Assembly: GCA_013695765.1 (NCBI GenBank)
Contig: JACCZW010000071.1
Coordinates: 1 to 61,287 of the forward strand
Length of the DNA: 61,287 nt
Reading direction: 5' to 3'
Source: Gammaproteobacteria bacterium
GTDB taxonomy: Bacteria > Pseudomonadota > Gammaproteobacteria > JACCYU01
The position numbers and the translations under genes were made by a program. Positions 1-61,287 of this stretch are shown here, one piece after another. Numbering within the stretch: the first letter of the stretch is position 1; each line of letters begins with the position of its first letter. The notes below the pieces were generated by a model. That model was not told where the DNA came from. It saw only the letters and a list, made by a program, of their open reading frames with translations, and did not search any database.

Positions 1-901
1 CGAGTTCGGTTTCCAGAATCGTTCGGCAGGCGTGGTATTCGTCGCGCAGATAAAACCAGACCCCGGCGATACCGACCACGTGCGCCGCGATCAGCGTGCC
101 CTCGATGAAGCGGTGCGGATCGCGCTCGAGAAAATAACGATCCTTGAAGGTGCCGGGCTCGCTCTCGTCGATGTTGATCGCGGCATAACGCGGCGCCGGC
201 TGATCGGCGACCGTGCGCCATTTCTTGCCTGCGGGGAAGCCCGCGCCGCCCAGGCCGCGCAGATTCGAGTCTTCCATGTTCTTGAAGACCTGCTCGCGCG
301 AGATGCGGCCCTCAACAACGTCGAGCAAGGTTTTATAGCCGCCTTCCTTGCGATATTGTTCGTAACCGATGTAATCCTGCATCTCGGGCTCGATCTCGCC
401 GCGCTCGACTGCCTGAGAGACTTTATCGCGATCGGCGAAATCCACGGGTTTACGGCCAACCACCGCGACCGGCGCCATCGCGCAGCGGCCAAGACACGGC
501 ATGTGTCGCACCCGCACCTTGTCGCCTAACGCCTGCTTAAGATTGTCGATCAGCGCCTGCGCGCCGAACATCTCGCAGGTCACCGAGTCGCACACGCCGA
601 CTGTCACCGCCGGCGGAGGGTCTTCGCCTTCCTTGACGATGTCGAAGCTGTCGTAGAAAGTCGCGACCTCATACACCTCGCAGGTCGAGAGCTTCATCTC
701 GTGCGCGAGCGCGGTGAGATGGCGCGCGGCCAGATGTCCGTACCTGTCCTGGATCAGATGCAGAAACTCGATCAGCAGGTCGCGGCGTCTCGGCTCGTCG
801 CCGAGCAGGGCTTGCACCTCGCCTAGGGCGCCCGGCTCGACGCTGCGGCCGCGTTGCTGGCCGCGATTTTTGCGGCGCTTGATTGGCATCGCAGTGGCCA
901 T
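1..901 (-). CDS. fdsB: NAD-dependent formate dehydrogenase flavoprotein (beta) subunit, NuoE-NuoF fusion, 3' end off window
   Basis: The reading frame starts at an ATG at 901 and is open to base 1, giving the first 300 residues. Residues about 1-150 form a NuoE-like thioredoxin-fold [2Fe-2S] domain with cysteines at 104, 109, 136 and 140 in the C-x4-C / C-x3-C spacing. After a linker, the NuoF-like part begins and shows the glycine-rich FMN/NADH motif GLGGAGFPAGK at 216-226. This fused NuoE/NuoF architecture is known for the beta subunit of soluble NAD-linked Mo/W formate dehydrogenases, which pass electrons from formate to NAD+ in the cytoplasm. The catalytic alpha subunit would be expected downstream, outside the window. 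The H4MPT genes further right produce formate, so formate dehydrogenase fits better than a hydrogenase diaphorase subunit or complex I, but those are related families and cannot be fully excluded from this fragment. Confidence 0.8.
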   Translation of the reverse strand, partial: MATAMPIKRRKNRGQQRGRSVEPGALGEVQALLGDEPRRRDLLIEFLHLIQDRYGHLAARHLTALAHEMKLSTCEVYEVATFYDSFDIVKEGEDPPPAVTVGVCDSVTCEMFGAQALIDNLKQALGDKVRVRHMPCLGRCAMAPVAVVGRKPVDFADRDKVSQAVERGEIEPEMQDYIGYEQYRKEGGYKTLLDVVEGRISREQVFKNMEDSNLRGLGGAGFPAGKKWRTVADQPAPRYAAINIDESEPGTFKDRYFLERDPHRFIEGTLIAAHVVGIAGVWFYLRDEYHACRTILETEL

Positions 902-1173
902 GTGTCGACTCCTCCATATTTTTCTAAGGGATCGTGATAAGCCACGATCATTTAACTGTAGTTTAGCAAGGGTTGTACCATACATGAACCGTAATGCGCG
1001 CCCTGAACTTCGACGATTGCTCAGGTGTTCGCCGTCGCGCCCGGCGCGTATCATGCAAGACACGCGCAACGCTTGTTTGCTCAGGACTGCGGATGCGCCG
1101 GGCGAGATCATGCCTACTATCTGTGTGGACATTTGCGAGCGCGAAAGTTTTGTAAAAATTACCGGAGATTGCC

Positions 1174-1548
1174 ATGGCAAGAGATGACAAGGTTTACAGC
1201 GAAGAGGAAATCGGCAAGCGGCTCGAGAAGGAATTACCGCACTGGTATTATGAAGACGGCTGGATCCGGCGCAAGTACAAGACCAGCGGCTGGAAGGGTA
1301 CCTTGATGGTGATCACCACCGTCGGCCACTTGGCGGAGGCCGCATTTCATCACCCCGACATCACCGCGTCGTATGCATTTGTGATCGTCAAGCTGGTGAA
1401 TCACGCTGCCAAAGGCGTGACCGACAAGGACTTCGAGCTGGCGAAAAAAATCGAGGACGTGATCCAGTGGCAGCCTGGCAAGGAAGGCGGTGCGCTGGAC
1501 GGCACACCGGACGACGCGCGGTTCAAATACATCAAGTACGACGACTAG
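1174..1548 (+). CDS. Pterin-4a-carbinolamine dehydratase family protein
   Basis: The 124-residue protein is a PCD/DCoH family member, slightly longer than the usual 95-110 residues. The family signature is present: paired histidines followed by proline (H59-H60-P61) and a third histidine at 77 in the motif NHAAKGVT. Canonical members dehydrate 4a-hydroxytetrahydropterins formed by aromatic amino acid hydroxylases; no such hydroxylase is nearby. Methylotrophs often carry PCD-like genes, and the pterin cofactor here is H4MPT, so a role in pterin maintenance or synthesis is plausible but inferred. It is divergent from the formate dehydrogenase gene (272 bp between starts) and stands alone, with the ferredoxin gene nearly 300 bp downstream. 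An ATG at 1174 fits the family start. Confidence 0.8.
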   Translation: MARDDKVYSEEEIGKRLEKELPHWYYEDGWIRRKYKTSGWKGTLMVITTVGHLAEAAFHHPDITASYAFVIVKLVNHAAKGVTDKDFELAKKIEDVIQWQPGKEGGALDGTPDDARFKYIKYDD

Positions 1549-1840
1549 CGCGATAAATGACGGCGCACGGCCGCTGCGCCATGTACGAGACCGGCATGAT
1601 CCGGCGCGGGTACACGTTAGCCGCGCGGCGTTCGAACTGGCGCGGAGCCATCATCTGCGGGAACCCGTGTCAGGTCTGGCTCTTGTGCGTGGCACTAGGC
1701 AACCGTTAACCTGCTGTCCAAACGATCCGGGCAGGGACGGCAGGCCACGCAGACACGCAAGGATCGGTCGGTCGATCAGCGCGGCCGATCAACCAGCCGG
1801 TCAACAATTCCAAGCATTAACCTTAAACTCAGGAGGTCGA

Positions 1841-2146
1841 ATGACAACTGTAGTAACGGGTAACTGTCAACGCTGCCGCTTCACCGATTGTGTCACTGTG
1901 TGTCCCGTCGCGTGTTTTCACGGTGACGATGAGATGCTTTATATTGACAGCGAGGTGTGCATCGATTGCGGCGCGTGCATTCCCGAATGTCCGGTACAGG
2001 CGATCTACGAGGACTCCGATATCCCCGACGACTTGACAAAGTGGATAGCCATCAACGCCGAGCGTGCGCCCGACCTGCCGGTGATCGAGGACAAGCAGGA
2101 CCCGCTCCCCGGAGCGGAGGAGAGAAGGGCAGAGTTGGGCTTTTAA
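1841..2146 (+). CDS. fdxA: 7Fe-type ferredoxin (FdxA-like)
   Basis: The 101-residue protein has the two-cluster pattern of Azotobacter FdI-like 7Fe ferredoxins. Cysteines at 9, 17, 21 and 50 are placed to hold a [3Fe-4S] cluster, with C12 as the extra non-ligand cysteine. Cysteines at 40, 43, 46 and 25 are placed for a [4Fe-4S] cluster. The C-terminal tail is the acidic extension of this subfamily. An AGGAGGT ribosome binding site at 1831-1837 sits four bases before the ATG and fixes the start; the frame is open further upstream but without family similarity. It is a small cytoplasmic electron carrier. The adrenodoxin-type ferredoxin reductase at 4063 is a natural candidate partner, although a sulfotransferase gene and a pseudogene lie between. 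Confidence 0.9.
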   Translation: MTTVVTGNCQRCRFTDCVTVCPVACFHGDDEMLYIDSEVCIDCGACIPECPVQAIYEDSDIPDDLTKWIAINAERAPDLPVIEDKQDPLPGAEERRAELGF

Positions 2147-2335
2147 TTTAGCCCGTTACAGATCACGATTTTTCGGGTCAGAATTGCGGCTTACGCACGT
2201 GACGGCGGCGGGCGGTGTTGCCGGCGCCTTTAAGGAGCGGAAGTCCATTGCCTGGACCTGGTCATTCGCCACCCGCACCTTCCGTGGCTGTGTGTGCGAC
2301 GACATTGACCCCTCCGTTACCGCCGAACGGGTCGA

Positions 2336-3133
2336 TCAAAGCTTCCTTGATTGGCTGGCCCAGTTGGCGCCCAGATAACCGGCGTATTCATTCTCCGCGA
2401 GCACCTGCACGACCTCATCGTAGTTCTTGATGATGTCCGACAGATCGTCTTTGCCGGTCCGCATCAGTTTTGTCTTCACTGGGGCGCGGGCGATGTTGAG
2501 ATAATCGAAAAGCCTGTTCGTGACGTCCTGGTGACATTCGCTTCGCAACAGATCCGTTTCGTAGTGTACGGAGAAATAAGGAAGATCATGCAGGATAAGC
2601 GCCTCTTCCTGCAGCAATCGTTCACGCTTCTTGATCCGCCTGATGAGGTCGGAGGTCTCGACGTAAAACTTTTTCAGTCGCAGCGGCCCTTGCGAGACCT
2701 CATGATGCGAAGCGCCACGGTGCGCCGCGACCACGCTCGACATTGCGTGACGGAGGATATTGGTTCTTTTTAAGTAGATGAGGTTCCAGCCGTCGCCGAC
2801 CATCCGTTGCAGGAATCGACGGGGCTCCATGACGCCTTGTTTTTTGGTGAGCTGGTAAACCTTGACCTTGAATCCAAAGATCGGTTTCGGCGAGCGATTG
2901 GCGCGCGCGGCGACGAAGTAATGCGGGAACGGGACCTTGCGCTCGAGGATCTCGCCTTCGCAGTAAACTTGCGGGCTTGAGTTCAGAAGATCCACCAGCA
3001 ATGAACTCCCGCTCCTGCCTTGCCCGAAGATGACAAATTTTTCCGCCAACCTGCGCGGAGTCAACAGGCGCACATAGACGGTGCGATCGTCGAGCATACG
3101 TTGGACGATTCTGATTCTGTGGCGTATGTTCAA
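2336..3133 (-). CDS. Sulfotransferase family protein
   Basis: The 265-residue protein has the PAPS-dependent sulfotransferase fold signatures. The 5'-phosphosulfate loop is GQGRSGSS at 37-44, with flanking residues of the type found in Stf0/NodH-like members. A candidate 3'-phosphate-binding arginine/serine pair lies at R123 and S132-S133. The C-terminal part is helical and charged. The substrate cannot be read from the sequence; bacterial members sulfate polysaccharides, lipids or small molecules. The start is uncertain: the longest frame opens with TTG at 3133, with a weak GGA nine bases before it, and the next option is ATG at residue 13. It is transcribed opposite to its neighbours and has no obvious operon partner. 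Confidence 0.7.
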   Translation of the reverse strand: MNIRHRIRIVQRMLDDRTVYVRLLTPRRLAEKFVIFGQGRSGSSLLVDLLNSSPQVYCEGEILERKVPFPHYFVAARANRSPKPIFGFKVKVYQLTKKQGVMEPRRFLQRMVGDGWNLIYLKRTNILRHAMSSVVAAHRGASHHEVSQGPLRLKKFYVETSDLIRRIKKRERLLQEEALILHDLPYFSVHYETDLLRSECHQDVTNRLFDYLNIARAPVKTKLMRTGKDDLSDIIKNYDEVVQVLAENEYAGYLGANWASQSRKL

Positions 3134-3540
3134 AACGCAATTCCAAACACGAGTGAAAGCGTATGCAATTCATGCGGCGCTGCTGTTCGCGTCAAACGGA
3201 ACCGCCAGCCCCGCATGATTCGCCAGCTAATAGGTGCTTACCTGTAAACCATCCCAGAGTCAACGTCAGAAGCCACGTCAGCCATCCGCCGAGTGAAATG
3301 CTGGAAGCATACTGGCGCACAAAATATCTATCAAGGTATGGCGTCCGGGCCATGCCACAAAAAATTCGTTCCGAACAACTGAGAAAAATCCTCAGCACAA
3401 GGCAGCGTGACGCTGTAGCCGGGCGCCGCTCATTACCGTTATGATGCGGTGTATACGCCTTCAGCCGCGAACCCAGCCTGCGTGCTCGATACCATAATTC
3501 TCAGTCCTCGGCCGCTCGAACAAGCAGGGCACCTCCTCGT
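3134..3540. other. Intergenic stretch without recognised gene
   Basis: About 400 bases lie between the sulfotransferase gene and the first recognisable part of the FwdA-like pseudogene. Short open frames exist on both strands (for example a 48-codon frame starting at 3301 on the plus strand), but none resembles a known family. It may hold decayed upstream sequence of the pseudogene; this cannot be shown by eye. Confidence 0.5.
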
Positions 3541-4036
3541 GAGTTCCGCAACGAACAGATCGCGAAGGTCAATTAGAAGGCGATCGCCAAGACCATCCTC
3601 AAAGACAATATCGCACGCGAGTACACCTTGAAAGAGAGTGCAATCATCACCCGCGCGGGCCCGGCGCGGCTGCTGGGGCTCAAAAACAAGGCCCACCTGG
3701 GCGCGGGCGCTCATGCGGACATCACGATCTACGACGAGCTTGACGACAAGGGAACAGATGTTCAATGCGCCGCTGTTCAATGCGCCGCGCTACGTAATTA
3801 AGGACGGTAACATCATCATCGAAGACCATGAAATCCGCACGGACTACGGCGGCCGCATTCTGCACGCGACGCCAGAGTATGACGGTGATATCGAGCACGT
3901 TATACGACCTTTTTTTGAGGATTATTATCCGATCCGGCGAGTTGAACCGGGGCGAGCTGCTGATATTTTATCGGAGCGCAACATGACTACCTTCAGCATC
4001 GATAATCGCCTACGTTGCTGCGCACTGTGCAAGTAA
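3541..4036 (+). pseudogene. Remnant of a second formylmethanofuran dehydrogenase subunit A (FwdA/FhcA-like), C-terminal part only
   Basis: Frame 1 from 3541 reads EFRNEQIAKVN, a TAG stop at 3574-3576, then [20 protein letters not shown] and [16 protein letters not shown]. The latter matches the conserved REYTL..IAI.TRA.PARLLGL segment also present in the intact FhcA of this window (REYSLYEIAIMTRAAPARLLGL). The match continues through [18 protein letters not shown], after which the frame changes near 3760 and continues as [20 protein letters not shown], then GGRILHATPEYDGDIEHVI and FFEDYYPIRR. This is the C-terminal end of the family. The frame change lies at a near-perfect 15-bp duplication (TTCAATGCGCCGCtg/gc, 3760-3789). 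The N-terminal and central metal-binding parts are absent. The ending (FFEDYYPI) looks closer to archaeal FwdA than to the neighbouring fhcA product, so it is not a simple recent copy of it. Non-functional. Confidence 0.75.
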
Positions 4037-4062
4037 ATCATTGTTAATACCTGGGTAAGCTG

Positions 4063-5454
4063 ATGGGCGCGAACGTTAGTCTCCGCACTGAACAGAATCC
4101 CCTGCGGGTCGCCGTCGTCGGCAGCGGCCCGAGCGGGTTCTATGCCGCAGAAGCGCTGCTGAAATCGGGTCGCGAGGTTCGAATCGACATGTTCGAACGC
4201 CTGCCGGCGCCGTTCGGGCTGGTACGCAACGGCGTGGCGCCCGATCATCCCAAGCTGAAAGAGGCCATCCTTGTTTACACTCGGATCGCCACGCATCCGC
4301 GCTATAATTTTCTCGGCAATGTAACCATCGGCCGCGACATCGCCATCGACGAACTGCGCGCCAGCCATCATGCGGTGTTGTTCGCGTGCGGGGCGGAGAG
4401 CGATCGCAGACTCGGCATCCCCGGCGACGATTTGCCCGGCAGCCACACCGCCACCGAGTTCGTCGGGTGGTACAACGGCCATCCGGATTACCGCGATCGC
4501 GAATTCGACCTGTCCAGCGACGTCGCGGTAGTTGTCGGGCAGGGCAACGTGGCGGTCGACGTGTGCCGCATCCTGGCCAAGACCGCGGATGAACTCAAAC
4601 ACACGGACATCGCGCGACATGCGCTGGAGCGATTGGTCGAGAGCAACATCCGCGAGATTCACATGCTCGGCCGGCGCGGCCCGGCGCAGGCCAAATTCAC
4701 GCACGTTGAATTGCGCGAACTGGGCGAACTGGCCGACTGCGAGCCGGTGGTCAATTCGCAAGACCTGAACCTCGATTCCGCGAGCGAAACCGAACTGGCC
4801 GACAAACGCAACCGCACCGCGATCAAGAACATGGAGATCCTGCGCGCGTTCGCGGCGCGTCCGAGTTCGAATAAACGCAAGCGGTGTTTTATCCGGTTTC
4901 TGGAAAGTCCTGTCGAGATCAAGGGCAACGGCAGGCTTGAGCGCTTGATCCTGGCCAAGAATCGCCTTGAGGGAGAACCGGGCCGGCAGGTTGCGCGCGA
5001 GACCGGCGAGACTGTCGAACTCGACTGCGGCGTTTTGTTCCGCAGCATCGGCTATCGGGGCGTGCCGATCCCCGGCCTGCCGTTAGACGAGCGTCGCGGC
5101 GTATTCCCGAACGTCGACGGTCGCATCACCGATGATAAGGGCACGGTCCTGCCGGGCTTTTACTGTGCGGGCTGGATCAAGCGCGGCCCGAGCGGCATCA
5201 TCGGCACCAATCGCGCCGACAGCGTGGCCACAGTCAAGGCCATGCTGGCAGACATCGAGGCCGGCGGGATCGATACCTCGGTGAAGCAGGGGGCGCAAGC
5301 GATATATCCGCACCTCGCGGCGCGCGGCGTGCGCGTTCTCGGTTTCCCTGAATGGCAGCGGATCGACGCCGCCGAAATCGCGCGCGGCAAACCGGCCGGC
5401 AAGCCACGCGAGAAGTTCACCCGCTCCGCTGAGATGCTGGCTCTGCTGGACTGA
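4063..5454 (+). CDS. fprA: Ferredoxin--NADP(+) reductase, adrenodoxin-reductase type (FprA-like)
   Basis: The 463-residue protein has the full-length layout of mycobacterial FprA and adrenodoxin reductase. The N-terminal FAD-binding loop is GSGPSG at 20-25, followed by the subfamily hallmark PAPFGLVRNGVAPDHPKLK. A second dinucleotide-binding loop, VVVGQGNVAVDVCRIL, starts the NADP domain, and RRGPAQAKFT follows. Near the C terminus, GWIKRGPSGIIGTNRADS closes the FAD site. It exchanges electrons between NADPH and a ferredoxin in the cytoplasm. The 7Fe ferredoxin at 1841 is the nearest candidate partner. It follows the FwdA-like pseudogene by 26 bases, so it may once have been co-transcribed with it; this is inference. 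The gene itself is intact. Confidence 0.93.
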   Translation: MGANVSLRTEQNPLRVAVVGSGPSGFYAAEALLKSGREVRIDMFERLPAPFGLVRNGVAPDHPKLKEAILVYTRIATHPRYNFLGNVTIGRDIAIDELRASHHAVLFACGAESDRRLGIPGDDLPGSHTATEFVGWYNGHPDYRDREFDLSSDVAVVVGQGNVAVDVCRILAKTADELKHTDIARHALERLVESNIREIHMLGRRGPAQAKFTHVELRELGELADCEPVVNSQDLNLDSASETELADKRNRTAIKNMEILRAFAARPSSNKRKRCFIRFLESPVEIKGNGRLERLILAKNRLEGEPGRQVARETGETVELDCGVLFRSIGYRGVPIPGLPLDERRGVFPNVDGRITDDKGTVLPGFYCAGWIKRGPSGIIGTNRADSVATVKAMLADIEAGGIDTSVKQGAQAIYPHLAARGVRVLGFPEWQRIDAAEIARGKPAGKPREKFTRSAEMLALLD

Positions 5455-5533
5455 AGGGCGCGATGAAAAAGGCTCGGATGTGAATCTGGCCTAGTATCAT
5501 GCCCCCCACAAATAGCCTGCCCATTTTTGCATC

Positions 5534-5609
5534 GTCATTCCGCCAGGGATTGGCGGAATCCAGTGACAAGGACGTTTGTTTAGCTGGATTCCCGCCTGCG
5601 CGGGAATGG
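5534..5609. repeat. REP-like palindromic element
   Basis: Two hairpins are nested in 76 bases. The first is ATTCCGCCA / TGGCGGAAT around a 5-base loop (5537-5559). The second is ATTCCCGC / GCGGGAAT around CTGC (5588-5607). The flanking AATCCAG and CTGGATT are also inverted copies of each other. The CGTCATTC...GGAATCCAG form is common as a dispersed intergenic repeat in proteobacteria. It lies about 80 bases after fprA and may act as its transcription end. Confidence 0.75.
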
Positions 5610-5753
5610 CGAGGATATGTGAAGTTGATCAATGGGACAGCACACTAGCTCTCGCTCCCACGCGCTTACGTCCGCCCCGGCGTCGGGCTGCTTCGCCGCC
5701 GAAATCCGCTCCGCCGGCTTTTGTTTCTCGCCGGGCGCGGCGGAGATGGGAAG

Positions 5754-5986
5754 TTACGCCGTTTGCAGCTCGCGTACGTGGCTGATGTCCTGCTTGCCGA
5801 CGGGACGTAATTCCGACGCTTCGACGGTGGCCACAGCCACAGTCTGACCTGCGAAGGTGACGAATTCGACCTCGTAAGCCGCGCTGCCCGTGTGGTATGC
5901 ACGACCGTACCCACGTCGCCCGCCTCATGGCTTTCATCCGGCAGGTTCTTCGTCAGCACGACACAATCATGTTCTTTGATTTTCAT
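5754..5986 (-). pseudogene. DUF4926 family protein gene, frameshifted
   Basis: From ATG at 5986 the frame gives MKIKEHDCVVLTKNLPDESH and AGDVGTVVH, the typical start of the small DUF4926 proteins. The frame then fails, but two bases later another frame gives HTGSAAYEVEFVTFAGQTVA and VATVEASELRPVGKQDI, ending at TAA 5754-5756. That is a complete C-terminal half. The change fits a two-base duplication of AC in CATACCAC near 5893-5900. Without it the product would be about 76 residues, the usual family length. The function of DUF4926 is not established; these genes often sit in accessory regions. Confidence 0.7.
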
Positions 5987-6219
5987 TTAGCTTCCAAAGG
6001 GTATGCGGTCAGCAAGCGCGGTGCAAGCTCGCCTCGATCCAGTTGCCACACGCTCCGCACACGCGGATGGCGACCATTGGGGCTTTTTATTTCCCCTCCA
6101 CCTCGTAGCGAGGCCCGAAGCCCGTCTTGCGCGTCTTCGTCACTTCATGTTTCTGCCCCGTGTTCGCGCACCGCCTGTGCCTGTTGCTTACACGCCTCCA
6201 TGCGAAAACCGAAGCATTT

Positions 6220-6305
6220 GTAGGGTGGATTAAGGCGCGCCGCGCCGAATCCACCGCGGGGTCGGTGGATACGCCCGCAAGACCGGCGGATTTTATCCAC
6301 CCTAC
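6220..6305. repeat. Dispersed inverted-repeat element (GTAGGGTGGAT ends)
   Basis: The 11-base ends GTAGGGTGGAT (6220-6230) and ATCCACCCTAC (6295-6305) are perfect inverted copies enclosing about 64 bases with further GGTGGAT and CCACC words. Diverged relatives are visible at 13829-13919, 23589-23690 and 34952-34980. No coding capacity. It abuts the 3' end of the methyltransferase remnant. The 5987-6319 gap holds nothing else that I recognise. Confidence 0.7.
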
Positions 6306-6319
6306 ATTGCTTTTACTAA

Positions 6320-7813
6320 TTACAAGGATACTTTGCTGTCGATGAGCTTCATGTCGTCGGGGTCGATCTCGAATGCACGGCAAACCAAGAGATCGATCTC
6401 ACGGTCAATTGCAATGATGTCTGCCGTTGGATTCATGAGTCTTGCTTGGGTTGCCTTTTCTGCCAGGGATGCCAGACGGGCCTCAAAGCTCGATAGCTTT
6501 TTTGGAATAGGGAAGTCAGCGAGTTCGTTCGCCTTGAACTGAGGAAACAAGCCGCGCTGAAGCTTTCCGAATTTCAGCGCGAACCAGAATGAAATGAGCC
6601 TGCTGTTGAGAACTGCCAACATTGCCAGCGGATCGGATTTCAGGTTGATGACATTCATTGAGTTGCGGTCGTTCAACAGTGTCTTGTCGGTGTAACAAGC
6701 GTGAATGCAGTAGGGCAGCTTGTTTGGAATCTGCCGAACCAAAATCCGACGAGAGGAGAACAAACCCCAGTTCCTTCGAGGCTCGCGAAGATGGTCGCCG
6801 TGCTTTAGATACTCGCCTGACCAACCAAGGTGGTAGCGACAGACATCACTCCCGTCCAAATATTTATGCCAGCCTGCCCCCTCTTTCTTCGTGGAGTGGT
6901 AAATCCTCCGTTGAATCATGTTCTTGGTCTGGACAGGAATGCCCTTGTTCAAGCCATAGGCACCCAAACCCACCTTCACGTCGGCGTGTAGCTGAAGAGG
7001 GGACGAATTACTTTCGATCTTGCTTATGAGGTCGATAGAACGCGAATCGCCTTTGAACATCTCGACATTGATGACGCTCTGGCGCTGCGAAACAAAAAAC
7101 GAAGCCGGGGCGGATTTTAGTTCGTGGAAAGTGTCCGTGTATTCGAGCAGCCGAACGTGGGGATTGTGCTGGCCCTTCTCGTAGATCAGGATGGCGCTAT
7201 CAACATGGGCGCTTTCAAAGACACGAGCGTAGAAATTCACGATCAGGACATTAGACCGTCCGAGAACGAAGCCGCGCAAGGTCTTGTTCGTGTTGATCGT
7301 CAACCAATTATTCGGCGTGATGAACGTCAAAGTGCCGTGGCTTGCCAGGAGTCGGTCTGCCTTCTCGATGAATAGCGGGTAGAGGTTCACCTGATACTCC
7401 GCGAGTTCGTAGTTCTCGTAGTAGTAGCGCTTTGCTTCCGGCGTCATGCCCTTCTCCGCGCTGTTGCGCGCGAACAGGTAGGGTGGGTTTGCGATCAGAA
7501 CATCGAATCCACCGTTCGCGTGAAACACTTCGGAGAAGTAAATCTCGAAATCGAAAGCCTCCCGCCCATTGGTCAGCTCGTGGATGAGCTTTTCGATCTG
7601 CCGCTTGTATTCCGCTTTCTTGGCTCGATTGGACTCGTCGAAGAACTTGGGTTTGAGTGCTTCCAGCCGCTTGAACTGCTCGTTGTTGAAGAGATTTTTC
7701 TCCACACCCATCAGCGAGTTTCCGACGACAATCTTGTAGTCTAGGTTCGGCAGAGGTTTGATCTGTTGAACGTCTTCCTCATCTACCACTCGCGAGAGCC
7801 AGAGCCGCAGCAT
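6320..7813 (-). pseudogene. 3' part of an Eco57I-type adenine DNA methyltransferase / restriction-modification gene
   Basis: The 497-residue open frame carries the catalytic motif NPPY after GGFDVLIA, typical of N6-adenine (gamma/Eco57I class) methyltransferases. Downstream is a TaqI/Eco57I-like target recognition region (GWHKYLDGSDVCRY, RRILVRQIPN) and a C-terminal FPQFKANELADFPIPK segment. The SAM-binding N-terminal half is missing. The frame starts abruptly inside the segment LRLWLSRVVDEEDVQQIKPL, which in intact proteins lies well inside the protein. At about 7815-7845 the DNA switches to the helicase gene, out of frame. Base composition is less GC-rich than the C1 island, which suggests transfer. 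It could still be expressed from an internal start but would lack the cofactor site, so an active enzyme is unlikely. Confidence 0.75.
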
Positions 7814-9227
7814 CGAGCCGGTGTAGTCCTTTGAGGCGATTGCGCAGCCTGTCGAAAAATGCCTCCAGATTCCGTAGTCCAGGGATGGTGCTGTTGCGCG
7901 GTGGCTGGAACAGCTTTAACTGGCTATAAACGTCATCGAGTGTGTTGTTGTACGGCGTGGCGGAAACGAGGATGACGCCCTTGCCCTGGCAGATGCGCGT
8001 GAGGTGCTCGTAGCGCTGCGTCGAGTCGCTTTTGAAGCGATGCGATTCGTCGATGAAGACGTATTTGTAGAATTCGACGCCCTGGTCGATGACCTCCTCG
8101 AGCTTGCCGATGGACACGCACTTGTGTCCGGGGATGCAGAAGTCGCGGAAGACACGCGGCCAGTAGCCGGGGCTATTTTCATCGAGGAGGCTCGGCGGCG
8201 CGATGATGAGGCAGCGGCCATCGAGTTGCAGCGCGAGCAATGCGGAGATGTAGGTTTTGCCCAAACCGACAACGTCCGAGATGAAGACGCCGCCGTAGGA
8301 CTTGAGCATCTGCTGTGCCGTGAAGACGGCGTCCTCCTGATAGCTCAACTTCTTGAAATTCTGTGGCAGGTTTTCCGAGTTCAGCCTGGTGCGGCCGCCG
8401 AGATAATCGCGGAAGTATTCGGCGAGAAACTTGAGGTACAGCTCATAGGGCGTGAAAAACGCGAACGGCGACTCCTTCTTCACAGTGTTAAGGATCGTCT
8501 CGTGAACGTCCTTTACATCGACTGCGCGCTCCCACAACTCATTGAAGCGATACAGTGCGTAGTCATGCTCCTCGGGCTCTGCGAGGAGCACGTTGAACTC
8601 TAGATTCCCTTCCAGCCCGCTGTAGGAAAAGTTGCTCGACCCAGTGATGACTTAGCAGTGGTTCACGCTCTCTACCGGGTGCTCCGGCGTCATGATGTAG
8701 ACCTTCGCGTGGATGTTCTGCTCGCGGTAGAGCTTCACCTCCAGTTTGCCCGAGCGTATCCACTCGATGAACTTCCGTATGCCCATCTCAATGGCGAGCG
8801 TGTCCCGCGCCTGCACAAGTTCGCTTTGCAGCATGCTGCTGAATGTGGTCTTGACCTCGGCGGTGGATGGCGCGCGCTCTTCGGATTCGTTATTCGCGAT
8901 CTGAATGAGCCCGTCGACGACCTGCTCGTTTTTCAGGCCAATGAGGATGCGGACTTTCTTGACGGATTCGAGCGCGGGATAGAGCCGGAAGAAACCACTT
9001 ATGAAAAAGTATCCAACGAGGCAATCGAAGTCCTGGGTCCGCAACAGGATTTTTTCCAGCCGCTTGCTCAGCGTGTTCTCGCCTTGGTTGGTGAGAAATT
9101 TCGTCGGCGTTGGAGGATGTGTGTGCTGCGTGGGCAGGACGATTTCAGTTTCCGGCTTTTTCACGCCGTCCCATCCCCTTTTATGAACAACCGTGGCTTG
9201 TGGCTGTGTACCCTTGATTTCGGACAC
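7779..9227 (-). pseudogene. PLD-nuclease/SNF2-like helicase gene, 5' part with premature stop and 3' deletion
   Basis: Two open segments in one frame belong together. Segment 9227-8655 encodes 191 residues with the start FLTNQGENTLSKRLEKIL, the GYFFISGFFRLYPAL helix and the first half of a phospholipase D motif (HAKVYI). A TAA at 8652-8654 interrupts it; directly after, the same frame reads VITGSSNFSYSGLEGN, the second half of the PLD motif. The helicase part then follows: Q-motif-like YQEDAV, Walker A DVVGLGKTYIS, Walker B DESHRF and motif III SATPYNN. It ends near FFDRLRNRLKGL, where the remaining helicase and the start of the methyltransferase gene have been deleted. Proteins joining a PLD domain to such a helicase usually exceed 1000 residues and sit beside an Eco57I-like methyltransferase, so this is the restriction half of a dead defence module. 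Confidence 0.75.
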
Positions 9228-9415
9228 CCCGACCCCGCTGGTATCTTACAGGCCGAAGCGCGCGGGGAACATACGCACGAGCCACCCTCAAGGTTGATCC
9301 ATCTTTTGTTTATTCAGCCGGCACCTTTTACGGGTGGCAACGGTCACAGTGTACGTCTCGCCCGGCCGGGCTCGCACCGGTCATCTGGCGGCTGACCGGC
9401 TAACAAGGCGATCTC

Positions 9416-10609
9416 ATGCGATTGAAAAGCTTACGAATCATCCCGCTATGCCTGGCGGCGCCCGCGCTTATTCTGATGTTAGCCGCTTGTGGCGGCAAGA
9501 CCGAGCGCCAGACACAAGCGCCAGCACCGCTGGTAGTAACGGTAGCTCAGCCGCTGATCAGGCAGATTGCCAACTGGGATGAGTACACCGGCCGCCTGGC
9601 CGCCGTCGACGCGGTTGAGGTGCGGGCGAGAGTCAGCGGTTACCTGAAATCGGTGCATTTAAGAGACGGTGCGATCGTCGACAGAGGCGATCTGCTGTTC
9701 GTGATCGATCGGCGACCATACGAGGCAGCGCTGGACCGCGCCTCGGCGCAGGCTAATCAGGCCGCGACGCAACTTAAACTGGCCCGTGACGAGCGCGAGC
9801 GCGCCGAGCGTTTGTATGAGTCTCGCGCGGTCTCGGAAGAAGAACTTAATGTCCGTGTGCAGGCCGAACGCGGAGCCGCCGCGCGGCTGGAGGCGGCGCA
9901 GGCCGCGGTCTCGACCGCCGAGCTGGACTTAAGTTTTACGCGGGTGCGTGCGCCGATCGGCGGCCGCATCTCGCGCGAGTTGGTGACGCAAGGCAATTTG
10001 ATCGGCGGCGGCAGCGCCAGCTCGACCTTATTAACAACTATCGTGTCACTGGACCCCATCTACGTCTATTTTCCCACCGACGAATATGCCTATCTGCGTT
10101 ATGCGCGCACGGCCGACGCCGGCGAACAGCCCGGTACTCGTGATCAGCAATATCCGGTGCGGTTGCAGCTCGCCGACGAGCAGGGTTTTCCGCACCAGGG
10201 GCATCTGGACTTCATCGATAACCGCATTGACGAGGCGACCGGCACCATGATGGGCAGGGCCGTAATTCCCAACCCGGATTACCTGCTGGTGCCGAGGCTA
10301 TTCGCCAGAGTCGAGCTGCGTGGTCAGGGTCCATCGCGTGCGCTGCTGATACCGGACGCCGCGATCGGCACCGATCAGGCGCAGAAGTTCGTATACGTGA
10401 TCAACGAAGACAACGTGGTGGCGCGCAAACGCGTGGTGCCGGGCGAGCGCCACGGCAACTTGCGCGTGATCAGCGACGGCCTGACGGAAGGCGATCGAGT
10501 CATCGTCAAGGGCGTGCAGCGCGCCACACCAGGCGCGAATGTTAACCCGCGGCGGATCAGCCTGGAGTCACCGCAACCGCCGCGCCAGGCGCGTTTGCGC
10601 CGGCCATGA
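9416..10609 (+). CDS. RND efflux periplasmic adaptor (membrane fusion) lipoprotein
   Basis: The 397-residue protein begins with a lipoprotein signal and lipobox LAAC (acylated Cys25), placing it on the periplasmic face of the inner membrane. It has the AcrA/MexE domain order: barrel-sandwich half with EVRARVSGYLKSVHLRDG, an alpha-helical hairpin (about 105-170, rich in AQA/LARDERERAERLY), the second lipoyl half (FTRVRAPIGGRI), then beta-barrel and membrane-proximal domains. It links the inner-membrane pump to an outer-membrane channel. Its TGA overlaps the ATG of the pump gene (ATGA at 10606), so both are translationally coupled. No outer-membrane factor gene is adjacent, so the pump probably uses a TolC/OprM-like protein encoded elsewhere. 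No regulator gene is next to it. Substrates cannot be predicted. Confidence 0.93.
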   Translation: MRLKSLRIIPLCLAAPALILMLAACGGKTERQTQAPAPLVVTVAQPLIRQIANWDEYTGRLAAVDAVEVRARVSGYLKSVHLRDGAIVDRGDLLFVIDRRPYEAALDRASAQANQAATQLKLARDERERAERLYESRAVSEEELNVRVQAERGAAARLEAAQAAVSTAELDLSFTRVRAPIGGRISRELVTQGNLIGGGSASSTLLTTIVSLDPIYVYFPTDEYAYLRYARTADAGEQPGTRDQQYPVRLQLADEQGFPHQGHLDFIDNRIDEATGTMMGRAVIPNPDYLLVPRLFARVELRGQGPSRALLIPDAAIGTDQAQKFVYVINEDNVVARKRVVPGERHGNLRVISDGLTEGDRVIVKGVQRATPGANVNPRRISLESPQPPRQARLRRP

Positions 10610-13600
10610 ATTTTCCTCACGTCTTCATCGAGCGCCCGCGCTTTGCGGTGGTGTGCTCGCTTTTGATCACCATTGTAGGTGCGGTGGCCTACTTCGGCTT
10701 GCCGATCACGCAGTATCCCGAGATCGCACCGCCGACCGTTGTGGTGTCGGGCACTTATCCTGGCGCCAACCCGGAAGAAGTCGCCGAGACCGTCGCGACG
10801 CCGCTGGAGCAGGAAATCAACGGGGTCGAGGGCATGTTGTACATGAACTCCAACACCACCAGCGACGGCGCGTTCGAACTGGAAGTCACGTTCGAACTCG
10901 GCACCGATCTGGATACCGCGCAGGTGCTGGTGGAGAACCGCGCGTCGGTGGCCGAATCGAGACTGCCCGAGGAGGTGCGCCAGCAGGGTCTCATCACCCG
11001 CAAGCGCTCGCCGGACCTGATGATGGTGGTGCACGTGCTGTCGCCGGATGGCACTTACGACGAGCTTTACATCAGCAACTACGTGGAGTTGCAGATCGCC
11101 GAAGTGCTCAGAAGAGTCGAGGGCGTGGGCGACATCATCGTGTTCGGCGCGCGCGAATACAGCATGCGCATCTGGATGGACCCGGAACGGCTGGCGTCGC
11201 TGAATCTCACCGCCAGCGACGTTACCCGTGCCTTGCAGGGGCAGAACGTACAGGTCGCCGCCGGCACGCTGGGTCAGCCGCCGATGCCGCTGGACAACGC
11301 GTTTCAACTCACCGTCAACACGCAAGGCCGTTTTGCCACGCCCGAACAGTTCAGTGACGTCATCGTCAAGGCCGGCGCCGACGGGCGCCTGGTGCGGCTG
11401 GGCGACGTGGCCAGAGTGGAGCTGGGCGCGCAGGACTACGTGCGCAATAGTTATCTGGACGGTCAGGCGGCCGCCGGCATCGGCGTATTCCAGTTGCCGG
11501 GCGGCAACGCGCTCGCCACCGCCGACGAGATCCGCGCGGTCATGCGCGACCTGTCGCAGGACTTCCCACCCGGGCTCGCGTACGAGATCGCCTACGACCC
11601 GACGCAGTTTGTCGAGGAGTCGATCAATTCGGTGTACGTGACGATCTTCGAGGCGGTCGTGCTCGTGTGCCTGGTGATCATCGCGTTTTTACAGACGTGG
11701 CGTGCGGCCGTGATCGCGATCGTGGCGATCCCGGTCGCCTTGATCGGCACCTTTGCGGTGCTTACGGCGTTGGGCTTTTCGCTCAACAATCTGACCCTGT
11801 TCGGGCTGGCGCTCGCGGTTGGCATCGTGGTGGACGACGCGATCGTGGTGGTCGAAAATATGGAGCGCAACCTGCGGGCGGGCCTGAGCGCGCGCGAGGC
11901 CGCCCACAAGACCATGGACGAGGTCGGCGCGGCGCTGATTTCAATCGGGCTGGTGTTGTGTGCGGTGTTCATTCCCGCGGCCTTCATCGGCGGCATTTCG
12001 AGCCAGTTCTTCCAGCAGTTCGCGGTCACCATCGCCGCGGCGACCATCATCTCGACGTTTGTGTCGCTGACCTTAAATCCGAGTCTGGGCGCGCTGCTGC
12101 TGAGAAAGAACGACGACGACGCGCGTGGCTTTTTCAGCCGCCTGACGCGACCGTTCTTCCACGGCTTCGATCGCGCCTTCGAAGCTGCCAGCCGCGGTTA
12201 CGGGGCGGTGGTGAGCAAGCTTGTGCGCCATTCAGTGATGGTGCTGGTGGTCTTTGTGATTCTGATATTTGCCACCGTGTTCGCGATCAGCCAGGTGCCC
12301 GGCGGATTTATACCCGAGCAGGATCAGGGTTATCTCATCGTGTCCGTCAAGTTGCCCCAGGGCGCCTCGTTACAACGCACGGATGCGGTGGTGAAACACG
12401 CCGACAGCTTGATACGCAAGACGAAGGGTGTGGCGCACGTGGTTGGAATCGCGGGCTTTTCCGGCGTTACGCGCGCGACCTCGCCTTATGAGGCGGCGAT
12501 GTTCGTGTTGCTGCCACCCTTCGCGGAGCGTGCGTCCGGCGAGACGGCTACGGCGTTGATCGGCCGTTTGCAGAAGACCTTGTCGGGCATACAGGCGGCC
12601 GAGTTTCTGGTGATCGAGCCGCCGGCGGTGCGCGGCCTGGGCACCAGCGGCGGTTTCACCATGATGCTGCAGGATCGCGGCGGTGCGGGCTTGCAGGCGC
12701 TGGAGCGGGCGACCGGCGAGTTGTTAGCGGCAGCCGCCGGGTCACCGAACCTTGGAAGTGTTTTTACCACCTTCAGCACGGACACGCCGCGTTATTATCT
12801 CGACATCGACCGCACCAAGGCCGAGATGCTGAACGTGCCGGTGGAAAACGTCTTCAGCACGTTGGCAACAAATCTGGGCTCATCGTATGTCAACGATTTC
12901 AATCTGTTCGGACGCGTTTTTAGGGTAACGGCGCAAGCAGATGCCGAGTATCGTCTGGAGCCGGACGACATCATGCAGTTGCGTGCGCGCTCTGACACCG
13001 GCGCGATGGTGCCATTGGGTTCGCTGGCCGAAATCCGCTGGACCACGGGTCCGGACCGGGTGGTGCGCCATAACCTTTATCCGGCGGCCGAGGTGCAGGG
13101 CAACGCCGCACCGGGCATTAGTTCAGGCGCGGCGTTGACCGCCATGGAGCAACTCGCGGCGGAACATCTGCCGCAAGGCTTCGATTTCGAGTGGGTGGAG
13201 ACGGCGTATCAGGAGCGCGAAGCCGGCAACACGGGCCTGCTGGTCTTCCCCTTGAGCGTCCTGTTTGTGTTTCTGTTGCTCACCGCGCAGTACGAGAGTT
13301 GGTCGCTACCGCTCGCGATCATTCTCATCGTGCCTTTGTGCCTGCTGTTCGCGATCACCGGCATCTGGTTGCGTGGCATGGACAATAACATTCTCACGCA
13401 GATTGGCTTCGTGGTGCTGATCGGCCTTGCGTGCAAGAACGCGGTGCTGATCGTGGAGTTTGCCAAGCAGCGGCAGAATGAAGGCAAAGACCGCTTCACC
13501 GCCGCCATCGAAGCTGCACAGATGCGGCTGCGCCCGGTGTTGATGACATCGTTCGCCTTCATCCTCGGTGTGGTGCCGCTGATGCTTGCTTCCGGCGCCG

Positions 13601-13770
13601 GCGCGGAGATGCGTCAGGTTCTGGGTACGGCGGTATTCAGCGGCATGCTGGGCGTGACCTTCTTCGGCCTGCTGTTTACGCCGGTGTTCTACGTGGTGAT
13701 CGAAGGATTTATCGATCGTCGCGCGCAGCGGGCTGCCGAGAGCACAGGGGAGCGCGCCGCACAGGCGTAA
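10606..13770 (+). CDS. RND multidrug efflux pump, HAE-1 (AcrB/MexF-like) permease
   Basis: At 1054 residues it has the size and layout of AcrB-type trimeric H+/drug antiporters: TM1, a large periplasmic porter loop, TM2-7, a second loop and TM8-12. The paired aspartates needed for proton relay are present in TM4 (D410-D411 in AVGIVVDDAIVVVENMERN). Also visible are the N-terminal FIERPRFAVV, the PITQYPEIAPP start of the porter domain, and the TM10-11 GLACKNAVLIVEFA segment. It forms an operon with the adaptor lipoprotein by a 4-base overlap. The nearest subgroup by eye is MexF/AcrB of broad specificity; antibiotic, solvent or fatty-acid export cannot be told apart. The gene is intact. Confidence 0.95.
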   Translation: MNFPHVFIERPRFAVVCSLLITIVGAVAYFGLPITQYPEIAPPTVVVSGTYPGANPEEVAETVATPLEQEINGVEGMLYMNSNTTSDGAFELEVTFELGTDLDTAQVLVENRASVAESRLPEEVRQQGLITRKRSPDLMMVVHVLSPDGTYDELYISNYVELQIAEVLRRVEGVGDIIVFGAREYSMRIWMDPERLASLNLTASDVTRALQGQNVQVAAGTLGQPPMPLDNAFQLTVNTQGRFATPEQFSDVIVKAGADGRLVRLGDVARVELGAQDYVRNSYLDGQAAAGIGVFQLPGGNALATADEIRAVMRDLSQDFPPGLAYEIAYDPTQFVEESINSVYVTIFEAVVLVCLVIIAFLQTWRAAVIAIVAIPVALIGTFAVLTALGFSLNNLTLFGLALAVGIVVDDAIVVVENMERNLRAGLSAREAAHKTMDEVGAALISIGLVLCAVFIPAAFIGGISSQFFQQFAVTIAAATIISTFVSLTLNPSLGALLLRKNDDDARGFFSRLTRPFFHGFDRAFEAASRGYGAVVSKLVRHSVMVLVVFVILIFATVFAISQVPGGFIPEQDQGYLIVSVKLPQGASLQRTDAVVKHADSLIRKTKGVAHVVGIAGFSGVTRATSPYEAAMFVLLPPFAERASGETATALIGRLQKTLSGIQAAEFLVIEPPAVRGLGTSGGFTMMLQDRGGAGLQALERATGELLAAAAGSPNLGSVFTTFSTDTPRYYLDIDRTKAEMLNVPVENVFSTLATNLGSSYVNDFNLFGRVFRVTAQADAEYRLEPDDIMQLRARSDTGAMVPLGSLAEIRWTTGPDRVVRHNLYPAAEVQGNAAPGISSGAALTAMEQLAAEHLPQGFDFEWVETAYQEREAGNTGLLVFPLSVLFVFLLLTAQYESWSLPLAIILIVPLCLLFAITGIWLRGMDNNILTQIGFVVLIGLACKNAVLIVEFAKQRQNEGKDRFTAAIEAAQMRLRPVLMTSFAFILGVVPLMLASGAGAEMRQVLGTAVFSGMLGVTFFGLLFTPVFYVVIEGFIDRRAQRAAESTGERAAQA

Positions 13771-14421
13771 TCTCTGGCGCTTGTTGGGAGCGTGCAGGGC
13801 GGAAGCCCAGGCTAGCGTGCTGCCGCGAAGGTGGGTGGAACCGCCGCGGTAGGTGGATACGCCCGTTAAGCTACCGTGAGCGGGTCGAACAAGGGGCGAC
13901 GGGTTTTATCCGCCCTACGTGGCTACATTGCCTGCTGACCTTACCATTTTGCGGAGGCATTAAAACAAAAGCCCTCGTCTGTCACTCCCCATCCTCACCT
14001 TTCCCCGTCAAAGGGGAAGGAGTCGTAGCCTGCCAACCTGGCCCGTCAATGACCTGATGGGACCTCCGGGCGCTCACCCAATCAACACCCTTCCGCCGGG
14101 AATCCATTAACTGATCTGCGCTCGCCGCGCGTCCACGTTTGAATTCGCTATTGCGGGTGATAAGCGGCGAGGCTGGACAGACAGGTGGTCGCCATAATCT
14201 TGGCCACACGCCATAGACTACCGCTTATCGTTTCGTTCGAACCCTTTAACAATACCCGTCAAAATTCGTGTACTTAACGCGCCAAAAAGTCTCGGCCCGG
14301 ATGCAGGGAATAGGAATTAGGCATGCAACGCGTCCTGACCCGGCAGGCTTCGTCGCGGGTTCCTCGCGTCACGGCGTGAGCCAGTCGTGCTATCGGCCGT
14401 CGCGGCGCCGAGAGGCGTCTC
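13771..14421. other. Repeat-rich intergenic region
   Basis: This 650-base gap has no recognisable gene. It holds a diverged copy of the GTAGGGTGGAT-type element (about 13829-13919, with TAGGTGGATACGCC and GGTTTTATCCGCCCTAC) and a CCCC/GGGG hairpin repeat (13988-14027). The remaining 14030-14420 has short frames on both strands without family resemblance. Confidence 0.5.
13988..14027. repeat. Hairpin repeat, copy 1 (TTTCCCCGTCAAAGGGGAAGG)
   Basis: The sequence contains CTTTCCCC GTCA AAGGGGAAGG, a short hairpin with 7-8 paired bases. Its reverse complement closely matches 45951-45985 (CTCCTTCCCC(C)TTTGACGGGG then GGTGAGG). Two oriented copies far apart indicate a dispersed intergenic repeat family. 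Confidence 0.6.
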
Positions 14422-15284
14422 ATGGCAGCCAATGAGCTGATACTGATCGCGCCCGTCGGTCTTCCCGCAGCGAAAGTCCGTCTGCTGACCAGCATGTTTC
14501 TGCTTTCCAGATCCCGGCCGCGAAGTTATGCGCTCGCCACCAGATTCGAGGAAGCTAAAATCCTCATGGTAGACGCGGACAACGCGGGCGCCCTTGCCAG
14601 TTGGCGCACGATGCTCGCCGCCCGGCCCGGCGTTCCCACCGTTTTCGTGAGCCAGCGGGCCGCGTGGATCCTAAGCAATATCACTTACAGCGGCGCTTCT
14701 CGATCGGCAAGGTGCTGCAGCTACTCGACCAGATAGCGCTCACCGAGCTCAAGGTCACAGCCGGCGTGGCGATCGGTGACACGACTGCGGTGCAAACCAC
14801 AATTGAAAATCAATATGCGAACGAAGCCCATCTGTACGGCGCACAGACAAAATCAGCGGCGGCGGGCGGCGAACAGCGGGTTCTTGTCGTCGACGACAGT
14901 CCAACGGTGCGCAAGCAGATCGAACTCGGCCTGCTTCCCTATCGCGTCACCGTAGATCTCGCCGAAACGGGCGAGCGAGCCCTGGAGCTTATAGCCAGAC
15001 AAACCTACGTCCTGGTCTTCCTGGACGTGGTGCTGCCCGGAACGGATGGCTACCAGGTATGTAAGAGCATAAAAAAACAGGCAATTACAAAAAAGACGCG
15101 GGTGGTGATGCTGACTGGCAAATCTTCGCCGTTCGATCGCGTGCGCGGAACCCTGGCAGGCTGCGACGCCTATTTGACCAAGCCTGTCGAAAGCAAAACT
15201 TTCCAGGGCGTGCTGCAAAAGTATCTGACCGTGCCCGCACAGCAGGGCGGGGTTCGTAACGCGGCCGCGCCGACGAACGCATGA
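14422..15284 (+). pseudogene. pilG: PilG-like response regulator, frameshifted
   Basis: The gene encodes an N-terminal segment of about 80 residues that ends VPTVFVSQRA in frame 1, then continues in another frame as VDPKQYHLQRRFSIGKVLQL. The junction near 14665 reads GCCGCGTGG where GCCGTGG would keep the frame, a two-base duplication. The C-terminal part is a complete receiver domain: acidic pair in LVVDDSPTVRKQ, phospho-acceptor in FLDVVLPGTDG, and conserved lysine in YLTKPV. It ends at TGA 15282-15284. Its place at the head of PilH-, PilI-, PilJ- and ChpA-like genes marks it as the first gene of a Pil-Chp twitching/surface-sensing operon. The receiver half could still be made from an internal start. 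Confidence 0.75.
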
Positions 15285-15417
15285 CGCATTCAGTGATGCC
15301 AGGCCGATACCGTATGAAACGCACCTTTTCTAAGGTAATGCCTGTTTTATCGACATGTTTATGCAACACGTTTAATGCACCAACCGTTCAACTCACTTAA
15401 ATCCAAGGAGTCACAAA

Positions 15418-15780
15418 ATGTCCAAGAAAGCCCTGGTTGTAGACGATTCGCCCGCCGAACTGGCCAACATCAAGTCCATTCTCGCCGACGCCGGCTGTCT
15501 CGTCGTTACCGCATCGACCGGTAAGGAAGCTGTGGCAAAGGCAAAGGCCGAACGTCCCTCGGTAATTTTTCTCGACATCGTCATGCCCGATATGGACGGC
15601 TATGAAGCCTGCCGCCTGCTCGCCGAAGACTCGACCACCAAAGGCATTCCGGTTGTATTCGTAACCAGCAAGCGTCAGAAAGCCGACAAGGTCTGGGGTC
15701 AGATGCAGGGCGCCAAAGGCCACGTGGTCAAGCCTTACACGCCTGACCAGATCATCGACCAGCTGAAAGCCGTTTCTTAA
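15418..15780 (+). CDS. pilH: PilH-like single-domain response regulator
   Basis: This 120-residue receiver domain is complete: acidic pocket DD in ALVVDDSPAE, phospho-acceptor D in FLDIVMPDMDGYEAC, T in FVTSKRQ and lysine in VVKPYT. The segment KADKVWGQMQGAKGHVVKPY is typical of PilH. AAGGAG at 15405-15410 lies seven bases before the ATG. PilH works with PilG and the ChpA kinase to control type IV pilus extension and retraction, or acts as a phosphate sink. Only this gene and pilI are unbroken in the cluster, so its upstream kinase is probably absent. Confidence 0.88.
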   Translation: MSKKALVVDDSPAELANIKSILADAGCLVVTASTGKEAVAKAKAERPSVIFLDIVMPDMDGYEACRLLAEDSTTKGIPVVFVTSKRQKADKVWGQMQGAKGHVVKPYTPDQIIDQLKAVS

Positions 15781-15790
15781 AGGCTGGGGG

Positions 15791-16351
15791 ATGATCGCCA
15801 TGGATGCGCCTGAAATGCAACAGGAAGCCGCCGAATGGCAGTCGCCGAGCGCCGCCCTCAATCGCTTCGAACCGCCGGAGGGGACGCTTTTCGAGGCGAG
15901 CCAGGGGGCTAAGGCACGCACTCGTTACGGTTGCCAGATCGGCACCATCCACTTACTGATCGGCATGAACACCGTCAGCGAAGTTATGCCTCTGCCGGTG
16001 CTGGCCCCCGTCCCCAATACGCCTCCGTGGCTTAAGGGATTGCTCAACCTGCGCGGCAACCTGGTGCCGGTATTCGACCTGAAACTCCTGCTCGAACTTG
16101 AGGAACAAGAATCGGCGGGCAAGGCCATGGCGCTCATCCTGGACAAGGGCGAGCTGGCGGTCGGCATCATCGTCGACGGGTTTCCGCGACCGCTCACCGC
16201 ATTACGCAGCGTACAACACCTGCCAGAGTTGCCAAGGCGGCTGCATGCTTACGTATCCGCGGGCTATATGCAGGACGACGTGTTGTGGCTGGAGTTCGGC
16301 CACGAGCAGTTCTTCGATTCTCTAACCGGCACGCACAACGACAACCCCTGA
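15791..16351 (+). CDS. pilI: PilI-like CheW-domain adaptor
   Basis: The 186-residue protein carries one CheW domain from about residue 45 to 175, with the signature PPWLKGLLNLRGNLVPVFDL and the following ILDKGELAVGIIVDG strand. The N-terminal 40 residues are a short acidic extension. CheW adaptors connect the receptor (PilJ) to the kinase (ChpA) at the membrane. It starts 10 bases after pilH, with GGGGG just before the ATG at 15791; a second ATG at 15800 is possible. Both expected partners are broken downstream, so the protein is probably an orphan in this genome unless other chemosensory arrays exist. Confidence 0.87.
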   Translation: MIAMDAPEMQQEAAEWQSPSAALNRFEPPEGTLFEASQGAKARTRYGCQIGTIHLLIGMNTVSEVMPLPVLAPVPNTPPWLKGLLNLRGNLVPVFDLKLLLELEEQESAGKAMALILDKGELAVGIIVDGFPRPLTALRSVQHLPELPRRLHAYVSAGYMQDDVLWLEFGHEQFFDSLTGTHNDNP

Positions 16352-16489
16352 AACTAGGCAGCGTTAAATTTTTTTCCGCCTGCTCTTATAGAGCGCGGGG
16401 CCAGCCAGCGGATCATTTGTCAATCATCGGTCGGATAACATGAGGGAATAGAAAGTGAAACAACTAAACTATCTAGCGCGCTGCGCGAT

Positions 16490-18548
16490 ATGCCGGTAGC
16501 CCGCAAGTTCCAGGTGCTGATGGGGATGATCCTCATCGGTTACGTGTTGGTGGGCGTCGACTACTTTCTCTCGCTGCGAGCGGAAGAAGGGACGCAGAAA
16601 GTGCTCTCGGGCCACCACGAATTCGCCGCCGACGTGGACAAGCTCGAGATTGCGCTGCTCCAAGCCGAAGAGTTCGAAGTCCAGTTCCTGCGCACCGGCG
16701 ACATGTCGTACGCCCAGAGGTTCGACGAGTTTCCGCAAGCCGCGCTGGTCGATCTGGACGCGGTGCGGGCGGAAACGAGCAACGAGCGCGAGCTCGCGCT
16801 GCTCTCCGATCTGGGCAGGGAAATGGCCGCGTACCGTGAAAAATTCACCGAGATCACCGCCATGCAGCAAGCCTTGGGCGCGGACGAAAACAGCGGTCTG
16901 CTGGGTAGGCTGATCAAGGCGGCGCAGTTGGCCGACTCGGACATTAGACAGGCAAATGCGACACCGCTATTGGCTTCGCTGCTGCAGATGCGTGTGCACG
17001 AGAAGAACTTCATCCAACGCGACGCGGAAATCTATCTCCAGCGGCACGCCGAGGAGTAAGTCAGCTTCGAACAACAGCTCGCTGCCCAGAAGCTAGGCGA
17101 GCCGGTGCGCGCGGCAATTGCCGGGGACATGGCGGAATACCGGAACGCGCTAGAGGCGTTCGCCAAAGTGAGTTTAGTGCAGGTCGAACTCGCCCGCCAG
17201 CTCGACATCGAGATCGAGAAAATAAACCCGGTGCTCGACGAGATCGACAAGGTCAAGAACGTAGACGTGGCTGAGATCATAACGCAGAGCGCGGTGCGCC
17301 ACCGCAACACCATCATAGTATTCGTCGCCATCCTGCTGCTCAGCACGGCTGCTGTGGCGGCCGGCGCGTGGCTAGTCGCGCGCAGTGTTACTCGCCCGAT
17401 CGAAAACCTGCGGGGGACCATGCAGAAACTGCAACAAGGCGACAACGAGGCGCGCGCCGAGATGATGGGCAGGGACGAACTGGGCCAGCTCGCGTACAAC
17501 TTTAACTCGATGATGGATGAGCGCTTCGCGGTTCAGACCAGAATTCAGACGGAAAACGACAAGCTCAACGACTCGGTGTTGGGCCTGCTGCAGGCGGTGG
17601 CGCAACTCTCGCGCAGGGACTTGACGATCAAGGTGCCGGTAACCGAAGACGTGACCGGCCCCGTCGCGGACGCGCTAAATCTGATGACCGGCGAAACCGC
17701 CAAGGTGTTGCTGCTGGTGTCATCCCTTTCCGCTGACGTTACGTCCGCTTCGTTCAAGGTGAAGGAGCAGTCCGACAGCGTCATGGCCGGCGCCGCGGAC
17801 GGACAGCGCGAGGTGGAGTTCACGGCGCAATCATTAGGTGCTACGGCCGAAGCCATGAACCGCATCGCAGCACTTGCCGAGATCTGCAACACCGCCGCCG
17901 ACAACGCGATCAAGAATACCGAGACCGCGCTGCTGTCGGTGAACAGTACCGTAGGCGGCATCAACGGCATTCGGGATACCATCCGCGAGACGGAGAAACG
18001 CATCAAACGCCTGGGCGAACGTTCGCAGGAAATTTCCGGGGTGGTGAACCTGATTAACACCATCGCGGAACGCACGCACATTCTGGCGCTCAACGCCTCG
18101 ATGCACGCGGCTTCAGCAGGTGAGGCGGAACGCGGTTTCGCGGTGGTGGCGGACGAGGTGCAGAGGCTGGCGGAAAACGCGCGCCAGGCCACGGCGGAAA
18201 TCTCCACCCTGGTGAGGCAATATCCAGCTTGAAACGGCGGATACGGTGAACACCATGAACACCGCCATCAGCCAGGTCGTCGAAGGTAGCAAGCTCGCGG
18301 AGAAGGCCGGTGAACAAATGCAGGAGACGCAGAGAACAACCGCCGCCCTGGTGACGTCGGTGCAGCAGATCGCCAAAAGCTCGCAGGAGCAGGCGCAAGC
18401 CAGTCACCAGTTGATCACCCGCGCCAAGGCCATGCAGGACAGCAGCCAGAAAACCAGCCGGCAGTTGCAGAGCACGTACACCGACAACCTGGTGGAGTAT
18501 GCGATAGGACTGATTACCGCGGTGCGCGTATTCAAGCTGCCGGCCTGA
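16490..18548 (+). pseudogene. pilJ: PilJ-like methyl-accepting chemoreceptor, broken by one stop and one frameshift
   Basis: Three pieces read as one chemoreceptor. Piece one (16490-17056) has an N-terminal membrane helix (VLMGMILIGYVLVGVDYF) and the start of a periplasmic helical sensor region. A TAA at 17057-17059 interrupts HAEE/VSFEQQ; the same frame then continues through the second membrane helix (TIIVFVAILLLSTAAVAAGAW), a HAMP domain (RSVTRPIENL) and most of the signalling hairpin, including its tip ERTHILALNASMHAASAGEA. Near 18215 one extra base shifts the frame, and NIQLETADTVNTMNTAISQV continues the receptor to 18548. In Pseudomonas, PilJ senses pilus retraction signals and feeds ChpA. 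The mutations make a full-length product impossible. Confidence 0.8.
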
Positions 18549-18612
18549 CAACAAGGGAGCGAAGGCCGCGGCGACAAGCCGCGGCGCTACTCCCAACATC
18601 AATTCAACATGG

Positions 18613-21600
18613 GTGAACATGCACACGGCGGAAGTCAACGCGGCGCGATTTAACACGGAGACACGCGCCTGTCTGCCCTGGTTTCGCGTCGGAGCTACGT
18701 CGCTGGACGACGCGGACGGCGTCAAGCGCACGCTCGATCGCTATCTTTGGGCCTTGCAACGCATCGAAGAGGCGGGGTCCGAGTCGACGGAGGTGAACGA
18801 GCTGGAGTTGCTGAGCGCATGTGCCGTGCTGGCGGGCAATCTGATGGACTGGCGCGATCAGGCCAGGGCATTGACGGCGGTTGAACGCGGCCTTTTGGAG
18901 GCGTGGCCGACGCTGTTGATGCGCAATCTGGAGCGCCCCGATGACGACCAAACTCATGCGGACATAGCGCAATATCTTACCGACCCCGCCTGGAGCATGT
19001 CTCCCTCCACGCTAGTGACGGAAGACCAGGACAGCATGTTGCAAGCGCCGGAAGAAGCGTTTGTCGCCACCGATCTGGAAGTCGAAGACATGGGCATCGA
19101 AGGCTCAGGCTCGCTGGCCCATTTTCCGGGAGAAAAGGGCCTGGTTCGGCTATCGCGCGCGGAGATAGAGGACCTGCTGGCGTCGCATTCCGAGCTGGAG
19201 GACGCCGGGATTGATGAACCGGGCGCCGGGGGCGAGGAAACGGGATTCGAACAATCCGGAAGCGAAGCATTTGACTTCGCCGTTGAAACCACCACGAACC
19301 AGGCACTACATGCGTCCGACGCCTGCGCGGAGCTACCCCAAACGCACGCGACCGATCTGAATTTGAATACGAATGCTAATATACCGCTCATGGCCGGACA
19401 TGAGGCGGCGCTTGATCGCTCCGAGCTGGATGCGTCTCCGATGGGTCTTACCGATGCATCGCCTGCCGATCAGCGCTCCTCGCAGGCCGAAAATGAGTTC
19501 GTCCAGTTGCTGCGCGACGAACTTGCGGCCAGCGCGGACGCCATGACCGAGATGCTGGTCACCATGGCCGCACCGGACGCCGAGCAGACGCTGCGCACAC
19601 GGGCGCTTGGCGATTACCTCGAGTACATCGATCGTCTGGCGATGGCCGCCGAGGCCATGGGTCTCGCCGGTTTGCGCCTGGTATTCACTCACGTTCAAAT
19701 CAATCTGCCCGCTGCCGGCACGGAATCGTACGATATTTAAGCAAGCCTGCATGCGCTGCTGCAAGCATGGCCAGCGCTCGTATTCGACTATCTGCTCGAC
19801 GTCGGGAATGGTGAAACCATTATCACCATCGTGCAACATCTGCGAGACGCTGGCTGGCCACAACCACTATCCGCGGAAGATGCCACAGGGCTGGCCGAGG
19901 CGCTCGCAACCCCGGTGTTTATGAGCAGCGATGCCGAGACGGAGCCGCGTCAGACGCAAGCCTACGCCGACGACATTTCTCTGGCGTTGCCGGACGATCT
20001 GAATCCAGAACTGCTCGATGGCCTGCTACAGGAATTGCCGGTGCAGGTTGGCGCCTTCACCGGCGCCATGCAGCGCATCGTCATCGGCGCCGGAACGAAA
20101 AAAGATCTCGAAGAAGCCAAGCGCGCCGCGCATACGCTCAAGGGTGCGGCCAATACCGTCGGGGTGCGCGGCATCGCCAATCTGACGCACCACTTAGAGG
20201 ACATCCTGATCGCGTTATCCAAACGCGAAGCCATGCCCAACCGGCCCCTGGCGAACACGCTGATGAACGCCGGCGACAGCCTGGAAGCCATGAGCGAGGC
20301 GCTGCTCGGTGCGGGCGATGAACCCACCGACGCATTGCAGGTATTGCAGGAAGTACTTGACTGGGCCAATCGCATCGACCGCGAAGGCGTGCCGGCGCCG
20401 GACGAATCGGGAGTAGCTGGAGCGCAAGCGCTCGCTCCGGTACAGCCTGAACAACAGGAAGCCGCCGGGGAAGCCGCGACCCCGATGCTCCGGGTTCCGG
20501 CCAGCGCGGTAGACGAAATGTTGCGCCTCAGTGGGGAAATGATCATCTCCAACGGCCAGCTCCAGGAACGCCTGCGTCAGTCGCGTAAACAGGGCAAGAC
20601 GCTCGCCACGCAGCAAGCCTTGTTCCAGCAGCTCACCGTCGAACTCGAAAACCTGGTGGACATCCGCGGCATGGCCACGCGTTTGCAGCGCGTCGACAGC
20701 GATGACGAATACGATCCGCTGGAGTTCGAGCGCTACAGTGAATTACACACGATCAGCCGGCGCCTGATCGAGGCCGCCAACGATGGGCGCGAGATGTCGG
20801 CCGAGGCGGAGCGATCGTTCACCGGACTGAACGACGTGATCGAGGACCAGCAGAGGCTGCAACTCCAGAGCCAGGACGCCGTCATGCGCACCCGCATGGT
20901 AAAGGTGAAGACCATTTTCTCGCGTCTCCAGCGTGCCGTGCGCCAGACCTGCCGTCTGCTGGGCAAGCAGGTGGAGCTCAACCTCGCCGGTACCGATACT
21001 TACGTGGACAGCAACGTGCTCAACGACCTGGTGGACCCGTTGATGCACATACTGCGTAACGCCATAGACCACGGCATCGAATCCGCCGAGCGGCGCGAGG
21101 AGCGAGGCAAGAATCCGGTCGGCCGCATCGACCTGTCGTTCGGCAGGGAAGGGCAATTACCTGATGGTGCGTTGCAAAGATGACGGGGCCGGGCTGAACC
21201 TGGACGTAATAAGAATTTCCGCCGAGAGCAAGGGCATGATTAGCGCGGACGGCATGCTCTTGGAAGACGAGATCAGCCGCCTGATTCTGGTGCCGGGATT
21301 TTCCACCCGCACCGAAACGACCCAGGTATCGGGACGCGGAATCGGCATGGACGTAGTCCAAAGCCGCGTGTTGGAAATGAAGGGTTCGTTGAACCTGCAT
21401 TCCGACACCGATCGCGGTTTGACGGTCGAACTGCGCATCCCCGCCACCTTGATTTCGATCAATGGATTGCTGGTCCGCGTTAGAGATAAGCTGATGGCGA
21501 TATCCAGCCGGGGTATCGAGGACATTCATTACGTCACGCCGGAGCAGATCAAAGTCCTGGGCAACGGCCATACCTACCATGCCAGCGGGCAGATTCTTGA

Positions 21601-22263
21601 TGTGGTGAGCCTGGAACGCCTGCTCGATCTCGACGAAGATCGGCGCAACATGACTCGGGCCGGCGTTCCCGTCCTGCTGGTTAGGCTGGACTCGGGCGCG
21701 CTGCGGGCGATTCTCGTGCAAGAGGTGGTGGACAGCCGCGACCTCGTGGTAAAGCGCCTGAGCCGTTACATACCCAAAGCCAGGGGTGTGATCGGCGCCA
21801 CCATTGCGGGCGATGGTAGCGTGGCTTCGGTCATCGACCTGCCGGAATTACTACGCAATCCCGACCGCGCCGAACGACATGCCGCCGTCTCGCGAACGAC
21901 TACGACACGTGGCACTCGCGATTTGCCTAACGTGGCGAAACGGCTGGCACTGGTGGTGGACGATTCGCTTACCGCGCGTCGCTCCGCCGCGGCAGTGATG
22001 CGTAACGCCGGCTTCGAGGTGCGCATGGCGCTCGACGGGCTGGAAGCAGTCGCCCTGCTCGAGAAGCTGGTGCCGGACATAATCTTGTCCGACCTGGAGA
22101 TGCCGCGCATGAATGGCCTTGAATTCATCGCGCACGTGCGTGCGCGGCCCAGCACCAGGACGGTTCCCATCATCATGATTACCTCTCGCTCCACCGACAA
22201 ACATCGCCAGCAGGCAACCGCGGCCGGAGTCAACACCTACTTGACCAAGCCGTTCAACGCTTT
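18613..22263 (+). pseudogene. chpA: ChpA/PilL-like hybrid CheA histidine kinase, broken
   Basis: The gene has the domain order of large Pil-Chp kinases: an N-terminal helical region without kinase motifs (to about 19730), Hpt with HTLKGAANTVG near 20135, a dimerisation/P4 region, HATPase with ILRNAIDHGIE (N box), DDGAG and GRGIGMDVV, a CheW domain (about 21420-21860) and a receiver domain with VVDDSLTARR and LSDLEMPRMNG. Three lesions are visible. A TAA at 19738-19740 lies in the N-terminal region with the frame continuing after it. An extra G near 21151 (GAAGGGCAATTAC) shifts the frame just after the N box. The receiver ends abruptly after TYLTKPF at about 22258, where following sequence no longer resembles the family. 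Hpt domains are fewer than in Pseudomonas ChpA. Inactive as a single protein. Confidence 0.8.
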
Positions 22264-22443
22264 CCGGCGCTTACCCAGTACCCGATTGCATGGTTCCGGC
22301 AGGGTCGCCAGTCACGGCGCTGGTTCGCCACGGCGCTGTCATGGCCTGCGTCACCAGCGCGCAGCGCATGGCGGATTATCTTGGTTGGCGGGTCCCGGAG
22401 ACGACGCTTGCCGCGGTGCAATCAAACAGCGCGAGGAGCGATC

Positions 22444-22925
22444 ATGGCTGAGGCGGGCGCGTGGCTATTGCAATTCGGCGCGCACGACCGCACCGCGATT
22501 GGGCGACGCGAACTGCTGCATCTGGTGGATGCGGTGGAATCGTTCCCGGTTCCCCTGGCGCCCGCTCATTGCCGTGAGGTGCTGTACTGGCAGGATCGAC
22601 CCGTGCCGCTCATGGACCTGGCCGTGTGGCTGCGCGCCGATGCGGGGCAGGACACGAGAAAATATGTCGGCATCGTCGGCTACCAGTTGAAGCGTGCAGG
22701 TGCGCCGCGCTTTGGCGCCTTGTGGCTGGCCGCGGCGCCTGTCCGGGTCGAGGTCAGCGACGAGCAAACCTGTGATTGCCTGAAACCGGCGCGGATTGGC
22801 GGGCGATCGCCCGTTCCTGTTTCCAGGACAAATCCGGTCGGACGCCGGTGCTCGACCTTCCGCGGCTTTTCTCGCGTCCGGCTGGCGTCGACCGACAGCG
22901 GTCGGCCTTGGCTTCGGCCCGGTAG
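22444..22925 (+). pseudogene. chpC: ChpC-like CheW-domain protein, frameshifted
   Basis: From ATG 22444 the frame gives a CheW-like N-terminal half (GRRELLHLVDAVESFPVPLA, then CREVLYWQDRPVPLMDLAVW). Close to 22775 the frame changes: the continuing frame reads PETGADWRAIARSCFQDKSG and RTPVLDLPRLF and ends at TAG 22923-22925. The total length (482 bases) is not a multiple of three, so one indel is required. ChpC is an accessory CheW protein at the 3' end of Pil-Chp operons, which fits its position here. Confidence 0.7.
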
Positions 22926-22975
22926 TTTCGCGACTGCTGTCCGTCCGCTGCCGTTACCAGCAACTTTCTCGCGAA

Positions 22976-23545
22976 CTACTGCCTGGCGGGTTCTACACCA
23001 GGGCAAGGCGGACACGCGCCGGTGCCAAGGAAGGTCTTGCCTGGGTCGATCAGAGCAATGTCAGCCAAAAAGCCGCGGCCCAGTAACGCGGGATAGGTGA
23101 GCAGGCTCCGATCCTTGAGACTGAATTCCGCATTGAAACGCCGCCCGTTAAGGCAAAACTCAAGCGTTACTACAGGCCGTCGATCGTAACTGCCGTCGAA
23201 TTCCTTGATTAAAGCGTCGCGCACAACCGGGCGCTCAACTTCGACCCCTGGCTCTGTTGGTCTGCCGTCCTCGTCCTGAGCATCATCAAGCTCAAGTATA
23301 AAACGCGCCCATTCTCTATTTCCTCGGTCGAAGCGCTCAATGCGTTCGGCCTGCATCGATGAGGTTTGCGCGCCGGTGTCAAGCCGCGCCTTTATCGTGA
23401 ATCCCCACGGTTCAAGGGTGATACGTTCCACCCACCCCAGGACGGCGTGTGTGGCTGATTCCGGATCAGACCATGCGGTGCCGGGCGCCACTAGCGCTAG
23501 CGAGGGAATCAGCAAAGCGATTGCTCGTGTGCGCTTAAACATCAT
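22976..23545 (-). CDS. Periplasmic retropepsin-like aspartic protease family protein (RimK-associated 'ATP-dependent zinc protease' family)
   Basis: The 189-residue protein begins with a Sec signal peptide ending near AWS and so should be exported. The core has the family motif LGWVERITLEPWGFTIKARL followed by the active-site-like D56-T57-G58 in DTGAQTSSM, the typical retropepsin-like arrangement, and a C-terminal LLGRGFL segment. The family is often annotated as 'putative ATP-dependent zinc protease' although it has no ATP-binding motif; some members lie beside RimK-like ligases. No such neighbour occurs here. It is convergent with the chpC remnant, leaving about 50 bases between them. Substrate unknown. 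The long charged insert (about 75-110) is unusual in my reading but frame-consistent. Confidence 0.75.
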   Translation of the reverse strand: MMFKRTRAIALLIPSLALVAPGTAWSDPESATHAVLGWVERITLEPWGFTIKARLDTGAQTSSMQAERIERFDRGNREWARFILELDDAQDEDGRPTEPGVEVERPVVRDALIKEFDGSYDRRPVVTLEFCLNGRRFNAEFSLKDRSLLTYPALLGRGFLADIALIDPGKTFLGTGACPPCPGVEPARQ

Positions 23546-23955
23546 TTAATGCCTTTGCACTATAATAAATCGGTCCAGCAATCTATTCACCTACCGCGGT
23601 GGATAGCGCCCCGCCGGGCCAGCCGAAGCTGTTCATAAATCGTTCCAGACTATTTTTTCGGCGCGATGCGCCTAATCTATCCTACAAACGATCCTTCACC
23701 TGAGAAATAATACAGCGGCGTTTATCGTTTTTTGCCCGAGTTCGTTTCGTCATCATTACCTGCTTGTCAATGGTAGCTTACGCGCACGGGTGTAAACCGT
23801 CCCTCGTTTGGCGAGGGCGCGCGCTACCGGGTCGGTGCGAACAAGCTGACGCGATCGTTTGCCAATGATCCTCCCGTGGCCGCCGACGCCTGAGGGAAGT
23901 TTTCTCTCTTCCGGAGCACAGCGTCCGGAGGTGATCGTGGCACTGTTGCAACAGG
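23546..23955. other. Intergenic region with repeat traces
   Basis: No gene recognised in about 410 bases. It includes a degenerate relative of the GTGGAT-type element (CTACCGCGGTGGATAGCGCC at 23589-23608 and AATCTATCCTAC about 80 bases later). It separates two divergently transcribed genes and probably carries their promoters, but no clear -35/-10 pair stands out. Confidence 0.45.
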
Positions 23956-25101
23956 ATGCATGAGTTCAAGCCGAAAGATGATGCGTTAAAGATCACGATT
24001 GTCGGTGGATCGATAGGCGGGCTCTGCGCCGGTGTCGCGCTGCGCGGCGTTGGCGCGGACGTGCGCATTTATGAAAGCCATCCCGGCCCGATGGAAACGC
24101 GCGGCGCGGGCATCGTGGTTCAGGATGATCTGACGACACTCTTGCAGCGGTACAACGCGCCGGCGCTGCCGACGACAAGTTGCCGCTTGCGCCGCTACCT
24201 CGAACCCGACGGAGGCGAAGGCCGGATGCAAGCAATGCCGCAGCGCTTCACGTCCTGGGAAGCGATCTACAAGACCTTGCGCGAGACGTTTCCGGAGGAC
24301 CGTTATCACATGCGCGCGCGGGTAAAGTCTTTCGAGCAGATCGGTAATCGGGTCACGGCGAACATCGAACGACACAAGCCGGTCGCCAGCGATGTTCTCG
24401 TCTGCGCCGACGGGGCGAACTCGGCGAGCCGGCGTCGACTGCTACCTGATGTCAAACCTCGCTATGCGGGTTACATCGCCTGGCGCGGAACCCTTGATGA
24501 ACCGGATGCGCCGAGTCATCTAGTGGCATTTTTCGACGACGCGTTTACTTTCTCCGAGGCGCGTTCCGGCGGTCATATCCTGGTTTATTTGATACCTGGC
24601 GAGAATGCCGATTCAGCTTCGGGCAAACGTCGCCTCAACTGGGTCTGGTACGTGCACATGACCGAAGACATGTTAGCTTCCACACTGGTCGATCGTCATG
24701 GTCACCGGCACCTTAGCTCGCTGCCGCAAGGACTCGCGCCAGACGGCGCAATTCAAGAACTTTGCGCGCGGGCGAAGCGCGAAGTGCATCCTCGATTTGC
24801 CGAACTGCTCGAGGCGACAAAGGACCCGTTCATCCAGACCATCATCGACATCACCGTGCCGCGGACGGTCTTTGGTCGTGTGATGCTGTTGGGCGACGCG
24901 GCCTTCGTCGTACGGCCACACACGGCGGCCGCGACCGCAAAAGCGGCGCACGACGCCAGCGCGCTCGCCAATGCGCTCGAACGTGCCAGGCAGAACGTGG
25001 ACATGAGCCTGAAGAACGCTGAGACGTTGCAGATTGAACTCGGCCAGCGCTTGACGCAGTACGGCAAGGCCCTGGGCAGTAACTGGACAAGCAGAAAGTG
25101 A
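23956..25101 (+). CDS. FAD-dependent monooxygenase (PHBH-fold)
   Basis: The 381-residue protein is a class A flavoprotein hydroxylase. The N-terminal FAD loop is ITIVGGSIGGLCAGVALRG, the second FAD/NADPH motif is DVLVCADGANSASRR, and the C-terminal FAD ribityl motif is VMLLGDAAFVVRPHTAAATA. Together these match the 2,6-dihydroxypyridine 3-monooxygenase / HspB-like subgroup, in which HTAAA replaces the more usual P-x-x-G-x-G. It should hydroxylate an aromatic or N-heterocyclic substrate using NAD(P)H and O2 in the cytoplasm. No other ring-degradation gene is nearby, so the substrate is unknown. The gene appears intact, and an ATG at 23956 gives a normal N terminus. Confidence 0.85.
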   Translation: MHEFKPKDDALKITIVGGSIGGLCAGVALRGVGADVRIYESHPGPMETRGAGIVVQDDLTTLLQRYNAPALPTTSCRLRRYLEPDGGEGRMQAMPQRFTSWEAIYKTLRETFPEDRYHMRARVKSFEQIGNRVTANIERHKPVASDVLVCADGANSASRRRLLPDVKPRYAGYIAWRGTLDEPDAPSHLVAFFDDAFTFSEARSGGHILVYLIPGENADSASGKRRLNWVWYVHMTEDMLASTLVDRHGHRHLSSLPQGLAPDGAIQELCARAKREVHPRFAELLEATKDPFIQTIIDITVPRTVFGRVMLLGDAAFVVRPHTAAATAKAAHDASALANALERARQNVDMSLKNAETLQIELGQRLTQYGKALGSNWTSRK

Positions 25102-25429
25102 GAGCACAGGGAAGATCATCGATGGCGACATTGCGCTGGCGCACTCAATGACCCAAAACTTTGACCAAAACATAGAGAATCGTCCCTCGCACGCGGATCA
25201 CGTGTGTACTCTTCGTTGCGGCCGACTCGGCCAAGGCGTTCGAGATCTGTGACTTTCTGAACTGGAGCGTCGTCGCGTATGACTGGATCGAGCCTGCCTC
25301 CGATGACGACGATCGCCGGCTGCCGGGCATTGGGTTCTTGCGGGACGCGCGGCTGCCGCTTTGCGAACTGCCGAACGGCGCGTTTGTGCATTCCGCGCGT
25401 ACATGACATTGCCCACGCTTCGGGGATGG

Positions 25430-25902
25430 GTCACCACTCCAAAGTTCATTAATGCGACGCATCAGTTCCAGATCCTCAGGGGAACACGATCGGGCTCGGA
25501 AATAGACCGAACGCAAGGCTGACTGCGACCAGAACGCACTGGCGCACCATACTCAACTGGGGATGGGGCTCGATCATCTCGCGGCGTTCCTTGGCGCTCA
25601 GTGACTGAGCTTTCTGGATAAAAAATCGCGTTCCACCGTCACCTGGTCGATCACCGGTACAGTTTAACAACGCTCTGCGCGCGTTCGCCCCTGGTGTCAT
25701 CGCCGTCACCCTCGAACACCGTGTTCAGGTTCTCCAGCGCCTGGTGTTTCCACTGGTTGATCTGCGTTGGGTGCAGCCGGTAACGTGCTGCCAACTCGGC
25801 CGAGGTCTCGGTCTCTTTCAATGCCGCTAAGGCCACATTGGCCGTGAACTCGACACTGTGCTGCTTGCGCTCCTGACTCATTTCGCTGCCTCTTGATAGC
25901 AT
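25430..25902 (-). mobile_element. IS3-family insertion sequence remnant (OrfA plus start of OrfB)
   Basis: On the minus strand the frame from about 25881 gives MSQERKQHSVEFTANVALAA and ELAARYRLHPTQINQWKHQA, the helix-turn-helix transposase OrfA of IS3-like elements. OrfB start follows in other frames as QSLSAKERREMIEPHPQLSM and VRQC, then VYFRARSCSPEDLELMRRIN. At least two frame breaks occur. After RINEL the similarity ends; the catalytic DDE domain is missing. The upstream end may lie near 25925-25945 (TGAAGTGGCC on the minus strand), but no matching far end was found, so the element is truncated and immobile. Confidence 0.75.
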
Positions 25903-26221
25903 GCAAGTCAGAGCTTACACCCCTGTCCAGATCTTGAGGCCACTTCAGAGTTCCGCACGCTATCGTCAAATCTAGCCACTTCATCGGGGCGCTGTACGTA
26001 ACACGAGCCGGCGCCTGATAAGTTCTACTGGCGTGGAATGGCAATAAGAACCTTGAGTTGAAGAAACTTCCGATATCGGGTGTTCGGCCACTTTTGCCGA
26101 TTTATTACCTATACAACGAACACCAGCACGCAATAAAAATGCGTTCGCGCTCTACGTCTACACCCACCAGGGCCGGTCGATTGCACCGATGCTTATCAGA
26201 ATTATATAAAGGGGAGAAGCA
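25903..26221. other. Intergenic region before the Ig-like/DUF3494 lipoprotein gene
   Basis: No gene recognised. The left part is probably the end of the IS3 remnant. The right part is AT-richer and ends in a strong ribosome binding site (GGGGAGA at 26211-26217), so the promoter of the lipoprotein gene most likely lies here. Confidence 0.45.
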
Positions 26222-28159
26222 ATGAATAGATTCGAAAGCGCTACCAAGCCACTAATACGGTCCATGGCATTACTGCTGCTCGCTTTGACGGCAGGGTGCG
26301 GAGGCGGAGGCGGCAGCGACGGAGGAAACGATGCCGTACTCGCCCCCACCGTGACTCCCACGGCCCCTGTTGCCACAACGCCCATAGGCACAGGCGTGGC
26401 GATCAACAGCAAAATTAGCGCTACCTTCAGTAAGGATATGGCCCCTGCAACGATCAACACATCAACCTTTACGTTGAAATGCCCCGCTGGAGTGGCCGTG
26501 GCAGGAATAGTTGCCTATGTTAAAGCAAGCCGCTCCGCAACCTTCTCGCCTACCGCCAATCTCCCAGCCGGCACCACATGCACTGCCAATATTACAACCG
26601 GGGCCCAGGACACCGCAGGCGTCGCATTGGCAGAAGCCTTTGTATGGAAGTTTAGGACAGGCTCAACGGTAGACACCACACGGCCCAAAGTGGCGCGCAC
26701 AGTCCCTGCTGCTGGTGCTACAGGCGTCCCGAAAAACACAAAGATCACCGCGACGTTCAGTGAAGACATGGACCCGGCAACGATCACCGGAAGGACCTTT
26801 AAGCTGAGAGGACCCGGCGCAACCGCCGTAGCAGGCACCGTGAGCTACGCCGGCACAACCGCCACCTTGACAGCATCGAGCATGCTGGCAGCCAGCACCA
26901 CATTTACTGCGACCATTACCGCGGGCGCCAGGGATCTAGCCGGCAACGCCTTGGCAAATGCCTTTGTATGGAAGTTTAGGGCAGGCAGAACGGCGGATAC
27001 CACACGACCCCAAGTGCGTTCCACAAACCCGCCTGATGTTGCCGTCGGTGTGTGTAGCAACAAGACCATCAACGCCACCTTCAGTGAGCCGATGGATCCG
27101 CTAACGATCACGACGGCCTCCTTTACGCTCGCAGTCACCAGTGGCGCATCCGTAAAGGGAGTAGTGGCCTACGATGCAGTGACGAAAATCGCAACCTTTA
27201 ACCCGGTAAGGAATCTCACGGGGACTCCCGCGACCAATTACACCGCCACGATCAAAGGCGGCGCCAACGGGGTCAAGGACCTGGCAGGTAATTCACTTGC
27301 AGCCGACAAGGTCACGACCTTTACCACCAATGCATCGGCCTGTACTACTGCACCAGCGCTAGGAGCGGCAGCGCCTTTCGGAGGTTTTTGTGGGAGCGCC
27401 ACACTGACCAACGACGGGCTTGACACCGTGATTAACGGGGATATCGGGGTCAGCGCGGCTTCAACCCAGATAACCGGATTGCGCGATTCGGGAGCAAACG
27501 TTTATACGGTCACGACGAGTAATGACGGAATGGTGAATGGGCTGATATACACGCTTACGGCCCCGCCGGGTTCTGTCGCAGGCGATGCCGTAACGCGGGC
27601 TCGTGCCGACGCATTGGTCGCATTCAACTCCCTGTCTCCCGCCAGCCTTCTAGGGGGTATCGATGTGTCGAATCTGGCACAGTGTCCAAGCTGCGGTGGC
27701 GCCGGGGGCGGGCCCGACGAACTGGCTGGGCGCACCCTTCCCCCTGGGGTCTATCTGTCCGCCACGGGCACGTATGACATCGGAGGCGCGGGGCGTGCTA
27801 CGGCCAATCTTACGTTGGACGCCGGGGGCGACGTAAACGCTGTCTGGGTGTTCCAGAGCGCAGCCGGGACAGGCACTCTCAACGTGGGCCTTACGGGTCC
27901 GGCAACACCGGCAGTCCCGATCCAGGTTCGGCTGATAAACGGCGCAAAGTCCAAGAACGTCTTCTGGTACGTCCCGGCTGGCGCGACCATTGGCACCGGA
28001 TCAACGATGGTGGGGACCATGTTGGCCGACGCTTCGATCACGATATCCACTACCGGCGGCACCCCGCCAACGGCTGTAACAACGACATTGAATGGCAGGG
28101 CGATTGCCTTGACTGCGGGGGTTACCATGACGAACACCGTGGTCAACAGGCCCCACTAG
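26222..28159 (+). CDS. Surface lipoprotein with three Ig-like (Big_5) repeats and a DUF3494 ice-binding-like domain
   Basis: The 645-residue protein starts with a lipoprotein signal (lipobox LTAGC, acylated Cys26) and a glycine/proline/threonine-rich linker. Three Big_5/SwmB-like repeats of about 105 residues follow, each with the motif KI(S/T)ATFS-D/EPMDPATI and ending in LAGNALANAFVWKFR or a variant; the third ends in DLAGNSLAADKVTTFTT. From about residue 380 the sequence GAAAPFGGFCGSATLTNDGL, TVINGDIGVS, then ELAGRTLPPGVYLSATGTYD and VFQSAAGTGTL is a DUF3494 domain, the beta-helix family of microbial ice-binding proteins, also found in adhesins. The protein is predicted at the cell surface. 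Ice binding is not proven by sequence; adhesion is the main alternative. A hairpin terminator follows. It stands alone, next to IS debris, which hints at transfer. Confidence 0.85.
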   Translation: MNRFESATKPLIRSMALLLLALTAGCGGGGGSDGGNDAVLAPTVTPTAPVATTPIGTGVAINSKISATFSKDMAPATINTSTFTLKCPAGVAVAGIVAYVKASRSATFSPTANLPAGTTCTANITTGAQDTAGVALAEAFVWKFRTGSTVDTTRPKVARTVPAAGATGVPKNTKITATFSEDMDPATITGRTFKLRGPGATAVAGTVSYAGTTATLTASSMLAASTTFTATITAGARDLAGNALANAFVWKFRAGRTADTTRPQVRSTNPPDVAVGVCSNKTINATFSEPMDPLTITTASFTLAVTSGASVKGVVAYDAVTKIATFNPVRNLTGTPATNYTATIKGGANGVKDLAGNSLAADKVTTFTTNASACTTAPALGAAAPFGGFCGSATLTNDGLDTVINGDIGVSAASTQITGLRDSGANVYTVTTSNDGMVNGLIYTLTAPPGSVAGDAVTRARADALVAFNSLSPASLLGGIDVSNLAQCPSCGGAGGGPDELAGRTLPPGVYLSATGTYDIGGAGRATANLTLDAGGDVNAVWVFQSAAGTGTLNVGLTGPATPAVPIQVRLINGAKSKNVFWYVPAGATIGTGSTMVGTMLADASITISTTGGTPPTAVTTTLNGRAIALTAGVTMTNTVVNRPH

Positions 28160-28179
28160 TAAGACTTAAGGTATTTAGA

Positions 28180-28213
28180 CAAAGACCGGCAGACGTATTC
28201 CTGCCGGTCTTTG
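28180..28213 (+). terminator. Intrinsic terminator after the DUF3494 lipoprotein gene
   Basis: A 12-base perfect stem AAAGACCGGCAG (28181-28192) / CTGCCGGTCTTT (28201-28212), extended by a C/G pair, closes an 8-base loop 20 bases after the TAG. The T-run is short (CTTTGTT). Confidence 0.8.
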
Positions 28214-28566
28214 TTACTTGTTCTAAAGTTCTGGTAGACACCAGGTGCCGCGGACCATCCTGGTCGTTGCGCCCCGTGGTGACCCCAGGTCGTTGTCCTT
28301 TGCGTAAGCATCCGGCCATATCCGCGTTTCACCACGGCACTACATTCGCAGACCCATGCTTTCACATTCGTGACGGTCCAGCACGGGCATTTTGCCGCGG
28401 CTGTAAAATGGACCAACACCCTTGCCTGCAGCTTGCCGGCGGTCTGTAACGCCCTGGTTATGCCGCTCGGCGGCCAAGAACACAGACCTTCTAGATGATG
28501 TCGTCGCACGGCGGAATAGCGCGGAGCGATGAATCGTTGGTTCCCCGAGCGTCGTTGCGATCAGAC
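28214..28566. other. Intergenic stretch between converging genes
   Basis: About 350 bases between the terminator and the 3' end of fhcC. Short frames exist on both strands but none was recognised; it may contain decayed mobile-element sequence. Confidence 0.4.
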
Positions 28567-29409
28567 TTATGCCGAAACTGGCTGCGACGAATCCTTGACC
28601 CACACCAGAATCTCGCCCTGACCATCGTTGGCGAGATCCCCGACGTGGCGATTCACGCGCTGGCGAGCGGGGTCGAGATGCGCGAATTTGCTGTCCAGGC
28701 TGCGGAACTGGCGCGACCATAACGCGAGGAAGCCGAGGCTGTGCGCGCCGGTATCGACAAACGTGGCGGGTAACGCGCCCGGCTCGATCGCCAGCAGCAA
28801 GGACCCGCGCCGCATCCCCGCGCCGATCCCGTTGCCCATGTCGCCCAGCACCGCCACCGTGCCGGCGACCATGCGGGAGCAGCAGAAGTCGCCCGCGCTG
28901 CCCTCGATCAGAATCAGGCCCCGACGCATGCGATCCCCCACGCGGTCGCCCACGTTGCCCCTGACCAACACCATGCCGCCGCGCATGCCTTGACGCTCGC
29001 CGGTGACCGCGGCGCCGAGAAAATCGTCCGCGTCGCCGTCAATTTCTATGAACCCGGCACGCATCGCGCTGGCGCAGAACGCGCCGCAGTTGCCGCGCAC
29101 GCGAATCTGGCCGCCGCGCATGTCGCGCCCCAGATAACTGCCCGCATCACCTTCGACTTCGATCTGCCCCGTGACTAGCCTTTCGCCGATGCGCTCCAGC
29201 CAGCGGCTGGCATTGCGGATAATCAGCCGCGTGTGATCCTCGCCCGTGACATTGAACAGGTCACCGACGGGCACTTGCCGATTGCCGGCCCACAAGCGCA
29301 CGGCGCTGATTTTTTTTGCCCGCATACCTTGTAGTCGGTCGGGCGCGAGCGGCGACATGTCTACCGGCATCCACGGCGGCTCGCGCGGTTCAAGAACGAT
29401 CGGCTTCAC
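28567..29409 (-). CDS. fhcC: Formyltransferase/hydrolase complex subunit C (FwdC-like)
   Basis: The 280-residue protein has the FwdC/GltB-type right-handed beta-helix: repeated G-x-x-G-x-x-M units such as GDAGSYLGRDMRGG, GNCGAFCASAMRAG, GNVGDRVGDRMRRG and GDMGNGIGAGMRRG between about residues 95 and 215. In the bacterial FhcABCD complex this subunit helps hold the polyglutamate arm of methylofuran and links the hydrolase and transferase sites. It is the last gene of fhcBADC. The start is a GTG at 29409 overlapping the end of fhcD by 20 bases; AAGGAG lies seven bases upstream inside fhcD, supporting this start and translational coupling. Confidence 0.93.
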   Translation of the reverse strand: MKPIVLEPREPPWMPVDMSPLAPDRLQGMRAKKISAVRLWAGNRQVPVGDLFNVTGEDHTRLIIRNASRWLERIGERLVTGQIEVEGDAGSYLGRDMRGGQIRVRGNCGAFCASAMRAGFIEIDGDADDFLGAAVTGERQGMRGGMVLVRGNVGDRVGDRMRRGLILIEGSAGDFCCSRMVAGTVAVLGDMGNGIGAGMRRGSLLLAIEPGALPATFVDTGAHSLGFLALWSRQFRSLDSKFAHLDPARQRVNRHVGDLANDGQGEILVWVKDSSQPVSA

Positions 29410-30301
29410 CCATTATCTCCTTCAAGTGAAAGTGATGGGCGCCCAGCTTGCCGCCAAAATTGCTCGCCGTGATCTGCACGATGCCTTCCGACGTCCCGAG
29501 CGCGCATACCGCTTGGATGCCGGTGCGCATGGCGTGACGCACGTCGTCGGCGGTCAGCCCGTCAATGACTATCTCCATCGCCGCGCCGATATCAGCACTC
29601 AGACGCGAGCCGGCCAGACCTTTCAGGGTCGGGCAGTACGGATCGTTGGTGGACGCCATCAGACCCTTGTATTTCGAGCCGACTTTCGAGCCCGAACGCA
29701 CGCCGCCACCGGGGAACGGCATGATCACGTTGGGCAGGCGGTAGATCGCGTCGATGGCCGCCTCGCTCGCGAGCAGCGCCTGCGACATCGTTCGGGCCAG
29801 GACCAGAAAATTGCCGCCGCCGACCGCGGTCGTACGGGCGGTTTCTTCCTCACACAAAAACTCGCCGTCCATCACGGGAATCCGCCAGAACCGCTTGCCG
29901 CCAATCATCTTGGAAAGCTGAAAACCATCGCCGAAATAGCGGACGTTCTTGCCCAGTGCGATCTTTTCGTCGCCCGCCAGACCCGCGAACACCGCGGTGG
30001 TTGGACAGGTCAGCACGCATTGGCCGACTCTCGTCTCAAGCTGCTGCGCGAGCGTCTTGGTGGATGTCGCGAACAGCAGCACCGCCATGCCGGGACGGCC
30101 GTCGGGTGTCTCTTCGCCGTGGAGCACGCGCTCGATGCCGGCCTCCACGCCGCAACCGATGACCGAGGTCGCGAAGCCGGTCATGGTCTCCGCCGCGTGC
30201 CGCGCCCACTTGAAATTGATGGCGGTGATAATGATGCGCGTCGCGCGCATGTCGAAGGCTTCGGCGAACGTGTCTTCGAGCTCGACGCCGTTGATGATCA
30301 T
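29390..30301 (-). CDS. fhcD: Formylmethanofuran--tetrahydromethanopterin formyltransferase (Ftr/FhcD)
   Basis: At 303 residues it is full length for Ftr. Typical segments are MIINGVELEDTFAEAFDMRA at the start, GVEAGIERVL, FPGGGVRSGSKVGSKYKGLM, and EIVIDGLTADDVRHAMRTGI. The enzyme moves the formyl group from 5-formyl-H4MPT to methylofuran inside the Fhc complex; the formyl-methylofuran is then hydrolysed to formate by FhcA. Its ATG at 30301 overlaps the TGA of fhcA (ATGA), so translation is coupled. The gene order B-A-D-C and tight overlaps indicate one operon starting at fhcB. Confidence 0.96.
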   Translation of the reverse strand: MIINGVELEDTFAEAFDMRATRIIITAINFKWARHAAETMTGFATSVIGCGVEAGIERVLHGEETPDGRPGMAVLLFATSTKTLAQQLETRVGQCVLTCPTTAVFAGLAGDEKIALGKNVRYFGDGFQLSKMIGGKRFWRIPVMDGEFLCEEETARTTAVGGGNFLVLARTMSQALLASEAAIDAIYRLPNVIMPFPGGGVRSGSKVGSKYKGLMASTNDPYCPTLKGLAGSRLSADIGAAMEIVIDGLTADDVRHAMRTGIQAVCALGTSEGIVQITASNFGGKLGAHHFHLKEIMGEADRS

Positions 30302-32025
30302 CGTCGTGCTCCGCAGGGATGCACCACCACCTCGCTGCCGATGTGGTCGGCCATCTCGTCAGCGGAGATTTTATAGTTACCCATTTTTACGGTGTGACAC
30401 TCATCGAACCAGGCGCCCAAGCGCCGTTCGATGCCCGTATCGAAATCGGGTCGCACCACGTGCGTGCGGCCGCGCGGGGCCTTGACCACCTGGCCGTCCT
30501 TCACTACCAGCTCACCGTCCTTGAACACCAGCGACGGACGCTCGAACATGCGTTCGCGATTCTTGTGCGGCCGGTAAACCGCTACATCCGCCGCAGCACC
30601 CGGTGTTAGCCGGCCACGGTCTTCCAGGCCCAGCAGGCGCGCGGGTGCGGCGCGCGTCATGATGGCGATTTCGTAAAGCGAATACTCGCGCGCAAGACTT
30701 CCGACCTGACTCATCGCGGCGGCGCTCGGATGAATGGAGGTCAGCATGTCGGCGCGGAAGCTGCGATCCATCAGCAACCGGATCAGATGCGGATAGCTGG
30801 TGAACGGCGCGCCATTGGGATGGTCGGTGGTGAGACCCACGCGCCACGGATCGCTCACCATCAGAAACGTCTCCAGACCGATCGCCCACTGCAAGGCGTT
30901 GACGAAGTTCTGGTCCTTGTACTCGAAAGGCACGATGCCGCAGCCCGCCTCGCACTCCATATCCATGCACACCCATTTCTTCGGATGCGCATGCCCGTGC
31001 GCCGCGTGCTGGTGCATAGTGTCGGCCGACAAGGTGACGGTCTGCCCGAACATTACCTGGCCTACATCCACGGTCACATTGTGGTGCGTGTTGACGGCGT
31101 CGGTCACTTGTGCGGCTGCAGATGAAAATTTGCGGTCGCCCTCGGTGCCGTAACTGTGGAACTGTACGTGGGTCAGGTGGATGCGATGGCCCTCGGCGGC
31201 GTCGATGGTCGCGAGCGTAGAGGCGATATTACCGGGGATGCCAAGGTTGCTGGTGTGAACGTGCAGTGGATGAGGTATGCCCAGCTCCGTGATCGCGCGG
31301 CTTAAACACCGGATTATATCGCGCGGACGCACTCCGTAATGCGGGGACTGTTCATCGAGATCGAGTTTGCGCGCGTTGTACTTGAACGCGTTGATGCCGC
31401 CCGCGTTGACGACCTTGATGCCGATACACTGCGTGGCGTTCAGCGTCCACGCGACGTAGTCGTTGATCACGTCCTGCTCGGCACCGTCGGCCAGCAGTCT
31501 CAGCAGGAAGTCGTCGTTGCCGAGGATCGCGTAACCGCCGGTGTCGACCAGGGGCGTATCGGCCATTTCCATGTGCGCGTGACGCGCGTTGATCGGCACC
31601 ACCGCGGGTTCGAAACAGGTGGTGTATCCCATCTCGGCGTAACGATAACCGGCCACCGGCGCGGGCGGCACGGCGCGGCTGATGCTCGACTTGCTTTGTG
31701 ACGCTGGGCTCCGGTCTGAAGACGTATCGTACGTGGACGTGTGATCCGGGTCCGGCAGCGGTGCCCCGGCGCCCCACTCGTCGGCATGCGCGTCGCGCGC
31801 CAGCATGCCGCGGGCGAGGTTGCTTTTGCCGCCGCCGATGTGGGTATGCATGTCGATTCCGCCAGTCATTACCACCTGACCGTTGAGATCGTATTCGCGA
31901 CCGATTTTTGTATCCGCGGAAGGGGGCGACACCAGACGACCGTCGCGGATAAACAGGTCTTTTACTTCGCCGTCCACGCCTTGCGCCGGGTCGTAAACCG
32001 TGCCGCCGGCCAGTTTTATCAACAT
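30298..32025 (-). CDS. fhcA: Formyltransferase/hydrolase complex subunit A (formylmethylofuran hydrolase)
   Basis: The 575-residue protein belongs to the amidohydrolase superfamily and resembles archaeal FwdA. The metal-binding H-x-H is H60/H62 in GGIDMHTHIGGG; later ligands appear in HPLHVHTSNLG and IHLTHVQFHSYG. The C-terminal REYSLYEIAIMTRAAPARLL segment is the family signature. It hydrolyses formyl-methylofuran to formate in the cytoplasmic Fhc complex. A serine-rich stretch around residues 95-120 (DTSSDRSPASQSKSS) looks like a species-specific loop. ATG 32025 gives the usual MLIKLAGGTVYDP start; an in-frame GTG seven codons upstream is possible. It lies 115 bases after fhcB. Confidence 0.96.
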   Translation of the reverse strand: MLIKLAGGTVYDPAQGVDGEVKDLFIRDGRLVSPPSADTKIGREYDLNGQVVMTGGIDMHTHIGGGKSNLARGMLARDAHADEWGAGAPLPDPDHTSTYDTSSDRSPASQSKSSISRAVPPAPVAGYRYAEMGYTTCFEPAVVPINARHAHMEMADTPLVDTGGYAILGNDDFLLRLLADGAEQDVINDYVAWTLNATQCIGIKVVNAGGINAFKYNARKLDLDEQSPHYGVRPRDIIRCLSRAITELGIPHPLHVHTSNLGIPGNIASTLATIDAAEGHRIHLTHVQFHSYGTEGDRKFSSAAAQVTDAVNTHHNVTVDVGQVMFGQTVTLSADTMHQHAAHGHAHPKKWVCMDMECEAGCGIVPFEYKDQNFVNALQWAIGLETFLMVSDPWRVGLTTDHPNGAPFTSYPHLIRLLMDRSFRADMLTSIHPSAAAMSQVGSLAREYSLYEIAIMTRAAPARLLGLEDRGRLTPGAAADVAVYRPHKNRERMFERPSLVFKDGELVVKDGQVVKAPRGRTHVVRPDFDTGIERRLGAWFDECHTVKMGNYKISADEMADHIGSEVVVHPCGARR

Positions 32026-32140
32026 GTAATCGCCTGCGCCAAGCACGTCGGCGTCCGGCTGAACGTGTGAAATTTGTGCATGATGTACTTGTTCATTATG
32101 TAAGGGGCGTGCGGGTTCGAGCCAGTGAATGCCGTCGTGT

Positions 32141-33448
32141 CTACAGCCGTGCGGTGATGCCGGCGAGTACGTCGGCCGCGGGCGGCAGCGCGGACTCGCG
32201 CAGGCGGCGCAACGGCAGCGCGACCACGACGTCGCTTCGATAAATGTGGCCCGCGTGGTCGATGCCAGGCACCCCCACGGGAATATAAACCGCTGGCGGT
32301 CGTGTTAGGGTGATGTCCGGATGGCCGACTACTATGGTCGGGATGTCCGTGTCGGGGGGCGGCGTATGCGGCAGGAACGTAGACAGCCACAGCAGCGCAT
32401 CGGCGCCGCCCGCGCTGAGCATGTGACGGTAATCGAATCGTATCGGGTCATGCTCGGCCACCTCGCGGCTGAAGCTGGTGCGCAACGGGCGGCCGCACTG
32501 CCACAAGCTGACCTGATTCATCGTCACGTCGCCCTGCGCGCCGCCCAGCGGTAGTGCGCCGCTGCGGGTGGTGACGTTCAGATCGCGCGCCAGCTCGACC
32601 AGCGACTGCACGGTAAGCTCGGCATGCGGAAAATCAAGCTCGCCGGCCGCCCAACTGATGACCGAATACTTCGCGTGTTGCAGGCGGCACGCAACGTTGT
32701 TCAAGGTGTTGATGTCCACGCCCTCGATATTGCAGACTTGTAATGGCCGTCCGGCCACCATGGTCCTTAAAGAGCCGATGACCTCCCCGATCGCCGGCAA
32801 CGGCACCGGGATGATCGTTGGCTTCCACTCTGTCAGCTCGGGCGGCAGGGTGGACGGTTTCCACGGACCGATCAATACCAGCTCACGCTGTTGGCCCTGC
32901 GCCAGCGCGCAACCGCGGGGATTGATAATCCTCTCCAGCAGCCGCGGAAACAGCTCGAATACGCGTGCGCCGGCCACCACGACCAGATCGGCGCGGTTGC
33001 GCACCTCGGTCAGCGAGGTAGTCATCCAGCCATCGTCTTGCAGGATCTGTTGATTGCGGAACAGGCCGGCACCGTTCATGTGATCGATGACGGCGCGGCT
33101 TTTCCTGGCCAGCGCCATGATTGCGCGCGCGCCATTTACGTCGGTCGCCAGGCCGCCGATCACCGGCACGTGGGCCTCGCGCAGCAGTTCGGCGGCGCGA
33201 TCCTGGGCTGCGTCCATGCTGACCGTTTCGCCCGCGATGTGCGGCGTCGCGCGCGTGCCGGCTGACGCTTGGGCGAAGCCGCGGCGGCTTAAGTCACAGC
33301 CGTTCTCCGTTACTTCGACGCCGCCGTTATCGAGCCGGACGCGCAGGTCGTCGCAGCCTAGCCCGCACAGCGGGCAGACGATATTTTCGAACTCAGCGGG
33401 CTCGGAAGGGGCAGTCTCGAACGGGGCGGATGAATCTATTTCGGCCAT
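32141..33448 (-). CDS. fhcB: Formyltransferase/hydrolase complex subunit B (FwdB-like)
   Basis: The 435-residue protein resembles the tungsten/molybdenum subunit FwdB/FmdB of methanogens. It shows the N-terminal NIVCPLCGLGCDDLRVR cysteine cluster and downstream segments such as NGAGLFRNQQILQ and GGAQGDVTMNQVSLWQCGRP. In methylotrophs FhcB is known to have no redox activity, since the bacterial complex hydrolyses rather than oxidises the formyl group; it acts as a scaffold. Start choice: the frame is open 49 codons further upstream, but that stretch consists of tandem DNA repeats and is arginine-rich. ATG 33448 has AGGAG 11 bases before it and gives the normal length. First gene of fhcBADC. 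Confidence 0.93.
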   Translation of the reverse strand: MAEIDSSAPFETAPSEPAEFENIVCPLCGLGCDDLRVRLDNGGVEVTENGCDLSRRGFAQASAGTRATPHIAGETVSMDAAQDRAAELLREAHVPVIGGLATDVNGARAIMALARKSRAVIDHMNGAGLFRNQQILQDDGWMTTSLTEVRNRADLVVVAGARVFELFPRLLERIINPRGCALAQGQQRELVLIGPWKPSTLPPELTEWKPTIIPVPLPAIGEVIGSLRTMVAGRPLQVCNIEGVDINTLNNVACRLQHAKYSVISWAAGELDFPHAELTVQSLVELARDLNVTTRSGALPLGGAQGDVTMNQVSLWQCGRPLRTSFSREVAEHDPIRFDYRHMLSAGGADALLWLSTFLPHTPPPDTDIPTIVVGHPDITLTRPPAVYIPVGVPGIDHAGHIYRSDVVVALPLRRLRESALPPAADVLAGITARL

Positions 33449-33923
33449 ACGCCGTGTGGCTCCTGGGTTTGACAGGCCCGGGGTTTGGCACGCCCAGGGT
33501 TTGCCCTGCCCAGGGTTTGACACGTAACGGCGCGAACGCCGCATGCGAGGCATGGGCCGCAGGATGTGCTTAAGAACCAGGCAGGGCGGAGGCAATCAAG
33601 AAAGCAAGGATAATGCCAAAGCGATAAGGCTCGCATCAATGCACGGCGTGCTCGCGTCAACCGCCACGCAATTATCCGCGCCAACGCGACGTAAGCCTTG
33701 CGGTCATGCACGTGAGCGGCGCCCCTTGCGACTCGTCGGGCTTGCGCGAAAGTGAACGCTGGGAAAATTGCGGGTGATGCTCGGCTCTCGCCAGCGCCGG
33801 CTGGTGTCACGTTAAATGGTAGCGGCGTTACATCGGCGATACAAAGCGGCGTCGGACCATTCGGGTCAATGACGCGGACTCGCGCTACAAACCCGTGGGC
33901 ATGGTAGTTGCTAAACGCTTCGG
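33449..33923. promoter_or_regulatory. Divergent control region between fhcB and the beta-RFAP synthase gene
   Basis: This 475-base region separates the two divergent halves of the C1 island and must hold promoters for both. It contains a 16-bp tandem repeat next to fhcB (33468-33524). No convincing -35/-10 pair was identified by eye, and no gene is recognised inside it. Confidence 0.5.
33468..33524. repeat. 16-bp tandem repeat, about 3.5 units, just upstream of fhcB
   Basis: Units TTTGACAGGCCCGGGG (33468-33483), TTTGGCACGCCCAGGG (33484-33499), TTTGCCCTGCCCAGGG (33500-33515) and a partial TTTGACACG (33516-33524) follow without gaps. The repeat ends 20 bases before the fhcB ATG, so it falls in the 5' untranslated or promoter zone. 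Confidence 0.85.
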
Positions 33924-34937
33924 ATGAATCAATGGACCCAACAGCGGTCGGGTATGCGTTTGTGCGTAAAGGTCGAAGCACCCGCACGGTTGCACCTTGG
34001 GTTTCTGGACCTCCACGGTGGTCTTGGCCGGCGCTTCGGCGGTTTCGGGCTCGCCATCGAGGACGTCGCCACGCGCCTGTCGGTTACCAAGGCGGCCTCT
34101 TTTTCGGCGTGCGGGCCTGAAAGCGAGCGGGCGCTTAAACATGCGCGCAATCTGTTTGCCCGGTGGCGACTGCCGCACGCGGTTACGATCAGGATTTTCG
34201 AGGCGATTCCCGGCCACGTCGGGCTGGGTTCCGGCACGCAACTGGCGCTTGCGGTCGGCACCGCCATCGCGCGGCTGTACGAGCTCGACTTGAGCACGCG
34301 TGAGATCGGCATGATGTTGAGCCGCGGCGCGCGCTCCGGTGTAGGTGTTGGCGCGTTCGACACGGGTGGTTTCGTGGTGGACGGTGGTCGCGGGCGCACC
34401 GACCAGTTGCCGCCGGTAACCGCCCGGCTCGCGTTTCCCGCCGACTGGCGCGTCGTGCTGGTGCATGACTGTAGCGGCAAAGGTCTGCACGGCGCGCAGG
34501 AGGTCAGCGCGTTCGATGCGTTACCGGCGTTCCCGGCCGAACGTGCCGCGCATCTCTGCCGCCTGGTGCTGATGCAGATTCTGCCCGCGATAGCCGACGC
34601 GCAACTGCCCGAGGCCAGTCAGGGCATTAACGAACTGCAAACCGTGGTCGGCGATTACTTCGCGCCCGCGCAGGGTGGACGGTTCGCAAGCGAGGCCGTC
34701 GCCGCGGTGCTCGCGTGGTTCGAGCGTCGCGGCATCACCGGCGCCGGTCAAAGCTCATGGGGCCCGACCGGCTTCGCGTTAATCGGCAGCGAGACCCAAG
34801 CGCGGGCCCTGATCACGCAAGCGCAATCGATGTTCGACACGTGCGCGGTGCGGTTGCAGATGGTGCGGGCCCGCAATTACGGCGGGCTGGTGGAAAGTTA
34901 TCAGCATGCGCAGGCCGTTAGCGGTGCTAACGTTTGA
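33924..34937 (+). CDS. mptG: Beta-ribofuranosylaminobenzene 5'-phosphate (beta-RFAP) synthase
   Basis: The 337-residue protein is a GHMP-kinase-fold enzyme. It has the N-terminal PARLHLGFLDLHGGLGRRFG, the nucleotide-loop-like PGHVGLGSGT at 96-105 and the C-terminal GAGQSSWGPTGFAL. These are the hallmarks of beta-RFAP synthase, which condenses p-aminobenzoate with phosphoribosyl pyrophosphate, releasing CO2 and PPi, the first committed step to the H4MPT side arm. The pabB gene at 43869 supplies pABA. ATG 33924 is the upstream option; the ATG at residue 11 (33954) is equally possible. It heads the plus-strand half of the C1 island, 201 bases before mtdB. Confidence 0.93.
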   Translation: MNQWTQQRSGMRLCVKVEAPARLHLGFLDLHGGLGRRFGGFGLAIEDVATRLSVTKAASFSACGPESERALKHARNLFARWRLPHAVTIRIFEAIPGHVGLGSGTQLALAVGTAIARLYELDLSTREIGMMLSRGARSGVGVGAFDTGGFVVDGGRGRTDQLPPVTARLAFPADWRVVLVHDCSGKGLHGAQEVSAFDALPAFPAERAAHLCRLVLMQILPAIADAQLPEASQGINELQTVVGDYFAPAQGGRFASEAVAAVLAWFERRGITGAGQSSWGPTGFALIGSETQARALITQAQSMFDTCAVRLQMVRARNYGGLVESYQHAQAVSGANV

Positions 34938-35138
34938 TGCGTGGCGGGCGCGGTAGGCGGATGTGCCCGCCGAGCTTGCGTGTGCTTGTTATGACAAGCG
35001 GGTTCGCCACCTTGCGTGGCTTCACATTGCGCAGAGGCATTTAGTTGATCCGTTTAGACGTTGTTGTATGTGGCGCGCGGTCAATGGAGGACGCCGCGCC
35101 GAAATTTTGTACGCTTGTTTGAATTATTGGATGCAGTC

Positions 35139-36044
35139 ATGGATAAGCCTTATATACTGCATATTTTCACCCCCGCCAAAAACGTCAGTCCGTTCGACGC
35201 CAACATGGCGATCGACGCCGGCTGGCAAATCGCGATGCCTTACACCAATGTGGAACCCGACGAGGTCCGGGAACTGGTACAGGATGCGATCTTTTCCCGT
35301 GGTTCCAGCGGCGTCAAGCGTACGGGCATCTTTCTGGGCGGGCGCGACCTGCACATGGCGATGGACATGCTGAAGGCCGCCGAGGAAGCCATGGTGCCGC
35401 CGTTCGAGGTCTCCGCGTTCGCCGATCCCAGCGGCGCATTCACCACCGCCGCGGGGATGGTCGCCAAGGTCGAGCAGCACCTGGCCGACAAACACGGCAC
35501 AACGCTCGAAGGGCAATGTGTGCTGGCGTTGGGCGGCACCGGTCCGGTGGGTGCCGCGGCTTCGGTGCTGGCGGCCAAGGCCGGCGCGCGAGTGAAACTC
35601 ATCGGCCGCAAGATCGACAAGGCCCGTCAGGTCGCCGAGATCTGCAACCAGCGATACGGCGCGGATCTGACCGGCATCGAAGGCGACGCGGACGATCACA
35701 AGGGCGAGCTGATCAGGATCGCCGACGTTGTGTTCGCCACCGCCAAGGCGGGGGTCGAAGTTTTAAGCCGCGAACTGATCGCCGCAGCACCTCGCCTCAA
35801 GGTCGCCGCCGACGTAAACGCGGTGCCGCCGCCCGGCATCGCGGGGGTGGACGCAAAAGCCGATGGCAGTCCTATCGAAGGCTCGCAGACCGGCGCGGTC
35901 GGCATCGGTGCGCTGGCGATCGGGGACGTCAAATACCACGTTCAACAGCAGTTGCTCAAGCAGATGGTGAACAGCGAAAAGCCCGTGTACCTGCATTTCG
36001 AACACGCCTTCAAAGTGGCGCGGGAATACATAGCAAAAGCCTGA
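35139..36044 (+). CDS. mtdB: NAD(P)-dependent methylene-tetrahydromethanopterin dehydrogenase
   Basis: The 301-residue protein starts MDKPYILHIFTPAKNVSPFD, the standard MtdB N terminus. The Rossmann loop is LALGGTGPVGAAA (about 130-142), followed by KLIGRKIDKARQVAE. It oxidises methylene-H4MPT to methenyl-H4MPT with NAD+ or NADP+, the step after Fae. The open frame extends 26 codons upstream but without similarity, so ATG 35139 was chosen. Its TGA overlaps the ATG of the next ATP-grasp gene by one base. MtdA is the paralogue to exclude; the start sequence and island context favour MtdB. Confidence 0.95.
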   Translation: MDKPYILHIFTPAKNVSPFDANMAIDAGWQIAMPYTNVEPDEVRELVQDAIFSRGSSGVKRTGIFLGGRDLHMAMDMLKAAEEAMVPPFEVSAFADPSGAFTTAAGMVAKVEQHLADKHGTTLEGQCVLALGGTGPVGAAASVLAAKAGARVKLIGRKIDKARQVAEICNQRYGADLTGIEGDADDHKGELIRIADVVFATAKAGVEVLSRELIAAAPRLKVAADVNAVPPPGIAGVDAKADGSPIEGSQTGAVGIGALAIGDVKYHVQQQLLKQMVNSEKPVYLHFEHAFKVAREYIAKA

Positions 36045-37288
36045 TGCCGGATCCCGCCGACATCTTCATTCTGGCCCGATCGGGCCGTGCCCTGGCGCAG
36101 TCCGCGCGGGCGTGCGGCTGGCGCCCGTGGGTGATTGACGGCTTCGGTGATATGGACACGCGCGCCTGCGCGGCCGGTGTCGTGAAAGTCAGGATGAGCA
36201 GAGATGCTTTGTCCGAGGCGGACGTGGCGGCCGCGCTGGAGGTGCTTGCGCGCAAAGCTTCTCCCGGCGGTGCAGGTTCTCGACCGGCCCCAGGTACGCG
36301 ACTAACCAGTTGCCGTGCCGGATTGATTTACGGCAGTGGCGGCGAGGCCATGCCGGGGCTGCTGGAGGGTCTGGCGGACCGCTTCGAGATCATCGGCAAT
36401 GGCGCCGAAGTTGTTCGAGCCGTCAAGGACCCCCGTATATTTTTCGCGACCTTGACCGCACTTGACATCGCCTACCCCGCGACCCGGTTCAGTACGCTGG
36501 AGATAAAACGACGCGACGGCGTGCGCAAACTTTCACAAGATGCGGATGGGGCGTCGGCGCATGAATGGCTGGTAAAACGCGCGACCGGTTCGGGTGGCGA
36601 TCACGTGCGTTGCTGGCGCGGCGGAGCGATCGATAATTCGCAACGCTATTTTCAGCAGTTTTTGCCGGGGCCCGCGATGTCCGCGCTATTTGTCGCCGAT
36701 GGCCGCCATGCGCGGGTGCTCGGTTACAACACGCTGTGGCGCGCCCGGCATGCACGCTCGTCGTTTGCCTATGGCGGCGCGATCAACCGCGCGAAATTGT
36801 CTCCATCGCATCGCGACTTGCTTAAGAACCACGTGCGCGCACTGACGCAAGTGTTCGGTTTGCGCGGGTTGAACAGCCTGGATTTCGTGCTGCATTGCGG
36901 TCAGCCGCGCGTACTGGAAATCAACCCGCGGCCCGGTGCGACCTGTGAACTGTACGAACCCAAAGCAAGGACAAGCATGCTCGCGGTACACGCGAAAGCC
37001 TGCCGCGGTGAGTTGCCCGGCGACTCGCTCTGGCGCGGGCTGAGTCAACACGGCCCGCGCGTGCAGGTCATCGTCTATGCGAACAGGGCGTATCGGGTGC
37101 CTCAGGGCATGCGATGGCCGAATTGGTGCCGCGATCTGCCAGCGCCTGGCGCCGCTATTTCCGCGCACGCGCCGGTGTGCACCGTGCTGGCCGAAGGTGA
37201 CGACCTTGAGCAGGTAAGTCGGCTTGCCGACGCGCGCCGCGTGACCGTGTTGAATACGATGGCGAAGACGACGTCCCTTGCCGCGTAG
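36044..37288 (+). CDS. ATP-grasp protein of the H4MPT/methylofuran island (OrfY-like)
   Basis: The 414-residue protein begins MPDPADIFILARSGRALAQS and has an ATP-grasp core, with GSGGDHVRCW (phosphate loop region), NSLDFVLHCGQPRVLEINPR and PGATCELYE. The last segment is the Mg/ATP-binding strand of carbon-nitrogen ligases. Proteins of this kind between mtdB and mch occur in the C1 islands of methylotrophs and are needed for cofactor synthesis; the exact reaction is not established to my knowledge. By analogy with glutamate ligases it may add glutamyl units to methylofuran or act on a pterin intermediate (inference). It starts within the mtdB stop codon (TGATG), indicating coupling. Confidence 0.82.
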   Translation: MPDPADIFILARSGRALAQSARACGWRPWVIDGFGDMDTRACAAGVVKVRMSRDALSEADVAAALEVLARKASPGGAGSRPAPGTRLTSCRAGLIYGSGGEAMPGLLEGLADRFEIIGNGAEVVRAVKDPRIFFATLTALDIAYPATRFSTLEIKRRDGVRKLSQDADGASAHEWLVKRATGSGGDHVRCWRGGAIDNSQRYFQQFLPGPAMSALFVADGRHARVLGYNTLWRARHARSSFAYGGAINRAKLSPSHRDLLKNHVRALTQVFGLRGLNSLDFVLHCGQPRVLEINPRPGATCELYEPKARTSMLAVHAKACRGELPGDSLWRGLSQHGPRVQVIVYANRAYRVPQGMRWPNWCRDLPAPGAAISAHAPVCTVLAEGDDLEQVSRLADARRVTVLNTMAKTTSLAA

Positions 37289-37340
37289 CCGAAGGGCCAA
37301 TAAAAAGGCCAGCAACTAAGGAATATGAGCGAGGTAGATA

Positions 37341-38333
37341 ATGGATAAAAAATCCGCAACGGACAAACACACTAAGCCGAGCGTCAATCGTCTCAGCGCC
37401 CCGATGGTAGCAAAACTCCTGGCGGACGCCGATCAACTGCGTATCGGCGTCAGGAAACTGGCTAACGGCGCCACCCTGATAGACGCCGGTATCGACCATC
37501 CCGGCGGAATGGAAGCGGGCCGTCGCGTGGCTGAAATCTGTATGGGTGGGCTGGGACAGGTGAGCTTTACGTCCGGGGGGGTGGCCGACCGCTGGCCTGT
37601 GACCATCCATGTGCACGCGACTGATCCGGTGCTGGCCTGTTTAGGCAGCCAGTACGCGGGCTGGAGCCTTTCGCACGCCGAGGGCAAAGGCGCTTTTCAA
37701 GCTCTCGGTTCGGGCCCGGCGCGCGCGCTGGCGCAGAAAGAGCCGCTTTACAAGGACCTGGATTATAAGGACATGTGTGACAGCGCCTGCCTGGTGCTTG
37801 AAGTGGACGGCCCACCTCCGGACGCGCTGGTGGACAAGATAGCGCGCGAGTGCGGCGTGGAAGCCGACGCGCTGACTCTGATTCTCACGCCCACGCGCAG
37901 CCTCGCGGGGAGCACGCAGGTGGTCGCGCGGGTGCTGGAAGTTGCCATGCACAAGACGCACGAACTCAAGTTTCCGCTTTCGCATGTGGTCGACGGTATC
38001 GGCAGTGCGCCGCTGGCGCCGCCGGCGCCAGATTTCATCAAGGGCATGGGGCGCACCAACGACGCGATCCTGTTCGCGGGCCAGGTGCAGATTTACGTGC
38101 GTGGTGAAGACGCCGCCGCCAGACAACTGGCCGAACAACTGCCCAGCAGCGCCTCGAATGATTACGGCCGGCCCTTCGCGGAGGTCTTCAAGGCGTACGA
38201 ATACGATTTCTTCAAGATCGACCCCATGCTGTTCAGCCCGGCGCGCATTAGCGTGACGGCGCTGGAGAGTGGGCGCACATTCCACGCCGGAGAGATCGAT
38301 CTGAAGCTGCTCGAAGCCTCGTTCGGAGACTGA
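37341..38333 (+). CDS. mch: Methenyl-tetrahydromethanopterin cyclohydrolase
   Basis: The 330-residue protein shows the Mch signatures [40 protein letters not shown] (with [10 protein letters not shown]) and the C-terminal [19 protein letters not shown]. It hydrolyses methenyl-H4MPT to formyl-H4MPT in the cytoplasm, feeding the Fhc complex. GAGGT lies seven bases before the ATG at 37341. It is followed ten bases later by the RimK-like gene, so it belongs to the same operon. The N-terminal 16 residues are a short lysine-rich extension. Confidence 0.96.
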
Positions 38334-38343
38334 GGCCCGGGGA

Positions 38344-39267
38344 ATGAGAAATTTGCAACCGTGCATCGCCGTCTTCACCGACGACCCGGGCTGGCATGGC
38401 GCACGCCTGCGCGAGGCATTTGCTGCACGTGGCTGCGTGGCGCGGTTCGTGTCGCTAAAAAATTGTCACTTCGACATTGGCGCGGATGCGCACCCGCTTA
38501 AGATTTTGGGCTTCGAGTCGGCTTTGCCCGCAGCCGCTTTCGTGCGTGGCGTGCCCGGCGGCAGCCTGGAAGAAGTGGTTTTCTATCTTGACATTCTGCA
38601 CGCGCTAACCGAGTTGAACGTGCCCGTTTATAACGATGCCCGCGCGATCGAGCGCAGCGTCGATAAGGGGATGACCAGTTTCTTGTTGCTCAACAAGGGC
38701 ATCCCCACGCCGCCCACCTGGGTGACGAATGATCCCGAACACGCACGATCGGTGGTTATGCGCGAGTTCGCCGCGGGCCATTCGCTGGTGTGCAAGCCGC
38801 TGTTCGGCGCGCAGGGCGAGGGCTTGATGCGGCTTTCGCCGGGCGATCCACTGCCGTCGGTCGAGACCTTTCACGGCGTTTATTATCTGCAGCGCTACAT
38901 CGACACGGGCGAGGGGTGTTGGCATGACTGGCGCGTATTCGTCATCGCCGGCCGCGCGCTGCTGGCGATGCGGCGCGAGGGTGCTACCTGGATCAGTAAC
39001 GTTGCGCGCGGTGGTAACTGCCAGCCCGCGGTGCTGGACGATGGCTTGCGACAACTGGCCGAGGCAGCGGTCGCCGCCGTGGGCATGCAGTACGGTGGCG
39101 TGGACATTATCCGTGACTCGACGGGTCACGCCTGGGCGGTGGAGGTCAACAGCGTGCCTGCCTGGCGCGGTCTGCAAAGCACCTGCAACGTCAACATCGC
39201 AGCGCTGCTCGCCGATGACTTTCTGCGCCGGCTCACACCTGGAGCAATGGCGGAGGCCGCTGGATGA
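38344..39267 (+). CDS. RimK-like ATP-grasp ligase of the H4MPT island (Orf5-like)
   Basis: The 307-residue protein has a RimK/alpha-L-glutamate-ligase fold: an N-terminal CIAVFTDDPGWHGARLREAF, the ATP loop CKPLFGAQGEGLMRL (about 150-165), the YYLQRYIDTGEGCWHDWRVF strand and the metal site WAVEVNSVPAWRGLQ. Its place directly after mch matches the conserved methylotroph gene known as orf5, essential for the H4MPT pathway in Methylobacterium but without an assigned reaction. Glutamate ligation to a pterin or furan cofactor is a reasonable inference. Its TGA overlaps the ATG of the CitG-like gene (ATGA at 39264). Confidence 0.85.
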   Translation: MRNLQPCIAVFTDDPGWHGARLREAFAARGCVARFVSLKNCHFDIGADAHPLKILGFESALPAAAFVRGVPGGSLEEVVFYLDILHALTELNVPVYNDARAIERSVDKGMTSFLLLNKGIPTPPTWVTNDPEHARSVVMREFAAGHSLVCKPLFGAQGEGLMRLSPGDPLPSVETFHGVYYLQRYIDTGEGCWHDWRVFVIAGRALLAMRREGATWISNVARGGNCQPAVLDDGLRQLAEAAVAAVGMQYGGVDIIRDSTGHAWAVEVNSVPAWRGLQSTCNVNIAALLADDFLRRLTPGAMAEAAG

Positions 39268-40325
39268 CGATGCCACCCCTTACATCAAGGTGTGTTTCGC
39301 CGGACGTGCTAAAGCAGATTTATCTGCGTGCCTGCGATGTCGAACTGCGGGCCCTCAAGCCTGGTAATGTGGGTTTGGGTGCGCCCGGGCATGGCATGCA
39401 TGCGGCGGATTTCACCGCCAGCGCGCAAGTGAGTGCGGCGGCGCTGACCGCGCCCGCGCTGACCTTGGGCGAGCGCCAGAGCCTTGGAGAACGCCCAAGC
39501 CTTGGAGAACGAATCTACCGCGCCGTGGCAGCGACCCGCGAGATAGTGGCGTGCAACACGAACCTGGGCATCGTGCTGCTGTGCGCGCCGTTGCTGCACG
39601 CCATGCAGACGGGCCGTCCGGGAACAGGACTGCGGGCTGCCCTGTACGAGGTACTGAACGCCGCCAGCGTGGACGATACGAAATGGATTTATCGCGCCAT
39701 ACGGCTGGCGTCGCCCGGCGGGCTTGGCGCGAGCCCGACCCACGATGTCGCCCGGGAACCTGAAGTCACGGTTATCGAAGCCATGCGGGCGGCAGCTCAC
39801 CGGGACCGGATCGCCTGGCAGTACTGCAACGGCTACGCGGATATCTTCGATTATGCATTGCCGGCGTTAGCGGCGTTCAAAGCACGCTGGGGCAGCGACG
39901 AGTGGGCGGCATCAGGGATCTATCTGGGCCTGTTGTGCCGCTTTCCGGACAGCCACGTCGCGCGCAAACATGGCGAGGTGCGGGCCGTGGAGGTCAGCCG
40001 GATCGCGGCGAAGCTTGATTCCAGGTTAGCGCAATGCAACGCGCCTCAAGAAATACTTCAGCGTCTACAACGCGCCGACGCGAAGTTTAAACGCGCAGGG
40101 ATCAATCCGGGCACCACGGCCGACCTTACGGTAGCCACCCTGGTGGCGTGTTACCTGGAGCAACTGCTCAGCACAGACAGCAGGAATCTGTCTTTATCTT
40201 CACGCAACGCGCAGGGAGAAAGTCATACGGATCGCGCGCGTTCGTCAATCGCCGACAGCCTGGCTGTCGGCGGCACAAGCGTATCGCCGGCCGTGCCTTG
40301 TAACACCTTAACTTCTCAGGAGTAG
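39264..40325 (+). CDS. CitG-like (triphosphoribosyl-dephospho-CoA synthase family) protein of the H4MPT island (Orf7-like)
   Basis: The 353-residue protein carries the CitG/MdcB family motifs [20 protein letters not shown] near residue 30 and [12 protein letters not shown] near 275. In methylotrophs this gene (orf7) lies between orf5 and fae and takes part in cofactor synthesis with an unassigned reaction. Two features are unusual: an internal repeat [16 protein letters not shown] (about 70-86) made by near-identical 18-base DNA units, and a C-terminal tail of about 45 residues beyond LEQLL rich in serine. Its stop codon TAG (40323-40325) lies immediately after the AGGAG ribosome binding site of fae, so termination and fae initiation may interact. 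Confidence 0.82.
40319..40323 (+). promoter_or_regulatory. Ribosome binding site of fae overlapping the stop of the CitG-like gene
   Basis: AGGAG nine bases before the fae ATG, sharing its last base with the TAG stop codon of the preceding gene. Strong, well-spaced site consistent with the high expression usual for Fae. Confidence 0.75.
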
Positions 40326-40332
40326 TTATAAA

Positions 40333-40845
40333 ATGACAGTTATCAATAAAGTACTTGTTGGCGAATTTCTCACCGGTGACGGTAACGAAGTCGCGCACAT
40401 CGACCTGATCATGGGCCCGCGCGGCAGCGCCGTCGAGACGGCGTTCTGCAATGCCCTGACGAACAACAAGGAAGGTCACAGCACGCTGTTGGCGCTGGTC
40501 GCGCCGAATCTACAGGCCAGACCCAACACCATCCTGTTCAACAAGGTGACCATCAAGGGCCAGGAGCAGGCCGTGCAGATGTTCGGCCCCGCGCAGCGCG
40601 GCGTCGCCCTGGCCGTAGCCGACTGCGTGGAAGACGGCACCATTCCCGCCGACGAGGCAGACGATATCTTTATCTGCGTCGGTGTGTTTATCCACTGGGA
40701 CGCCAAGGATCACGAAAAGATCCAGGACTACAACTACGAAGCGGTCAAGCAGTCGATCAAGCGTGCTATCAACGGTGAGCCCACCGCGGCCGATGTGGTG
40801 GCCAACAAGGCCACCTCGGATCACCCGTTTGCGCATCACAAGTAA
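40333..40845 (+). CDS. fae: Formaldehyde-activating enzyme
   Basis: The 170-residue protein is a full-length Fae. The catalytic His22 lies in [18 protein letters not shown], followed by [19 protein letters not shown] and the C-terminal SDHPFAHHK. It catalyses condensation of formaldehyde with H4MPT to methylene-H4MPT, the entry reaction of the pathway, in the cytoplasm. It ends the plus-strand run mptG-mtdB-orfY-mch-orf5-orf7-fae, has its own strong ribosome binding site and is followed at once by a perfect hairpin terminator. Not a Fae-hexulose-phosphate synthase fusion: no second domain. Confidence 0.98.
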
Positions 40846-40851
40846 GCCGTG

Positions 40852-40888
40852 CGATGCCCCGATCGCGAGATCGGGGCATCGGCGTTTT
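40852..40888 (+). terminator. Intrinsic terminator after fae
   Basis: A perfect 13-base stem CGATGCCCCGATC (40852-40864) / GATCGGGGCATCG (40869-40881) with a GCGA loop, followed by GCGTTTT. It starts seven bases after the fae TAA. The stem is symmetrical and may also stop the converging HisA-like gene (ends at 40925), though that side lacks an obvious T-run. Confidence 0.9.
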
Positions 40889-40924
40889 CGCGGCGATTGC
40901 GCCGGACGCAGCTAGACGCGTTCC

Positions 40925-41668
40925 TCAGCACTTGCTGAACGCAGCCAGGTCGTTGGCGCCGACGCCGCCGTTATGCAGCACGCTGGCTACCAGCGCACCG
41001 CGGGCGCCGGCACTGGCCAGCGCATGCAGGTCATCGGCATGGCGTACGCCGCCGCCCACATACCACTCGGTGTGAGGCGAGCGTGCGGCGAAGTGCAGCA
41101 GCCGATCGAGATCGGGGCCGGTGCCACTGCCCACCCGTGCGAGCGACATAATTATAACTTTGGGCGGCCAGCGCGCGATGTCGGTCAGCAGGTCCGGAGG
41201 ACCCACAAACGCGCCAGCCTGGAAGTCTAGCGAAAGCACGGGTGCGTCGGCCCCCGCGAACAGGGCGCGCATCTCCGGCAGGTGCGGGTGCGTGACGGAC
41301 TCGCTGCCAACAACCAGGCGGATGCGCCCGTCCGGGGCGCGGCGGCGTAATGCTGGCGGCGCGGTATACAGGCCGTCGTCCAGCCAGATTTCAAGCGCGG
41401 GGTAACGATGATGGATGTCGAGCACGCACGACAGGTTGTCAACCCTTCCTCGAATCGCATCGAGGTCCGCTATGTAAAGTGTATTGAAGGCGTGCAGTCG
41501 CAACAGCGCCTCGACTATTGTCCATGGTTGGCTCGTGCATTGCTGGCTGGATGATGGTTCGCTGGAGCCGCACAGCACGGAGCGCACCGGGCGATAGCCC
41601 GAGCGATCGCCGCCGCGCGCGTGCACGACGCGGCCATCCATCAGGTCGATTACCGGAATGATCTGCAA
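40925..41668 (-). CDS. HisA-like TIM-barrel protein of the H4MPT/methylofuran island (Orf9-like)
   Basis: The 247-residue protein resembles HisA: N-terminal IIPVIDLMDGRVVHARGGDR, central LYIADLDAIRGR, and the phosphate-binding C-terminal EWYVGGGVRHADDLHALASA followed by GARGALVASVLH. It differs from histidine-pathway HisA in sequence details, and no other his gene is near. A HisA-like protein (orf9) is a standard member of methylotroph H4MPT gene sets; its reaction is unassigned, with a role in building the furan or pterin moiety possible. The only start fitting the family N terminus is TTG at 41668, with no clear ribosome binding site. It is the only minus-strand gene between fae and the kinase gene. 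Confidence 0.8.
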   Translation of the reverse strand: MQIIPVIDLMDGRVVHARGGDRSGYRPVRSVLCGSSEPSSSQQCTSQPWTIVEALLRLHAFNTLYIADLDAIRGRVDNLSCVLDIHHRYPALEIWLDDGLYTAPPALRRRAPDGRIRLVVGSESVTHPHLPEMRALFAGADAPVLSLDFQAGAFVGPPDLLTDIARWPPKVIIMSLARVGSGTGPDLDRLLHFAARSPHTEWYVGGGVRHADDLHALASAGARGALVASVLHNGGVGANDLAAFSKC

Positions 41669-41677
41669 GGGGTAAAC

Positions 41678-42682
41678 GTGCGAATTTTTGTGTTCGAGTA
41701 TGTAACTGGCGGCGGCATGCTGGATGAAACCGTGCCTGCCTCGCTGACGTACGAGGGCGACATGATGTTGCGTGCGCTGATCAACGACCTAGCTGAAATT
41801 CCCAATCTGCATTTAACCACATTGCGCGATGCGCGTCTCGACGAGCCGGACTGGGGTGCGGACGTGCATTACGTGTATAACGAAGACGATTTCCGCCGCG
41901 GCTGGCAGGAACTGCTGGGGGAGGCCGATGCGGTGTGGCCTGTCGCGCCCGAAACCGGCGAGAGGCTGGAGCGCGCCAGCCGCCAGGTGGTCAACGCGGG
42001 CAAGCTGTTGCTGAGCAGCCGTCCCGACGCGGTGCGTGTGGCCGCGAGCAAGCTGCGCACCGCGGTACGGCTTACGCAGCACGGCCTGCCGATGGTGCCG
42101 ACTTACGCGCTACAGGATTGTCCCCGTGATATCGCGAGTTGCTGGGTTGTCAAGCCCGACGACGGTGTGGGGTGTCTGGGCGCGCACATCTGCCGCGACG
42201 AACAGGAACTCGCATGCATGGCCGCCAAAGAGTCCAGCGGTGAGGTGTACGTGGCGCAACCTTTCATCGAAGGCGTGTCTGGCAGCCTGTGTCTGTTGTG
42301 CCGCGACGGCGAGGCGCGGCTGCTGAGCTGCAATCGTCAGCGCGTGGTGGTCTCCAACGACGAATTTCATCTGCTGGGCTGCATCGTGGGCGGTCTGGCG
42401 GATGGCCACGCGGGCTACGCGCGGCTGGCGCGCGGGGTCGCCGCCGCGATGCCTGGCCTGTGGGGGCTGGTCGGCGTTGACTTCATCGCGAGCGCGCAGG
42501 GGCCACTGGTGCTTGAGATCAACCCGCGGCTCACCACGTCCTATCTGGGCCTGAGAGACTCGCTGGGCGAAAATCCAGCCGCGCTGGTGCTGAACCTGAT
42601 CGACGGCGGCGACCTGGCGCCGGCGCGCACGCATGCATCGGCCGCCATCGACGTCTCGCTGGAGGCGGATCGTGTTGCATGA
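41678..42682 (+). CDS. ATP-grasp ligase of the methylofuran-synthesis set (Orf17/MfnD-like)
   Basis: The 334-residue protein starts at GTG 41678 (AAGGGG seven bases earlier) with VRIFVFEYVTGGGMLDETVP. The F-E-Y-x-x-G-G-G motif is typical of archaeal tyramine-glutamate ligase MfnD and the bacterial Orf17 family. The ATP-grasp core shows VVKPDDGVGCLGA and PLVLEINPRLTTSYLGL. It would join glutamate to an amine in methylofuran synthesis; this is inferred from MfnD. The next gene starts inside its 3' end (11-base overlap). Its start is nine bases from the start of the oppositely oriented HisA-like gene. Confidence 0.82.
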   Translation: MRIFVFEYVTGGGMLDETVPASLTYEGDMMLRALINDLAEIPNLHLTTLRDARLDEPDWGADVHYVYNEDDFRRGWQELLGEADAVWPVAPETGERLERASRQVVNAGKLLLSSRPDAVRVAASKLRTAVRLTQHGLPMVPTYALQDCPRDIASCWVVKPDDGVGCLGAHICRDEQELACMAAKESSGEVYVAQPFIEGVSGSLCLLCRDGEARLLSCNRQRVVVSNDEFHLLGCIVGGLADGHAGYARLARGVAAAMPGLWGLVGVDFIASAQGPLVLEINPRLTTSYLGLRDSLGENPAALVLNLIDGGDLAPARTHASAAIDVSLEADRVA

Positions 42683-43784
42683 ACACGTAGTGGGCTGGGA
42701 TCTCGGCGGCGCCCACGTGAAGGCGGCCAGCCTCAATGTGGACGGCGCGGTGCAGCATGTCATCCAACGGCCATGTCCGTTATGGCGCGGCCTACCGCAA
42801 CTGCGAATCACCTTGCGCAGCATGCTGGAGGATATGCAGATCGAGCGCGCCGCGCACGCCGTCACCATGACGGGCGAACTGGTGGACATCTTTCCCGATC
42901 GCACACACGGTGTGAGTGAGTTGCTTGGGGTGATGGTGCAGCAGTTCGGCGAGACGCCGCTGCTGGTGTATGCCGGCCGCAACGGCTTCGTGTCGCCGGG
43001 AAGCGTGGCCGCGCAGGCCGCGCAGGTGGCGTCGGCGAACTGGCTGGCAGCTGCGACTCTGGTCGCGAACCGAATGTCGGAAGGCCTTTATATCGATGTC
43101 GGCAGCACTACTACTGATATAGTGAGCTTCAGCCACGGCAAGGTGCACGCGCGCGGGTTTACCGATCACGCGCGCCTGACGCAGGACGAACTGATTTACA
43201 CCGGCGTAACCAGGACGCCAGTGATGGCGATCACCGATCACGCGGCTAGCGCCGGCGGATGGACCAGCCTGATGGCCGAGCAGTTCGCCACCATGGCGGA
43301 TGTCTATCGCCTGACCGGCGACCTGCCCGCCTACGCGGACACGCTGCCCAGCGCGGATGGCGGCGACAAGACCGAAGCGGCCAGCGCGCGCCGCCTGGCG
43401 CGCATGCTGGGCGTCGATACGAGTATGGCGACCGAGCAGGACGCCGCCGATAACGACGATTGGGTGAGGGTGGCCGAATACATCGCCGAATGTCAGCTCA
43501 TGCGTCTGCGCACCGCTTTGGAGACACATCTTTCGCGTGGCGTGTTCGGAGCTAGGGCGCCGTTGGTTGGCGCCGGCATCGGGCGCTTTCTGGTGCGTGC
43601 CCTGGCTGTGCGGCTGCAGCGCCCGTTCGTCGATTTCGGCACGTTCTTTCCCCCCGAGCCAGTGGCGGGGGGTGCGGCGATCGCCGACTGCGCGCCTGCT
43701 GTCGCGATCGCGCTGCTGGCAAGTAACGAGTTCGCCGTAAAGCAACGGGAGCCATACGATCGGGCCGAGGTGGGCGTCGAATAG
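42672..43784 (+). CDS. Hydantoinase/oxoprolinase-like ASKHA protein (Orf20/MfnF-like)
   Basis: The 370-residue protein opens VGWDLGGAHVKAASLNVDG, an ASKHA-fold phosphate-1 loop, and has a second nucleotide motif YIDVGSTTTDIVSFS near residue 140. GVTRTPVMAITDHA and LVGAGIGRFLVRALAVRLQR follow. This is the H4MPT-linked hydantoinase-like family of methylotrophs and archaea; the archaeal member MfnF joins the furan and the glutamyl-tyramine parts of methanofuran. A similar coupling role in methylofuran synthesis is inferred. The start is GTG 42672 (TTG 42675 possible), overlapping the upstream gene by 11 bases. Confidence 0.82.
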   Translation: MLHEHVVGWDLGGAHVKAASLNVDGAVQHVIQRPCPLWRGLPQLRITLRSMLEDMQIERAAHAVTMTGELVDIFPDRTHGVSELLGVMVQQFGETPLLVYAGRNGFVSPGSVAAQAAQVASANWLAAATLVANRMSEGLYIDVGSTTTDIVSFSHGKVHARGFTDHARLTQDELIYTGVTRTPVMAITDHAASAGGWTSLMAEQFATMADVYRLTGDLPAYADTLPSADGGDKTEAASARRLARMLGVDTSMATEQDAADNDDWVRVAEYIAECQLMRLRTALETHLSRGVFGARAPLVGAGIGRFLVRALAVRLQRPFVDFGTFFPPEPVAGGAAIADCAPAVAIALLASNEFAVKQREPYDRAEVGVE

Positions 43785-43868
43785 CTGTTAATACCGTCTG
43801 CAAGACGCCGTGCCCCCGTCGTTGTGACCGATTGTTGTGACTTTGGGGGTTTGCGTGTCTAATCGGTC

Positions 43869-45260
43869 ATGAGTGAAGCGCGCGTCACTGAGTTACCCTA
43901 TTTTGCGCACAGTGACTTATTGTTCGAAAGCGTCGCCGATTCGCCGTGGGCCGTGTTTCTGGACAGCGGCCATCCCCATACCCGCCAGGGCCGCTACGAC
44001 ATAATCAGCGCCAATCCGATGACCACTGTGTGTACGCGCGGCGCGATGAGCGAGGTACGGGGCGCGCACGGCTCAAAGCTCCTGCCCGATGACCCGTTCG
44101 AGATTCTGCGCGAGTGCCTGGGTCCGCGCGCCGATACCGCGACCGGCTTGCCGTTCTGCGGCGGTGCCATCGGTTACTTCGGCTACGATCTCGGCCGCCG
44201 GCTCGAACGGCTGCCCAGTCTCGCCGCGGACGCCGAGCAGTTGCCCGAAATGGCGATCGGTATCTACGACTGGGCGCTGGTGGTCGATCACCACGCGGGG
44301 CGTAACTGGCTGCTGGGGCAGGGCCGTGATGCCGAGACATTCCGTCACTGGGACCGGCTTGTGGCTCAGTTTCGCGCGCCGCGGCCGGAGTTTCAGCGCG
44401 AACCGTTTCAAGTCGCGGGCATCCTGAAGTCGAACATGGACCGAATTTTCTATACGGCGGCATTCAAGCGCATCAAACAATATATACGCGCCGGCGACTG
44501 TTATCAGGTCAATCTCGCGCAACGTTTTGCCGCCCCCACACACGGCGACCCGTGGCTTGCTTATCGGCGCCTGCGACGTATCAATCCAGCGCCTTACGGC
44601 GCGTACCTCAACACGCCCTGCGCGCGGATCTTGAGCGCCTCGCCAGAGCGCTTCCTGGAAGTGCGCGAAGGGCGCGTGCAGACCCGTCCCATCAAGGGCA
44701 CCCGCGCGCGCAGCCCGGATGCGGCGCGCGATCGCGCGGCCGCCGAGGAACTTATGAACAGCGCCAAGGATCGCGCCGAAAACCTCATGATCGTCGATCT
44801 GCTGCGCAACGACATCGGCAAGAACTGCGCGCCGGGCAGCGTGGCGGTGCCGGCGCTGTTCAGCCTGGAAAGCTTCGCGACCGTGCATCATCTGGTCAGC
44901 ACCGTAACGGGCAAGCTGGCGCCGGAGCGCGACGCACTGCATCTGCTGCGAGGCTGTTTTCCCGGCGGCTCCATCACCGGCGCGCCCAAGCTGCGCGCGA
45001 TGGAAATCATTGAGGAACTGGAGCCGCATCGTCGTGGTGTGTATTGCGGCGCCATCGGCTATGTCGGCTTCGATCGCGCGATGGATACGAATATTGCCAT
45101 CCGCACCCTGGTAAACAGTCACGGCGTCACGCGCTTCTGGGCCGGTGGCGGCATCGTGGCCGATTCGGAGCTGGAAGCCGAGTATCAGGAGACTTTCGAC
45201 AAGGCGGCGGCGATGCGCGCGCTGTTTCAGTCCAGGCAGGAAGCGGTGACCCATCTCTGA
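43869..45260 (+). CDS. pabB: Aminodeoxychorismate synthase component I
   Basis: The 463-residue protein has the chorismate-utilising domain of PabB/TrpE. Seen are CYQVNLAQRF, SASPERFLEV, the Mg/chorismate motif RPIKGTRAR, DRAENLMIVDLLRNDIGKNC, GCFPGGSITGAPKLRAMEII and RFWAGGGIVADSE. The Lys of PIKGT is the residue that distinguishes PabB (and some TrpE) from isochorismate enzymes. With PabA it makes 4-amino-4-deoxychorismate, the precursor of p-aminobenzoate. Sitting between H4MPT-island genes, it most likely ensures pABA for beta-RFAP synthase as well as folate. pabA and pabC are not in the window. It starts 84 bases after the hydantoinase-like gene. Confidence 0.92.
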   Translation: MSEARVTELPYFAHSDLLFESVADSPWAVFLDSGHPHTRQGRYDIISANPMTTVCTRGAMSEVRGAHGSKLLPDDPFEILRECLGPRADTATGLPFCGGAIGYFGYDLGRRLERLPSLAADAEQLPEMAIGIYDWALVVDHHAGRNWLLGQGRDAETFRHWDRLVAQFRAPRPEFQREPFQVAGILKSNMDRIFYTAAFKRIKQYIRAGDCYQVNLAQRFAAPTHGDPWLAYRRLRRINPAPYGAYLNTPCARILSASPERFLEVREGRVQTRPIKGTRARSPDAARDRAAAEELMNSAKDRAENLMIVDLLRNDIGKNCAPGSVAVPALFSLESFATVHHLVSTVTGKLAPERDALHLLRGCFPGGSITGAPKLRAMEIIEELEPHRRGVYCGAIGYVGFDRAMDTNIAIRTLVNSHGVTRFWAGGGIVADSELEAEYQETFDKAAAMRALFQSRQEAVTHL

Positions 45261-45278
45261 ACACATGACCCGCAACAC

Positions 45279-45923
45279 ATGAACAAGGCCCGTTGGGTGG
45301 TGAAGTTCGGCGGCAGTCTGTTCGCGGGCGAATATCTGCGAGCGTGGCTGGCGGTGCTTGCGGCGCATGGCGCCGGGCGGGTCGTGGTGGTGCCGGGCGG
45401 CGGACCGTTCGCGGATCAGGTGCGCGCCGCGCAGGCTCGCTGGCGGTTTGGCGACGTCGCCGCGCACCGCATGGCGATGCTGGGGATGGCTCAATACGGG
45501 TTGATGCTAAGCGACCTGCAACCGGGGCTTGTGGTGGCGGCCGATGAAGATGCGATAAGGCGTGCTTGGCGGGAGGGACAAGTACCGGTATGGACGCCGC
45601 CGGGAGCAACCCTGCGCGGAATGCGCTGCAACTGGACACTGACATCGGACTCGCTGGCCGCCTGTCTAGCGGTGCGGCTGCGGTCCGGGCAACTGCTGCT
45701 GGTAAAGTCGGTACGCATCGAGGCAATTGAGGTCGATTCGCAAGTGCTTGCGCGCCGTGGCGTCGTCGACCCGCGCCTGCCTGAGTTGTTAGATAACGCG
45801 CGATGTACGTGCCGCATCCTCGCCGCCGAGGATTACGATTTCCTCGAAGCGGCGCTTAACGGCGCGCGAGTTGGCACTATGGTGATATCCGCATCCGGGA
45901 CAAGGGCCGGCGCGACCGTTTGA
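45279..45923 (+). CDS. Amino-acid-kinase-fold protein (Orf19/MfnE-like)
   Basis: The 214-residue protein has the aspartokinase-like fold start WVVKFGGSLFAG, GGPFADQVRAAQ and a C-terminal GTMVISASGTRAG. It is shorter than true amino acid kinases. In archaea the related MfnE phosphorylates the furan phosphate to its diphosphate during methanofuran synthesis, and methylotrophs carry this gene (orf19) in their H4MPT clusters. The same role here is inferred. It lies 18 bases after pabB and ends the island; a hairpin repeat follows. Confidence 0.82.
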   Translation: MNKARWVVKFGGSLFAGEYLRAWLAVLAAHGAGRVVVVPGGGPFADQVRAAQARWRFGDVAAHRMAMLGMAQYGLMLSDLQPGLVVAADEDAIRRAWREGQVPVWTPPGATLRGMRCNWTLTSDSLAACLAVRLRSGQLLLVKSVRIEAIEVDSQVLARRGVVDPRLPELLDNARCTCRILAAEDYDFLEAALNGARVGTMVISASGTRAGATV

Positions 45924-45950
45924 TTCGTTGAAGCGTCTCTGAACAAGCCG

Positions 45951-45985
45951 GCGTGCTCCTTCCCCCTTTGACGGGGGGTGAGGCG
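45951..45985. repeat. Hairpin repeat, copy 2
   Basis: TGCTCCTTCCCCCTTTGACG then GGGGGTGAGGCG, the counterpart (opposite orientation) of the repeat at 13988-14027. It lies between the converging kinase-like gene and the truncated receiver gene, close to the point where the latter loses its PAS domain. Confidence 0.6.
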
Positions 45986-45990
45986 AGAAG

Positions 45991-46440
45991 TCACCAAGCA
46001 CTGGCTTCGTGCCGCCGAACGCCTGAGCGCATGCAAGCGACCGCGGCGATCACGCCATCGCCAATGGAGCGCAAGGTCGCGTGCAGGCGCGCCTCGCTCG
46101 CTCGCAGCCGCGCTTCCATCCGCTGCTTGTAAAGCGCGGTCTCAATCGCGGCCAGCAGTTCGCGCTCCTCGAACGGCTTGAGCAGGAAACCATATGGCTG
46201 GGCCTGTTTGGCGCGATGCAGGGTGGCATCATCCGAGTTGGCGGTTAGAAACAGCACGGGGATTATGATCAGGTGCGGGTGAAGCTCTTCCACCAGACGC
46301 AGGGCGTCGCCGCCGGTAGCCACGGTGGCGGGCACGTCGTAACCCAGTTGTTGCAGCGCGGCCTGAATATCGCGCGCCACGATGCGTTCGTCCTCGACCA
46401 CCAGAACGCGCGTCGGCTGGGTCCGCGTTGTTTCGCTCAT
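45991..46440 (-). CDS. Response-regulator receiver protein lacking its phospho-acceptor segment, truncated after a PAS start
   Basis: The 149-residue protein begins like receivers of the ANTAR/PAS-linked type: VLVVEDERIVARDIQAALQQ with acidic pocket E16-D17. It then jumps from HPHLIII (54-60) directly to PVLFLTANSDD, although intact receivers have about 25-30 residues here, including the aspartate that is phosphorylated. The signalling threonine and the lysine (K88 in LLKPFEERELL) remain. After a coiled segment, SEARLHATLRSIGDGVIA is the start of a PAS domain that is cut off by a stop at 45991. The deletion is in frame. It lies five bases after the MHYT kinase gene and should be its partner, but it cannot receive phosphate in the normal way. 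Probably a decayed gene that still reads open. Confidence 0.8.
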   Translation of the reverse strand: MSETTRTQPTRVLVVEDERIVARDIQAALQQLGYDVPATVATGGDALRLVEELHPHLIIIPVLFLTANSDDATLHRAKQAQPYGFLLKPFEERELLAAIETALYKQRMEARLRASEARLHATLRSIGDGVIAAVACMRSGVRRHEASAW

Positions 46441-46445
46441 TTCAC

Positions 46446-48464
46446 TTATCCCGGTTTTGTGGACCGCGCCGCGATCGGGGAAAGATCCGTATCCACAAGA
46501 TCGGCATGCGTGGTCGGGATGCTGCTCATCTCCCGCGCGCGCTGCCTGGGGTTGATGGTAGGGATACTAAGTGTCCAGCGCGCGCCGTTGGCGGTCGCGT
46601 ATTCGATTGAGCCACTGATTTGTTGGGTGAGGTCGCCCACCAGTTGCAGGCCCAGCGATGTGGCTTTAGCCAAATCGAATCCCGCCGGAATGCCGGGACC
46701 GTCGTCGGCGACTATCAGCCGCGCTTGACCGCTTTTATCGGTGGAGTCACTCGCATGCAGGTAAATCGTCAACACGCCGGCGCGGCCATCGGCATACGCA
46801 TATTTGAGCGCGTTGGTTACCAGCTCGTTGACGATCAGACCGCAGGGCACGGCTGAGTCGATATCCAGCGATACCTCGTCGGCCGCGAAATTCAGCGTGA
46901 CCGCGCCCGTGCGATAGGAACGCAGCAGGTGACCCACCAACTGGCGCAGGTAAGCGGCGAACTCCACCCGCGCCAGGGTGTGCTGCTGATACAGTCGCTC
47001 GTGAATCAAGGCCATACTCTTGATGCGGTTCTGCGCGTCCTCGAACATCTCGCGCGTGGTCGGGTCCTGGATGCGTCCCGTCTGCAGGTTCAACAACGAC
47101 GAGATCACCTGCATGTTGTTCTTGACCCGGTGGTGAATCTCCTTCAGGAGTATCTCCTTCTCGGCCAGCGACGCGCGCATCTGCTCCTCGGAGCGCGTGC
47201 GTTCGATGACGATGCCGGCCAGGGACGCGGCTATTTTGATCATTTGTAGCTCATGATCGGACGGTTCGCGCGGCTCGTGGTAGAAGCTCGCAATCGTGCC
47301 TAAGCGCCTGGCTTCGGATGACATGATCGGCTGGTACCAGCAGGCGCGAAGATTGAACCGGCGGGCCAATTCCCGGAACCTGGCCCATGCAGGGTCGGCA
47401 TCAATGTCGCCTATCACCAGCCGTTTCGTCAAAAAGGCCGCGGCGCCATCGATGGTCGCGGTGAATTCCGCTGGCAGGCTGGGCGCGGTCGCGCGCTCGA
47501 AACTCGTGCCCGTATTGTCGATTAGCAGCAAAGCACACAGCATGCCCGGGACCTCGACTTCGACCATTCGCGTGATTTCCTCCAGCGTCGCCGAAAGCGG
47601 GGCACCCGAGGCGACCAGCTCGAGTATTCGTACCTGATTCGCGAGCAGGACATTAGCGCGCGAGAGATCGGTGGTGCGGGATTCCAGCGCGGCGTTCGCC
47701 AGGCGCAGGGTTTCGGCCTGTTTCCAGTGGCGATCCACTTTCCGCTCGGTAAATATCGAAATCAGCAAGGTTGTCAACAGGAGCACGACAGAAAATCCGC
47801 CGATCATGCTCGCCAGCCAGGTGTTGTCGATGAATTGTGGGTTGACCGTGCAGATGCTGTCGGGTGTGAAGATCGCGGCGGCCATGCCCGTGTAGTGCAT
47901 GCCGCAAATCGCCGTGCCCATGACGAGCGCGGCGCCGACGCGTTTCCAGAACGCGGTGAAGAATGTCTCCATGCGCAGTCTCAGCGCGATCCACAACGCA
48001 ACGGCTGCCCCGGCGATGGCGATGATGACGGAGAATGAAAACAGCAATGGATCGTAGCGGATGGGTGGAAACATCTCCATCGCCGCCATGCCGGTGTAAT
48101 GCATGGATGCGATGCCAAAGCCCATCAGGCAACCTGCAACGAGCAACCTGCGGCCGCCCTGGGCTTCGACACTGACCGCCAGCAATGCGAACCCCGAGAT
48201 CAGCACCGCGATCAATAGGGAAACCAGGGTCGTCGGGATGTCGTACGACATCGGTATAGGCAGTCGGAAGGACAGCATGCCGATGAAGTGCATGGACCAG
48301 ATGCCCGTACCCATCGACATCGCGCCGCCGATCAGCCAGCAAGTTTTGCTTTTAACCGTTTTGGCACCGACAACGCCCGAGACGAGATCGAGCGCGACGT
48401 AAGAGGCCAGCGCCGCAACCACGCAGGACAGGACGACGAGCCAGATGTCATAAGAGCCGGTCAT
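46446..48464 (-). CDS. MHYT-domain membrane histidine kinase (HisKA_2/HWE type)
   Basis: The 672-residue protein starts with about seven membrane helices carrying the MHYT repeats: GIWSMHFIGMLSF, ASMHYTGMAAMEM and CGMHYTGMAAAIF. The Met and His residues are proposed to bind copper or sense a gas such as O2, CO or NO. Next come a coiled segment, a GAF-like domain (about 270-415), and a HisKA_2 dimerisation domain with phospho-accepting His in EIHHRVKNNMQVISSLLNLQ near residue 445. The HATPase has NELVTNALKYAY and VADDGPGIP. The C-terminal 40 residues are unstructured. All catalytic motifs are intact. It precedes a receiver gene missing its phospho-acceptor, so the signal output is uncertain. 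Confidence 0.9.
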   Translation of the reverse strand: MTGSYDIWLVVLSCVVAALASYVALDLVSGVVGAKTVKSKTCWLIGGAMSMGTGIWSMHFIGMLSFRLPIPMSYDIPTTLVSLLIAVLISGFALLAVSVEAQGGRRLLVAGCLMGFGIASMHYTGMAAMEMFPPIRYDPLLFSFSVIIAIAGAAVALWIALRLRMETFFTAFWKRVGAALVMGTAICGMHYTGMAAAIFTPDSICTVNPQFIDNTWLASMIGGFSVVLLLTTLLISIFTERKVDRHWKQAETLRLANAALESRTTDLSRANVLLANQVRILELVASGAPLSATLEEITRMVEVEVPGMLCALLLIDNTGTSFERATAPSLPAEFTATIDGAAAFLTKRLVIGDIDADPAWARFRELARRFNLRACWYQPIMSSEARRLGTIASFYHEPREPSDHELQMIKIAASLAGIVIERTRSEEQMRASLAEKEILLKEIHHRVKNNMQVISSLLNLQTGRIQDPTTREMFEDAQNRIKSMALIHERLYQQHTLARVEFAAYLRQLVGHLLRSYRTGAVTLNFAADEVSLDIDSAVPCGLIVNELVTNALKYAYADGRAGVLTIYLHASDSTDKSGQARLIVADDGPGIPAGFDLAKATSLGLQLVGDLTQQISGSIEYATANGARWTLSIPTINPRQRAREMSSIPTTHADLVDTDLSPIAARSTKPG

Positions 48465-49044
48465 TGTCGCTATCCCTCCGGTATTTCACTAACTTCGATC
48501 GATATGCCGCCGCTCCCGCGGACCGGGAAGCCGGAAAATGCAAGCGATTTAACCTTTAAAAGTGAACGCGCGAGAATTTGACTGAACGGTCAATCAAGGT
48601 AGACGAACAGGCACATCCGGGCGAGCGCGTCAAGACGAGCGGCACGCGCCGTGCGACGGGCGGCGGTCAACGGTGAACGGTGAACGGTGAACGGGACGGG
48701 CAAGAGTGCGGCGAGTTAATTCACTCGCCGCAGCGTCGGGCCTTATCTGGTAAGCGCCCCACAGGGGCCGAGCAAACCATTGGCCGCCCGCGGCGAAGGA
48801 CTCATGGGTTGCAGAACCGACGATGCCGACGGTCAATGTGTTAGCTGTAACCGTCGAACTGATAGTGGTTGGCAATAGTGATAAATGTTGTCGTTCCGAG
48901 AGAAGCGAGGAATATTGATCCTGGCGCTACATACACTATGCCCGCATTACGACCATTCGCTCCGCCCCAGATGACAGCTTTTTGACTACCGAATCAGGCG
49001 TTACAGATCCTTGGCATGCAGGGGTTAAGTTACCGCGCCAGGGG
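48465..49044. other. Intergenic region with a short tandem repeat and a possible coding remnant
   Basis: No intact gene in 580 bases. Four 7-base units (GGTCAAC, then GGTGAAC three times) run from 48665 to 48692. On the minus strand, about 48985 to 48840, an open stretch of some 50 codons reads SQKAVIWGGANGRNAGIVYV, then APGSIFLASLG, and ends in TAA; it has no start codon and I do not recognise it. It may be a gene remnant or chance. Confidence 0.45.
48665..48692. repeat. 7-bp tandem repeat (GGTSAAC x4)
   Basis: GGTCAAC GGTGAAC GGTGAAC GGTGAAC without gaps, in non-coding DNA. The copy number may vary between strains by slippage. Confidence 0.8.
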
Positions 49045-49668
49045 TTACCGCGCGTTGGCAGCGGTTTTCTCTTCCAGCGCCGCGATGAGGGCGTCGAAGC
49101 CGTCACGGCTGAGAATCTCCGCGTACTCCGCGCGTTTGAGTGCGAGATCGCTTACGCCGTCGATCACGATATTGACGATACGCCAGCCGCGTTCGTCATT
49201 ACGCAATAGATAATCAAACTGGATTTCGCCACCGTCCGATTTCGTGAACAGGCTGCGTACGCCTGCTACGTCTGCGCTCAGGTCGCCGCTGGACTGGGTC
49301 TCGAAGCGCTCGCCCGAGTAACCATCGAAGCGCTCCGCGTACGTGGAGATGCTGAGCCTGGCGAAGGTTTTGACAAGCTTCGCCTGTTGCGCAGGCTGCA
49401 GTCCGTCCCAGTAGCTGCCCACCGAGATGCGTGAGATCGCGGCGATGTCGTGGCTGCGGCGCACCGCCGGCGCCAGGCGCGCGTAGCGGCCGCGGTAGCC
49501 GAGTTGTTCGGCCGCTTTCATAGCCGATATCAGTTCTTGCTGAAAGCGTTCCACGACCGCGGCGGGCGCCGACTCGATCTCGACCGTGACGCCGGGGGCA
49601 GCCAGCGCGAAAAACAGGGTTACGATCAGCGGAAGGCGTAATAAAGTTACAGTGCGATCAATGTTCAT
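49045..49668 (-). CDS. hpnM: Hopanoid-associated MlaC/Ttg2D-family periplasmic lipid carrier (HpnM)
   Basis: The 207-residue protein has a signal peptide (RTVTLLRLPLIVTLFFALAA) and the MlaC fold: VVERFQQELISAMKAAEQLG, SRISVGSYWDGLQPAQQAKL, TYAERFDGYSGERFE and WRIVNIVIDGVSDLALKRAE. MlaC-type proteins ferry phospholipids across the periplasm; HpnM is the version in hopanoid clusters and is thought to work with the RND-type exporter HpnN. The ATG at 49668 gives a proper signal peptide; an in-frame start eight codons earlier exists. It is the last gene of the minus-strand hpnH-hpnB-hpnM run. Confidence 0.87.
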   Translation of the reverse strand: MNIDRTVTLLRLPLIVTLFFALAAPGVTVEIESAPAAVVERFQQELISAMKAAEQLGYRGRYARLAPAVRRSHDIAAISRISVGSYWDGLQPAQQAKLVKTFARLSISTYAERFDGYSGERFETQSSGDLSADVAGVRSLFTKSDGGEIQFDYLLRNDERGWRIVNIVIDGVSDLALKRAEYAEILSRDGFDALIAALEEKTAANAR

Positions 49669-49753
49669 AAGGCCTGCACGGTGATAAGTCATCGGGCAAT
49701 GTAGTTGTGTAGGGTGTTTTACTCGCCTGGGAAAAATACAAAGGCTATTATAT

Positions 49754-50896
49754 TCACAAGGTTTCTTCGCGGTATACGCGCCCTTTCCAGCTGGCGCGCC
49801 GGCCGCGCCAGTAACCGATGGCTGAGCCCCACGTCATGGCAAGATAGAGCAGGGCGGCGAACGGCAGGGACAGCACCCAGGCGGGCGAGCGCTGATAGAA
49901 CTTCACAATGGGGAAATAGCTGAGCATCATCGTAAACAGCGCGATGCCGCCTACAACACGAGTCCCTGCATGCGCGCTGGTCACCGCCAGCAATGGGATC
50001 ACGAATGCAATAAGCATGGTGATGGTGCAAACACACAGCGCGAATATCGAATAACGCAACTGCGTGAACGCAGTGCGCGAGATCATGCGCCACAGCTCGG
50101 AGAGTTTCTGATTGCGCCGCTGACTTTTCACCGCGTGACTGAGCCCCAGCCAGATGTCGCCACCCGCGCACTTGATCTTGCGCGCCAATGCGCAGTCGTC
50201 GATCAGCTCGCCTTTAAGGGACTCAAAAGCGTCAATCGTATCGAGCATCGATGTCCGCACCAGTAAAAATCCACCGGCCGCGGCGGCGATCCTTGAAGAT
50301 CGCGAATTGCTGAGACCGAAAGGGTAAAGCAGCTTGAAAAAATAAACGAAAGCCGGCATCGAGAATTTTTCCAGCGCGCTGTGCATGCAGGGCGTTGCCA
50401 TCAGCGACACCATATCGAGTCGCTCGTGGTTGAGCTTCTCGCGCACCACGGCCACGATACCCGGCGATAATAAAATGTCTGCGTCCAAAGCCAGGGTATA
50501 CGGCGTGCGGACGAACCGCCGGGCTTGCTCCAGCGCCCACAGCTTGCCGCTCCACCCCGTGGGCAAGGGCGCGCCGCGCAGGATCGTCGGCGTGAGTTCA
50601 GTCACGCTACGCGCTTCGCGTTCCGTGCCGTCCGTGGATTGATCGTCGATGACAATCACCCGCAAACCGTGTCCCTGTTGCGCCAGCGTGCGCAAGGTGT
50701 CAGCGATATGCAAGGCCTCGTTGCGCGCGGGGATTATGACAGTGACATCGTGCAGGTCCACATCAACTCGCGCGGTTGCCGGTGCCAGCCGCTCGCGCGT
50801 ACTCCAGGGTCGCCAGGGTACCAGCATCACGGCGAGCCATAACAGCAGGGCGCCGGTCGTCAGATAAAACCCGGCGATACTGGTCAGGTTATTCAA
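49754..50896 (-). CDS. hpnB: Hopene-associated family 2 glycosyltransferase HpnB
   Basis: The 380-residue membrane protein has an N-terminal helix (TTGALLLWLAVMLVPW), a GT-A domain with VTVIIPARNEALHIADTLRT, the nucleotide-binding VIDDQSTDGTE, a metal-site-like TLALDADILL, and an acceptor region GELIDDCALARKIK. Three to four C-terminal membrane helices follow. This matches the hopanoid cluster protein HpnB, whose precise sugar donor and product are not established. It probably acts on hopanoid or carrier lipids at the inner membrane. It lies 78 bases after hpnH in the same direction. Confidence 0.9.
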   Translation of the reverse strand: MNNLTSIAGFYLTTGALLLWLAVMLVPWRPWSTRERLAPATARVDVDLHDVTVIIPARNEALHIADTLRTLAQQGHGLRVIVIDDQSTDGTEREARSVTELTPTILRGAPLPTGWSGKLWALEQARRFVRTPYTLALDADILLSPGIVAVVREKLNHERLDMVSLMATPCMHSALEKFSMPAFVYFFKLLYPFGLSNSRSSRIAAAAGGFLLVRTSMLDTIDAFESLKGELIDDCALARKIKCAGGDIWLGLSHAVKSQRRNQKLSELWRMISRTAFTQLRYSIFALCVCTITMLIAFVIPLLAVTSAHAGTRVVGGIALFTMMLSYFPIVKFYQRSPAWVLSLPFAALLYLAMTWGSAIGYWRGRRASWKGRVYREETL

Positions 50897-50974
50897 GGTT
50901 CACGAATCACACAACCGGTCGCAGCTGAGCGCAAATCGCGTCAGCACGTAACCGGAGCCGTGCCTGCGCTATGG

Positions 50975-52114
50975 TTAGTGGGCGCTATGCCGGCTGCCGA
51001 TTTGCTCGATCGGGATGCGTATGCCGTCCGCGACACTGCTCTGGGCGTAACTTACGGGACTCTCTGCGTAGCTTATCGGCAATTCCGGCGCCATCGCGCC
51101 CTCGGTGCGGGGCCCGAACATGAAGGTTTGCAGCGCTTGCAACGGGTGCGTGAACGTATCGCTCACCGCCGTCGGCTCATATCCGCAATGTGCCATGCAG
51201 TTCGCGCATTTGGGATTGCGCCCGGTGCCGTAACGATCCCAGTCGGTCTCTTCCATGAGCGCCTTGAAGGTCGGCGCGTAGCCCTCGTCCACCAGCAGAT
51301 AGCATGGCCGTTGCCAGCCGAACACGTTGCGCGTGGGATTACCCCAGGGCGTGCAATGATAGGTCTGGTTACCGGCCAGAAAGTCGAGAAACAGGCTGGA
51401 GTGGTTGAATGCCCAACGGCGTTTTTTGCCGAGCTTGAAAATATCGCGGAACAACTGTTTGGCGCCGGTACGCTGAAGGAACACCTGCTGCTGCGGCGCG
51501 TGCTCGTAGCTGAAGCCGGGCGACACGGTGATGCCTTCCACACCGAGCGCGGTCGCGTAATCGAAAAATTCCGCGACCTCGCTTGCGGATTCGCCCTGGA
51601 ACAACGTGCAGTTCACGGTTACTCGAAAGCCTTTTTCCAGTGCCAGGCGGATAGCCTGCGTCGCCTTGTCGAACACGCCGCCGCGGCACACGGAAGCGTC
51701 GTGCCGTTCGCGGTTGCCATCCAGGTGAATGGAGAACGTGAGGTACGGCGATGGCTGGTAATCGTCGATACGCTTTTCCAGGAGAAGCGCGTTGGTGCAC
51801 AGATAAACGAATTTTTTGCGCGCGATGATTCCCGCAACGATGTCGGGCATTTCTTTGTGCACCAGCGGCTCGCCACCCGCGATTGAGACCATGGGCGCGC
51901 CGCATTCATCCACCGCGCTCAAGGAGTCGGCGACGCTCAGGCGCTGATTTAGGATATCTTCGGGATAGTCAATCTTGCCACAGCCCGCGCAGGCCAGATT
52001 GCAGCGGAACAGGGGTTCCAGCATGAGCACCAGCGGATAGCGCTCTTTCCTTTGCAACCGCTGAGCTAGCAGATAACGGGCGACTCGATACTGTTGACGT
52101 AAGGGCACACTCAT
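50975..52114 (-). CDS. hpnH: Adenosyl-hopene transferase HpnH (radical SAM)
   Basis: The 379-residue protein carries the radical SAM cluster motif C38-x3-C42-x2-C45 in EPLFRCNLACAGCGK, followed by SIAGGEPLVH and a C-terminal DUF3463-like region with cysteines in NPKCANCMAHCGYE. HpnH joins adenosine to diploptene, the first step in making the extended C35 bacteriohopane side chain. HpnG then removes adenine. A tail of about 30 residues after FGPRTEGAM looks species-specific. ATG at 52114. It is divergent from the squalene synthase gene and leads the minus-strand hopanoid operon. Confidence 0.96.
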   Translation of the reverse strand: MSVPLRQQYRVARYLLAQRLQRKERYPLVLMLEPLFRCNLACAGCGKIDYPEDILNQRLSVADSLSAVDECGAPMVSIAGGEPLVHKEMPDIVAGIIARKKFVYLCTNALLLEKRIDDYQPSPYLTFSIHLDGNRERHDASVCRGGVFDKATQAIRLALEKGFRVTVNCTLFQGESASEVAEFFDYATALGVEGITVSPGFSYEHAPQQQVFLQRTGAKQLFRDIFKLGKKRRWAFNHSSLFLDFLAGNQTYHCTPWGNPTRNVFGWQRPCYLLVDEGYAPTFKALMEETDWDRYGTGRNPKCANCMAHCGYEPTAVSDTFTHPLQALQTFMFGPRTEGAMAPELPISYAESPVSYAQSSVADGIRIPIEQIGSRHSAH

Positions 52115-52407
52115 AATAGAAGTTTAATAGTTGCGTTTAACGTTGATAAATTTTCCACATTGCCCCGTCTGGCAATGGTAACGCGAAAAAGCACGAATCT
52201 CAGTTGTCGCGAAGATGTAACATAGAAGTTTAACCGGCGCAAACTTGTTGTTACGATACCCGCGACTTGGCAAAACTCAAGTTGCGTATATTACTTAGAT
52301 AGAATATCGATGCCTGTAATAGTTAATTTTTCCGATTTGAGACTCGTGCGCAGCACCCGAATTGACGGCGCTTATTCGGCATTTATGCGACACTCGGCGA
52401 TCGCGCG
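52115..52407. promoter_or_regulatory. Divergent promoter region between hpnH and sqs
   Basis: This 293-base region is distinctly AT-richer than the genes around it and must hold promoters for both hopanoid operons. A 12-base direct repeat ATAGAAGTTTAA occurs at 52116-52127 and 52222-52233, 106 bases apart, one copy right before hpnH. An AT-rich tract TTGCGTATATTACTTAGATA and AGAATATCG (near 52283-52311) could contain a -10 element for sqs, but spacing to a -35 box is not convincing. Confidence 0.55.
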
Positions 52408-53511
52408 ATGACTGAATTCGCGCGTGCGGTTGAAGCCGATTCGCTGGATGCAAGTGCGCCGCGATGTATGTGTGCAGCACAAGCCCGGCGGTTGACGCCA
52501 GCGGAACGACAGCTGCAGAACCACTTGCTGCTGGGCGTGTCTCGCACGTTCGCGCTGACCATCCCGCAGTTGCCCGCCTCGCTCCGGGACGTCATAGCTA
52601 ACCTTTATCTGCTGTGCCGTATCGTCGACACCATCGAAGACGAACCCGCGCTTGGCGTGGATGAGCAGGTGGCTTTGTGCGCGCAGTTTGTCGACGTAGT
52701 TGAAACCGGCAACGGCGCGCGGGCGTTTTCCGCAATGCTCGCAGCAAAGCTATCCGCCCACACGATTCCCGCCGAGCAGGAGTTGATACGGCGCACACAA
52801 GCGGTAATCGCGATTACACACAGCTTCAGCCCGTCACAGCTGGCGTCCGTAACCCGATGTGTGCGTGTGATGGCGAGCGGCATGGTGGAATTCCAGCACG
52901 TCAAGAACCCGTGCGGACTCGAAGACCTGGATCAACTCGCCCGCTACTGCTACCACGTCGCAGGCATTGTAGGCGAAAGCCTGACCGAGCTGTTCTGCGA
53001 ATATTCGCCGGAAATCGCGCGCCAACGGCAAGCATTGATGCCGCTGGCGGTATCGTTCGGGCAAGGGTTACAGATGACGAATATTCTCAAAGACATCTGG
53101 GACGATCAGCAGCGCGGCGCGTGCTGGCTGCCGCGCAGCGTGTTCGACGAGGCCGGTTTCGACCTTGCCGGTTTAGCACCCGGCGCGTATCGCGCTGAGT
53201 TCGGCGCCGGCCTTGAGCGGCTGATCGCCATCGCCCAGTCGCATCTGGATGACGCGGTAACCTATACCTTGGTGATTCCACGGCGCGAACGCGGCATTCG
53301 CTCGTTCTGCCTGTGGGCGATCGGTTTCGCGGTGCTGACCTTGCGCAAGCTCGGGCGACATCCGGATTTCAGTACGGGGCGTGAGGTCAAGATCTCGCGG
53401 CGCAGTGTCAAGGCAACCATCCTGGTCGCGCGCATGAGCTTAAAGCGAGACCGGCTGATCCGGGGGCTGGTCAATGTCGCGGGCCGGGGTCTGCGAGTCA
53501 CGGGGGGTTGA
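52408..53511 (+). CDS. sqs: Squalene synthase (farnesyl-diphosphate farnesyltransferase, ERG9-like)
   Basis: The 367-residue protein has the trans-isoprenyl head-to-head synthase motifs. The first Asp-rich motif is DTIED (74-78) in LYLLCRIVDTIEDEP, the second is D229-x2-D232-D233 in TNILKDIWDD. SRTFALTIPQLPASLRDVIA is the eukaryote-like squalene synthase start also known from Methylococcus. It joins two farnesyl diphosphates to squalene at the membrane using NADPH. The usual bacterial route uses three genes (hpnC, hpnD, hpnE), none of which is seen in this cluster, so this enzyme probably replaces them. The family also contains phytoene-type synthases; position before shc supports squalene. 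The stop overlaps the shc start. Confidence 0.88.
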   Translation: MTEFARAVEADSLDASAPRCMCAAQARRLTPAERQLQNHLLLGVSRTFALTIPQLPASLRDVIANLYLLCRIVDTIEDEPALGVDEQVALCAQFVDVVETGNGARAFSAMLAAKLSAHTIPAEQELIRRTQAVIAITHSFSPSQLASVTRCVRVMASGMVEFQHVKNPCGLEDLDQLARYCYHVAGIVGESLTELFCEYSPEIARQRQALMPLAVSFGQGLQMTNILKDIWDDQQRGACWLPRSVFDEAGFDLAGLAPGAYRAEFGAGLERLIAIAQSHLDDAVTYTLVIPRRERGIRSFCLWAIGFAVLTLRKLGRHPDFSTGREVKISRRSVKATILVARMSLKRDRLIRGLVNVAGRGLRVTGG

Positions 53512-55469
53512 TGATGCTGGATCGGGTAGCCCGAGCGAACTGGCGGCTGAATGAAAGCGAGCTGCTGCACGCGGCGGTCGAGCGTGCGGTAAGCGCGCTG
53601 GTGGCATCGCAACAGCGCGCGGGACACTGGTCGTACGAGCTGGAAGCCGACTGCACGATTCCGGCCGAATATATTCTCATGATGCACTTCATGGGCGAAG
53701 TCGATACCGCGCTGCAGGCAAAGCTCGCGGTGTTCATCCGTGCGCACCAGGCTATCGAGAGCCACGCCGGATATAGTCAGACGCTGCACCATGGCTGGCC
53801 ACTTTACGAAGGTGGAGATTTCGATCTGAGCTGTTCGGTCAAGGCGTATTACGCGCTGAAGCTCGCCGGCGACGATGTACAAGCGCCGCATATGGCGGCG
53901 GCACGCAACGCCATTCTGGCGCGGGGGGGTGCCGCCCGTGCGAACGTTTTCACGCGCATCGCGCTGGCGCTGTTTGGCCAGGTGCCGTGGCGCGCCGTGC
54001 CGTTCATGCCGGTGGAAATTATCCTGCTGCCGCGCTGGTTTCCGTTCCATATCGACAAGGTATCGTACTGGTCACGTACCGTCATGGTGCCGTTGCTGAT
54101 CCTGTGCAGCCTGCGCGCACAGGCCAGGAACCAGTTACGTGTGGGTATTGGCGAGCTGTTCGTCGTGCCGGCAGAAGACGTCACCGATTATTTTCCGGCG
54201 CGGTCAGTGCTCAGGCGGCTGTTTCTGTTGCTGGACCGGACCGGGCGCTGGCTGGAGCCATGCGTGCCCCGCTGGATCCGCGACAAGGCGCTACAGCGTG
54301 CGGAGAACTGGATTATCGAGCGCCGCAATGGTCATGGCGGCTTAGGCGCGATCTTTCCGGCTATGGTCAACGCGCACGAGGCGCTGGCCTTGCGCGGCTA
54401 TCCCGCGACGCACCCGTACCGCCAGGATGCGCGTCAGGCGCTTGAGGATCTGCTGGTGGTGGACGACGATCGCGCGTACTGTCAGCCCTGCATGTCCCCC
54501 GTGTGGGATACGGCGCTCGCCTGTCTGGCCTTGCAGGAAGCCGGCAACACGCGGGCGGCCGAGCGTGGTCTGTCGTGGCTGCGCCAGCGCCAGTTGCACG
54601 ACGAACCCGGCGACTGGCGGCGCGATCGCCCGTTTGCCGCGGGCGGTGGCTGGCCGTTTCAGTTCAGCAACGGCCATTATCCCGACACCGACGATACCAG
54701 CGCTGTGGCCTGGGCGATGATGCAGTCAAAGGATCCCCGGAATCACGAATCCGCGCGCCGCGCGGCTGAATGGATTCGTGTGATGCAGTCGCGCAACGGC
54801 GGATTCGCGGCCTTCGATGTCGATAACACCCGCGAATACTTGAACGCGATCCCGTTCGCCGATCACGGCGCGCTGCTGGACCCGCCGACTGCCGACGTGA
54901 GCGCGCGCTGCGCGATCGCGCTGGACCGGTTCGCCGCCACGAATCCGCTTTGTGGACAGGCGCTGAAGCGCTGCATCGACTATCTGCGCGCGCAACAGGA
55001 AGCCGACGGCAGCTGGTACGGGCGCTGGGGCACCAATTACATCTACGGCACCTGGTCGGTGCTGGCCGCGCTGGAAGAGGTGGGGGTATCGCGGGATGAT
55101 CCCGCGGTGCGGCGGGCTGTAGTCTGGCTGCAAGAGACGCAGCAGTCCGACGGTGGCTGGGGTGAGGGCAATGACAGCTATCTCGAGAACCACTCCGCGC
55201 GCCGCGATGCGGTGGACAGCACCGCGTTCCAGACGGCATGGGCAATGCTGGGGCTGATGGCCGCGGGCGATGTCGACTCGCCTGTCCTGGACCGCGCGGC
55301 CCGCTATCTGCTGGATGCGCAATGCGCCGACGGGCTGTGGCGCGACGAGACCTTTACCGCGCCGGGCTTCCCGCGCGTGTTCTATCTGAAATATCACGGT
55401 TATCAGAAGTATTTCCCGCTGTGGGCGCTGGCGCGTTACCGAAAAGTGCGGTCGGCTTCGCTCGTGTGA
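53511..55469 (+). CDS. shc: Squalene--hopene cyclase
   Basis: The protein is about 652 residues, the normal size. The catalytic D-x-D-D motif is D392-T-D-D395 in HYPDTDDTSAV. Several QW repeats are visible (QRAGHWSYE, QSRNGGFAAFD, QEADGSWYGRWG, QQSDGGWGEGND, QCADGLWRDE). It cyclises squalene to hopene and hopanol as a monotopic inner-membrane protein. ATG 53511 shares its A with the TGA of sqs; a second ATG follows at 53514. The 3' end overlaps hpnG by four bases. The gene is complete and forms the core of the plus-strand hopanoid operon. Confidence 0.97.
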   Translation: MMLDRVARANWRLNESELLHAAVERAVSALVASQQRAGHWSYELEADCTIPAEYILMMHFMGEVDTALQAKLAVFIRAHQAIESHAGYSQTLHHGWPLYEGGDFDLSCSVKAYYALKLAGDDVQAPHMAAARNAILARGGAARANVFTRIALALFGQVPWRAVPFMPVEIILLPRWFPFHIDKVSYWSRTVMVPLLILCSLRAQARNQLRVGIGELFVVPAEDVTDYFPARSVLRRLFLLLDRTGRWLEPCVPRWIRDKALQRAENWIIERRNGHGGLGAIFPAMVNAHEALALRGYPATHPYRQDARQALEDLLVVDDDRAYCQPCMSPVWDTALACLALQEAGNTRAAERGLSWLRQRQLHDEPGDWRRDRPFAAGGGWPFQFSNGHYPDTDDTSAVAWAMMQSKDPRNHESARRAAEWIRVMQSRNGGFAAFDVDNTREYLNAIPFADHGALLDPPTADVSARCAIALDRFAATNPLCGQALKRCIDYLRAQQEADGSWYGRWGTNYIYGTWSVLAALEEVGVSRDDPAVRRAVVWLQETQQSDGGWGEGNDSYLENHSARRDAVDSTAFQTAWAMLGLMAAGDVDSPVLDRAARYLLDAQCADGLWRDETFTAPGFPRVFYLKYHGYQKYFPLWALARYRKVRSASLV

Positions 55470-56182
55470 TACGTTTGGGCGTCGTGGCCGCGCTGGATGG
55501 TGAGTCGCGCACCTTGATTCGATCATCGCTGGGCCCCCCGCAGGAAATGAACGCAGCACAAGCCTGCGACATGCGCGTCGCGCTGGCCGGCATCGGCGCC
55601 AGCCGCGCCCGCGCGGCCGGTGAAGATCTGCTGACTCGGGGCGCCACGGCGTTGATGAGCTGGGGCGTGGCGGCAGCGCTCGATCGCGCGCTTGCGCCGG
55701 GTAATCTGCTGGTGCCCGGCGTAATCCTCGACGCGGATCTCAGACCCTACACGGTGGATAAGGCCTGGCACGGGTGGCTGTGCGAGCGGCTTGCAAATCG
55801 CTTCGTCATTCACGTCGATCCGCTGATCGAAAGCAGAACGGTACTCGCCACGCGCGCGCAGAAGCGCGCGCTCATGCTGCGTTCCTGCGCGATCGCCGCC
55901 GACATGGAAAGCGCCGCGCTGGCGGCGCTGGCGCACGAGGTGCGGGTGCCGTTCGTGGCGATTCGCGCGGTTTCCGATACCGCCGGCGCCCGCGTGCCGC
56001 CGTGGCTTGGCGGCGTGATCGACAATGGCGGGCACGTGCGCGTCGGCGCGGCGGTCCGGCAGATTCTGTTGCGGCCGCTGGACTGGGCGGCGGTCTCGCG
56101 TCTGGCGCTGGGATTTCGCGCCGCGCGCACGACTCTGACCGATGTCGCGACGCAGGCTGGCGGCCGCTTTTTGGCGACGTAG
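55466..56182 (+). CDS. hpnG: Adenosylhopane nucleosidase HpnG
   Basis: The 238-residue protein is a purine nucleoside phosphorylase/nucleosidase-fold enzyme. Signs are VVAALDGESRTL near the start, MRVALAGIGASRARAAGEDL, a central SWGVAAALD, and ADMESAALAALAHEVRVPFV with the MES motif of the active site, then AIRAVSDTAG. HpnG cleaves adenine from adenosylhopane to give ribosylhopane. The start is GTG 55466, overlapping the shc stop in GTGA; no ATG gives the family N terminus. Gene order shc-hpnG supports the assignment. Confidence 0.9.
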   Translation: MIRLGVVAALDGESRTLIRSSLGPPQEMNAAQACDMRVALAGIGASRARAAGEDLLTRGATALMSWGVAAALDRALAPGNLLVPGVILDADLRPYTVDKAWHGWLCERLANRFVIHVDPLIESRTVLATRAQKRALMLRSCAIAADMESAALAALAHEVRVPFVAIRAVSDTAGARVPPWLGGVIDNGGHVRVGAAVRQILLRPLDWAAVSRLALGFRAARTTLTDVATQAGGRFLAT

Positions 56183-56321
56183 CGAGTGAGCCTTGGCATT
56201 TAACACAAAATAGCACCCGGAAGAGCTGACAGTACGCTGAATGTCGCGGCGCCAGCCATGGCCGCCGCCTTATCGACCACCCGTTCGTAAACACCTCTGC
56301 CCGCCTGAGTACTCGCGCCCG

Positions 56322-58997
56322 ATGACCCGACTGGAAACTGCGTTGAGCGCTGCCATAGGATGGTGGATCGGCCGTGTGGCCCGCGCGCCGTGGCTGGTGG
56401 TGCTGGCGTTCTGTCTTATGGGGGCCGGTTCGGTCTATTACGCTTCCCAGAATCTGGGCATGAATACCGATCGCGCGGGCATGCTCTCGGCCAGGTTGCC
56501 GTTTCGCCTGAACTACGCGGATTACACGCGTGCGTTCCCGCAGTATGTAGACACTATGCTGCTGGTGATCGAGGGAGACACGCCGGAACTCGCACGCGCC
56601 GCCGCCGGGCGCCTCGCAAACAGACTGGCGCGCGATGACACGCTGTTCAAGACCGTGTTGCGCCCGGGCGCCGCCTTCTTCGACCGGCACGCATTTCTGT
56701 ACCTGGATTTGCCGGAATTGCGCCAGTCGGCGGACGACTTAGCACAGGTGCAGCCTTTTCTGGGCACGCTCGCACAGGATCAAACCTTGCGCGGCCTGCT
56801 GCATATGCTGACACAGGCGCTGGACGCGGTGGATGAGGGCGAGAAGCTGGATCTGTCGCCGCTGCTGAAAGCGCTGGACGAGGGTCTCGACGCGCAGCGG
56901 GCCGGGCGCTTTCACCGGCTTTCCTGGCAGGGCCTGATGCTGGGTAATACCGCGCCGGACGCCGGCGCGCGTCAGTTCATTCTCGCCCAGCCGCGGCTGG
57001 ATTACGGCAACTGGCTGGCGGCCGCGCCCGCCCTGAATGCGCTGGAAGAACTTAAACACACCATGGCGCTGGAAGGTTCCCACGGGGTGGCCTTGCGCGT
57101 AACCGGCGCCGCGGCGATGGAATACGACGAGATGCAAAGCGTGGCGCGCGGCGCCGGGGTCGGTGCAGTATTGTCTTTCGTGGCGGTAATGCTGGTGCTG
57201 CTCGCGGGGGTGCGCTCCTCGCGCATGGTCGCCGCGTCGGTGGCGACGCTGCTCGTCAGCCTGATGATCACCGCCGGCTTCGCGGCGGTGGCGGTAGGGC
57301 ATCTAAACCTGATTTCGGTCGCTTTCGCGGTCATGAACATCGGTCTTGGCGCCGACTACGCGATCCATCTGTGTCTGCGCTACCGTGAACTGAATACGCG
57401 CGGCGCCAACCAGACCAACGTTCTGCGCACTGCCGGGAGTCATGTCGGCGCCTCGCTCGCGCTCGCGGCGGCGACCACGGCGGTGGGCTTCTTCGCGTTC
57501 GTACCCACCGCGTACGCCGGTGTTTCGGAGTTGGGACTGATTGCGGGCGCCGGCGTGTTCATCAGCCTCATAACCAGCCTGAGCCTGTTGCCCGCGCTGC
57601 TGACCCTGTTTCCGTCGCGCGCGAGTGGCGACATATCTTCTGCATCCTCTGGGTCTGCATCGTCTGGGTCTGAATCGTTCGGGCGCTATACCGATGCGGT
57701 GGCCGCGTTCCCGCGCCGGCATGCGCGCGCGATACTGTGCATCGCGCTGGTGTTGGCGGCGGTCGCGGCGCTGAGCCTGCCGTTTGCGAGCTTCGATTAC
57801 AATCCGCTCAACCTGCGCGATCCCGACAACGAATCAGTCGCCGCGTTCCAGGATCTGGTGGATAGTGACGCCACACCGCCGTGGAGTATTTCGATCCTCG
57901 AGCCCGACGCCGCCGCCGCGGCACGGGTGGCGGAGCGCCTGCGAGAACTGCCCGGGGTCAGCCGAGCGATCAGCCTGCCGGATCATGTGCCTGAAGAACA
58001 AGCGCGCAAACTGGCGATCATCGACGACATGCGGCTGATCATGGGGTTGACTTTGATGACTGGCGCCCAGACGGACCCCCCATCTTATGCGGAACAGCGC
58101 GCGGTGCTTGAGGATTTTCAGGCGGCGCTCGCGCGGCATCTGCAAAGCGGCGCCACGCCACGCTGGCCCGCGCTTAGCGCACGCCTGCGCGCCAATATAA
58201 AACGGCTGCTCGGTAATCTGAAGGCGGCTACGCCGGCCGCGGCCGGACAAAGCCTGGCCGCGCTGGATCGCAGCCTGCTGGCCACCTTGCCGGATACGTT
58301 GCAACTGTTGGACACCGCGCTCAAGGCAGGCCCCGTAAGCTTAAAGACCCTGCCGCCGTCGCTCGCGGTGCAGTGGCGTACATCGGATGGCGCTTACCGC
58401 GTGGAAGTCTTTCCCGAACAGGACTTGAGTGATAGCGAGGCGCTGCGTAGCTTCGTAGCACAGGTAAGCGCCGTGGCGCCGCACGCGACCGGTCTGCCGG
58501 TGATCAGTCTGAAAGCTGGCGAGGCGGTGGTCGCCGCGTTTCAGCAGGCGTTTGTCACGTCGTTGCTGGTGATCGCGGTGTTATTGTTGTTGCTGATGCG
58601 CGGCCCGCGCGATGCGCTGTTGGTGCTGGCGCCACTATTGCTGGGCGGCGCGCTGACCGGCGCGGTGGTGGTGCTGACCGGACACACGTTCAATTTCGCC
58701 AACATCATCGCCTTGCCTCTACTGCTCGGTATCGGTGTCGATAACGGCATTCACATGATGCACCGGCTGCGCAGCCAGCCGGGTTCGTATGCCACACTGC
58801 TGCGCACCAGCACGGCGCGGGCGGTGTTCTACAGCGCGTTGACCACCATCGTCAGTTTTGGCAGCCTTGCGTTTTCCACCCATCCGGGCACCGCCAGCTT
58901 GGGCTTGCTGCTCACCGTCGGCGTGCTTCTGACCTTAATCGTCACGCTCATCGTGCTGCCGGCGCTGCTGAATTTGCGTCAGGACGCAAATGATTAG
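56322..58997 (+). CDS. hpnN: Hopanoid RND transporter HpnN (MMPL family)
   Basis: The 891-residue protein has the RND/MMPL layout of two halves, each with one leading membrane helix, a periplasmic loop and five further helices. Conserved polar segments are VMNIGLGADYAIHLCLRYRE in the first half and PLLLGIGVDNGIHMMHRLRS in the second, where the Asp residues carry protons. Family members move hopanoids from inner to outer membrane. A low-complexity linker SASSGSASSGSESFG (about 445-460), made by repeated DNA units, joins the halves. ATG 56322 was preferred over an in-frame start 27 codons earlier because that extension is proline/arginine-rich and lacks similarity. It lies 139 bases after hpnG. 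Confidence 0.93.
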   Translation: MTRLETALSAAIGWWIGRVARAPWLVVLAFCLMGAGSVYYASQNLGMNTDRAGMLSARLPFRLNYADYTRAFPQYVDTMLLVIEGDTPELARAAAGRLANRLARDDTLFKTVLRPGAAFFDRHAFLYLDLPELRQSADDLAQVQPFLGTLAQDQTLRGLLHMLTQALDAVDEGEKLDLSPLLKALDEGLDAQRAGRFHRLSWQGLMLGNTAPDAGARQFILAQPRLDYGNWLAAAPALNALEELKHTMALEGSHGVALRVTGAAAMEYDEMQSVARGAGVGAVLSFVAVMLVLLAGVRSSRMVAASVATLLVSLMITAGFAAVAVGHLNLISVAFAVMNIGLGADYAIHLCLRYRELNTRGANQTNVLRTAGSHVGASLALAAATTAVGFFAFVPTAYAGVSELGLIAGAGVFISLITSLSLLPALLTLFPSRASGDISSASSGSASSGSESFGRYTDAVAAFPRRHARAILCIALVLAAVAALSLPFASFDYNPLNLRDPDNESVAAFQDLVDSDATPPWSISILEPDAAAAARVAERLRELPGVSRAISLPDHVPEEQARKLAIIDDMRLIMGLTLMTGAQTDPPSYAEQRAVLEDFQAALARHLQSGATPRWPALSARLRANIKRLLGNLKAATPAAAGQSLAALDRSLLATLPDTLQLLDTALKAGPVSLKTLPPSLAVQWRTSDGAYRVEVFPEQDLSDSEALRSFVAQVSAVAPHATGLPVISLKAGEAVVAAFQQAFVTSLLVIAVLLLLLMRGPRDALLVLAPLLLGGALTGAVVVLTGHTFNFANIIALPLLLGIGVDNGIHMMHRLRSQPGSYATLLRTSTARAVFYSALTTIVSFGSLAFSTHPGTASLGLLLTVGVLLTLIVTLIVLPALLNLRQDAND

Positions 58998-59087
58998 AAT
59001 GATTCGCAAGCTTGAGTGCCTGGCGCCGAACGCGATTAGTCGAATGTCCGACCCCGCGCGGCGCGCTGGCGTCTGCCATCGTCCGAC

Positions 59088-60083
59088 ATGACGACTCTGG
59101 TAACTGGCGCGACGGGGTTTGTGGGCGCGGCGGTCGCGCGGCAGCTGCTGGACGCCGGTCATGCGGTGCGCGTGCTCACGCGGGCGCACAGCGATCCGCG
59201 TAATCTCCAGGGGCTCATCGTCGAGCGCGTGGTGGGCGATCTCACCGAGCCAGCCTCGCTGGAGCGGGCGATAACCGGTTGCGATACGCTCTTTCACGTG
59301 GCCGCCGATTACCGGCTGTGGGCGCTGGACCCGGCTCCCATTTACGCGGCCAATGTCGAGGGCACGCGCAACATCATGCGGGCGGCGCTCGCGGCGAAGG
59401 TCAGGCGCGTGGTTTACACCAGCAGTGTTGCGACCCTGGGCACGACCAGAGATGGCGCGCCCGCCGACGAACGCACGCCAGTCACGCTTGACGACATGAT
59501 CGGCGATTACAAGCGTTCCAAGTTTCTGGCTGAAGCCGAGGTGCATGTTCTGATCGCCGACGCAGGTTTGCCGGCGGTGATCGTCAATCCGTCCACCCCG
59601 GTTGGCCCTGGCGACATCAAGCCCACGCCCACTGGCCGCATGGTCGCCGATGCGGCAAAAGGTCGCATGCCGGCGTACGTGGATACCGGCCTGAATATCG
59701 TGCATGTGGAGGACGTGGCCCAGGGGCACCTGCACGCGCTGGAGCGCGGCGTCATCGGCGAACGCTATGTGCTGGGCGGCGAGAATCTATCGCTTAAACA
59801 AATCCTGACGACCATCGCGGAGCTGTCCGGCCGACGTCCGCCGCGCATCAGAGTGCCGCACAACATACTGCTGCCGATCGCGCATCTCGCCGAAGGCTTT
59901 GGTCGACTGCTGCGCGCCGAGTACCTGCCGCTGACCGTGGACAGCGTGCGCATGGCGAAGAAACGCATGTATTACAGTAGCGACAAGGCCCGGCGCGAGC
60001 TGGGGTATGCGCCACGGCCGGCCTCCGAGGCCTTACGCGACGCAGTCGCGTGGTTTTTGCACGGAGCGTCCCTGGAACCATGA
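59088..60083 (+). CDS. hpnA: Hopanoid-associated sugar epimerase HpnA
   Basis: The 331-residue protein is an extended short-chain dehydrogenase/epimerase. The NAD loop is LVTGATGFVGAAV at the N terminus. The active site includes YTSSVATLG and Y-x3-K in DYKRSKFLAE, followed by VIVNPSTPVGPGDIKPTPTG, characteristic of HpnA. It is probably involved in making or attaching the sugar-like head group of hopanoids; the exact reaction is unknown. It follows hpnN by 90 bases and overlaps the next gene through ATGA at 60080. Confidence 0.92.
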   Translation: MTTLVTGATGFVGAAVARQLLDAGHAVRVLTRAHSDPRNLQGLIVERVVGDLTEPASLERAITGCDTLFHVAADYRLWALDPAPIYAANVEGTRNIMRAALAAKVRRVVYTSSVATLGTTRDGAPADERTPVTLDDMIGDYKRSKFLAEAEVHVLIADAGLPAVIVNPSTPVGPGDIKPTPTGRMVADAAKGRMPAYVDTGLNIVHVEDVAQGHLHALERGVIGERYVLGGENLSLKQILTTIAELSGRRPPRIRVPHNILLPIAHLAEGFGRLLRAEYLPLTVDSVRMAKKRMYYSSDKARRELGYAPRPASEALRDAVAWFLHGASLEP

Positions 60084-61084
60084 AGCTGCGCCTTGCACTT
60101 TATGGCGCCTGGCTCGCGGGATTGAGCCTGTTTATCGGGCTGACCGTTTACCATGGTCTGGGCGATGTCCTGCGTGTGCTGGGCGCGGCTGGCTGGGGGC
60201 TTGTCTGGATCACCGTGTTCCATCTGGCGCCCCTGCTGCTTGATGTGCTCGGCTGGCGCGCGCTGTTGCCGCATGGCCATCGTCAACCGTTGCACGAACT
60301 CGTGTGGATCCGCTGGTTGGCCGAATCGATCAACTCGCTGTTGCCGGTCGCGCAAGTGGGCGGCGACCTGCTGCGCGTGCGGTTGCTGCGTCGCGGCGGC
60401 GTACCGGCCGTGACCGCCGGCGCGTCGGTAATCGTCGATCTCACCGCCGGCATGGTGACGTTGATCGTGTTCGCGTTGATGGGCGTGGTGCTGCTGCTCC
60501 AGCACGCCGGGACCAGTGAGGCGGCGACGCAGCTGTCGATAGGGATCGCTGCCTTCGGCGTCATCGCGGGTTCGTTTCTCATCGCCCAACGGGCCGGCGT
60601 GTTCCTCGTACTGGCGCGCGCGCTGGAACGCCTGGCGCGGGGCCGGGGGTGGCAGGCGCTAACCGGCGGCGTGGTGGCGCTGGATCGCGAAGTGGTAGCG
60701 CTATACCGTGATCGATACGCGATCCTGAGCGCCTGCGGCTGGCGTCTGGCGGGGTGGGTGCTGGGTACGGGTGAGGTGTGGCTCGCGCTGTGGTTCCTCG
60801 GGCATCCGGTCGGTCTCGCTGAGGCGCTGATCCTGGAAAGCCTGGGACAGGCCATCCGTTCGGCGGCGTTCGCGGTGCCCGGCGCGCTGGGCGTGCAGGA
60901 AAGCGGATTTATCCTGCTCGGCGGGCTGCTGGGCGTGCCGCCCACCATCGCGCTGGCCCTCTCGCTCGCCAAGCGCGTGCGCGAACTGGCGCTGGGGCTG
61001 CCGGGCATCGTCGCCTGGCAGTTTGCCGAAGGTCGTCACTCGTGGCGGCGCCGGGTTGTGGAATCAGGCTCGGCGGAATCGTGA
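60080..61084 (+). CDS. Hopanoid-cluster membrane protein of the LPG-synthase transmembrane family (HpnL-like)
   Basis: The 334-residue protein has about eight membrane helices and belongs to the lysylphosphatidylglycerol-synthase TM/UPF0104 group. Conserved segments are RWLAESINSLLPVAQVGGDL, the later RSAAFAVPGALGVQESGFIL, and GLPGIVAWQ. HpnL is the name for such proteins in hopanoid clusters; related proteins (for example AglD-like ones) flip or transfer lipid-linked groups. The function here is unknown. Its ATG overlaps the hpnA TGA, so it is translationally coupled. No soluble aminoacyl-transfer domain is present, so it is not a true LPG synthase. Confidence 0.82.
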   Translation: MKLRLALYGAWLAGLSLFIGLTVYHGLGDVLRVLGAAGWGLVWITVFHLAPLLLDVLGWRALLPHGHRQPLHELVWIRWLAESINSLLPVAQVGGDLLRVRLLRRGGVPAVTAGASVIVDLTAGMVTLIVFALMGVVLLLQHAGTSEAATQLSIGIAAFGVIAGSFLIAQRAGVFLVLARALERLARGRGWQALTGGVVALDREVVALYRDRYAILSACGWRLAGWVLGTGEVWLALWFLGHPVGLAEALILESLGQAIRSAAFAVPGALGVQESGFILLGGLLGVPPTIALALSLAKRVRELALGLPGIVAWQFAEGRHSWRRRVVESGSAES

Positions 61085-61112
61085 TGGATCGAAATGCACA
61101 GGCCCGTCGCCG

Positions 61113-61287
61113 ATGAAAGCGGTGATGCTGGCCGCCGGCGTGGGGCGGCGTCTCGGCATCGACACACCGAAATGCCTGCTCGCCTTCGACGGGAAAACGC
61201 TGTTGCAGCGGCATCTCGAAATACTGCGAAGCTGCGGTATCGATAACCTGACCCTCGGGGTAGGGCACCGGGCGGCCGACATCGCGC
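61113..61287 (+). CDS. Nucleotidyltransferase-family protein, 5' end only
   Basis: The frame from ATG 61113 runs off the window. It begins MKAVMLAAGVGRRLG, the nucleotide-binding signature of sugar-1-phosphate or phosphocholine-type nucleotidyltransferases, followed by TPKCLLAFDGKTLLQRHLEI. Co-orientation and the 28-base gap to the HpnL-like gene suggest it belongs to the hopanoid operon and may activate a head-group precursor (inference). The substrate cannot be told from 58 residues. Confidence 0.8.
   Translation, partial: MKAVMLAAGVGRRLGIDTPKCLLAFDGKTLLQRHLEILRSCGIDNLTLGVGHRAADIA

Follow-up and report, generated by a model that had tools for sequence, protein, structure and literature searches.

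The classical Pil-Chp cluster of Pseudomonas, a chemosensory array that controls type IV pili, lies beside gshB. More generally, host-restricted or sessile lineages lose motility genes, and the pseudogenization of disused machinery is a well-known process. The genome described here resembles such lineages in that parallel pseudogenes and deletions run across one machine and an integrase-like sequence stands at one of the breaks. Two kinds of described cluster are close enough to serve as references. One is the short-ChpA cluster of Candidatus Contendobacter (L039), and the other is the classical type next to gshB in Spongiibacter (L053) and Marinobacter (L064). Losses within Pil-Chp operons are also known from Xylella. 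According to a published comparison, single genes have been lost there, chpB in one strain and chpC in X. taiwanensis, while the operon is the most conserved of the pilus clusters (PMC8176220). In contrast to that account (PMC8176220), most of the operon is broken here, together with the pilus machine.

The window analyzed is a stretch of 61,287 nucleotides that represents contig C71 of a gammaproteobacterial assembly of 3.13 Mb (164 contigs, 99.3% complete; G000). At 14422-22874 it carries, in one cluster, genes for two CheY-like regulators, a CheW protein, a pilus-type chemoreceptor and a hybrid CheA that has Hpt domains and a REC domain at its C-terminus, a combination by which a Pil-Chp array is recognized. 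Among the 80 kept loci compared, the best match is the Candidatus Contendobacter cluster, which has the same order (pilG-pilH-pilI-pilJ-chpA-CheW-like-chpC) and whose proteins are about 37-72% identical to those of the window where they align. The window cluster differs from it in carrying about seven lesions and in lacking the gene for a periplasmic binding protein between pilI and pilJ. The intact L039 homologs were our reference, and lesions were placed by tblastn with the L039 proteins combined with frame-by-frame translation (table 1).

Table 1. Features of the window around the Pil-Chp cluster, with the state of each reading frame.
Feature	Position	Strand	State and evidence
Left flank: membrane-fusion protein (adaptor) and RND pump	9416..13770	+	open, conserved in genus-mate
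Segment absent at matching genus-mate site	13719..28579	.	borders 159 bp apart in L152 (blastn)
pilG-type response regulator, N-terminal extension and REC	14422..15284	+	frameshifted between about 14640 and 14680; ORFs, frames, tblastn, REC domain
pilH-type response regulator	15418..15780	+	single open frame, full REC match
pilI (CheW)	15791..16351	+	single open frame; CheW match, profile positions 5-90 of 138
pilJ chemoreceptor	16490..18548	+	in-frame TAA 17057-17059; frame change about 18214-18219
chpA hybrid kinase (Hpt, HATPase, CheW, REC)	18613..22255	+	TAA 19738-19740; frame change about 21149-21153; 3' deletion
CheW-like gene remnant between chpA and chpC	22281..22382	+	matches last part of CheW-like protein, tblastn 38%, E=0.007
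chpC (CheW-like)	22444..22874	+	frame change about 22773; L039 ChpC 3-112 and 114-146 in two frames (tblastn)
Right neighbor: RloA3-like retropepsin	22976..23545	-	open; 144 bits, below NCBIfam cut-off 210

Several independent inactivating lesions thus face homologs that are intact in L039, as is expected of a decaying operon. The lesion sites in the cluster number about seven and are of three kinds (stops, frameshifts and a deletion). In pilG the lesion is visible solely as a net change of frame, with residues 1-67 and 96-264 of L039 PilG aligning in two different frames. The HAMP and MCPsignal domains of pilJ fall on separate pieces. For chpA, residues 19-878 and 877-1241 of the 1257 in the L039 protein align in two frames. 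The coding frames of the cluster stay open in places where the alternative frames are full of stops; in chpA, for example, the stretch 18613-21150 has a single in-frame stop as opposed to 31 and 19 in the other frames. Homology to ChpA ceases at 22255, about 16 codons short of the L039 protein, and the deletion beyond this point extends through most of a CheW-like gene, which in the relatives L039, L040 and L049 lies between chpA and chpC. PilH and PilI are 72% (over 116 residues) and 47% identical to their L039 counterparts, PilI in one frame. A first-pass annotation of this DNA had described pilG, pilJ, chpA and chpC as disrupted and pilH and pilI as intact, and the comparison with L039 bears this out gene by gene; the GC duplication that it read in pilG is a possible form of the net frame change seen there. 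A remnant of chpB (CheB) ahead of chpC was also considered and is rejected; the scrap found there matches the end of a CheW-like protein.

The same annotation had pointed to the lack of pilK (CheR) and of an intact chpB as part of the decay. Both genes are indeed absent from the cluster, but we reject their absence as a sign of decay given that the nearest intact cluster has neither. That cluster consists of pilG, pilH, pilI, the periplasmic binding protein gene, pilJ, chpA and two CheW-like genes, and no CheR or CheB was found among its translated open reading frames. Searches by tblastn with the CheB and CheR of this genome, run without a positive control, matched neither the loci of nine relatives nor the window. 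Because L039 has neither gene and the nine relatives' loci gave no match, the absence of pilK and chpB is a matter of architecture, and from these sequences we do not treat CheR and CheB as essential to the Pil-Chp subtype seen here.

A second draft assembly from the same genus (G001, the genus-mate) is 88.9% identical to the left flank of the window by blastn. Its contig C89 carries the RND pump and fhc genes that border the cluster-bearing segment in our genome, and a DNA search of this assembly with positions 14400-25600 returned short matches only and no chp cluster. The operon is thus intact in Candidatus Contendobacter and absent from the genus-mate; with two genomes compared, loss there or gain here would both fit. 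Intact genes had been reported on both flanks, which holds for the immediate neighbors but not for a helicase-like gene further to the left (7782-9245, ResIII/SNF2 and a PLD fragment) that carries a stop and is frameshifted when aligned with the genus-mate, whose counterpart is in pieces too. Also within the segment missing from the genus-mate is a large protein (26222-28159) with a weak C-terminal match to ice-binding proteins. Positions 28567-45000 hold a long run of what we take, from translations alone, to be C1-transfer genes (fhc, H4MPT-type). An Rfam search gave no match in the window and three tRNAs in nine stretches of this genome.

Elsewhere in the genome the search for a second chemosensory array yielded two, both broken. 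The second Pil-Chp cluster belongs to the classical type and spans contigs C8 and C56, which end inside it and share exactly 127 bases, presumably the k-mer overlap of a short-read assembler. It has PilG, PilH, a multi-Hpt ChpA and gshB/rsmE borders in common with the Spongiibacter and Marinobacter clusters and, unlike them, is broken and lacks pilJ and the start of chpA. Its pilG is frameshifted relative to two references, its pilI continues directly, without an intervening pilJ, into the central part of chpA, and this chpA occupies two frames and lacks a stretch that the longest reference contains. No pilJ for this cluster was found in the genome, in which MCPsignal matches number only three, two of them the window pilJ. 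In the genus-mate, gshB and rsmE lie 72 bp apart on one contig at the place where our genome carries the second cluster. Since other gammaproteobacteria keep gshB (five loci) or rsmE (nine loci, among the 80 searched) beside theirs, the second cluster was probably lost in the genus-mate. The third CheA array, on contig C2, which we take to be Wsp-like by its gene order, has a stop in the chemoreceptor gene, two frame changes in cheA and a cheB without its 3' end; its counterpart in the genus-mate is open in the parts covered.

The structural genes of type IV pili fare similarly, several of them being broken or not found. Of pilM about 51 codons are left before the contig ends, next to an rve_3 integrase match; the rest of pilM, pilN, pilO, pilP and the 5' part of pilQ had no match in the assembly. 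The pilN-P genes could lie in a contig lost between repeats. A Pfam search of the far end of the pilQ contig gave nothing; by eye, that end resembles the transposase end at pilM, which is only a suggestion of an insertion-element deletion. Moreover, pilB is frameshifted near its end, pilY1 has two stops, a pilU-like gene on contig C161 is interrupted by a TGA, and no counterpart of the genus-mate PilA was found in this genome. On C161 (L128:7598-13130) a HEAT-repeat protein kinase, a PilT-like gene, a PilU-like gene and a cyclase/FHA gene follow one another, and three of these genes are broken. On contig C8, pilT and pilU are fused in frame (L126:9483-10664): the first approximately 400 bases follow pilT of the genus-mate and the remainder its pilU. 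The product keeps positions 2-342 of the 343 in the PilT/PilU profile and, judged by its sequence, may be a working hybrid ATPase. Still open are the genes that we take to be pilC, pilD and the five minor pilin genes fimT, pilV, pilW, pilX and pilE. With several pilus assembly genes broken or without a match in the contigs, this genome is unlikely to give a normal pilus. The genus-mate has lesions of its own, namely a frameshift in pilO, stops in pilQ and pilU and a frameshift in pilY1. On contig C134 the type II secretion genes are open, and they are conserved wherever the genus-mate has sequence to compare. The FlhA/SctV family was found in none of three genomes of the comparison (G000, G001 and G002); the control matched in 4 of 14. 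The C1-pathway bacteria of a sponge study differ in this respect, as they have a type III secretion system (PMC7313196).

To place these lesions against the background, pilus and chemosensory genes were compared with neighboring genes that have a usable counterpart in the genus-mate. The neighbor count excludes genes that lack a match in the genus-mate stretches retrieved, genes truncated at the end of a stretch, reverse-strand shadows and an insertion-sequence fragment. With the pilT-pilU fusion scored as open, 19 of 36 pilus or chemosensory genes are broken or not found as opposed to 4 of 57 neighbors (Fisher p=9.7e-7), p values here being guides, as gene classes and broken/open calls were set by hand after the data had been seen. 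Adding gltB, which has no counterpart and was left out of the first count, and one ambiguous gene brings the neighbors to 6 of 59 (p=8.2e-6). Against this enlarged set, the figures are 16 of 33 without pilN-P (p=7.3e-5), 14 of 31 without pilM-Q (p=3.2e-4) and 11 of 18 for chemosensory genes alone (p=3.1e-5). The broken neighbors are the helicase, the HEAT-repeat kinase and the cyclase/FHA gene beside the C161 ATPases, gltD, gltB and the ambiguous gene. The genes for the small and large subunits of glutamate synthase, gltD and gltB (L180:4866-5198, L191:3835-5203), are mostly deleted or fragmented, and gltD is open in the genus-mate. The decay leans strongly toward the pilus and chemosensory machine, though other genes have been hit too.

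The age of the breaks can be judged from dN/dS between the two genomes, with medians of 0.16 for 33 controls, 0.20 for 12 pilus stretches and 0.27 for eight stretches of the C2 array (Mann-Whitney p=0.004 between the controls and the 20 pilus and C2 stretches taken together; the window cluster, having no copy in the genus-mate, stands outside this test). Relaxed selection is visible mainly in the C2 array, and the pilus genes lie near the controls. Because drift since the split would give dN/dS near 1 and the values are far lower, most breaks are probably recent.

We therefore regard it as highly probable that the window holds a real Pil-Chp array undergoing pseudogenization, one element in a wider loss by the genus of type IV pili and of the means to control them. 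This agrees with the suggestion in the first-pass annotation of a recent loss of surface sensing or twitching control, which the broken pilus genes, the other broken arrays and a genus-mate without the cluster all support. It is conceivable that sequencing or assembly errors broke the frames of a working operon, in keeping with an assembly in 164 contigs, some of which end within the second cluster and next to what is left of pilM. This is very improbable, and a bare artefact is rejected on indirect evidence, given that the lesions are mostly confined to one functional set, that they include in-frame stops and deletions, that homopolymers reach no more than 4 at the six sites checked, and that the genus-mate, a separate genome, has neither cluster and carries pilus lesions of its own. 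The 127-base overlap of C8 and C56, if it reflects the k-mer of a short-read assembler, likewise speaks against errors.

The window cluster could also have arrived horizontally once the two species had diverged and have worked poorly here from the start, so that its decay would say little about ancestral pili. The absence of the 14.9-kb segment from the genus-mate and the lower GC3 (0.60-0.70) and lower coding score of the adjacent cargo (22976-28156) would fit such an arrival. We nevertheless consider it unlikely. GC3 in the chp genes is 0.67-0.81, and their per-codon coding scores are 0.57-1.18, pilG being the low one, as compared with 0.81-1.27 for seven local genes; this near-local composition does not suggest recent transfer, even if the genes to the right are less typical. 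Furthermore, the classically placed second Pil-Chp cluster and the pilus genes are decaying as well. Less probable still is that the open parts (pilH, pilI, the fused pilT-pilU and the minor pilins) are retained for DNA uptake or signaling in a machine that is being remodeled rather than dying. The dN/dS of the surviving pilus pieces is well below 1 and the fused ATPase is nearly whole relative to its profile, in keeping with such retention. Low dN/dS, however, spans all the time since divergence and is compatible with recent loss, and PilA, the 5' part of the secretin gene and the alignment genes were not found.

In the favored reading, that of an array decaying along with its pili, the two Pil-Chp arrays and the third CheA array show independent small stops, frameshifts and deletions in a setting where most neighbors are open. 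We propose that pili fell out of use, which would have ended selection on the control arrays, and that the unselected arrays would then have gathered point lesions and deletions. The genus-mate would be further along with respect to the Pil-Chp arrays, at least the second cluster having been deleted, and less far along in some pilus genes.

The process itself is ordinary, and what the analysis adds is that the decay in the window is very probably one piece of a larger loss, in the genus, of chemosensing and type IV pili. A multi-locus machine has been caught part-way through its loss in two related species with different lesions, which makes it possible to study in what order and how fast the parts go. 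Domain searches mislead in this genome, as the CheW, MCP, PilT/PilU and PilB families all score and would suggest, wrongly, that pili and chemosensing are present. Every one of the three CheA arrays found here is broken, the sister species lacks both Pil-Chp arrays, and the pilus mutations differ between the two species; that surface sensing and chemosensing are being lost jointly throughout the genus is a tentative idea that we hold to be possible and somewhat doubtful. If true, this would point to a way of life that has recently become fixed, perhaps bound to a host, and the order of loss would be directly readable, with the control arrays and assembly genes going early and the minor pilins late.
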